From: Candidatus Sumerlaeia bacterium
GTDB lineage: Bacteria > Sumerlaeota > Sumerlaeia > SLMS01
Length of the DNA: 38,253 bases
Assembly: GCA_020831705.1 (NCBI GenBank)
Contig: JAFIGB010000139.1
Location: 1-38,253 of the forward strand
Direction of reading: 5' to 3'
The translations under genes and the position numbers were made by a program. Shown here one piece after another: positions 1 to 38,253 of the stretch. The first letter of the stretch is position 1. Each line of letters begins with the position of its first letter. The notes under the pieces were generated by a model. It did no database searches, was not told the origin of the DNA, and saw nothing but the letters and a program-made list of their open reading frames with translations.

Positions 1-658
1 ACTGGCGGAAAAATCTCCATGCGGGCCGGAGGGCCAACTGAACGAAGCCCACCTCCCCCTTGGTGACCTTGGCCCGGTCTTCCCCCGCCCAACGTGCGTA
101 GCGACCATGTTTGTACAGGTAGGATGAAAAGCTGTCAAAAGTGTAATGGACAATCTTCCCCTTCAGCTTGCCGACCTCGTAGGGATCGTCGTCGGCCGGT
201 TCCACCCCCGCATGGACCTTCTTGGCACGGTAGCGGGTGCGGTCGCGGCGAAACAGGCGAAGAATCTCATCGCGCTGCCACCCGCAGCCGGTGATCTTCT
301 TTCCTGCGAAATGATTCTCCCGCCCCATCTTGTAGCCGTCGGCGGGGCCGTCGTTTTCCAGAACCTCGGTGATCGATTGCTGGAGCTGCGGCGTGCAGCG
401 CTCGTCGGCATCCAGAACGAAGACCCACGGGTGTTTTGCCTGGGGAAGGGCCCAGCCGTTTTGGGCCGCATAATTTTCATAGGGGTGGACGAGGACGGTG
501 TCGGCCAGGCGCTTGGCGATCTCCAGCGTGCCATCCTTGCTGTTGCTGTCGACCACGACCATGACCTCGTCAGCGAAGCGCGCCGTGGCGATACATTCCT
601 CCAGGTGGTTTTCCACGTTGCCTGCGGGAATGATGATGGTGAGTTTCTGTCGTTCCAT
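1..658 (-). CDS. Family 2 glycosyltransferase, partial (C-terminus beyond window)
   Basis: The minus strand is open from the ATG at 658-656 to the left edge, so the ORF track missed it and shows only shadows. My translation begins MERQKLTIIIPAGNVENHL and continues with ADEVMVVVDSNSKDGT and WVFVLDADER. These are the nucleotide-sugar-binding beta strand and the DXD-like motif (DADER) of a GT-A fold. The later DEILRLFRRDRTRYRAKKVHAGVE stretch resembles WaaE/KdtX-type lipopolysaccharide-core glucosyltransferases. About 219 residues are visible against a usual 250-300. It probably transfers a sugar onto a cell-surface glycan or lipid A core at the cytoplasmic face; donor and acceptor cannot be read from sequence. 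No strong ribosome binding site precedes the ATG. It is divergent from the small ORF at 795. Confidence 0.85.
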   Translation of the reverse strand, partial: MERQKLTIIIPAGNVENHLEECIATARFADEVMVVVDSNSKDGTLEIAKRLADTVLVHPYENYAAQNGWALPQAKHPWVFVLDADERCTPQLQQSITEVLENDGPADGYKMGRENHFAGKKITGCGWQRDEILRLFRRDRTRYRAKKVHAGVEPADDDPYEVGKLKGKIVHYTFDSFSSYLYKHGRYARWAGEDRAKVTKGEVGFVQLALRPAWRFFRQ

Positions 659-794
659 GGTTTTAGAGAAGAGACGCGAAGTTTCCGCCGGGCAATGGCA
701 AAGTCCTGCTTTCCCTTGCGTTACCCCCGTTGGGTGTTCACAAACTCCTGCAACAACGCCGACAGGGCGTCAAACTTCCCACAGGGCCTCATCG

Positions 795-938
795 ATGGAA
801 CCCAAGCAAATTATCATGCTCATTGCCCTCCTCGCCATTGCCTTTATTGGCTCGGGGGCGCTTATCTATATTATCAAAAATCTCGACAAGGATGAGGATG
901 GCAACGGAGACGATCAGGGTGGCCACGGCGGCCACTGA
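795..938 (+). CDS. Small single-pass membrane protein, 47 residues
   Basis: The ATG at 795 opens MEPKQIIMLIALLAIAFIGSGALIYIIKNLDKDEDGNGDDQGGHGGH. Residues 5-27 form one clear hydrophobic helix. They are followed by an acidic stretch (DKDEDGNGDD) and a Gly/His tail (GGHGGH) that could bind a metal. The longer ORF called from 498 overlaps the glycosyltransferase antisense and does not look like protein before this ATG, so I take the short start. No convincing Shine-Dalgarno is visible upstream, which lowers confidence. A strong terminator follows about 50 bp downstream, supporting a real transcript. Function unknown. Confidence 0.45.
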   Translation: MEPKQIIMLIALLAIAFIGSGALIYIIKNLDKDEDGNGDDQGGHGGH

Positions 939-986
939 TTCCTGACTACTGCCGTTCCCCCGGAAAAGAGATCCCTCCGACCCCCC

Positions 987-1012
987 AACCCCTCCCGTGT
1001 GGAGGGGTTTTC
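987..1012 (+). terminator. Rho-independent terminator after the small membrane protein
   Basis: A perfect 9-bp stem AACCCCTCC / GGAGGGGTT with a 5-base loop CGTGT is followed by a short T run (GGGGTTTTC). It lies about 50 bases after the stop of the 47-residue ORF. Confidence 0.75.
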
Positions 1013-1415
1013 AGCGCCTTCCCCCTCCCGCTCGGTGTGCTCAGTCTTGGTGTTATGGGTACTTTGTGTTGTCCCACGCACCGACATGGAGACAAGGGCC
1101 TCGGGGTTTGTCAACGGGAAATCAGGGGTTTCCCCTATTCCATTGTGGTTTTCCATATTCGCCGTGCGACAAAACTTTCCCCTTTCCTTGCCCAATCTTG
1201 CCAAATGGGGTCCATTGATGGGGAATGATTTCTCGTCTTGTCGTTGAAGCCAACGCTCCACTCCCGGAACCACGGTGACTTTTCACAAAAAATTCTAATT
1301 GTGTTGACAGGCACCCGTCTCACACGGGATCAAATCAGGCACCGGGACGTGCCATCCACCGTGGAAAGGTGTGGTGGGCGGACCCCACTGCCATCAGTTT
1401 TCGAGGAGTCATCAC
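1013..1415. other. Non-coding gap before the ROK gene
   Basis: About 400 bp without a credible gene. Small ORFs in the track here look like shadows. A TTGACA hexamer at 1304-1309 could be a -35 box for the ROK regulator, but no good -10 is found 16-18 bases downstream. A CCCGT...ACGGG half-palindrome lies at about 1313-1328 and could be an operator. Nothing firmer can be said. Confidence 0.4.
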
Positions 1416-2687
1416 ATGTCCACCATCGGGGAAGCCCAGATCAGCAAAAGCGGGTTGTTGCGTCGCTCCAGCGGATCACGTTCTGCAGCGATTCTGTACG
1501 AGCTTTGGAAGGAAGGCCCCATTTCCCGCGGGGCGCTGGCCGAAAGGATGAACCTGAATCTTCCCACGGTGTCCTCCGTGGTTCAGGACCTCATCAAGGC
1601 GGGTGACCTTATTGAGGAGGGGTTTGCCACGTCCACCGGTGGACGCAAGGCCCAGCTTCTCGACGTCAACCCCAAGCGGGGTGGTGTTGCCGCGCTGGAG
1701 TTTTCCTCCCGGGGGATTCTTTCCGCGTCCTCCGATATGAAGGGCCGCCTGCACAACCATGTGATTCGCCCCTTTTCCCCCTCGGCCGGTCGCGAGGCGG
1801 CCATCGCTGCCATGATAGAGGCGCTGGAGGACCAGCGGGAATTCCTCAAGCAGGATGAAGGACTCGACCTCGCCCGCATCGGCGTTGTTGTCTCCGGTCT
1901 TGTCGACGAGGATCGCGGCATTTCCCTCAAGTTCCCCCGCTTTGAGGATTGGCAGGACGTCCCCCTGGTGAAGATTTTCGAGGAGCACTTCAAGGTCCCC
2001 GTGGACCTCGGCTCCCATGTTATTGGGACCACCCTGGCCGAGGCGACCTTTGGCCGGTTCAAGGAACTCCACAACTACCTTTACGTTCACCTCGGGCCCG
2101 GTCTGGGCATCGGCATGGTGATTGACGGAAACGTCTTCCGCGGCAACAAGGCCACGGTGGGCGAGTTCGGCCACATCACCGTCGATGACAACGGCCCCAT
2201 CTGTTATTGCGGGAATTACGGGTGTCTGGAAACGGTGGCATCGGACTGGGCTCTTGTCGCCCAGGCCGAGCAGGCCCTCCGTGAGGGCGTCCAAAGCCAC
2301 ATCCCCCAGCACGTCGACGATTCGGGTGCCATCACGCCGATGGCCATCTTCCAGGCGGCGGAGATGGGCGACCGCCTTGCCGGGAACATCATCGACAAGG
2401 CAGGTCATTACCTCGGCACCGCCCTGGCATCGGTGGTTAACATGCTGGCGCCCGAGGCGATTATCTTTGGTGGTTCCATGGCTGAGGAGGGCGAACGCCT
2501 CATCAAGTCCATCCGCCACACCATGAAGCGCCGCGCCCTGGAGGCCCTGGAGAAGGAAATTCAGGTGGACCTTTCCTCCTTTGGCCGTCAGGAAGGTGTT
2601 GTTGGTGCCGTGGCGATTTCCCTCCACACCCATTATTGCAGCTTCGCCGAACGGGAGTTGCCCACCGACAAGGATCTGGATGACTGA
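1416..2687 (+). CDS. ROK-family transcriptional regulator / sugar kinase (NagC/Mlc/XylR type)
   Basis: The ATG at 1416 is preferred over the track start at 1371 because GAGGAG (1403-1408) sits 7 bases upstream. The product is 423 residues, typical for ROK repressors. Residues ~20-80 form a winged helix-turn-helix ([38 protein letters not shown]). The ASKHA sugar-binding fold follows, with [21 protein letters not shown] and, near residue 249, the ROK signature [24 protein letters not shown]. The His and the Cys of the CYCGNYGC motif that bind structural zinc are all present. It should repress sugar-catabolic genes and release DNA on binding a sugar or sugar phosphate. The adjacent deoC, 38 bp downstream and likely co-transcribed, hints at nucleoside or deoxyribose metabolism; this is inference. 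Confidence 0.92.
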
Positions 2688-2725
2688 TCAACGTCGTTGA
2701 ATTTCCCCCCAAGAGGTCCCGTCCC

Positions 2726-3574
2726 ATGCAGAAACCAGCAAACCCCCTTGTGGATCAGATAACATCGGCCGTGGTGGAGGTGCTCCGTTCGCGGGGTGTT
2801 TCCGTTCCTTCCGGTGAGACGCCCTCCCAAAAAGGGGGGAAGGCAGCCACCCGTAATGCCGCCCCCAATCAGGGAGCACCGCCGAAAAAAAAGGCCGCGT
2901 CGATGAAGGCCGCCGATGTTGCCGCCTACATTGACCACACGCTGCTCAAGCCCGATGCGACTCCTGACCAGGTGGCGGAGCTTTGCACCCAGGCCCGTGA
3001 TTACAAGTTTGCGTCGGTCTGCGTGAACCCCTGCAACATCCGCCAATGTGCGGAGGCCCTTGCGGGAAGTGGCGCGATGGTGTGCACCGTGGTGGGCTTC
3101 CCGCTGGGGAGCATGACCACGGCGGCGAAGGCGGCGGAAACCCGGGATGCGGTGGCCCTCGGGGCCGAGGAAATCGACATGGTGATTAACGTGGGTCGCC
3201 TCAAGGCCCGCGATTACCATTACGTCCTTTGCGACATTCAGGCGGTTGTGGATGCAGCCGGTGGGCGCACGGTGAAGGTCATCATTGAAACGAGCCTCCT
3301 CACGGAGGAGGAAAAGGTGGCGGCCTCGCTTCTCACCAAGGCTGGGGGTGCCCATTTCGTCAAGACCAGCACGGGCTTCAGCGGCGGTGGCGCGACACCC
3401 GAGGACATTTCCCTCATGCGCCAGACCGTTGGAGATGATTTCGGCGTGAAGGCCAGTGGGGGCGTTCGCGATCTTGCCGCCGCCCGCAAGCTTCTTTCCG
3501 CGGGGGCAAATCGCCTTGGTTGCAGTGCCTCCATCGCCATTGTTTCCGGCGGCAAGGGCAAGGATGGGTACTGA
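2726..3574 (+). CDS. deoC: Deoxyribose-phosphate aldolase (DERA) with N-terminal targeting-like extension
   Basis: Catalyses the reversible cleavage of 2-deoxyribose-5-phosphate to acetaldehyde and glyceraldehyde-3-phosphate. From residue 60 the class I aldolase barrel is intact: [14 protein letters not shown], the proton-relay aspartate in [10 protein letters not shown] (D151), the Schiff-base lysine in HFVKTSTGF (K213) and the second lysine in KASGGVR (K242). The family is usually about 220-260 residues; this one is 282 because of about 59 extra N-terminal residues. Within these, [17 protein letters not shown] (8-24) reads as an amphipathic helix and is followed by a Pro/Gly/Lys/Ala-rich linker. 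That layout is the one known for encapsulation peptides of bacterial microcompartment enzymes. No shell-protein gene lies in the window. AGAGG upstream of the ATG supports the start. Confidence 0.95.
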
Positions 3575-3626
3575 CCAGGCCGGTCGTGCTGAAGGTGCAG
3601 GGTGAATTACTGTTGCGGGTTGGCAC

Positions 3627-5075
3627 ATGCTGCCTCCCAATGGAAGTGGACAACCGCGAAAGGGTACCCCCTCCTTGATTGAAACTACCCGCATCGTCAT
3701 CGGTGGCGCCTCCACGACTCCACCGATGAAGCCCGACCTTATTCCAGGGCTGATCATTGACCGGCAGATTGGGTCGGGGGCGACGGCGCGTGTCTACCTG
3801 GCCATCGACGCCGAGGATCCAACGTGCCGTTATGCGGTGAAGTTTCTTTCCGCTGTTCTTTCCCACCAGGAGGACTCCCTTCGTCGGTGGAAGCGCGAGG
3901 CGGATGTGCTCCTGCGCCTCGATCACCCCAATATCGTCAAGGGGGTGCGCCACGGATTGGTCGAGGACCGTCCCTACCTTGTCATGGAGTACCTTCAGGG
4001 CGAATCCCTCGCCGACCGCATGCGTCGCAACGAGAAGCTGCCCGAGGAGGAAGTCCTCACCATTGCCCATTCCTGTCTTTCCGCTCTTGATGCCGCCCAC
4101 CGGGCGGGGGTGATTCATCGCGACATCAAGCCCGCGAATATTGTCCAGCTCAATGATGGCACGGTGAAGCTGACCGACTTCGGCCTTGCCCATGACGACA
4201 GCGATGATTCCCTCACCATGGCTGGTGCCATCGTGGGAACCCCTGTCTATCTTTCTCCCGAGCAGGCCACCGGTGGCGAGATCACCATCAGGAGTGATCT
4301 TTACGCCCTGGGAACCACGCTCTTTCACCTCGCCTGCGGGCGCCCCCCCTTCAAGGAACTCAACACGTCGCTGTTGCTCACGCGCAAAATCACGGACGAT
4401 GTTCCCGACGTGCGCCATATTGAGCCGTCTATCAGCGGTATTCTCGCCTTCCTGATTGCGGAGCTTTGTCAGCGCAGTTCGATGTCACGCCCAAGGGATC
4501 CCGCGGCGGCGCTCAAGCTTCTCGACCAACTGCAGTCCGGCGAGCTGGCGACCCCGTGTATAGACACGACCGAATCGAAGAAAAAGGGTCCACGCCCCAT
4601 CACCGCCGATACGATGAACTCCGAGGAAGTGGTGCTCAAGACCCTTGTCGGTGACGAAACCATCGATTCGCGCCCCCTTTTCCTCCAGCGCGGCGAGGTG
4701 CTCTTCTACGAGGATGACACCTCACTGGAATGCTACATTCTGATGTCGGGAAAAATGGAGGTCCTCAAGGCGGGGCGCCCCATTGCGACCATCGACCAGG
4801 AGGGCGGGTTCATCGGTGAAATGTCCCCCCTGCGCAAGGCCCCCCGCAGCGCCACCGTCGTGGCCCGCGAGGACACGGTGGTTCTCATGATTCCCGAAAG
4901 TGGCTTCCATGACTTCCTCATACGCCACCCCGACATGGCAATTCTCCTGGCGAGAAGTCTCGCCGAACGCCTCGAATCGATGAACATCCAGCTAACTGCT
5001 GCAAACAAGAAAATCGGCGCCCTCTCCCGCCACGTCACGGAAATGACCGGGGTCCTCAAGGAAACAAGGAAATAA
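3627..5075 (+). CDS. Ser/Thr protein kinase with C-terminal cyclic-nucleotide-binding domain
   Basis: A 482-residue soluble Hanks-type kinase. Visible kinase landmarks are the glycine loop GSGATARVY (~49-57), ATP-anchoring lysine AVKF (K72), catalytic loop HRDIKPANI (164-172), DFG (184-186) and SPEQ in place of APE (210-213), so it should be active. A polar linker (~305-345) leads to a cNMP domain (~350-455). Its phosphate-binding cassette reads GGFIGEMSPLRKAPRSATV, keeping the Gly-Glu and Arg expected for cAMP/cGMP binding. A short helical tail ends the protein. No transmembrane segment is seen, unlike many bacterial PknB-type kinases. By analogy with eukaryotic PKG, ligand binding may control the kinase; that is inference. 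The ribosome binding site is weak; ATG 3726 (MKPDLIPG) is an alternative start that keeps the kinase domain. Confidence 0.92.
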   Translation: MLPPNGSGQPRKGTPSLIETTRIVIGGASTTPPMKPDLIPGLIIDRQIGSGATARVYLAIDAEDPTCRYAVKFLSAVLSHQEDSLRRWKREADVLLRLDHPNIVKGVRHGLVEDRPYLVMEYLQGESLADRMRRNEKLPEEEVLTIAHSCLSALDAAHRAGVIHRDIKPANIVQLNDGTVKLTDFGLAHDDSDDSLTMAGAIVGTPVYLSPEQATGGEITIRSDLYALGTTLFHLACGRPPFKELNTSLLLTRKITDDVPDVRHIEPSISGILAFLIAELCQRSSMSRPRDPAAALKLLDQLQSGELATPCIDTTESKKKGPRPITADTMNSEEVVLKTLVGDETIDSRPLFLQRGEVLFYEDDTSLECYILMSGKMEVLKAGRPIATIDQEGGFIGEMSPLRKAPRSATVVAREDTVVLMIPESGFHDFLIRHPDMAILLARSLAERLESMNIQLTAANKKIGALSRHVTEMTGVLKETRK

Positions 5076-5119
5076 CGGGAAATCCCGCCCGGTGACTCGT
5101 CGTGGCCACCCTGTAATAA

Positions 5120-5659
5120 TCACTCAATAGTTGGGCGTGTCGTATTGACGTCGGCGGGGGACAAGTCCCGGTCCCTCCGCTCCTTGATGTCCCCGGGATG
5201 GAGCAGATCCCCATCTTCGGGAGCATCCTCCCGGGAAAATTCCACCAGGATATGATTGATCACCGCGGCAAGCTCCACGTCGGGCATGGTGTTCATGGCG
5301 GGCATGGGAGCTCGCCAGCGGTCGCTGGTAAGGCCGTATAGATGGAGGTCGATGATATATTCTCGCCCTCCCTCCGCCATGTATAGACGCCCTGCATCGG
5401 CGAGCCCGGGGTATTGGTCCCATCCCGATCCATCGTCACCGTGGCAATTACGGCAGTTGCCGTGATACGAGGTCGGGCCGATCTCCCGCCATTCAAAGCC
5501 CTGGGTGCGGAACTCGGGACTGGTCGACCGGTGCTCCATGACGAGCGGTTCGGTCGTGATCATCAACTGGGCCGAGCGCACCCAGGCAAAGACACCGGAA
5601 AGGGCGATGAGGAAGAAGGCCAGAAAGCCGAGGAGAACGTAGGAAAGATAGTGGCGCAT
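5120..5659 (-). CDS. Membrane-anchored mono-heme cytochrome c
   Basis: A 179-residue product from the ATG at 5659 (MRHYLSYVLLG). The track start at 5746 would add 29 residues overlapping the upstream gene with no membrane logic. Residues ~5-27 form an uncleaved N-terminal anchor; the rest should be periplasmic. The heme site is CRNCH (69-73) followed by GDDGSGWDQYPGL, typical of class I cytochromes. The likely sixth ligand is a methionine in APMPAMNTMPD. A charged C-terminal tail follows. The gene starts 10 bp after the flavocytochrome stop, so the two are almost certainly co-transcribed and may exchange electrons. Confidence 0.88.
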   Translation of the reverse strand: MRHYLSYVLLGFLAFFLIALSGVFAWVRSAQLMITTEPLVMEHRSTSPEFRTQGFEWREIGPTSYHGNCRNCHGDDGSGWDQYPGLADAGRLYMAEGGREYIIDLHLYGLTSDRWRAPMPAMNTMPDVELAAVINHILVEFSREDAPEDGDLLHPGDIKERRDRDLSPADVNTTRPTIE

Positions 5660-5669
5660 GGTTTCTCCC

Positions 5670-6986
5670 TCAGACCAGGTCGAAGAGTTCGAGGTGGATG
5701 TGTTCCTCGTGGACGCCCATTTCCTTGAGCGTTCCATGGAGGGCACTGATCATCGGGGGAGGGCCGCAGATGAATAATTCGCGCTGGATCAGTTCCTTGG
5801 GCACATGACGCTCCAGCATGTCCCAGTCGATCATGCCTGATTCCCCCTCCCAGTCCTCCGGGGGATTTTCAGGAACGAGTGTCAGTTCGAGATCGAGTTG
5901 GTCGCCAAGCTTCTCCAGTTCCTCCTGATAGGGCATGGCATCAAGTGATTTGTCCGCATAAAAAAGGGCAATAGGGCGGGGATCGCGGCGGTCGGCCATC
6001 GTGTTGAGGAAGGAAAGCATCGGGGTGATGCCGATTCCCCCGGCGATAAAGACATACCCCACGGCGGGGTAGCGGTCGATGGAGAAGGCCCCGTGGGGCC
6101 CGTCGATCCGTGCCCGTGTTCCAGGGGCGACATCACGGAGCGACCCGGTGAAATCGCCCACCTCCTTGATGCCGAATTCGAGCCGCTGGGGCCGGTTGGC
6201 GCTCGACATCATGCTGAAGGGATTTTCCTGCATGGTGAATCGCCTTTCGCCCAGGGTAATCCATGCGAACTGCCCCGGGAGGAAGGACATGCCGGCGTGC
6301 CCATCCGGTTCGAGAACGAGTGTCACGCAGTCACCCTCCTCGGGGCGGACTTCGGCGACCTTCCATGTATTTCCGGGGAAGAGGGCGGGGCGCAGGACCC
6401 TCATGAAAAGGATCAACGCCACAAGAAACACCGCAGGCACCGCCCACACGGCATGCTTCCAAAGTGTGTTCGTGTATAGACCAGCCATGGTGACATGGAT
6501 CTGGGCAAATACCACCGCCCCGACACCGAGGATGATGTGGATCAGCCGCCACCATTCGTAATTCAGGCGCAATTCCTTGCGGAAAAGCGATGTGACGGCA
6601 AGCCCCACCAGGCAGAAGGTGCTGATCCATGCGGACTTGCTGGCCCAATTCCCCCCCAGGGGGTTTAAGAGCTTGATGCGCGAGGGGGTATCCACAATGA
6701 TCAAAATCGGATGGAGCAGGATCAGGCCGATGGCAACCAGGGCAATTTGACGGTGGAAATGGAGGATAATGTCGATACCGTAGGGGGCACTGAAGGCCTT
6801 GAAGCGGGAAATCAGGATGAACTGGACGGCGATCTGCGTCAGGCCGACGAAACCAAGGGCCACGGAAAACTCAAGGAGGAAGGACCTCCCGGTGGGAACA
6901 GGGGGAATCAGCATCAGGAACAGGGGGACCATGATGATGACCAGATAAAGGGTCACCCAGACGATTCCGGAAACAATACGGTTCAT
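5670..6986 (-). CDS. Ferric-reductase-like transmembrane flavocytochrome (FAD/NAD(P)H oxidoreductase)
   Basis: Start chosen at the ATG at 6986 (MNRIVSGIVW); the 70 residues before it in the track ORF are Arg/Pro-rich and not membrane-like. The 438-residue protein has about six membrane helices (1-200). Two helices carry paired histidines, H78/H92 and H150/H164, each with 13 residues between them, the bis-heme arrangement of the ferric reductase/NOX superfamily. Residues ~205-438 form the ferredoxin-reductase module: FLPGQFAWI and ENPFSMMSS (FAD), GGIGITPML (NAD(P)H ribose) and FICGPPPM near the C-terminus. It should move electrons from cytosolic NAD(P)H across the membrane. The natural acceptor (metal, oxygen or the adjacent cytochrome c) is not known. 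Confidence 0.9.
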   Translation of the reverse strand: MNRIVSGIVWVTLYLVIIMVPLFLMLIPPVPTGRSFLLEFSVALGFVGLTQIAVQFILISRFKAFSAPYGIDIILHFHRQIALVAIGLILLHPILIIVDTPSRIKLLNPLGGNWASKSAWISTFCLVGLAVTSLFRKELRLNYEWWRLIHIILGVGAVVFAQIHVTMAGLYTNTLWKHAVWAVPAVFLVALILFMRVLRPALFPGNTWKVAEVRPEEGDCVTLVLEPDGHAGMSFLPGQFAWITLGERRFTMQENPFSMMSSANRPQRLEFGIKEVGDFTGSLRDVAPGTRARIDGPHGAFSIDRYPAVGYVFIAGGIGITPMLSFLNTMADRRDPRPIALFYADKSLDAMPYQEELEKLGDQLDLELTLVPENPPEDWEGESGMIDWDMLERHVPKELIQRELFICGPPPMISALHGTLKEMGVHEEHIHLELFDLV

Positions 6987-7210
6987 GAATTGCGTTCCAT
7001 CTTGGGGATGGTCATCACGGGGCCACTGCTCCGGCGAAAATTCCCGGAGTGAAAACCGGGTGGTGAACAGTAAATAAGAAGGGGCATGCCGGCAAGGGTC
7101 ATGACCCACGCCTGTCAGTGGTTTTCTGACAGAGAGTGCAAAAAACCTAGGAAAACACCCGGTGAATTGGGGGCCGCTATAAACGTTTTCCCCCATTCTC
7201 CAGCTGGCGG

Positions 7211-7226
7211 TGTGGCAATTGTCACA
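7211..7226. promoter_or_regulatory. CRP/FNR-family operator-like palindrome
   Basis: TGTGGCAATTGTCACA matches the CRP core TGTGA-N6-TCACA with one mismatch, and its six-base spacer CAATTG is itself palindromic. It lies in the 368-bp gap between the divergent flavocytochrome (-) and GH57-like (+) genes, where a shared operator is plausible. By rough estimate, about one such near-match is expected by chance in a window this size, so location and symmetry carry most of the weight. The rest of the gap shows nothing clear. Confidence 0.35.
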
Positions 7227-7354
7227 ATACTTGTTGCCATCCCTTGCCTGTGCTGATTAAGCATAAAGCACTTCGGTGGTGGGGCCATTGTTTACGCATC
7301 CCTTGCCACCCCCCACCAGAAGAAAAATCCTTATTGGAGAGGCCGTTACCACTC

Positions 7355-9517
7355 GTGTCTGCATCATCCGTCAAAGGGGAAAAGCCCTCGAAAAGAGGCA
7401 AACGCGCAAGCGAGGAGTTCGAAACCAACAGACTCCACCCCATCCAGGTTGAATACACCTACCCCATCGGCATCCGCATCGATATGGACCGGTCACTCCC
7501 CCTCGATCTTGAGGAGGAGGATCCCGACGAGGTTCTCGACCTGCTTTCCTCGCCCCCTGAATACGAGGACAGGCTTTGTCCGCTTACCTGCCAGTTCAAC
7601 AGTTCCCAGCTGACAGGCCTGAATCCGACGGACCTTGTGGTGAAGTTCCTCCGTAAATTCACAACCAGCCTTGGCAAGGTCGCCACCGAAATTGAAATCG
7701 CCTCGCGGTTGCGCTTCGGTGAAAGCGGCCAGATTTCCTTCATGGGTCTGGGGCTTGATCCCGACACCATCGCACGTATCATCGAGATGGACTACGACAC
7801 CGCCGACAATGTGTATAGCCGGCTGTCGGAGCTGTTCACCTCGGGCTTCATCACCCCCATTGCCACGACGCCGTTTCACACCATGCTTCCCCTTTACCAG
7901 CATGATGGGGAAATCCGTCTGGTTGTCCGTATTGCATTGGAGTATTACTGGCCCCTGATGAAGAAGTACAACCGGGCCGTGGCACGACTTCATGGAGAAA
8001 AATATTTCGTTGTTCCCTTCTGGCTCCCCGAGGGAGCGTATAGCGCCCGCGTGCTCCAGATCCTTCACGAGGAATTTGTCAAGCGGTGCGAGGCCGAGAA
8101 AATCACCCCGTACCATCTCATTCTCCTCCTCGACACCGATCAGAGCGGCGAGCGCGAGCAGGATCTCCTGATGAAGCGGTGGAACACCCTTCGCCCGTCC
8201 CCCACAACCCGTGACCGTGTCTCCCTGATTTTCCGCGAGCGGTCCTTCTCCGACTGGGTGATCGAGGGACATCCCTCCACCAAGAAGCAGCTCGACCGCA
8301 CCATCGCCAAGGTCGATGCCGTCCTTCGTGACCGGCGGGTGGATCACCTTTGGAGCCACTTCGAGCCCCTCGACACGCTCCTTTCCACCTTCAAGACATG
8401 CGTGAATTTCGAGCAGAAAATCATCAAGCTGACCGAGCTGAAATACCAGCCGTGCGGGCCGGATGTCTTCGTGCGCCGCAAGCTCCTCCAAAAGTATGGC
8501 ATGGAGGAAAACGAACCAAGACGGACGACCCTGCGTGACATGACATGCTGGTCGGCCTGGCCTGAAACGGAAGGCTCGATGGGGCGTTTCCTCGGCTACG
8601 AGGAGGTCAGCGGCGGCTTCACCACCAAGCGCGAGCCGCTCCCCACCCGCCATTACGTCAAGACACTTTCCGATGGCACCACGACGGACTGCCAGGCCCA
8701 TCCCTGCTGGAAGCCCGCCCTTCGATACTCCCTGGAGCGTGTATATCGCACCATCGTCGGCGAGCCGAAGACATACATGAAGGGGATGCTCGGGATGATC
8801 CGCGAAATCGTCCCCATCATGCGTGTGCCGGTGATGATGCGCAACGTGGAGGATTACCTCGTCATGTTCGCCCGCATTGCATGGAAGGAACACTTCATCC
8901 ACCATGTATGCAGCGAGGCCGACATCCAGGCCGCGGAAATCTGCCGCAACATGCTCCTCAAGGATCTCCCCGAGGGTGAGGAGGATGCCGAGCTTGAGGA
9001 CGAGCAATGTGCCGTCATCAGTTGCGCCGCCCATGCGATCTATCATGCCCACATGGGGCTGAACTCCACGGCGTTTGCCTTCGAGAACATCGACAACCGT
9101 GCCGTCTACGAAAACGTCACCATGATGACCCTCGCCGTCGTCCACGCCATGACCGCCTTCAAGTGGAACGGCGACGAGGACAAGGCGCAGGAGATCTTCG
9201 ATGTCTATAAGGAAGAACTGCTGAACTTCGAGGATGCCTTCAAGCGTCACAATATCGGCCGTGACTTCAAGGTGACCGAGGACGTTTGGAAGAAGACCAT
9301 CGCGAGCGAGGTTCCCGAGGAATCGGAGCTCAACGTCGTGACCCGTGCCGCGCGACGCGTCGGCGCGAAACACCTGCGCATGATGGGCTACCGCAAGGAG
9401 TTCGACCGCAAGGACGAGCATATTTCCACCGCCACCGGCCACATCTGGAGCAAGGAAGTCGGCCACCTGAACTGGAAGTGGGAAAACGAAGCCTTCTGCG
9501 GCCTGCGCGAGGAGTAA
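7355..9517 (+). CDS. Divergent GH57-like protein
   Basis: A 720-residue product if it starts at GTG 7355, which has GGAGAGG 12 bases upstream. The track start is a TTG at 7244 with no ribosome site; ATG 7484 is a shorter option. I place it near glycoside hydrolase family 57 from motifs in family order: QFNSSQLTGL, then PIATTPFHTMLPL (compare the GH57 TSPYYHPILPL region), then VPFWLPEGAYSARVLQILHEE, where the Glu aligns with the nucleophile motif WLPE, then RVSLIFRERSFSDWVIEG. The GH57 first motif (His-Gln-Pro near the N-terminus) is not seen, so activity is uncertain. The C-terminal third is helical, and DCQAHPCWKPALRYSLERV recalls the DUF3536 region attached to some GH57 proteins. No signal peptide, so probably cytosolic alpha-glucan metabolism, or a non-catalytic relative. 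Confidence 0.6.
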   Translation: MSASSVKGEKPSKRGKRASEEFETNRLHPIQVEYTYPIGIRIDMDRSLPLDLEEEDPDEVLDLLSSPPEYEDRLCPLTCQFNSSQLTGLNPTDLVVKFLRKFTTSLGKVATEIEIASRLRFGESGQISFMGLGLDPDTIARIIEMDYDTADNVYSRLSELFTSGFITPIATTPFHTMLPLYQHDGEIRLVVRIALEYYWPLMKKYNRAVARLHGEKYFVVPFWLPEGAYSARVLQILHEEFVKRCEAEKITPYHLILLLDTDQSGEREQDLLMKRWNTLRPSPTTRDRVSLIFRERSFSDWVIEGHPSTKKQLDRTIAKVDAVLRDRRVDHLWSHFEPLDTLLSTFKTCVNFEQKIIKLTELKYQPCGPDVFVRRKLLQKYGMEENEPRRTTLRDMTCWSAWPETEGSMGRFLGYEEVSGGFTTKREPLPTRHYVKTLSDGTTTDCQAHPCWKPALRYSLERVYRTIVGEPKTYMKGMLGMIREIVPIMRVPVMMRNVEDYLVMFARIAWKEHFIHHVCSEADIQAAEICRNMLLKDLPEGEEDAELEDEQCAVISCAAHAIYHAHMGLNSTAFAFENIDNRAVYENVTMMTLAVVHAMTAFKWNGDEDKAQEIFDVYKEELLNFEDAFKRHNIGRDFKVTEDVWKKTIASEVPEESELNVVTRAARRVGAKHLRMMGYRKEFDRKDEHISTATGHIWSKEVGHLNWKWENEAFCGLREE

Positions 9518-9556
9518 CACGACACGGTCGCCATTGCGTCGCCGGTCAAAAAGCCC

Positions 9557-10342
9557 ATGGATCCCCGCGAAAACCCAACTCCACGTGCCATTCTCGAAGC
9601 CCTTTCCCGGGGCGAGGTGACCGTTGCCCAGGCCGAGGAAGCCCTCGCGGCCTCCCAGATCGGTCATCTGGGGCACACGGCGCTCGATCTCCAGCGCGAG
9701 GCAAGGCGGGGGAGGCCGGAGGTCATCTACGGCGCTGGCAAGACCCCCACCCAACTTGTGGAAATCGCCGGGGCCATGTTGGATGCCGGTCAAAATGTCA
9801 TCGTCACCCGCCTCAAGCCCGAAGGGATGGCCGCGTTGATGGCAGATTTTCCAGCGGAAAAAATCACGGACAACCCGACATGCGGATTCCTCCATCTGGG
9901 GAAATCTCCACCCCGGAAGCGGGGCGGCCTTGTCGTTGTTCTCGCAGCGGGTACATCCGACCTTCCCGTTGCCGAGGAAGCTGCCCTCACCGCCCGGGCG
10001 CTTGGCTCGCCGGTGGAGACAGCATGGGATGTTGGTGTGGCGGGATTACACAGATTGCTTTCACGGGGCGACCTTCTTCGCCGGGCACGGGTCATCGTTG
10101 CCGTTGCCGGAATGGAGGGGGCGCTCCCCGGCGTGGTCTCCGGCCTTGTTCGCGCACCGGTTATCGCCGTCCCGACAAGCGTGGGCTACGGCGCTGGGTT
10201 TCAGGGGTTGTCGGCACTGCTGACGATGATAAACGGTTGCTCCCCCGGGGTCTCCGTGGTCAATATTGACAATGGGTTTGGGGCTGGTTACCTGGCCGAC
10301 ATTATCAATGAGTTGGGGGACGGCGATGTTCCCCACCAGTGA
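9557..10342 (+). CDS. larB: Pyridinium-3,5-biscarboxylic acid mononucleotide synthase (nickel pincer cofactor)
   Basis: LarB carboxylates and hydrolyses nicotinic acid adenine dinucleotide to P2CMN, the first step of nickel-pincer cofactor synthesis used by LarA-type racemases and epimerases. The 261 residues match the family length. Visible hallmarks are GRPEVIYGAGKTPTQL (~residues 52-67), a PurE-like core with VVVLAAGTSDLPVAEEAALTARALG, VAVAGMEGALPGVVSGLV and VPTSVGYGAGFQG. It starts 39 bp after the GH57-like gene. The usual partners larC, larE and larA are not in the window, so the rest of the pathway must be elsewhere or the gene acts alone. The ribosome binding site is weak. Confidence 0.92.
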   Translation: MDPRENPTPRAILEALSRGEVTVAQAEEALAASQIGHLGHTALDLQREARRGRPEVIYGAGKTPTQLVEIAGAMLDAGQNVIVTRLKPEGMAALMADFPAEKITDNPTCGFLHLGKSPPRKRGGLVVVLAAGTSDLPVAEEAALTARALGSPVETAWDVGVAGLHRLLSRGDLLRRARVIVAVAGMEGALPGVVSGLVRAPVIAVPTSVGYGAGFQGLSALLTMINGCSPGVSVVNIDNGFGAGYLADIINELGDGDVPHQ

Positions 10343-10457
10343 CCATTCACAATCCGCATAATGGCCCCGGTTTTGCCGTGTCAATTCGGGCGGGCCGGGT
10401 GGCAGGACGAGCCAGGCAGCCAATTATCGCCCCGAGCCATGGGGAAAGGGTCTCGTC

Positions 10458-12053
10458 GTGTTCGAAATTCTTCGCAGGGTCAACCCCTGGAATAAATCTG
10501 GAAACAAAGTCTTGAATCATAACCTGATTGACCACACCATCATGTCCCGATTCCTCGGCAGGCGGGTTTCGAAAAGGGACTTTACGCTTTACGAGGACCA
10601 CCAGAAGGACCTCGCCCCCGGGGTCACCTGGCGCCGCCGCCGATTTCGCTTCCATGTGATTGCTGAAGATGGCACCGAGTCTCCCGAGGCCCTTTGCATC
10701 AACGAGGTTTTCCTAGATTGCAACTCGGAGGCGGAACTTCGCCCGGCCCTCGCCGCCCAGTTCCCCCACCTCGTCGAGCTTCCCGAAATCCAGAATGCCT
10801 ACTGGGCGACGACCTTCGCCAGCGGAGCCATCCGCGGTGAGGACCGCACCCGCGGCACCCGCATGTTCCTCAACACCGGGGCGCTTTTCACGGCCGGGGA
10901 ACCCGAGCGGCGTCTTGCCCTTCGCGACCAGATTCTCGCCGTCGATCCCAACGAGGTTCCCGATGATGAGGAATGGGAAAAGCTGGAGGTCTTTGATCCG
11001 GCTTACGTCGAGGAGGAAGGGGGCGGTTACGCCGTTTCACGGTACCTTCCCGCATTTCCCGCATCCAGATTGGTCCAGGCGTCCGGCAACATCCTGGCTG
11101 CCACCAATGCCGGTTATTTTTTGAACTTCCCCGAGGAGTACGACGACGGCATCTCCGCCCTTCACCAGCCGGTGGGGGGACACATGACCGAGGGTCGTCT
11201 TGTCATGCCGCCATGGATTGATCGTCCCGGGCTCCTGCATTTCAAGACGGGGAAAACCATCCCCGCCATCTACGGGCTCGCCGACATGGTTTTCCATGTC
11301 GAAGGCCTGCCCTCCGTTCCCCTGCGTAAGGGGAAGGAGAACCCGAAGGCCAACCCCCATGGCATGGCATGGCGCCGTTTTGACGGCGAAATTCCCCAGC
11401 CCCCCGAAGGCACCGCCCAGATTCGTTTCAGCGCGGATCTTGTCCTCAGCATCGAACCCCACGACGGCGACCGCTCGATTCCCCACGGCGGGGGATTGGT
11501 GTGGGTGACCGGTCATCACGCCAAGGCGCTTCTTGCCCGGCGCGACAACACGGGGGTCTGCTGCGTGTCGCTTCGCGAGTTCAAGGAGGGCGAGCCGGAC
11601 TGGATGGTCAGTTCGGGGCCGTTCCTCGTGCGTGAATCGACCGCAATGCTTGGCGAAAAAATGTTTGCTCCTGTCAATTGCGGCGAATTCCACCCGGGTG
11701 GACCACCACCGACCCGGTTCCCCTACGACACCGACAAGACCGCCGCACCGCGCACCGCCGTGGGCACCACTGCGTCAGGGGGGCACAAGATCGTCGTCGT
11801 CGACGGACGCCGTCCCGGCGAGCATTCCTGCGGCTTGACCCTTGATGGCATGGCGCAATTGATGAAGGCCGTTGGGTGTGATTTTGCCATGAACCTCGAT
11901 GGTGGCGGATCCTCCGTCATGGCGATCGAGGGCGCCACCTTCGAGGACATGATCAATGATGACGGCCCGATATACATCGTGAACGTCCCCTCCGATGGCG
12001 ATGGCCAGGAGCGCATCGTTCCCCTGTTCCTCATGGTGGGACCGAAGCGCTGA
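10458..12053 (+). CDS. Phosphodiester glycosidase (NAGPA) family protein
   Basis: A GTG start at 10458 follows GGGGAAAGGG; ATG 10542 is the alternative. The product is 531 residues. The first ~200 are charged and unrecognised. From ~205 the NAGPA domain appears: NILAATNAGYFLNF, LVWVTGHHAKALLARRDN, a basic segment ending in KIVVVDGRRPGEHSCGLTLDGMAQLMKAVGC, then the strongly conserved FAMNLDGGGSSVM. In known members (the mammalian uncovering enzyme and bacterial relatives) this fold cleaves phosphodiester-linked sugars, or acts in exopolysaccharide biology. No signal peptide is apparent at either start, which is unusual for the family. Substrate unknown. Confidence 0.85.
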   Translation: MFEILRRVNPWNKSGNKVLNHNLIDHTIMSRFLGRRVSKRDFTLYEDHQKDLAPGVTWRRRRFRFHVIAEDGTESPEALCINEVFLDCNSEAELRPALAAQFPHLVELPEIQNAYWATTFASGAIRGEDRTRGTRMFLNTGALFTAGEPERRLALRDQILAVDPNEVPDDEEWEKLEVFDPAYVEEEGGGYAVSRYLPAFPASRLVQASGNILAATNAGYFLNFPEEYDDGISALHQPVGGHMTEGRLVMPPWIDRPGLLHFKTGKTIPAIYGLADMVFHVEGLPSVPLRKGKENPKANPHGMAWRRFDGEIPQPPEGTAQIRFSADLVLSIEPHDGDRSIPHGGGLVWVTGHHAKALLARRDNTGVCCVSLREFKEGEPDWMVSSGPFLVRESTAMLGEKMFAPVNCGEFHPGGPPPTRFPYDTDKTAAPRTAVGTTASGGHKIVVVDGRRPGEHSCGLTLDGMAQLMKAVGCDFAMNLDGGGSSVMAIEGATFEDMINDDGPIYIVNVPSDGDGQERIVPLFLMVGPKR

Positions 12054-12081
12054 CCTTCCATCTCCAATAAGAGGACTTCCT

Positions 12082-12115
12082 GTGTGGCCGCGGTGGGACT
12101 TGCGGCCACACTTTT
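12082..12115. terminator. Strong terminator between convergent genes
   Basis: A perfect 10-bp stem GTGTGGCCGC / GCGGCCACAC with a 10-base loop is followed by TTTTG on the plus strand. It sits 28 bp after the glycosidase stop and 13 bp before the CHAT gene stop. The T tail favours plus-strand termination, and the stem may also slow minus-strand transcripts. Confidence 0.8.
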
Positions 12116-12124
12116 GTATATACG

Positions 12125-15100
12125 CTACTCCCAGTCCCCACTGAGAACAACCGACGACCAATGGGCCGGGTGCTGGAATTCCGGCCTGGAACGGAGGCGA
12201 ATCTGCGAGCGCCGCAAGGCCTCCGCATGGTCATGGGTGCCGACCTCGCGATAGAAATACTTGAACAGGATGGCGGTTGACAGATCGTCGACGCGCCAAA
12301 GTGTGCTGAGGATCTGGCGGGTGCCTGCATAGACAAAGGCGCGGTTCAGGCCAATGACGTCGTCGCCGACCGAAATGCGGCCGAGTCCCGTCTGGCAGGC
12401 GCTCAGGGTGATCAGGTCCGCCTGTATATCCATGCTGAAAATGTCCGCAGCGGTAAGGCGACCGTCTTCCCCCTCCCCATCGGGGGCGAGGAGCAGGGCA
12501 CTTTCCAGTGGCTCGTCGGGGTCGAATTCACCATGGCTGGCGATGTGGATAATGTTGAACTGGCTGATGTTCTCGCGCAGCCAGGTCTCGGTGGCCTCCG
12601 AGCCCGTTCGCAGGGTCACCGTCTCAAAGTCAAAGACGAGCCGTTCTGCTTCCTTCTGGGCGAAGGGGAGGTCCATGGCGCCACCGGGAAGCTCGGGATT
12701 GCCAAGGGAGAGAACCCGGCTCGTGCCGCGCCGCTCCCCACGGCGGCCCATGGTGAACTGCAGGAGGCTCGCGCTTGGTGTATAGAACAGCGCCACCCGG
12801 TCGATGATGTTTTCCCCGGGACCGGCATACAGCGCGGAGAAGGGGAGGAGGTGCAGTTCACGGTGCGGGACGATTCCGAGGCGATCGTAGGAGGCCAGTT
12901 CGCCAAGAATCGGTGCCACCAGATACTGGGAAAGCTCCGTCAGTGGGCGTTCCACATTCTCAATGTTCTGGATGCCGACACGTGTTTGGGCAACAAGTCG
13001 GGTGATTGCCTCGCCGGAGACGGGAATGCGGTGGTGGGAAAGGTCGTTGTTGGAAAGGAGGAACACGACCAGTTCCTCGGGGAGAATGTGATAGACAAGG
13101 AGCCCCGTTCTTTCCTGGAGCATTGCCTGAATTTCGGGGACGGTGGCGGGATCGACACGAACGAAGGACGCCAGCTGGGGGTTGCGCTCCCGAAGGTCCA
13201 TCAGGAACCCCTCGTTTTCGATTCGTGCCCGGTCGAGTTCCGCCTCGATGGGGGGGCGATCCTCGATGGCGGCAGAAGCAAGTTGCGCCTGGAGGCTTGT
13301 GATGCGGTCGCGGAGTTCCTCCGCTCGTTGCCGGTCCTGGGCGTCCTCCACATCGCCGAGGGCATTCATGCGGTTGCCGATCAGGTCGATGAAGTTCCGT
13401 CCCCGGGCCTTTTCAGATGCCTCGAAGGCGCGAATGATTTCCCCCTCGTTGAGGAGGGCAAGGATTGTCGTGTCGTATAGATCCTGCTTGTCGAGGAGGA
13501 AGCCGTCCTGGAACTCCTCAATGCGGATGGAGGCGCGCATGAAGTCAACGACATCAATGGCGCGAAGGAGATAGTCGAGGGCCTCGTTGGCGCGACCGGC
13601 GGCGATGCGTTCCCGGCCAAGGCCGAAAAGCGAGCGCCAGTGCATTTCCGGAACGGGCGTGATGGCGGCCAGCATTTCCGCTTCCTGGAATGCCTCGCGG
13701 GCACCGTCCAGGTCGCCCACGTCAAGAAGCGCATCGGCCAGCGCGGTGATGGCCTTCGTTTCATTGAGTCGGTCGCCGATTTCCCGTGTCAGGCGCACCG
13801 CCTCGCGGAGTGGTTCGATGGCCTCCCCGGGTTTGCCTGCCAGGGTGAGGGTGATGCCGATGTTGCGCAGGGAATACGCCTCGCCCCATCGGTTGAGTTG
13901 GTCACGATCCGTTTGCAGGGCGGTCTGGAACTGGGTCATTGCCTCGTCGTAGCGCCCCTCGCTGCGATAGACAAGGCCGATATTGTTGTGTGTCGTGGCG
14001 ATCAGGTCTGCATATCCAACGCGATTGGCGACCTCAAGTGCCGCCTCCAGCTCGGACATAGCCCGTGTATAGTCATTCACCGCCCAGTACGTCAGGCCGC
14101 TTGCATTAAGATGGGCGATCCGGATGTCGTCCATTTCGTCAATGCTTCCCGCCAGGCGCAGGACTTCCTGGAGGGAGGCAAATGCCTCGCGATAATCGGA
14201 GCGCAACCACGAGGTGTTGGCCCGTTCGAGCTCGATCTCGGCAAGCTGGCGGGAGAAGTCACCATCTGGATCGAAGGCGCGCAATTCCTCGACCTGAAAC
14301 TCGAGCATGTCCAGTTCGTCCATTGCGAGATCGAAAAGGGCAAGGGCCTGAAGCACCCGGGCACGGTCGATGGATATTTCGAAGAGGAGAAGTGGTTCCT
14401 GATCGGCAACCATCATGGCAGCCATGGCGCCGGTTTCCAGTTCCTCAAGTGCATCCTGGTAGCGGCTTTGATAGACACGGAGGATGCGTGCGGCGCGAAG
14501 GTGTTCACCCACCTGATTGGCAGGTGAGAACATCTCGTAGCGGGCGGCCAGTTCCCGCGCCGTAACGAGGGCGGAATCGAAGTCCCCCTCCGATTCCCGG
14601 GCATCGGCCTTGCGCCCCAACAGGGAAAGTTCCATGTCCTCGTTGCCCAGCTGTATAGCCAGGTCGATGGCGGACTCATAGGCCGGGAAGGCCACCGGCC
14701 AGTTGCGGGAACGACTGGCGGCATCGCCGAGCCGTCCGTATGCCGCGGCAATTTCGGCGGGGTCTGCATCCTCCTCGACGAGGATTTCCGCGGCCCGCTC
14801 CTGGGCCCACATCGCCGAGCGCCACTGCCCAAGCTCCCCGCGGGTGTCCGCGAGCACGCCGTATATCGCAGCAAGATCCGTGGTTTCTCCGATTACTTCC
14901 GAAAGGTAGGCGATGCGCTCCAGAATAACCGCCTTGAGCGATGAGGCAGGTTGCTCGCGCAGTTCCACCCAGCGCCCCAGTTGCTCCTCCCACGCGAAGC
15001 GCGCCTCCTCGGGGTTGGCCGACGCATCGAGCATCAGGCCGATCCACCGGGAATCATCCAGCATTGCCTCGGTGACACCGATGGCCTCCAGATGCGCGGC

Positions 15101-18100
15101 AAGCGCCAGGCGCACGCCCTGCATTTCCCAGAGGGAAAAGTTGCCATCATCGGCAACGCTGACGGTCGCCCGTTCCACGTCCTGGACGGCATTGAAGATT
15201 CCGCGAAGGGAACGTGCACCCCGCGAGGGATACCACGTTGACGGTGTATAGCCACGGGCAATGACGGGCGTCTCGAATGCCAGATGGGACGCCAGGCCGT
15301 GATCCCCGGGAAGAACACCATCGGCTTTGATCGTGACCATCTCGTCCACGGGTCGCATCGACAGGCTGGAACGTGTGATGAGGAAGCTGGAAAGTAAATT
15401 GATCGAACGTTCCTCATCGGGAAGTGGATCGCCGAGGACAAAGAGATCCCCTTCAGCGGGAAGACTTGTATAGTCATCGATGACCTCCTCCGTTTCGTCC
15501 TCGTGATAGACGACGAGAAGGCGCCCGCCGGGAAAATCACGATGAAGGACGAGGCTCGGCGGGTGTTCCGTTACCCGGGGAAGGTCGAAGAGAAGTCCGG
15601 CGGTGTCGAAGCCCCCCTGCTCCGGGGCGTACCAGTCCACAATGCGAAGGGCCTCCTGGCGTCCCTCCTCCAGCAGGGTCCGGAGTTCATCGCGCTGGCG
15701 CGCTGCCTGAACCCGCAGGGAAAAGGATTCGGCCGTGGATTCGGGGAGGAACTGCTGGAGGCGTCGCTGCGTCGAGCGCCATTCCTCCCGCTTCGCCAAA
15801 AAGCGGGCCTGCCATGAACGTTCACGGGGTGTTCGCGCCGCCGGATCATGGAGTTCCGCCAGCCAGGACAGCCGCGCAATCCGCCATTGATCCGTCGCCG
15901 TCCATGCATCCAGCAGGTCTCCCTGCTCGACCAGCGTGCGGACGTGGCGCTCCTCCGCCCGGTCCAGCAATTGCCACGGAGGGGCCTGGCTTCCGATCAG
16001 CAGTCGTGATGGCACACGAACAAGGTCGTCCAGTCCTTCCCCAAGGAAACCCAGTGCCCGTTCGGAATTCGTTTCCGCCAACCCGGCCCTGATCCGCACC
16101 CACCAACGAAGGTGAAGCTGCCCTGAGGCATCTGTATAGTTGAGGGCTTTCTGGATGAATTCATCCCGTCGTTCCTCCTCCTCCCCGGTCAACACGGCAA
16201 CACGATGGTCGACCAGATGGGAGGCGAGGGAAATACGTCGCAGTTCCACGGGGGTGGCAAACTCGGAGGCAATACGTCGGATCCTTGCCGACTTTTTGTA
16301 GATCTCGTCACCCAGGGAGCGGACACGGGCCAGGTGGTCCACCATGGCAAGTCCCCCGTCGGGAACCGACATCAGGAGTCCCTCCAGGCGATGAACATCA
16401 ACCAGGGTCATCAGGTGCAGAAGACGGGCTGTATAGACTGGCGATTCCGCAGCGGGGGGGGGACCACCCTCGATCTGCCCTGCTGGTTCGTAGGCGAGAA
16501 GCGCCCGCGCGGCCTCCCCAAGCGTCGACCACGCCAGCGGTGAATCAGTCGGTGTGTCCAGCATCCAAAGCGCCGAGGCGGGAATGGTTGTCTTCAGTTC
16601 GGGTGATGTATTGAGGATTTCCCCCAGGCGCAGCAGGTGATGGGTCGCGCCGTTTACATCAAGGACCTCCACGTTTCCTGATTCAACGCGGGAAAAGGAA
16701 AGCCCGTCGACTGCTGCCTGGACGGCCCGTTGTATATCACCGGAACGAAGCGATTCGCCTGCAAGGCGGTGACTGGTCACCGACCGCATCGAGGCCTCGT
16801 AGGGAGTCAAATCAGGACCTTCATGGCGGGCAGCAATTTGCGCCTCGAACATGTCGATGGCTTCGCGGCGCTCCCCAAGGGACTGGCTGACACGAGCCAT
16901 CAACGCCCGCAACAATGCCCGTTCCTCGCCCGTGGTGAAGGCTTCCGAGCGCCCCCCCTGGTCGGACACCACGGTGGTAAATTCGAAAAGTGCCGACCGC
17001 CGCGTTACGGAGACATCGGGAATGAGCCCCGGTTCGTCCAGCATTTCCAGGGAACGTTGTGCGGCCCGGCGGGCCTCCAGAAGCAGGCTCCGGCGTTGGT
17101 CAACGTCGGTAATGGTGTTCGCGCGATACTCACGCACGAAGGCGACGTTGCGCCACGATCGGGCAGCCGCAAGGGAGTTCGAAGGATGCAGTTCCGCGAG
17201 TGATTCGAAAAGCCGTTCCGCCTCCCGGGATCCGGGATCCCTGTCGCGAAGGGCAAGGGCGCGCCGCCCAAGGAGCTCAAGGCGTGCCTGGCTGACCTGG
17301 TCCTTCGTCAGTTTATCCTGTTCCTCCAGTCGGTCCAGACGTTCCAGCGCCTGCTCAAAATGACGGGCAGACTGGTCTGAGTACATCGCCCGGTAGGCCG
17401 CGATACCAGCGTTCCAGTGGTACATCATCTCGGTGCGGGGATCCACGAACGACACCCCCGTGTCCTGACGCCGTGTATATAAGTCGTGGGCGCGTATGTA
17501 TTGATCGAGTCCCAGGGAGGTGTTGGCGGAATTGAGCAGGAGGTCGGCATGGAGTTGCTGCTGGCGTTCGGGATTCACCATGTTCATCGCCCGCTCGTAG
17601 GAGTCCATTGCCTCCTCCAGGTACTGGGTCCGGGGGCGTCCCCGTTCCCGGGAAAGGAGGAATCTTTGCTCCAGAAGGAACCCCTCGGTCAGAAGGTAAT
17701 ACGGGGAATCATCCATCCCGATGGCACGGCGTATGGATGAAAGGGCGCGCCTTGAAAGGGGATCCTCGTAGGAAACGGCAAGGCCGTACTTGTAGTGGTC
17801 GAGGCCCGTTGCACCCCGTGCCCTGCTCGCGGAGCGATACTCGGCGATCGCTTCCTTGAGGAGGTCCGGTCGTGTTTCCAGCGACTGGATGTGGCCGCGC
17901 CAGGCCTCGATATTGCCCGGATCATATTCAAGCAGTTGATTCCATGTGGCGCGTGCGAGCGCCCAGTCACCGAGGAGGGCCTGACGCCGGGCAGTTTCCA
18001 GGTAATGGAAGATGATGCGCTCACGAAGCCTTGCCAATCCTGTATAGCGCGCCGCTCCGCCGAGTGGTTCCAGCGCCTGTTCCAGTTCATGCAGACGACG

Positions 18101-19831
18101 GATTGCCGGCTGCAGTTCCCCCCCGTCAAGCATGTCGTCGATGAGCAGTCGCGATGCATCCACCGTGGGAAGCGGTGCCTCCGTCGGTTTCGCTGCCGCC
18201 TCCTCCAATGCGGAACGCCACGCCACCATGTCATTTCCCATCCCCGGCTTGCGGAGCAATTCCGCCTCGGCGAGCCGGATGCGTGCGAGGGCGTGGGGGT
18301 AGTCGCCGGTCTGGGAGGCCAGGTTGCGCAGGGCGAAGAGACGCGCTTCGTCCTCCTCTTCACTGGCTGTTGTAATCTGGATCAGCGTCGTTGCCGCCTC
18401 GTCCAGGATTCCCTGGTCATTGATGCCGAGGGAGAAGACACCGAGAAGTGCATTCCGGGTTTCCCCTCCAAGGCCAAGGGCGTGATATGCCTGCGATTGA
18501 AGGATATAGACACGGGAAAGGAGGTCGGGGGGAAGGCGGTCGGCGTCCCCCTCAAGGAGGGTGCCACTTGTCTGGAGGGCCGCCGTGTGGTTCCCGGCCA
18601 GGTACCGCAGCCGGGCAATCTTCAGCATGACTTCCGCAGCATCCCGATCATGGCCACCAGCGGCCAGGCGACCGCGAATGTTTTGGAGGTCGGTGAGTAG
18701 ATCCTGGCGGGGTTCGAAGGGTTCCCGATTGCGACGGGAATCCAGCCACGCCTCCTCGGCCTCCGCACCGAGAATCTCCACCCGAATGCGATCCTGCTGG
18801 ATGGGCTCCACGTCACGTTCGAGGAACCGGCCTCCAAGATCGGTTATCTGCCAGTAGCGCTCGGCGCGGAAGAGAAGTTGGAGCAGGCGGATCATCCCCC
18901 TGTCACGAATCTCCGTGTCGAGGGGGCGGCGCAGGCCCTCGCGATAGAGGGCAATGGCACCCTCAAGGCCATCCTCCGTTGCCTCCAGGACACGTTCAGC
19001 CTCGGCGATGAGTTCCTCGCCGTTCCTCTCCCTGTATAGCTGGGGGTTGTCAACGTGGGCGATTTCGAAGGTGGAGCCCCATCTTCCCGAGACCAGGAAC
19101 CCCTGCCGACCATGGTGCCGTGTCAGCGAATTGCCATTCGGAATGGGAAAGGAAACCTGGCGCCATTTTTCTCCGTCCAGGACCCAGATAACCGGGTTGT
19201 CTCCATCGCCGTAGCTGCCATCACGATTGGTGTCCTCGCTGTATAGCAGGGCGGCTGATCCGTTGATGTCGAGGGCACGAACCGGATACGGGGGTGGGAC
19301 CGGGAAATAATCCGGTGCCTCGTCCAGCTCCCTGATTGTGCGTGTGGAGAGGGAGTACGCATGGTAGGCAGGTGTTTCGCCCAGGGATCCCATTCGAAAA
19401 TAAAGGGTGGAGCCGTCGCGGGAAAAGAAAGGTTGTTCCACGGCCCGTCCCCGTGGTGTCAGGCGTTCGGGGCGACCATTGGGAAAGGGTTGGATATAGA
19501 CATCGCCCAGGGCGTCCTGACGGTGGGAGATAAAGGCGAGATGACGTCCGTCCGGTGAAAAGACGGGGGAGTAGGTCCGAGCGGGATGGCGAAGGTGCGG
19601 TTGGGGAACAGTAACGCGCCCATCGGTGATGCGGGCAGCGTGTAGATTGAGAATACCGGTACGTTCCGAGGAAAAGACAAGCCAGGAACCGTTGGGCGAC
19701 ACGGTCGGTGTATAGTCATCCGCCGGAAACGGTGCCACGGTATGGACGGGTGTCTCCGTGGCGGGAACCGGCCCCGGCAATGCCGCCAGGAGCAGGATCA
19801 CCAGGGTGGGGTGGAGGTGTCGCCGGATCAT
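12125..19831 (-). CDS. Giant secreted beta-propeller / TPR / CHAT (caspase-like) protein
   Basis: Starts at the ATG at 19831 (MIRRHLHPTLVILLLAALPGPVPATETP), with GGAGG five bases upstream and a 4-bp ATGA overlap with the lipoprotein gene. The track start at 19912 lies inside that gene. The product is 2568 residues: a signal peptide (~1-25), PD40/TolB-type propeller blades (SPNGSWLVFSS, SPDGRHLAFIS, SRDGSTLYFRM, ~30-240), then some 1900 residues of helical, mostly degenerate TPR repeats. These become canonical near the end (AYSLRNIGITLTLAGKPGEAIEPLREAVRLT). A C-terminal CHAT domain follows. Its catalytic dyad is intact: His in HIASHGEF (~2432) and Cys in SACQTGLG (~2479). It should be an exported scaffold carrying a cysteine protease. 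No membrane anchor is seen after the signal peptide. The target is unknown; the operon points to envelope work. Confidence 0.9.
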   Translation of the reverse strand: MIRRHLHPTLVILLLAALPGPVPATETPVHTVAPFPADDYTPTVSPNGSWLVFSSERTGILNLHAARITDGRVTVPQPHLRHPARTYSPVFSPDGRHLAFISHRQDALGDVYIQPFPNGRPERLTPRGRAVEQPFFSRDGSTLYFRMGSLGETPAYHAYSLSTRTIRELDEAPDYFPVPPPYPVRALDINGSAALLYSEDTNRDGSYGDGDNPVIWVLDGEKWRQVSFPIPNGNSLTRHHGRQGFLVSGRWGSTFEIAHVDNPQLYRERNGEELIAEAERVLEATEDGLEGAIALYREGLRRPLDTEIRDRGMIRLLQLLFRAERYWQITDLGGRFLERDVEPIQQDRIRVEILGAEAEEAWLDSRRNREPFEPRQDLLTDLQNIRGRLAAGGHDRDAAEVMLKIARLRYLAGNHTAALQTSGTLLEGDADRLPPDLLSRVYILQSQAYHALGLGGETRNALLGVFSLGINDQGILDEAATTLIQITTASEEEDEARLFALRNLASQTGDYPHALARIRLAEAELLRKPGMGNDMVAWRSALEEAAAKPTEAPLPTVDASRLLIDDMLDGGELQPAIRRLHELEQALEPLGGAARYTGLARLRERIIFHYLETARRQALLGDWALARATWNQLLEYDPGNIEAWRGHIQSLETRPDLLKEAIAEYRSASRARGATGLDHYKYGLAVSYEDPLSRRALSSIRRAIGMDDSPYYLLTEGFLLEQRFLLSRERGRPRTQYLEEAMDSYERAMNMVNPERQQQLHADLLLNSANTSLGLDQYIRAHDLYTRRQDTGVSFVDPRTEMMYHWNAGIAAYRAMYSDQSARHFEQALERLDRLEEQDKLTKDQVSQARLELLGRRALALRDRDPGSREAERLFESLAELHPSNSLAAARSWRNVAFVREYRANTITDVDQRRSLLLEARRAAQRSLEMLDEPGLIPDVSVTRRSALFEFTTVVSDQGGRSEAFTTGEERALLRALMARVSQSLGERREAIDMFEAQIAARHEGPDLTPYEASMRSVTSHRLAGESLRSGDIQRAVQAAVDGLSFSRVESGNVEVLDVNGATHHLLRLGEILNTSPELKTTIPASALWMLDTPTDSPLAWSTLGEAARALLAYEPAGQIEGGPPPAAESPVYTARLLHLMTLVDVHRLEGLLMSVPDGGLAMVDHLARVRSLGDEIYKKSARIRRIASEFATPVELRRISLASHLVDHRVAVLTGEEEERRDEFIQKALNYTDASGQLHLRWWVRIRAGLAETNSERALGFLGEGLDDLVRVPSRLLIGSQAPPWQLLDRAEERHVRTLVEQGDLLDAWTATDQWRIARLSWLAELHDPAARTPRERSWQARFLAKREEWRSTQRRLQQFLPESTAESFSLRVQAARQRDELRTLLEEGRQEALRIVDWYAPEQGGFDTAGLLFDLPRVTEHPPSLVLHRDFPGGRLLVVYHEDETEEVIDDYTSLPAEGDLFVLGDPLPDEERSINLLSSFLITRSSLSMRPVDEMVTIKADGVLPGDHGLASHLAFETPVIARGYTPSTWYPSRGARSLRGIFNAVQDVERATVSVADDGNFSLWEMQGVRLALAAHLEAIGVTEAMLDDSRWIGLMLDASANPEEARFAWEEQLGRWVELREQPASSLKAVILERIAYLSEVIGETTDLAAIYGVLADTRGELGQWRSAMWAQERAAEILVEEDADPAEIAAAYGRLGDAASRSRNWPVAFPAYESAIDLAIQLGNEDMELSLLGRKADARESEGDFDSALVTARELAARYEMFSPANQVGEHLRAARILRVYQSRYQDALEELETGAMAAMMVADQEPLLLFEISIDRARVLQALALFDLAMDELDMLEFQVEELRAFDPDGDFSRQLAEIELERANTSWLRSDYREAFASLQEVLRLAGSIDEMDDIRIAHLNASGLTYWAVNDYTRAMSELEAALEVANRVGYADLIATTHNNIGLVYRSEGRYDEAMTQFQTALQTDRDQLNRWGEAYSLRNIGITLTLAGKPGEAIEPLREAVRLTREIGDRLNETKAITALADALLDVGDLDGAREAFQEAEMLAAITPVPEMHWRSLFGLGRERIAAGRANEALDYLLRAIDVVDFMRASIRIEEFQDGFLLDKQDLYDTTILALLNEGEIIRAFEASEKARGRNFIDLIGNRMNALGDVEDAQDRQRAEELRDRITSLQAQLASAAIEDRPPIEAELDRARIENEGFLMDLRERNPQLASFVRVDPATVPEIQAMLQERTGLLVYHILPEELVVFLLSNNDLSHHRIPVSGEAITRLVAQTRVGIQNIENVERPLTELSQYLVAPILGELASYDRLGIVPHRELHLLPFSALYAGPGENIIDRVALFYTPSASLLQFTMGRRGERRGTSRVLSLGNPELPGGAMDLPFAQKEAERLVFDFETVTLRTGSEATETWLRENISQFNIIHIASHGEFDPDEPLESALLLAPDGEGEDGRLTAADIFSMDIQADLITLSACQTGLGRISVGDDVIGLNRAFVYAGTRQILSTLWRVDDLSTAILFKYFYREVGTHDHAEALRRSQIRLRSRPEFQHPAHWSSVVLSGDWE

Positions 19832-20457
19832 TTCACCCTCCAACGGCCATCGCGCTCCTGCACGTAGGAACTTGTCGGAGCCGCCTGCTGGTTCAATGTG
19901 GCAAGGATCCACGCGACATCGCCGCGGTCGCTTTCAGCCACTCCGGGAGTTGTTTGCATCAGCCGGTTCAGGATCACCTCGCGGTCCCGATTTTCCTCCT
20001 CAATAATCTGACGAACAATTGGTTCCTGAAGGGGCCAATCCTCGGGAGGTTCCGGGTTGAGGGTCAACATGCCGTCGTTCCCCTCGCGGACGACCCGGGC
20101 CGTCAGCAGGACGTCCAGATCATCACGGTTATAGCGTCGATTGTTCAGTGCCCGCATCACTTCCGCCTGGCTGCCTGTCATGGCCGGTGGCTCGATGATG
20201 TTCCCATCCGGGTCGACGGCGCGAACCGAGGAGAAGGTGGTCAGGTCACGACCGATCTCCTCGTAGGTTCCAAGGACCTGGCGTTCCAGTGCTGTTTGTT
20301 CCCCAACGAAGACGAGGTTCACCCCAAAGAGTTGACCGCCGCACCCCCCAAGGAGGGGAAGCATGGCGACAAGGCCGACAAGGATGCATGACTTCCAGAC
20401 ATGGCGTCCGGTGTTGTGGCTGATTGTGTCTATCATGGTGGGCTCCATTCTCTTCAT
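19828..20457 (-). CDS. Outer-membrane lipoprotein, YdbL/DUF1318-like (tentative)
   Basis: A 209-residue product. The ATG at 20457 overlaps the AsmA-like stop by ATGA and has GGAGG seven bases upstream, inside the end of that gene. A long basic n-region leads to a hydrophobic core and the lipobox LLGGC, with the acylated Cys at about residue 39. The mature part, QLFGVNLVFVGEQTALERQVLGTYEEIGRDLTTFSSVRAVDPDGN, resembles DUF1318 as in E. coli YdbL, as far as I can judge without a search. The tail includes QQAAPTSSYVQERDGRW. Position right after an AsmA/YdbH-like gene matches ydbH-ynbE-ydbL, where the lipoprotein partner completes or regulates the intermembrane bridge. The family call is inference. 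Confidence 0.7.
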   Translation of the reverse strand: MKRMEPTMIDTISHNTGRHVWKSCILVGLVAMLPLLGGCGGQLFGVNLVFVGEQTALERQVLGTYEEIGRDLTTFSSVRAVDPDGNIIEPPAMTGSQAEVMRALNNRRYNRDDLDVLLTARVVREGNDGMLTLNPEPPEDWPLQEPIVRQIIEEENRDREVILNRLMQTTPGVAESDRGDVAWILATLNQQAAPTSSYVQERDGRWRVK

Positions 20458-23400
20458 TGGTGTTCCTCCAGCAAGTCGATGAGCATGAGGAGGTAATCGC
20501 GGACGAGGGCGCTGGAAAGTTCCGAGGCGTCCTCCAGCGCGGGTCTCAGGTAGTTGCCAATATGAAGGCGCTCCAGCAGGGGAATACGGTAGGTAATCCC
20601 GCCGGGGCTTGCCATGGTGACTCCAATGTTGATCAGGCCGCCGCGCAATTCAATGTCCACCCCATCCGGGCGGCTGAACTGAAGGGCAGCAAGCACCGCC
20701 TGGGCGCCGGGGACGCCTCCATCCTCGTTGGCATTGCGCAACGCACCGCGGAGGACTTCCGCCTCGATGCGGCTGATGTCGAGGCGAATGAAGATATCCT
20801 CCAGATATTCAACCAGCCGGGAATCAGGGCTTTGCAACCCCTCCTGAATGCGCACGACAAACGGGAACCGAAGCGTTCCGAAGATGTCTACTTCCCGTCG
20901 TTCCTGCGGTGTATTACCAAGGACGGGAAGGAAAACGGCGGCGTCGAGTCCGGTCAGGGAAAAATCTCCGAAAAGCTGCTGGGTGCCCCGCCGTTCCTCC
21001 AACTCGCCGTGCATGGCAAAGGTACCACCGAGGAAGGATTCAGCACGGCCAAGGATCGAAAAACGGCCCCGATCGTCCAGTACCGTGATGATCGCATTTT
21101 CAATCACCGCCTCCATGGCGGGCGCAGCATAACTGGCACGGCCAAGGTTTAGTACCCCGGTATTGCGCCGTGGTGGTGTTGGGGGAATTCCGGGCAGGAA
21201 AAAGGAACGCTCGAAGTTCATCGTGCTAGACAGATCATTCACCAGCGTCGTGTCGTTGTGGCGCAACGAAATATCCGCGAAGTTTTGTGTATAGAACAGG
21301 CGCGCCCGTGCTCCCTGCGTCATGCTGTATCCGACGGCGATCTCGGCGGATCCGGAAGCCTCCTGCAGGTACCCCGCTGCGGCAATCGGAGCAAGTTCCT
21401 GGCGAAAGCGCATGGAGAACGATCCGGGAATCCGGTCCATGAGTAGCAATATATCCCCGAGCTCCATGATGGGGATGGGCTTGACGTCATCAGGTCGCCC
21501 GGACGGGTGGAAGTTGTCCAGGTGGGCCTCGACGACCAGGTCGGTGCCCAGCCCCTCGGACTTCACTGAAAACTCCTCGATGGTGATGGACGCCTGCTTT
21601 TCCAGCGGCATGGTTCCCGTGCGGCGGGCGTTCACAACCATACCTGATGAGATGGGAATGGTCATTCCCCCGCCATCATCGCCCGCCGGGGGAATCAATG
21701 TAAGATCATTGTGGAGGGAAAAACGCAGCAGGTCGGGATCAAAGGCGAAGGCCAGCTTGGATTCCAGGCCGCGTATATCCACCGCCTCATTGGCAATATG
21801 GCCCTCCTCGATGGCTCCATCGACCCTGATCGCGTAATCCCGGATCGGCAGGTCCGACCCTTCGGCAGTTCCAAGTGTCAGGGAGATATCGCCGTTCGAT
21901 GTCACCAGGCCGGCCAGGTCAACGGGCACCATGGCTCCGAGAAGTTCCGCCACCATGGACAGATCCAGGCGGACAAGGTTATAGTCCGCGACCATGGACG
22001 ATTGTTCCATATTATAGACAAGGTTGGCGATGAAGTCCAGGCCGCCGCCCAGGTCAAAAGTCAGGTCGCGGACCTCCACCCGGGACATGTCACCGGGAAG
22101 GCTTATCTTTGCGCCAAGGCCACCATCGGGGATGAACAGGGGTTCCTGTCCTTCCATGGCAACGGCCAGCGCCTCCCACCGGAGGGCGGGGATGTCCGCC
22201 GTGATGGAGCCATCCGTGCCGATCTCCACCCTGTTCTCAAGCAGAAGGCCGATGCCCTCGAAAAATTCCCCCATCACGCCGCCAATGCGGACGTGTCCCT
22301 CGTCGAGAACCGTATAGACAATCTCCTCGCCCAGGGTGACGTCCACAACGAAGCGATGGTCGACCTCCAGCCCGTCCATGAGAAGTTCCATGGGAAAGGC
22401 GAGGAGAAGCTGGGGGGTGTCGTTGAACAGGGCCATCTCCACCCGGGCGGTGCCGTCCATCACCTCACCCATGGTCAGGTCGGCAATGACCGTCCCGCCA
22501 AGGGTGGTTTCCCCGTCGAGGGCTTCCAGCAGCACCCCGGCCTCCTCGAGGATGAGATATCCAAGGTCGAGAAGCCCCCCGTGGTCGAGGGTCAGTAGGG
22601 GCGCCATGTCGACCCTGACGCGATCGCCCTCCATGGCAAGGGAGCCGGTCATGGCAAACGCCAATGCCTTTTCCAGGAGGACGTCCAGTTTGTCTATTTC
22701 GACGGCAACGGAATCCTCCCCAAGGATCGCCCGCAGGGCCGTCTGGATCCCCCACGATTCCAGGAGGATTCCCTGTTGCTCCAACATGGCGGAGAAATAC
22801 TGGTCCGGTTCCAGACCAAGGGAAACCTCCCACGATTCGGCATTCGCCTGCCCTGCATGTATATCCAGATGAAGTCCACCCTCCAGAAGCACCATGCCCG
22901 GTTCGACGAAATGATCGATCCATCGTTCCTGGAGCAGGGCGAGATCCTTCAGGCCAAGGTGAAGCCGCACATCACTTATGAGGTCATCCTTCAGGGCAAG
23001 AATGCCATCCAGCTCAAGGAGATCTGTTTGTATATCCCAGGTGGCATCAATGTCGAAGGGCTCCATGAGGCGTGCCTGAAGGGTCACGTGGAGGGAATCC
23101 TCCATTGTTCCCTCGGGAAGGAAGGCGGATCGCAGGAAGAAATCCTGCAGGGCAAGGACCATATCCGCGTTGATTGTCCTCCCTGCACCGCGCGCCTCCA
23201 GATTGCCCTCCAATTTGCCGATCAAATCAACGAGGACCGGTTCCAGGACGATGTTGGTGCTGGCGAATTTTTCCAGTCCCTCCAGGGAGACGTCCCACTC
23301 CGCCGTGGCTGTATAGACCTTGGCCCCGTAATGTTCAAACATGCCATGGAGGCTGGCGAAGGCCGGAAAGTCCAGCTGCCAGCGGCCGGATTGCTCCTCC

Positions 23401-24926
23401 GATGAGGCGAAAAGCTCCTCCAGTTGGAGGTGCATCGAAAGCCCCGCCAGGTTCACGGTGTCTGCTGTTCTAAGCATGGCCGCGGGGGGAACCAACCCGG
23501 GGTTCAACTTCCAGGTTCCGGGGAGGATTTCCAGGGACAAGCTGCCGTCTTCCACCTTCTCCAGATCCACCAGATTCCCCGCTGCCGTGAGCAGCACATC
23601 CAGATCGCCCCGGGCGGGAATCAGATCACGGAAGGTCGTCTTGTCGGCCAACTCGATCGCCTTGGCGGCTGAAAACTGAAAGTCAAATTTGAAGGGGGAT
23701 GATCCATTCGATTCTTCGAGGAGCGACGCGGTGGCTTGCATCCAATCCGCGTCCAGATCCAGTGACGCCGCTCGTGGCATGAGTTCCTTCGAGTCCACGT
23801 CCGACACCACCTTGAGGCGGATGGGCGGCATGACCAGTTCGGAGTCCTCGGCGGCAAAGGCGGGAAGTGCCACATCCTCGACATCCAGCGAGAGGTGAAC
23901 GGGGGTCGCTCCGTTGCTCAGGTGACCCATGAAGATGGTGTAACGAATTTCCCCCGCCGTGGGGATGTGGTGCCCCTGGTCGAACAGCGAGGCCAACGGT
24001 TCCAGGGCGGGAAGGGTCACCTTCCAATTGGCGACGAGGCCTTCATCATCCGCCTCGGCACCAAAATCGAAAACATTCGCCCGCCCCCCTGCATCCAGAA
24101 AACCGGTCAACTTGAAGGCGGAAAAATCCAGTTCATCCCCCCGACTCCAATTGGAGAGCGTCGTGGCGAATTCCAGAGGGACCTCGTCGCGCCCATTTCC
24201 CAAAATACCGGCGAAGCGCATCCCAAGGGGTGCCTCATCACCGGGCCATCCCAGGTAGAAGGTGCCATTGTGGATCGTCACCTTCGGTGCCGGGCTCCCC
24301 TCCATGCGGTCGTCCCAGGTCACGTCGATGTGGTTGACCCGCAAATCCATGGAAAGATTTTTCACCGGAAGGAGCATCCGGGGAAGCAGCTGGGCGAGAT
24401 CAAGGACGAACGGCTCGCCCGGTTCGATGGGTTGGGGTGGCGGGGGAGCAGGATCCTCCTCCCCGGGCGGCGGGATGAAGGCATCGAAATTGAAGGTGCC
24501 ATCCTCAAACCGCGTGGCGTGGACGGTGATGCTTTCCACATGGAGGGGGCCGGGGCGTGCCGCTCCTGTGACAAGGGGGACAATCCCCTTGGTCAGTGCA
24601 ATTCCATGAATTTCAAGAAACCTGGCGGCCGGGTCATCGGCATCCAGATTTTCGTCCCGCAAGGTCACCCGACCGACGGCAACGGGTGCCCACCAGCCGA
24701 GACTGATCTTTTCGATTTCCACGGTTCCGGGGAAGATGCCGCTGACCTGACGGGAGATCACCCCTTCAATGGGGAGGAGGGATATGATGGTGGGCAGGGA
24801 AAGAAGGAGGAGAAACAGGGCCACAAAGGCCCAAGCAAGCCCCCGCAGGAGACGCTTCCAAAGGGGCCTGCGGGCAGGCCCCTTTGGTGGACGCTTTTCA
24901 GCAGTGACGGGCGGTGTATCGGGCAC
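20454..24926 (-). CDS. AsmA/YdbH-like bridge-type lipid transport protein, 1490 residues
   Basis: A GTG start at 24926 has GGAGAAAG upstream. After a basic Pro-rich head, one N-terminal membrane helix (LAWAFVALFLLLLSLPTIISLL, ~30-52) anchors it in the inner membrane. The next residues, ISRQVSGIFPGTVEIEKISLGWWAPVAVGRVTLRD, are the typical AsmA-superfamily opening. The remainder is long, beta-rich and repetitive with alternating hydrophobics, as expected of the taco-shaped groove of TamB, YhdP and YdbH. The last ~300 residues (GVLNLGRASYAAPAMEAVIENAIITVLDDRGRFSILGRAESFLGG and on) resemble the C-terminal DctA-YdbH region. Proposed role: span the periplasm and move phospholipid to the outer membrane. 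It is longer than E. coli YdbH (about 880 residues), nearer TamB/YhdP length. Confidence 0.8.
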   Translation of the reverse strand: MPDTPPVTAEKRPPKGPARRPLWKRLLRGLAWAFVALFLLLLSLPTIISLLPIEGVISRQVSGIFPGTVEIEKISLGWWAPVAVGRVTLRDENLDADDPAARFLEIHGIALTKGIVPLVTGAARPGPLHVESITVHATRFEDGTFNFDAFIPPPGEEDPAPPPPQPIEPGEPFVLDLAQLLPRMLLPVKNLSMDLRVNHIDVTWDDRMEGSPAPKVTIHNGTFYLGWPGDEAPLGMRFAGILGNGRDEVPLEFATTLSNWSRGDELDFSAFKLTGFLDAGGRANVFDFGAEADDEGLVANWKVTLPALEPLASLFDQGHHIPTAGEIRYTIFMGHLSNGATPVHLSLDVEDVALPAFAAEDSELVMPPIRLKVVSDVDSKELMPRAASLDLDADWMQATASLLEESNGSSPFKFDFQFSAAKAIELADKTTFRDLIPARGDLDVLLTAAGNLVDLEKVEDGSLSLEILPGTWKLNPGLVPPAAMLRTADTVNLAGLSMHLQLEELFASSEEQSGRWQLDFPAFASLHGMFEHYGAKVYTATAEWDVSLEGLEKFASTNIVLEPVLVDLIGKLEGNLEARGAGRTINADMVLALQDFFLRSAFLPEGTMEDSLHVTLQARLMEPFDIDATWDIQTDLLELDGILALKDDLISDVRLHLGLKDLALLQERWIDHFVEPGMVLLEGGLHLDIHAGQANAESWEVSLGLEPDQYFSAMLEQQGILLESWGIQTALRAILGEDSVAVEIDKLDVLLEKALAFAMTGSLAMEGDRVRVDMAPLLTLDHGGLLDLGYLILEEAGVLLEALDGETTLGGTVIADLTMGEVMDGTARVEMALFNDTPQLLLAFPMELLMDGLEVDHRFVVDVTLGEEIVYTVLDEGHVRIGGVMGEFFEGIGLLLENRVEIGTDGSITADIPALRWEALAVAMEGQEPLFIPDGGLGAKISLPGDMSRVEVRDLTFDLGGGLDFIANLVYNMEQSSMVADYNLVRLDLSMVAELLGAMVPVDLAGLVTSNGDISLTLGTAEGSDLPIRDYAIRVDGAIEEGHIANEAVDIRGLESKLAFAFDPDLLRFSLHNDLTLIPPAGDDGGGMTIPISSGMVVNARRTGTMPLEKQASITIEEFSVKSEGLGTDLVVEAHLDNFHPSGRPDDVKPIPIMELGDILLLMDRIPGSFSMRFRQELAPIAAAGYLQEASGSAEIAVGYSMTQGARARLFYTQNFADISLRHNDTTLVNDLSSTMNFERSFFLPGIPPTPPRRNTGVLNLGRASYAAPAMEAVIENAIITVLDDRGRFSILGRAESFLGGTFAMHGELEERRGTQQLFGDFSLTGLDAAVFLPVLGNTPQERREVDIFGTLRFPFVVRIQEGLQSPDSRLVEYLEDIFIRLDISRIEAEVLRGALRNANEDGGVPGAQAVLAALQFSRPDGVDIELRGGLINIGVTMASPGGITYRIPLLERLHIGNYLRPALEDASELSSALVRDYLLMLIDLLEEHQ

Positions 24927-24957
24927 CTTTAACTTTCTCCAGGCGGGTGCCGGAGAT

Positions 24958-25869
24958 TCATCGGTTCCTTACGACGGCGGTGGCCCGACTGAATCTGTCG
25001 GCAGCCCTTCCCCCTTGATGGGCGTCAAGCCCTGTTGCTTGAAGGTGGCTGTTGATACGATTCAGACGATCACGAAGGGGTGGGTGGGTCGACGTCAGCC
25101 AGCCCCCGCCGGTTCGGGTTCGTGGGCTTGCCATTGTTTCCAGAAAGCGGGGAAGCCCGGTGGGATCATATCCCGCCGTTGCGGCCAACTCGATCCCGAG
25201 GGCATCCGCCTCGTATTCCATGGAGCGATCGAATCCCTTTTCGAAAAGGGTTTCCATCCCCAGGTCCACGGCGGCGGAATACCGGGAAATGTTGTCATCG
25301 ATGGTCACGGCGGCCAGATCGGTGAGGCCGCCAAAAAAGTCCGCCCGCTGGATCATGGAAACCATGTGGCGCTGGGTGATGTGGGCGATTTCATGGGCCA
25401 GCACACCGGCCAGCTGGGCCTCATCCTCCATCCGCTGCAACAGTCCCGCGGTGACAAAGACAGAACCACCAGGGCAGGCCCATGCGGTGACATCATCGTG
25501 GTCGGAAACGATGAAGACCCAGGGAAGTTCCGGGCGATCGGAATACCGGGCGACCGTCAAGCCAACATTGTTGACGTAGCGCTGAAGATCCATGTCGGGG
25601 TGGATACCGCCATAACGTGTGACGGACTTGAGGGCGATGCCCTCGCCGAGGGTGATCTCGGTCTCGTCGGGCATATTGCCCCGTGCCGCTGTAACACGGG
25701 TGGCGGCTTCTCCGGCGCGCCGTGCCCGTTCGTCGTCCACACCACCGATACGCATGCCAGCTTCAGTCATCTGGCCCAGTTGGGTGGCGGATACGCCATT
25801 GCCTCCGCAGCCTGCGACAAAGGCTCCAAGGAGGGTGAGCATCATCAGGGAAAGGAGTGGGGTTTTCAT
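24958..25869 (-). CDS. M48-family zinc metalloprotease lipoprotein (BepA/LoiP-like)
   Basis: A 303-residue product with signal peptide and lipobox FVAGC (Cys21). The peptidase unit has AWACPGGSVFVTAGLL, the zinc motif HEIAH at 159-163 (AGVLAHEIAHITQRH) and the third-ligand region EYEAD (~218-222). All catalytic residues are present. A final STHPPLRDRLNRI element is also family-typical. Unlike BepA it has no C-terminal TPRs. BepA and LoiP act in outer-membrane protein quality control, so this one probably trims or degrades envelope proteins. Its ATG overlaps the SH3b stop by ATGA, and the AsmA-like gene begins 31 bp beyond its stop, so it belongs to the same transcript. Confidence 0.92.
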   Translation of the reverse strand: MKTPLLSLMMLTLLGAFVAGCGGNGVSATQLGQMTEAGMRIGGVDDERARRAGEAATRVTAARGNMPDETEITLGEGIALKSVTRYGGIHPDMDLQRYVNNVGLTVARYSDRPELPWVFIVSDHDDVTAWACPGGSVFVTAGLLQRMEDEAQLAGVLAHEIAHITQRHMVSMIQRADFFGGLTDLAAVTIDDNISRYSAAVDLGMETLFEKGFDRSMEYEADALGIELAATAGYDPTGLPRFLETMASPRTRTGGGWLTSTHPPLRDRLNRINSHLQATGLDAHQGGRAADRFSRATAVVRNR

Positions 25870-26414
25870 AATGGATCGATTCCTCCTTCAGCGGCAAAGG
25901 CATCCAGTTGGTCCCGGGTGATGCGGGCGCTCAGGTCCTTGACCTTCTTGTAGGATTCGATTGTTTCAGTGGGGACTTCTTTACCGCCCAGTTCCTCGGA
26001 GGTGGGACTGAGCCCTCGGATGGCGGTCACATTGGAGCGTTGCCCGGCCCCAAGGTCATCGCGGACGGAGAACATCCCGCCCGTTCCCCCCGTTGCAGGG
26101 GCGACATCGGTGACGTTCAGGCGGGCAATGAACCCGGTCTTTCCATTGGGTGTGCGTACCTCGTAGCGCATGCGGTCCTCGTTGATGACACGAAGGGGTG
26201 CGCCACGGTCGAGTTCGGCAACGACGGCGTCGCGGGGGCCTGTTCCGGCCCGCACCACCGTTCCGTCGCGGCGAGTATAAACAGTGACCTGTTGTTGCTG
26301 GAGGATTACCGGGATTGAAAATCTCGCTTCGAGATTCGGTTCGGTCCCTTCCTGTGGCTCCGTGCCGTGGCTGGAGAGGAGGAGGGAGCAGACTAGGAGA
26401 ATTGACGAGAACAT
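25866..26414 (-). CDS. Secreted SH3b-domain protein
   Basis: A 182-residue product from the ATG at 26414, preceded by CAGGAG. Residues 1-17 (MFSSILLVCSLLLSSHG) form a signal peptide. A bacterial SH3 domain spans about 38-105: QQVTVYTRRDGTVVRAGTGPRDAVVAELDRGAPLRVINEDRMRYEVRTPNGKTGFIARLNV. The rest is polar and ends with a helical stretch. SH3b domains bind peptidoglycan or peptides in the periplasm. It is the second gene of the six-gene unit, translationally coupled to the M48 protease, and may be its localiser or adaptor (inference). Confidence 0.85.
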   Translation of the reverse strand: MFSSILLVCSLLLSSHGTEPQEGTEPNLEARFSIPVILQQQQVTVYTRRDGTVVRAGTGPRDAVVAELDRGAPLRVINEDRMRYEVRTPNGKTGFIARLNVTDVAPATGGTGGMFSVRDDLGAGQRSNVTAIRGLSPTSEELGGKEVPTETIESYKKVKDLSARITRDQLDAFAAEGGIDPL

Positions 26415-26456
26415 ATTCTGACTCCTGCTGGTCGATTTGGAATCGCGCTGATGCGG

Positions 26457-26882
26457 TTATTCCGCTTTTTTCTCAAGGGGGCCGGCCCAGGTGGAAAGTC
26501 CCCCGTTCAGGTTGGATACCTCAGAGAAGCCTTTTTCAAGGAGAAATGCTCCTGCGTCCATGCTTCTCATGCCCGAGGCGCAATAAACAACGACAGGACG
26601 GGTGGGATCGAGTTCGCCGAGGCGCCCTTCCAGGTCATCCACGGGAATGTGGGTGCTTCCCGGGATAAAGCCATCGGCGGCAAGCTCTTCGGCCTCACGG
26701 ACGTCGAGAAAGACCGGGGGATCCGGTGCCTCAAGGAGGGCAAGGACCTCCTTTGCAGCGAGTTCCTGAGGAACGGCACCGACAGATTCCCAGTCATTGG
26801 AGCCGGAAGAGGGAGGCGGGGTTTTTGGTGCCTCCGGTGCTTCCTGCTCCTTATTCCCAAAAAGGAAAGAGAAAAAACCCAT
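26457..26882 (-). CDS. Rhodanese-domain sulfurtransferase
   Basis: A 141-residue single-domain rhodanese from the ATG at 26882 (MGFFSFLFGNKEQ). GGAG lies nine bases upstream; the track start at 27176 adds 98 non-homologous residues. A short hydrophobic head and a Pro-rich linker precede the domain (~35-135): FLDVREAEELAADGFIPGSTHIP, active-site loop CASGMRS with catalytic Cys101, and LNGGLSTWAG at the end. It could carry persulfide sulfur or act as a redox sensor. It is the first gene of the six-gene unit, 42 bp before the SH3b gene. Why a rhodanese leads an envelope operon is not apparent. Confidence 0.9.
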   Translation of the reverse strand: MGFFSFLFGNKEQEAPEAPKTPPPSSGSNDWESVGAVPQELAAKEVLALLEAPDPPVFLDVREAEELAADGFIPGSTHIPVDDLEGRLGELDPTRPVVVYCASGMRSMDAGAFLLEKGFSEVSNLNGGLSTWAGPLEKKAE

Positions 26883-27204
26883 GAAGTGGAGTCTCCATAT
26901 ATTTTCTGATGCAACACGGTCAAGAGAACCACAGGTAGGATGTGGACTCAAGGAGGAAACTTCCAGACGCGCTTCGGATTGTCTCCACCAATCCAGAACG
27001 CCTCCCAACTCATTTGGTTTGGTGCAATGGGTCAAAAGAACCATGATGGGCTTCCCGACAGCGATCGGCCCCTTCCGGAAAAGGCACCCAGCCGACAATC
27101 GTGGCCGATGATCCCTCATGATTTCATTGCCACGGGGGACGGCGGAAGGGACCATCCCCCCCGCATTTTGCCCCACAGAGGGGATTTAAAAAACGAGATG
27201 GTCA
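26883..27204. other. Divergent intergenic region
   Basis: About 320 bp between the rhodanese operon (-) and the MFS/spermidine synthase gene (+). It must hold both promoters. On the minus strand GGTCAA at 26918-26923 (TTGACC) and CATATA at 26896-26901 (TATATG) are 16 bases apart. That would place the start only about 7 bases from the ATG and cut off the ribosome site, so I do not trust it. No terminator, repeat or RNA gene is seen. Confidence 0.4.
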
Positions 27205-30192
27205 ATGGAATCCACGAACCGTAATCCCGTAACCCCCACGATCCCCCTTCTGATCGTGGCCCTGATGTTCATTCTTTCCGGCGCCAGCGGCCTCATGTAC
27301 GAGGTCATCTGGACCCGCAAGCTGACCACCTTCTTTGGCAGCACGCTCTACGGCGTTGCCACGGTCCTGAGCGCCTTCATGGGCGGCCTCGCCCTGGGTA
27401 GCTACCTTCTCGGCAAGCGCGCCGACAAGATGCGCTACCCTCTTTCCGTTTATGGCATCTACGAGGTGCTCATCGCCCTCGCAGCCCTGGCCTTCCCTTT
27501 CGCCCTCAAGGCGACCCAGCCCCTGATCGGTGCCGTGTATGTCACCGGAGGCGAGCGGACCTTCTTTTTCTTCTCCATGTTCCGGTTCGTCATTGTATTT
27601 ATCCTGCTGATGATTCCCACGACGATGATGGGAGCGACACTTCCCATCCTCAGCAAGGCGGTGACGGAAAACCTCTCCAAGGTTGGCCGTCGCGTTGGCT
27701 GGCTGTATGCCCTCAACACAACCGGTGCCGTTCTGGGTGTCTTTACAACGGGCTTTATCCTTCTCGAATTGCTGGGCGTGTGGTACACGACACTTCTTGG
27801 CGTCGGCGTAAACATCGCCATCGGCATTGCCGCGATTATTCTGGGGCGGAAGTATTTCACCAAGGATCCCGATGCACCGCCCCCTGCGGTGGAACTTCTT
27901 CCCACCCATGGCAGGGAGCATCATGAGGTCTTCTCGAAGAAGGCCATCACGATGGTCCTCGTCACCTACGCAATCAGTGGCTTCATCGCCCTCGCCTATC
28001 AGGTGGCCTGGACCCGGGCGTTGATATTCAGCTTCGACCGTCTCAAGGCGACCACCTACAGCTTCAGTGGCATGCTGGTTGTCTTCCTTCTCGGGCTTGC
28101 CATTGGCAGCTGGATCATGCAGGGGCTGGTGGACAAGCAGCGCAACCTCCTCCGTCTATACGCCCTGCTCCAGGCAGGAATCGGGCTGGGCGGTGCCCTG
28201 TCGTGGTTCATGATCGTCCGTGACTGGAATCTCCTCCCCGAACAGATCGAGGATGGCACGCTGATATACTGGAACGCCGTGGCGAATGTCATGATCACCA
28301 CGGGCCTTGCCATTGGCCTGCCGACAATTCTCATGGGAATGGCCTTCCCGGTGGTCAGTCGCATCGTGGTCTGCTCGGTTCATCAAATTGGATTTGATGT
28401 TGCCCGTGTCTACTCATTGAACACCGTCGGGGCGATTTTGGGATCCTTTCTTGGGGGCTTTTTCCTCGTTCCCCTGTTTGGAATTACCGGGACCATCGCC
28501 TTGCTGGCATCGCTCAACCTCCTCATGGCGGGCTTTCTCTTTGCCGTCAATGGCGAGTTGTCGATTCCCGTGCGTCGTGCCATGGCGGTGGGTGCTGTCC
28601 TCCTGGCCGTGTTGATTCCATACCGTATTGCCTCCTCGGGAAGTTATCTCCAGCGGCTCCAGCCCAATGAAATCATGATCCACTATGAGGAGGGGGCCAT
28701 GGCCACCATCAGCGTGGTGGAGAACAACTCCGGCGACAGGACCATTTACGTGGACAACGTCGGTGTGGCGGGAACGGACAAGGTGCTGCTCACCGACCAG
28801 AAGTCCCTCGCCCACGTTCCCATGGTGCTTCTCGGCGGCGAGGCGAAAAACGTCCTCAGTGTCGGCTTCGGCTCCGGCGGTGCCAGCTACAGCTATACAC
28901 TTTATGACAACATCGAGAATATATACACCATTGAAATCGCCCCGGAGGTCCTGCGGGCCGCCCATGTGCTGACCGATTCCAGCCATGGGATCATCTTCCC
29001 CGACCGGATCATCAACGAGGCCCGTGCCGCGGGTGCCGATCGCATTACCGGATCGCGCCACCCCGTCAGCTCCTACGTTCACACGCCGGTCCCCGGCTTC
29101 AAGACCTTCGATCCCCGTCTGAGCCTCATTGTTGAGGATGCCCGCTCCTATCTTCGCTTCACGGACAAGCAGTTCGACGTCATCGCCACCGACTGCACCG
29201 ACCTGCGCTACAAGTCGAATGCAAATCTATACGATCTCGAATACTTCCAGCTTTGCCGCGAGCGCATTACCGACGACGGCCTCGTCGTTGTCTGGATGCC
29301 CCTGGCGGGCCTTTCCGACCGCGCCTTCCGCACCGCCCTGCGGACCTTCCAGGAGGTCTTCCCCGAGATGACCACCTGGTATTTCACCAACCAGCCGACC
29401 CACTACTGCCTTCTCATTGGCGGCAAGGGCCCCCTTCAGATCGACTACGAGGCGATCGTCCGCGCTGCCCAGCTTCCCGGTATTGACATGGACCTGGAGG
29501 AAATCGGCCTTCGCAACCCCGAAAAACTTCTTTCCTCCTTCGTCAACGACGAGCGGACCCTCATCGAATTCCTTGATGGTTACCCCCTCAACACCGAGAA
29601 CTGGCCGATCATTGAGTTCGAATCCCCCCGCTATGGCTACGATGCCCGTCCCCTGCGCGAAAACATGGAGCGTCTTTACCAGCGCCAGGTTCCCGTGGCC
29701 GACATTGTCTATAACCTCCCCGACGATCCGGGGATTCTCGATCGCCTCTGGGATCTCCAGCAGGCCAACCACGTCGTCTTTCAGGGACACTCCGAGTATC
29801 GCGAGTTCAACTTCACCGAGGCCGCCCGTCTTTACATGAAGGCCCAGGAAATGGTGCCCTTCGACGACAGCATTGCAGGGCTGCTGGACTTCGGCGAGCT
29901 CCGTCGCCACTTCGAGACCTCCCTGCCAGCGCCGAACCTGAATACCTTCTGGATTGGTCACAGCCTGGGAAGTGTCTATCTCATGCAGGACCGATTCTCC
30001 GACGCCGTGACAATTCTCGAGCCACTGACCAGCGTTATTGAGAATTACGATCTCAACGACCCGGTCATGGGCGAGGAATTCCGCCGCCTTGGCCGGACCC
30101 TCAACACCACCCTGGCCGATGTCTATTCAAGGGCAGGCCGCGAACCCCGCGCCGAGGAAGCCCGCCGCCGCGCCGAGCGATTCAGGGAGTAA
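27205..30192 (+). CDS. Fused MFS-like / spermidine synthase-like protein with C-terminal helical tail
   Basis: A 995-residue product. Residues ~12-480 hold about a dozen membrane helices beginning LLIVALMFILSGASGLMYEVIWTRKLTTFFGST, the signature of the spermidine-synthase-associated membrane domain. From ~495 comes a class I methyltransferase-like polyamine synthase domain: ATISVVENNSGDRTIYVDN, the nucleotide loop VLSVGFGSGGASYSY, acidic ribose contact YTIEIAPEV and the DCTDLRYKSNANLYDLEYF region. The last ~150 residues look like TPR helices (FTEAARLYMKAQEMVPF). Such fusions are widespread in bacteria; whether they make polyamines or modify another substrate is mostly untested. A monocistronic unit with a weak ribosome site. 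Confidence 0.9.
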   Translation: MESTNRNPVTPTIPLLIVALMFILSGASGLMYEVIWTRKLTTFFGSTLYGVATVLSAFMGGLALGSYLLGKRADKMRYPLSVYGIYEVLIALAALAFPFALKATQPLIGAVYVTGGERTFFFFSMFRFVIVFILLMIPTTMMGATLPILSKAVTENLSKVGRRVGWLYALNTTGAVLGVFTTGFILLELLGVWYTTLLGVGVNIAIGIAAIILGRKYFTKDPDAPPPAVELLPTHGREHHEVFSKKAITMVLVTYAISGFIALAYQVAWTRALIFSFDRLKATTYSFSGMLVVFLLGLAIGSWIMQGLVDKQRNLLRLYALLQAGIGLGGALSWFMIVRDWNLLPEQIEDGTLIYWNAVANVMITTGLAIGLPTILMGMAFPVVSRIVVCSVHQIGFDVARVYSLNTVGAILGSFLGGFFLVPLFGITGTIALLASLNLLMAGFLFAVNGELSIPVRRAMAVGAVLLAVLIPYRIASSGSYLQRLQPNEIMIHYEEGAMATISVVENNSGDRTIYVDNVGVAGTDKVLLTDQKSLAHVPMVLLGGEAKNVLSVGFGSGGASYSYTLYDNIENIYTIEIAPEVLRAAHVLTDSSHGIIFPDRIINEARAAGADRITGSRHPVSSYVHTPVPGFKTFDPRLSLIVEDARSYLRFTDKQFDVIATDCTDLRYKSNANLYDLEYFQLCRERITDDGLVVVWMPLAGLSDRAFRTALRTFQEVFPEMTTWYFTNQPTHYCLLIGGKGPLQIDYEAIVRAAQLPGIDMDLEEIGLRNPEKLLSSFVNDERTLIEFLDGYPLNTENWPIIEFESPRYGYDARPLRENMERLYQRQVPVADIVYNLPDDPGILDRLWDLQQANHVVFQGHSEYREFNFTEAARLYMKAQEMVPFDDSIAGLLDFGELRRHFETSLPAPNLNTFWIGHSLGSVYLMQDRFSDAVTILEPLTSVIENYDLNDPVMGEEFRRLGRTLNTTLADVYSRAGREPRAEEARRRAERFRE

Positions 30193-30290
30193 TGGGACGC
30201 GGATATCACGGACCGTACTGACATCATTGATGCGATTGACCCAGTGAGTACACAGAAGCATGATTGATGTTGTGGCGGGGCGCTGCTGAA

Positions 30291-30515
30291 TCAGAACATT
30301 ACCAATGATGTAATGACGATGGCAACAATGCCGCAACCGAAGGCCACGGCGGCTGCGATGAGATTTCGGTGTAACTGCTTTTCGTAAATTTCCTTCTCCG
30401 CGGCGCTTGATGCCCGGTCACGCAGGAGCGCCCCCATCATGGCCCGAAAACAAAACCATGTCAGCACCCCTGACCAGAGAAGAAACAAAAAACCGGCGAG
30501 AATCTGGGGGCTCAC
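30291..30515 (-). CDS. Small two-helix membrane protein coupled to plsY
   Basis: A 74-residue ORF with a GTG start at 30515 that overlaps the plsY stop as GTGA. The track merged it into a longer ORF from 30968. It reads MSPQILAGFLFLLWSGVLTWFCFRAMMGALLRD, a charged middle (RASSAAEKEIYEKQLHRN), then LIAAAVAFGCGIVAIVITSLVMF. Two hydrophobic helices flank a cytosolic or periplasmic loop. The stop-start overlap argues that it is translated with PlsY. I do not recognise a family. It could be a PlsY accessory or unrelated. Confidence 0.65.
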   Translation of the reverse strand: MSPQILAGFLFLLWSGVLTWFCFRAMMGALLRDRASSAAEKEIYEKQLHRNLIAAAVAFGCGIVAIVITSLVMF

Positions 30516-31123
30516 GTTTTTTTGCCCTTGCCGAACCTCGGTTCGGTGCCCGCCATCAGACGCTTGATGTTCGCGCGATGCTTCACGATCACCAGCGTGG
30601 AGATAATCAATGTCATGACAAAGAGCGCGCCCACTCCATGGAGAAGCGCCACCAGGATCGGCAGCAGCACCGCTCCGGTGATGGAGCCCAGGCTGACAAT
30701 GCGGGTCGTTCCAATCACCACACCGAAAACAGCAAAGGTGATGACCATCGGCACCGGTGCGAGCCCGAGGAAGACACCCAGGCTGGTGGCGGCACCCTTG
30801 CCGCCGCGTCCGCCCAGGAAAATGTTGAAGAAGTTCCCCAAAAGCACCGCCGCACCAACAAGAACGGCAAAGGCGGGCAATACCCCCATGGCGATGGCGG
30901 GAAAGATCACAACGGCCACGAGGGCCTTGCCCACGTCGAGCAGCAATGTCGTCACGCCCAGCTTCCAACCCAAAACCCGCCAGACATTCGTGGTTCCGAT
31001 GTTCCCGGATCCCTCCTTGCGGACGTCTATACCCTTCACCGCCTTCCCAAGGACGAGCCCGGTGGGCACCGCACCCAAAAGGTAGGCAAGAAACAGGAGT
31101 AGCAGCTCCAAAAGAAGGTCCAT
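30512..31123 (-). CDS. plsY: Glycerol-3-phosphate acyltransferase (acyl-phosphate dependent)
   Basis: PlsY transfers an acyl chain from acyl-phosphate to glycerol-3-phosphate in the inner membrane, the first committed step of phospholipid synthesis. At 203 residues it is of family length. It has about five to seven membrane segments and the three conserved loops: GSGNIGTTNVWRVLG, LGGRGGKGAATSLGV and KHRANIKRLMAGTEPRFGKGKK. I prefer the ATG at 31123 (MDLLLEL), ten bases after GGAGG; a GTG at 31129 is only four bases away from it. It lies 21 bp after der, a pairing seen in several bacterial phyla, so the two are likely co-transcribed. Confidence 0.95.
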   Translation of the reverse strand: MDLLLELLLLFLAYLLGAVPTGLVLGKAVKGIDVRKEGSGNIGTTNVWRVLGWKLGVTTLLLDVGKALVAVVIFPAIAMGVLPAFAVLVGAAVLLGNFFNIFLGGRGGKGAATSLGVFLGLAPVPMVITFAVFGVVIGTTRIVSLGSITGAVLLPILVALLHGVGALFVMTLIISTLVIVKHRANIKRLMAGTEPRFGKGKKT

Positions 31124-31144
31124 CGTCACGTTGCCTCCAATGAA

Positions 31145-32752
31145 TTACGCTTCGGGATCCTCGTCGTCCTCGTCATCGTAGATGCCGTAATCGACGTAAT
31201 CCTCGCCGTCGTCATCCTCGTCGGTGTCTATTCCGTAATAGCGGGCTTCCTCGTCCTCGCTCATTTCCTGGGAAGCGGCGGCACCCTCGCGGCGGGCGTA
31301 ATCGTCGCCCTCCTCCAGGAAGGCCCCCGCCATGTAGTCATACACCTTGATGCTTTCGCCCGCGTGCTCGGAGGGAATATATCCCGACTCCATGGTGCGG
31401 ACCACCTTCTCCCAGCCGCGGGGTGGTGCCTTGCGGCGGAAGCGGAGCCGCAACGGCGTGCCCTCGAGTTTGAGCTGCATGTAAAACTGGTTCTTCAGAT
31501 AGCGATGGTAGCTGAAATAGACAAGCCTCGGGTCGTTGACGAAGAGGCTGAAGGTCGGCGGGCGCATGTCCGTCTGCGTCACGTAGTTGATTTTCAGCTG
31601 GGATCCCCGGCGAAGGGGCGGGGAAAGATGGGACGTGGCGCGCTTGACGATGAGGTTCAATTCGCGGGTGCGGAAGCGGCGGTTGAACTGCTTCGCGCAA
31701 TGGTTGATCATGCCCCAGATGCGGTGGGTGCGCTGACCGGTCTGGGCGCTGATAGTCATGATCGGTGCCCAGCGCATGAAGGAAAACTCCTGGCGGACGT
31801 CGCGGATCAGCTCGCCGAAGCGCTGCTCCTTTTCCTCGATGAGATCCCACTTGTTCAGGAGGACGATGCACGCCTTCTTCCTGTCAAGAACGTAGCCTGC
31901 CACGTGAAGGTCCTGGGCGGTAATGCCCTCCTCGGTGTCTATCAGAAGGAGACAGACGTCCGCACGGTCAATGGCACGGAACGAGGAGTGGACACTGAGC
32001 ATTTCCGGGCCGACCTTGATCTTGCCCCGGCGCCGGATACCCGCCGTGTCTATCACGGTGTATTTTCTACCATCCACCACAATGTCCTGGTCGATGGCAT
32101 CGCGGGTGGTGCCCCCCTCGGGGTTGGCAATGACGCGCTCATGGCCGAAGAGGGTGTTGAGGAGGGTCGACTTGCCCACATTCTGGCGGCCGACAATGGC
32201 CACCTTCGTCACGCCTTCCTCCGATGGCTCGTCGTCGGGATCCCACTGCTCGAAGCCCTCGGTTACCTCGTCCATGAGGTCGTATATACCATCCCCATGG
32301 AGGGCACTGACGGGGAAAATTTCGTCCAGACCGAAGATGGAAAAGTCGGCGTATGCCTGGGCAATGCTCATGTGCCCCTCGCACTTGTTGACGGCCAGGA
32401 AGAAGGGCTTCCCGCTGGCGCGTAGGCGCGAAAGAATTTCGTGGTCGATGGGGTTGTTGGGCTGGTGGATGTCGGTGAGGAAGATAACGCGGTCGGCCTC
32501 CTCCACGGCGATCATGCTTTGCTGACGCATTTGCTGGAGCATCGTCGAGACGGTGCTGTCCTCGTAGCCCCCCGTGTCAATGACCGTGTATTGACGCATG
32601 CGATACTCGGCGTCGGAATAATGGCGGTCGCGGGTCATTCCCGGGCGGGGGTGGACGACCGCCTTGCGCGACCCGACCAGTCGATTAAATAAGGTCGATT
32701 TCCCGACGTTTGGCCGGCCGACGATGGCAATTAGTGGTCTTTGGCGCCCCAT
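31145..32752 (-). CDS. der: Ribosome-assembly GTPase Der (EngA) with acidic C-terminal tail
   Basis: Der has two tandem GTPase domains and helps assemble the 50S subunit. From the ATG at 32752 (MGRQRPLIAIVGRPNVGKST), preceded by AGGGAG, it is 535 residues; the track start is 15 codons upstream. G domain 1 shows GRPNVGKST, DTGG and NKCE. G domain 2 shows GRQNVGKST, DTAGIRRRGKI and NKWD. A KH-like domain follows with FVNDPRLVYFSYHRYLKNQ. Beyond the usual end it carries about 65 residues rich in Asp/Glu (EEGDDYARRE ... DEDDDGEDYVDYGIYDDEDDEDPEA). The tail is unusual; its role is unknown. Confidence 0.96.
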   Translation of the reverse strand: MGRQRPLIAIVGRPNVGKSTLFNRLVGSRKAVVHPRPGMTRDRHYSDAEYRMRQYTVIDTGGYEDSTVSTMLQQMRQQSMIAVEEADRVIFLTDIHQPNNPIDHEILSRLRASGKPFFLAVNKCEGHMSIAQAYADFSIFGLDEIFPVSALHGDGIYDLMDEVTEGFEQWDPDDEPSEEGVTKVAIVGRQNVGKSTLLNTLFGHERVIANPEGGTTRDAIDQDIVVDGRKYTVIDTAGIRRRGKIKVGPEMLSVHSSFRAIDRADVCLLLIDTEEGITAQDLHVAGYVLDRKKACIVLLNKWDLIEEKEQRFGELIRDVRQEFSFMRWAPIMTISAQTGQRTHRIWGMINHCAKQFNRRFRTRELNLIVKRATSHLSPPLRRGSQLKINYVTQTDMRPPTFSLFVNDPRLVYFSYHRYLKNQFYMQLKLEGTPLRLRFRRKAPPRGWEKVVRTMESGYIPSEHAGESIKVYDYMAGAFLEEGDDYARREGAAASQEMSEDEEARYYGIDTDEDDDGEDYVDYGIYDDEDDEDPEA

Positions 32753-32782
32753 GATTCTCCCTGGAAGTCCTGCAATGATGAA

Positions 32783-32809
32783 GGGCGGCGGAGACAATCC
32801 CCGCCGCCC
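32783..32809 (-). terminator. Hairpin between the OB-repeat gene and der
   Basis: A perfect 9-bp GC-rich stem GGGCGGCGG / CCGCCGCCC with a 9-base loop lies 57 bp after the OB-repeat gene stop and 30 bp before the der start. Read on the minus strand it is followed by TTC only, so the T tail is weak. It may be a rho-independent terminator or a processing hairpin. Confidence 0.45.
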
Positions 32810-32866
32810 GTTCTATTGTGTGGTCCTCCCCCCGTTGGCGAACAAGGGGAAATGTGTCCGGCGGCC

Positions 32867-34063
32867 TCAGCGGCCCCGCGTGATGTCGCCCAACGACTTG
32901 ATCTCCAGGTAGGGTTTCACACGCATTTCGTCCATCTTGAGGTCCCCGCGCAACGTCAGCGGCGTTCCCTCCGGGAGGAGCTCGTTAAATTCATCGGGAA
33001 GTTGGGCAAAGAGCGTCGTCACCCCGGTCTGAAGGGTCACGAAGTTCTTTCCGTCCCGGGTAAACACGCGCCCCGAGTTCCCCTTCACCGTGATATTATT
33101 GCCAACATGGCCTGGATTGACCTTGTTGAGGGGGATTTCCGTTCCCGGCTCCAATTCCTTTTGTGGAAGGGGGGAGACGGCACGCCCACCCGGCCAACCC
33201 TCGCTGGCGGGGGTGTTGATGGTGCTGCGAGCCTGCTTGCCTTTGGCCAAACGCTTCTCGGGAAGGGGTTCGAAGGAAAGGTTTTCCACCTCCTCAATCT
33301 GCAACTGGTAGCGGCCCCGATATTCGCCAAGAATCCCCGTCACATAAACCTGACGGCCCGGATAATCGAAGCGGGGCACCTCCTCGGTGTCGCGCCTTGC
33401 CCAGTAAATCACGTCGAGATGCTGGCCATTGCCCTCAATAACGACCACACTGGGGGCGCGTTCATTGGCGGGATCGCGAAATTCACGAATGGTGGCCTTC
33501 AGGGAGACCCAATTATCCATCAGATGGGCCTTGAGGGCGGGAAGCTGGGCCATGGAGTAGTAGCCGTCCTCGTCCATCTTCGGTGGGTCCGGCTCCGCAC
33601 CGTCATCCCCGGTGCCATGGCCGTATCCATCAATACGAATCTGATTGGAGTGACGAATCCGTACCTGCAGGGAGCCGCGATGTTCGCCCAATTCCCCGGT
33701 CACCGAGACACGGGTGCCTGCCTGGGGAACCCCCTTCTCCCCCTCAATGTGGGGGGCGACCGCTTCCCAATAAACAATAACGAAGGGAGGGGTATGGTCG
33801 GGTTGGGTGAGGGTCAACTGGGTGGGGATGTTGGAGGCCGTCGAGGCGCGGGCCTCGCGAATGACGCCGTTCACCGTCACCGTATCGCCAATCTGGGCCG
33901 CAGTGAGCGTCTCCGGTGCCACGCCATTGGGAAAGGGCACCAGGTCGGAGGCAGCGGCCTGCGCCTGATTGCCCTGCTGGGCATGGAGATGGGTGGCAGC
34001 AACGGGCGTCGCGGCGAGCCCGAGGAGAATCAGGAATCGCTTGAAGGTTTGTGAAAAGTTCAT
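32867..34063 (-). CDS. Secreted protein with three OB-fold-like repeats
   Basis: A 398-residue product from the ATG at 34063 (MNFSQTFKRFLILLGLAATPVAATHLHAQQ), with GGAAGG eight bases upstream and a signal peptide ending near residue 29. Three similar segments are visible. The first is IGDTVTVNGVIREA ... RVSVTGELGEHRGSLQVRI. The second is LMDNWVSLKATIREF ... QVYVTGILGEYRGRYQLQIEEVENL. The third is HVGNNITVKGNSGRVFTRDGKNFVTL ... LTLRGDLKMDEMRVKPYLEIKSL. Each has the strand pattern of periplasmic OB folds (nucleic-acid- or ligand-binding type, as in BOF/YgiW-like proteins). No catalytic residues are evident. Likely a periplasmic binding protein; the ligand is unknown. Confidence 0.75.
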   Translation of the reverse strand: MNFSQTFKRFLILLGLAATPVAATHLHAQQGNQAQAAASDLVPFPNGVAPETLTAAQIGDTVTVNGVIREARASTASNIPTQLTLTQPDHTPPFVIVYWEAVAPHIEGEKGVPQAGTRVSVTGELGEHRGSLQVRIRHSNQIRIDGYGHGTGDDGAEPDPPKMDEDGYYSMAQLPALKAHLMDNWVSLKATIREFRDPANERAPSVVVIEGNGQHLDVIYWARRDTEEVPRFDYPGRQVYVTGILGEYRGRYQLQIEEVENLSFEPLPEKRLAKGKQARSTINTPASEGWPGGRAVSPLPQKELEPGTEIPLNKVNPGHVGNNITVKGNSGRVFTRDGKNFVTLQTGVTTLFAQLPDEFNELLPEGTPLTLRGDLKMDEMRVKPYLEIKSLGDITRGR

Positions 34064-34171
34064 GGTGTGGTCCTTCCTGTTGTTGGTCATGGCCCTGCGC
34101 CAAGACGATGATTGAAGCGTCGGGAGGAGGCACTGGCAATGGGAAATTCCGGGGCGGGGGCGGCGAGGCGA

Positions 34172-34261
34172 TTGTCAACTTTGGCGCAGAAGGGGTGAAT
34201 GATTAAGATTTTTATCTCCTGTTTGAGTTTAATTTCGGGTTGACAACAGTGTCGCCAAAGT
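34172..34261. promoter_or_regulatory. Paired inverted repeats in a divergent promoter region
   Basis: ACTTTGGCG (34178-34186) is the exact reverse complement of CGCCAAAGT (34253-34261). Overlapping it, TTGTCAAC (34172-34179) is the reverse complement of GTTGACAA (34239-34246). The two pairs appear in swapped order on the right side. Position between divergent genes suggests regulator sites, but no regulator is identified and no clean -35/-10 pair is seen. Confidence 0.3.
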
Positions 34262-34356
34262 TTCGCTTGGTCCCTGAAGTGATGATGGCTGGAGCTTTGG
34301 TCAGGTGACTGTGAGTTTGTTCAATTGGAAGAGCCGATTGAGAGGACTGCTAGACT

Positions 34357-35250
34357 ATGCGTGGATCGAGAAGACTGATGGGCATCAATTCCAAAAGAGC
34401 GACCGGAGTCTTGTTTGCCTTTCTGGTCGCTCCCTGCTTTTTCTTGAATGCCCATGGAAACGCTCCGGAAAGGCGGGAGATGGTATTCTCCATTGATTCC
34501 GGTAACCAGTACACCGGCGTTCAAACTAGAGATACTCGCCTCGCCATTAATGGTGAGGAAGAGGTGGTGCACCAGGCTGCCATGTCTATCGTTGGTTACC
34601 TGCGGACAACACGTCTCTACGAGGGTCATCGGGAAATACAGCCCATAAGCACGGTTGAAAGCGGTGAGCGAGTCGTAACGGAAAGGTTATATGATTTTCA
34701 GCATGACAAGGAACATGGCCTTCAGTACGCCAAGATTGTGAATAAGTTGATCCTGTTTCATTTTGAGGATGATTCCTGGGATATATTCCGAAAATCAACC
34801 ACCACTCCGTCGATACGAAGGAATCTTTCAGGGGAGGAGTTGGCTCGCTTTGAGTCCCGGAATATGCACCTTATGTACCGGGTATATAATGATGACAGGG
34901 TTCGGAGTGTGTCCCTGGTATCAACAGCATCGACTGTTGATCGAGAGGATGGAAAGGAGCACACTCATCGTTTCCAACCCATGTTTTGGCTGGAAGCACT
35001 TGAGGAAAACTATCAGCGAGCAGATGGTCGGGTAAAACGAGAGGCAATGCATGATGAGGAGGGAAGACTTCTCTACATGAAACTCGACAATCAGCGGGGG
35101 ATGATCAAGGAAGTTATCGTTGAGGGTTGGGACAATGTCTGCAGATGTCCGGCATCTATCAGGATTATCAACTGGCGGAATGGCGCGCCTTACGAAAGTG
35201 TCACATTTACCCGTGACGACTCCATCGTGATGGATTATCTGGGGCAGTAA
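34357..35250 (+). CDS. Unrecognised secreted protein in an AT-richer stretch
   Basis: A 297-residue product. A signal peptide follows a basic start (MRGSRRLMGINSKRATGVLFAFLVAPCFFLNAHG). The ATG at 34357 has GAGAGG ten bases upstream; ATG 34378 (MGINSKRATG) is equally possible. The mature part is hydrophilic with beta-strand-like alternation (RLYEGHREIQPISTVESGERVVTERLYDF) and no motif I know. Only two cysteines (CRC) occur near the C-terminus. Codon third positions are visibly more A/T-rich than in neighbours, suggesting recent acquisition or weak expression. It stands alone, with a palindromic repeat cluster downstream. Confidence 0.7.
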   Translation: MRGSRRLMGINSKRATGVLFAFLVAPCFFLNAHGNAPERREMVFSIDSGNQYTGVQTRDTRLAINGEEEVVHQAAMSIVGYLRTTRLYEGHREIQPISTVESGERVVTERLYDFQHDKEHGLQYAKIVNKLILFHFEDDSWDIFRKSTTTPSIRRNLSGEELARFESRNMHLMYRVYNDDRVRSVSLVSTASTVDREDGKEHTHRFQPMFWLEALEENYQRADGRVKREAMHDEEGRLLYMKLDNQRGMIKEVIVEGWDNVCRCPASIRIINWRNGAPYESVTFTRDDSIVMDYLGQ

Positions 35251-35806
35251 AACCAGGGGTTCGTATATATCGAGAGACGAAGACCCAATGGTCAGCATGA
35301 GTCAAGAGGCAAGGAATGGGGGGCAACGCTGCTCCTCATTTACTCTCGAAATAGCGTCAAACCCCGCCACCTGTACATTTATTCAAGTGATTCTTTGACC
35401 TACTCTTTCAAACTCTGATTGGAATGATAGCGCAGCGCGCTTGATTCACGTAGCCCGGGGTTGGGTTCGACAGAATCCTACCCCGGGTAATCAACCGGAA
35501 AATGCTACCTCGGCAGCGGTTGCCTCACTCGGAGACTGATCGGATGGGGCACGAAACAACCGCTGCTGCGGTATGGTTTTATAGACGTGTTCCCGGGGTA
35601 ACGCGTTGGCGCGAAACCCCGGGCTGCGGGAAACAAGGCCTCCGGCCTATAACTTACAATGTATATACATTCCCCAATAACTGCAAAACATGAAGTATCT
35701 ATTGGAAGCAGCTTTCAGCGTTGTGTCACGAAACGGCAAAGGGCGGGAAGCCCCGGTGTCGTGCGGACGCTTCATTCTGTCCGGCTTCGAGTTGTCGACA
35801 GGTGCC
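35251..35806. other. Non-coding region holding a palindromic repeat cluster
   Basis: Some 550 bp between the unrecognised secreted gene and the ftsK stop. Short track ORFs here look spurious. The first ~180 bp are AT-rich and featureless. The middle carries three hairpins listed separately, and the last ~150 bp precede the ftsK end without an obvious terminator. Confidence 0.5.
35454..35648. repeat. Cluster of palindromes (REP/MITE-like element)
   Basis: Four inverted repeats occur within about 200 bp. They are CCCGGGGT (35454-35461) with ACCCCGGG (35480-35487); GCAGCGGTTG (35513-35522) with CAACCGCTGC (35557-35566); CCCGGGGT again (35592-35599) with ACCCCGGG (35616-35623); and AGGCC-TCC-GGCCT (35636-35648). 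The first and third hairpins share the same arms. Such GC-rich hairpin clusters between genes are typical of dispersed palindromic elements, but copy number elsewhere cannot be seen here. Confidence 0.6.
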
Positions 35807-38253
35807 TTAAAAGTCATCCTCATGGCCCTCATTCCCCGTATCCAGCGCCATGGCGGCGGCGCGGCTGTCGGCTCCGGAGGCGGCCATTTGGCTTTCCAGA
35901 AGATCCAGCTGGTCGAGGGCGGAGTCGGGGTCGACGAGGAGGTCCCGCGGCTTGCTTCCCTTGTAGGGGCCCACGATGCCCATCTCCTCGAGCATGTCCA
36001 TGAGACGACCGGCGCGGGCGAAGCCCACCTTGAGGCGACGTTGCACCAGTGAGGTCGAACCCTTGCGCCCTTCAAGGATCACGCGGGCTGCGGCGCGGAC
36101 GAGGGCCTCGTCGATGTCCTCGTCCCCGGAACCGGCGGAACCACCGTCGTGGGGAACGAAAAGCCCGGCGTTGACCTTGCCCATGGTCTTGTTGGTGCCG
36201 CGCACGACACGGTCCTGGGCGTCGAGGTCGTCGAAGTCTTCGGGAGCACCCATGAGGCGGGCGAGTTCCTTCTGTTCCTTCTCGCTGAGGATGGGCTGGA
36301 ATTCCTCCACCTCGTACATCGGCTCGCCGTTTTCCTTGCAGTGCTCCACGATGCGTTCGACCTCATCGTCGCTGAGGAAGCTGCCCTGAATGCGGATGGG
36401 CTTTCCGGCTCCGGCGGGGGCGAAGAGCATGTCGCCGCGGCCAAGGAGCGCCTCGGCACCGCCCTGGTCGAGGATCGTCCGCGAGTCGACCTTTTGGCGG
36501 ACCTGGAAGGCGATGCGGGTGGGGAAGTTTGCCTTGATAATACCCGTGATGACGTTCACCGACGGGCGCTGGGTGGCCAGGATCAGGTGGATGCCAACGG
36601 CGCGGGCCATCTGGGCCAGGCGCTGGATCGATTCCTCCACCTCGTTTTTCGCCACGACCATCAGGTCGGCAAGCTCGTCGACGACCACCACCATGTGGGG
36701 CATGGGAGGGACGGTGCGCCCCTTGAACCTGCCCTGGCGGTCGGGGTCGCTGGCGATTTCGTTATAGCCATCTATATTGCGGACCTTGAAGTCCACCAGC
36801 GTCTTGTAGCGTTCCTCCATCTGCTCCACGGCCCAGGCCAGTGCGGCGGCTGCTGCCTTGGGTTCGCAGATCACCGGCGAGATGAGGTGGGGAATGTCCG
36901 AATAGATAGAAAGCTCCACGCGCTTGGGATCCACCATGAGGAGGCGGATGCGGTCGGGGCGCTGTCTATACAGGAGGCTGCAGATGATCGTGTTCAGGCA
37001 GACCGACTTGCCCGCACCGGTGGCACCGGCGATGAGAAGGTGGGGCATTTTCTTGAGGTCGGCGTAATATGGCTGGCCGTCGATGGTCTTCCCGAGGGCA
37101 AAGCCAAGGGGGCTGGGGTGGTCCCAGAACTCGGGACCGGCAACGAGCTCCTTGAAATAGACGCCGCTGCGCTTCTTGTTGGGCACCTCGATGCCGACGG
37201 CGGCCTTCCCGGGAATGGGGGCGACGATGCGGACGCTTTCCGCCTTCATGGCCAGGGCAATGTCATGCTCCAGGCCGACAATCTTGGAGACCTTGATGCC
37301 CGGGGCGGGCTTGAGCTCGAAACGCGTGACCACCGGCCCCTGCTTCACTTCGGTGACCTTTACCTGGATATTAAAGTCATTGAATGTCTTTTCGAGGGTC
37401 TGGGAGATTTCCAGCATTTCCTCGCGGCTCATGCGGTGATCCACCCGGGGGGGATCGTCGAGGAGCTGAATGTCGGGCAGGCGGTATTCGGCAAGGATCC
37501 GTCCGCGGCGCTCGGCGTCGGTTTCCTCCGGTTCCATGGCGCTGACACTTGCCGCCTTCATCGCGGCAAGGGGCCCGGCGGGACGGGTATCCAGATCGCC
37601 ATTGAAAAGCGGGTCGTCGTCGCCCTCCGGATTCCACTGCTCGTCGCTGGCAAGGTCATCGTTCCACGCGGAGAAGGCGGGGCCGTCCTCGTCGGAATCC
37701 TCATCGCTGACGGACTTTTCGAGGGTGCGGCGAAGGGCACGTCCCTCGGCGGCATCAAGGATTTCATCCGCCGACTTGTCTTTCGGCGCCTTGGGATCGC
37801 GGCGGACGACACCCTCGTCGCCCTCCTCCCAGCGGCTGGGGAACAGCTTGGCGAGGGCGCCGCCCATGTTTGGGTTTTCCAGATCCTCATCGTCCCCGTC
37901 CACTTCGGCCTCATCGGCAGGGTTGCCCTTGAGGAAATCCAGTTCGCCCTGACCATCGTCGTGGTAGGTAATGCGGGGGCCTTCGTCCTCTTCATCCTCA
38001 TCCGCTTCTGCCTCGGCGGCGAGACGCGCCTCCTCGGCAAGGGCACGCTCGTATTCCTCGTCTATACGTGCTTCCTCCAGGGCGTGTGATGCTGCCTGGG
38101 CGTCCTCGTCGTAGAGGTCAATGTCCGACTCCTCAATTTCGTCGTGATCGGGGTCATTGAGGACACTGGCGGAGCGGGCGCGGAACAGCCCCGAGAAAAG
38201 GCCGCTGCGGCGCGGTTGTTCCTCCCCGGATTCATCGTCCCCGGTGATGCCCT
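35807..38253 (-). CDS. ftsK: DNA translocase FtsK/SpoIIIE, partial (N-terminus beyond window)
   Basis: FtsK pumps chromosome ends apart at the septum. The frame is open to the right edge, so the track GTG start at 37903 is not the true start and the N-terminal membrane domain lies outside. Visible from the edge is an acidic linker of more than 200 residues (DLYDEDAQAASHALEEARIDEEYERALAEEARL ... DEDEEDEG). The alpha domain follows (LEKTFNDFNIQVKVTEVKQGPVVTRFELKPAPG). The RecA-like beta domain has Walker A AGATGAGKSV, Walker B VVVVDELADLM and LILATQRPSVNVITGIIKANFPTRIAF. The C-terminal gamma winged helix, which reads polar KOPS-type DNA, is at VILEGRKGSTSLVQRRLKVGFARAGRLMDMLEEMGIVG. About 60 further residues end the protein. 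Confidence 0.96.
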   Translation of the reverse strand, partial: GITGDDESGEEQPRRSGLFSGLFRARSASVLNDPDHDEIEESDIDLYDEDAQAASHALEEARIDEEYERALAEEARLAAEAEADEDEEDEGPRITYHDDGQGELDFLKGNPADEAEVDGDDEDLENPNMGGALAKLFPSRWEEGDEGVVRRDPKAPKDKSADEILDAAEGRALRRTLEKSVSDEDSDEDGPAFSAWNDDLASDEQWNPEGDDDPLFNGDLDTRPAGPLAAMKAASVSAMEPEETDAERRGRILAEYRLPDIQLLDDPPRVDHRMSREEMLEISQTLEKTFNDFNIQVKVTEVKQGPVVTRFELKPAPGIKVSKIVGLEHDIALAMKAESVRIVAPIPGKAAVGIEVPNKKRSGVYFKELVAGPEFWDHPSPLGFALGKTIDGQPYYADLKKMPHLLIAGATGAGKSVCLNTIICSLLYRQRPDRIRLLMVDPKRVELSIYSDIPHLISPVICEPKAAAAALAWAVEQMEERYKTLVDFKVRNIDGYNEIASDPDRQGRFKGRTVPPMPHMVVVVDELADLMVVAKNEVEESIQRLAQMARAVGIHLILATQRPSVNVITGIIKANFPTRIAFQVRQKVDSRTILDQGGAEALLGRGDMLFAPAGAGKPIRIQGSFLSDDEVERIVEHCKENGEPMYEVEEFQPILSEKEQKELARLMGAPEDFDDLDAQDRVVRGTNKTMGKVNAGLFVPHDGGSAGSGDEDIDEALVRAAARVILEGRKGSTSLVQRRLKVGFARAGRLMDMLEEMGIVGPYKGSKPRDLLVDPDSALDQLDLLESQMAASGADSRAAAMALDTGNEGHEDDF

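Follow-up and report, generated by a model that had tools for sequence, protein, structure and literature searches.

The E. coli proteins YdbH and YnbE, the latter an outer-membrane lipoprotein, facilitate phospholipid transport according to two papers (PMC11784454, PMC12977461). Overproduction of TamB, YhdP or YdbH lowers the activity of the TPR-lipoprotein/protease pair LbcA–CtpA, and NlpI–Prc has been reported to be responsive to phospholipid transport (PMC12569750). An open question in Gram-negative bacteria is how the delivery of phospholipids to the outer membrane is matched to growth of the wall and to quality control of proteins; the work on NlpI–Prc and LbcA–CtpA ties the two together through no known physical link.

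The DNA analysed here (the window, 38,253 nucleotides from a Candidatus Sumerlaeota MAG of 4.65 Mb) carries an operon that shares features with several of these systems. As in E. coli YdbH–YnbE–YdbL, one operon encodes an AsmA-superfamily inner-membrane protein and, after it, a lipoprotein of the outer membrane and a DUF1318/YdbL domain; here, however, the AsmA-like protein has 1490 rather than 879 residues and is not detectably YdbH, the YdbL domain is carried by the lipoprotein itself, the YnbE segment is unrecognisable, and genes for a giant protein, an SH3b protein and an M48 protease are added. Canonical DUF1318 loci of other Sumerlaeia, Verrucomicrobiota and Desulfobacterota likewise encode a lipidated N-terminus with a C-terminal YdbL domain, several adjoin a long membrane-anchored protein, and the Verrucomicrobiota N-termini are YnbE-like; they differ in lacking an adjoining giant, in their N-terminal segment and in their upstream proteins, which are only distantly related. 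NlpI–Prc and LbcA–CtpA, which reportedly follow phospholipid transport (PMC12569750), also combine an outer-membrane-associated TPR scaffold with a protease, but they consist of a C-terminal-processing protease and a separate TPR lipoprotein, whereas CHAT and TPR lie here in one polypeptide of the bridge operon. The giant resembles the TPR-CHAT protein Csx29 in placing TPRs before a CHAT domain with a His/Cys dyad, and differs from it in being exported, in having a propeller and tandem CHAT, and in standing outside any CRISPR context. The M48 protein is an exported lipoprotein with the protease fold of BepA and LoiP; unlike BepA it has no TPR domain and is paired with an SH3b gene.

The sequence-only reading of this DNA had known of no system with such a composition, and none was found in the literature searched, which included only a minority of subscription papers: no paper combined AsmA-like and CHAT terms, and none put an exported CHAT protein of the caspase-like kind into the envelope. 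The locus is a real, conserved envelope module that has apparently not been described before.

The operon and its gene products

A six-gene operon with three ATGA overlaps and gaps of at most 42 bp had been proposed from the sequence, and both its minus-strand ORFs, found where that proposal had placed them, and its junctions were borne out (Table 1). Start and stop codons overlap as ATGA between the SH3b and M48 genes (25866-25869), the AsmA-like and lipoprotein genes (20454-20457) and the lipoprotein and CHAT genes (19828-19831), with gaps of 42 bp between rhodanese and SH3b and 31 bp between M48 and AsmA. A GGAG-type Shine-Dalgarno sequence precedes each of the six starts; the giant begins at ATG 19831 and the rhodanese at about 26882, the latter giving a length that matches its relatives. 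Past the last operon gene, where the giant and NAGPA genes converge, lies a strong stem-loop that is likely a terminator, and a promoter scan 5′ of the operon found no sigma-70-like site. Among the other genes of the window, the divergent neighbour (27205-30192) encodes a 995-aa protein that combines an MFS-like membrane part, a domain resembling spermidine synthase and a tail with a weak TPR match; a protein kinase domain is fused to a C-terminal cyclic-nucleotide-binding domain at 3627-5075, and the ORFs at 7493-9895 (800 aa) and 34357-35250 (297 aa) gave no Pfam match.

Table 1. Positions of the operon's genes, domains and flanking stem-loop in the window.
Feature	Coordinates	Strand	Basis
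Stem-loop, likely terminator	12082..12111	.	12-pair stem, then TTTT on + strand
Giant, predicted periplasmic, 2568 aa	12125..19831	-	signal peptide, TolB/PD40 propeller, TPRs, internal pseudo-CHAT, TPRs, C-terminal CHAT protease (Pfam/NCBIfam)
C-terminal CHAT of giant	12134..12949	-	PF12770 E=7.9e-62; dyad IASHG His2433, SACQTG Cys2479
Best-scoring TPR pair in giant's TPR arrays	13784..14002	-	TPR_12 E=3.3e-25, six stretches
Internal degenerate CHAT-like domain of giant, ~residues 1290-1596	15044..15964	-	His/Cys dyad absent
TolB-like/PD40 beta-propeller of giant	19379..19744	-	TIGR02800 E=4.8e-11 over residues 57-178; PD40 E=3.6e-16
Lipoprotein	19828..20457	-	lipobox Cys39, variable segment, conserved helix, C-terminal YdbL/DUF1318 domain
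AsmA-superfamily bridge-like protein, inner-membrane-anchored (predicted), 1490 aa	20454..24926	-	N-terminal TM segment, GWxxP motif
M48 zinc metalloprotease lipoprotein, HExxH intact	24958..25869	-	PF01435 E=1.2e-32; BepA-like protease domain
Secreted SH3b-domain protein	25866..26414	-	SH3_4 E=5.6e-5; conserved C-terminal RGL...F..EG tail (alignment of 12)
Rhodanese-domain protein, 141 aa	26457..26882	-	PF00581 E=2.3e-19; CASGMR loop

The proposal of an AsmA/YdbH-like bridge stands for an AsmA-superfamily anchor and a long beta protein, and falls for YdbH proper. Taken alone, the window protein matched only the AsmA-clan DUF748 (E=0.013), and a PDB search with its profile gave no match; the PF05170 (AsmA) cut-off was exceeded by two orthologues (G007, G008) and by the homologues L048, L065 and L068. 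The AF2 model of residues 301–1490 consists nearly entirely of long beta strands at modest confidence (pLDDT 73.7, pTM 0.44), and its PDB neighbours are ApoB and LptD at low TM-scores. Compared with E. coli YdbH by hhalign, the 11 orthologues gave Prob 0.2, that is, no detectable sequence homology beyond the superfamily. By homology, the AsmA-like bridge may transport lipids.

The assignment of the lipoprotein to DUF1318/YdbL was rescued by its family profile and by its fold. The single sequence reached only E=0.003 and 18.5 bits against a DUF1318 cut-off of 27; the family profile matched the crystal structure of E. coli YdbL (PDB 28oj) with E=5.3e-5, hhalign against YdbL/DUF1318 gave Prob 82, and the AF2 model (pLDDT 82.7, 34 sequences) had 28oj as its top Foldseek match (prob 1.00, TMt 0.85, rmsd 2.0 Å, E-value 4.9e-3). 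Judged by profile and predicted fold, the C-terminal half is a YdbL domain. Cys39 is invariant in 34 homologues, and residues 42–50, between this cysteine and the conserved helix, were modelled with low confidence in isolation; the segment occupies the place of YnbE's docking strand, and no YnbE match was detectable by sequence in the Sumerlaeota lipoprotein (hhalign Prob 1.7). Separately, DUF1318 lipoproteins of the Verrucomicrobiota phylum (L174, L176, L178) resemble natural YnbE–YdbL fusions, with the motif CTPTIKTE..VTIKPxQIxLxVNLKVDxEL followed by the YdbL domain.

In the giant, the signal peptide, the N-terminal TolB/PD40 propeller and the internal degenerate CHAT had all been overlooked. 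A hydrophobic signal-type start was seen in nearly all homologues, with a lipobox in place of the plain export signal in L064 and several Spirochaetota. The internal and C-terminal CHAT copies aligned by hhalign over 350 columns (Prob 92.8, E=4e-7, against E≥0.028 for five control segments) when giants of Kiritimatiellia and Desulfobacterota were included, the match from Sumerlaeota sequences only being marginal (E=0.0012); direct HMM matches placed an internal CHAT at the equivalent position in L064 (1e-6) and L068 (5e-21).

The two protease types that had been recognised in the window, CHAT and M48, both have intact catalytic motifs. The HExxH of the M48 protein is invariant in 12 orthologues, and its PDB matches were 3c37 (M48, E=4e-25) and 6sar (BepA, E=1e-20); at 303 aa and without TPR, it scored 106.5 bits with the BepA model, below the cut-off of 570, which places it outside BepA itself. 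The SH3b protein might act as an adaptor. The rhodanese had been counted as part of the system; it is not a constant part and is probably a family-level addition outside the core, for it was not found beside the loci of the sister family f2. As a component it was rejected: it occurs only in family f1, where some genomes have it apart from the other genes or in duplicate. A duplicate rhodanese gene lies 5′ of SH3b in L030 and L031 (G002, G006).

Conservation within the order and recurrence beyond it

The five genes from SH3b through M48, AsmA and lipoprotein to the giant form a syntenic block in each of the 11 relatives sampled within the order (six from the window's family and five from the sister family), contig ends permitting, and because the block recurs in every sampled relative it is not a product of chance. 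The adjacency claimed in the sequence-only reading extends through the order, where, as far as contigs reach, the AsmA-like gene never occurs without these neighbours. The lipoprotein is the best conserved protein (43–58% identity) and the AsmA-like protein the least (17–23%), with giant orthologues at 30–37%. The order's 12 genomes have exactly one complete CHAT domain apiece, which lies inside the operon in eight and on another contig in G004, G005, G010 and G011, where the operon contig ends first. Among 27 genomes from the rest of the class, no AsmA-like match was found, and weak lipoprotein matches in five were of the canonical DUF1318 type with the giant absent; in L089 and L093 such a canonical lipoprotein adjoins a long membrane-anchored protein. 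A search of 39 Sumerlaeia genomes found no TamB. The window's genome encodes an Omp85 protein, consistent with an outer membrane.

A genome-wide scan with the AsmA-like protein alone found nothing, which is probably explained by its fast divergence, and the lipoprotein profile was therefore used to find distant loci, giving 33 named loci beyond the order. The triad of AsmA-like protein, lipoprotein and giant was found in Kiritimatiellia (L047), Deltaproteobacteria (L048), KSB1 (L065), Zixibacteriota (L068), Spirochaetota (L066, L067) and an unassigned MAG (L069), in Desulfobacterota (L156 and L157, in full), and in 16 of the 34 loci checked in the Spirochaetota phylum, again in full; in Salidesulfovibrio brasiliensis (L063), a named isolate, it is cut by the contig end and seen in part. 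In many triad loci the AsmA–lipoprotein and lipoprotein–giant junctions overlap. By profile comparison, the window's AsmA-like protein is nearer to those of giant-bearing loci than to those of canonical DUF1318 loci: its C-terminus groups with the giant-bearing Kiritimatiellia, Desulfobacterota, KSB1 and Zixibacteriota proteins (E 1e-17 to 1e-28) and its N-terminus with the Spirochaetota proteins (E 2e-9). L137-L143 of the Spirochaetota phylum keep the AsmA–lipoprotein pair without a downstream giant, and this pair is a simpler form of the bridge system.

CHAT proteolysis, taken at first as a constant feature, did not hold up across these phyla. The dyad motifs are present in every Sumerlaeota giant with its C-terminus present, and HG and SACQ[TS]G occur in all Sumerlaeota C-termini and in L047, L048, L064, L156 and L157; the examined giants of Spirochaetota, KSB1 and Zixibacteriota, a few of which are truncated by contig ends, showed no His/Cys dyad, the C-terminal CHAT there being degenerate or missing. 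Because one giant from Spirochaetota retains an above-cut-off match to the end of the CHAT profile, the domain has most likely decayed there rather than never been present. To judge from the motifs, several lineages do without CHAT catalysis, so a protease cannot be the universal function of the giant, whose constant modules are the signal sequence, the TolB-like propeller and the TPRs, with tandem CHAT in most lineages.

The SH3b–M48 pair lies upstream in Sumerlaeota and L047 and downstream of the giant in L048 and L157, and in L156 both domains are found in a single ORF downstream of the giant. The pair was found only beside giants with an active-type CHAT, an association that, with few independent lineages, is suggestive only. 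L064 has an intact CHAT dyad and no adjacent AsmA, SH3b or M48 gene.

Two further contexts of the lipoprotein were observed. In Nitrospinota (L049-L050, L052-L058, L060-L062, L070) the family occurs without AsmA or giant, and at several of these loci (for example L049, 3446-5283) the gene before it encodes about 416 aa, in L049 classed by Pfam as a beta-ketoacyl synthase, which hints at a possible link to fatty-acid synthesis. The divergent gene beside the lipoprotein–giant locus of L064 (858-1583) resembles, by its motifs, a PlsC-type acyltransferase of phospholipid synthesis.

Function of the module

The genes present, their domains, the intactness of the catalytic motifs, the signal sequences and the conservation of linkage are observed; lipid transport, docking, protease activity, its substrates and the coupling between them are what we infer. 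We tentatively favor, at a little less than even confidence, an operon for a YdbH/YnbE/YdbL-type bridge across the envelope that comes with a dedicated scaffold-protease in the periplasm, coupled to the state of the bridge or to lipid flow. The AsmA-like protein would be anchored in the inner membrane and carry lipids along a long beta groove, and its C-terminus would dock on the lipoprotein of the outer membrane, which combines a lipidated N-terminus with a YdbL-type domain. The giant, a propeller/TPR protein, would bind the outer-membrane end of the bridge and read bridge state or lipid flow, and in lineages with an intact C-terminal CHAT it would, together with the SH3b–M48 pair, cut envelope substrates such as cell-wall hydrolases or misassembled outer-membrane proteins, by which the lipid supply of the outer membrane would be matched to wall and outer-membrane-protein assembly. 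It is published precedent and anatomy that lead us to regard the giant as a candidate bridge scaffold and, where the dyad is intact, as a candidate bridge-responsive protease. The model is favored by the five-gene synteny, the recurrence of the triad, the YdbL fold, the AsmA cut-off passed, the single CHAT per genome and the failure to find TamB in the class, as well as by an SH3b–M48 linkage that is kept despite the move from upstream to downstream; against it stand the lineages that do without CHAT catalysis, L064 (active CHAT, no adjacent AsmA, SH3b or M48), L137-L143 (no giant), Nitrospinota (lipoprotein without the triad), the modest confidence of the AsmA model and the low TM-scores of its PDB matches.

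A bolder version is doubtful: that the module is a widespread, so far undescribed machine of the envelope, present in six bacterial phyla or more, with a phospholipid bridge permanently wired to the tandem-CHAT giant; in it the inactive CHAT with propeller and TPRs would sense the bridge and switch the active CHAT, and proteolysis would be gated by lipid flow. Possible, though rather unlikely, is that the giant serves the bridge chiefly as its scaffold or gating subunit, with CHAT as an ancestral binding fold and residual protease activity as a lineage-specific extra. The internal CHAT copy lacks the dyad even in active-type giants, the triad persists in Spirochaetota, KSB1 and Zixibacteriota despite a degenerate C-terminal CHAT, and the modules that stay constant are the propeller and the TPRs, all of which would fit such a subunit; the dyad is nevertheless intact in all Sumerlaeota, Kiritimatiellia and Desulfobacterota giants with the C-terminus present, and an M48 protease adjoins nearly all of these.

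It is improbable that the AsmA-like protein serves TamB-like assembly of outer-membrane proteins instead of lipid transport, with M48 and CHAT clearing misassembled outer-membrane proteins as BepA does. The nearest relatives of the M48 protein are BepA/LoiP-type proteases and TamB was not found in the class, but the cluster has neither a TamB domain nor a TamA-like partner, and its lipoprotein is of the YdbL type, which belongs with YdbH/YnbE. Improbable as well is a set of co-regulated envelope housekeeping genes without physical coupling: co-regulation can preserve gene clusters, and AsmA–lipoprotein pairs do occur without a giant, yet the overlaps are repeated, the same triad spans distant phyla, and SH3b–M48 has been rearranged and is still linked. 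An anti-phage or cell-suicide system of the Csx29 TPR-CHAT type, to which the CHAT match to Csx29 (E=8e-11) and weak matches of the giant to PADLOC models might point, was rejected as scarcely credible because the giant carries an export signal and so would not be cytoplasmic, and the cluster is conserved throughout the order, lacks defence neighbours and has no PADLOC match in its other genes.

Returning to the favored reading of a bridge with its own scaffold-protease, an operon encoding both is a defined candidate for the connection between lipid transport and proteolysis, and the presence of the triad in Salidesulfovibrio brasiliensis (in part) and in Spirochaetota means that this connection may be testable in culture.
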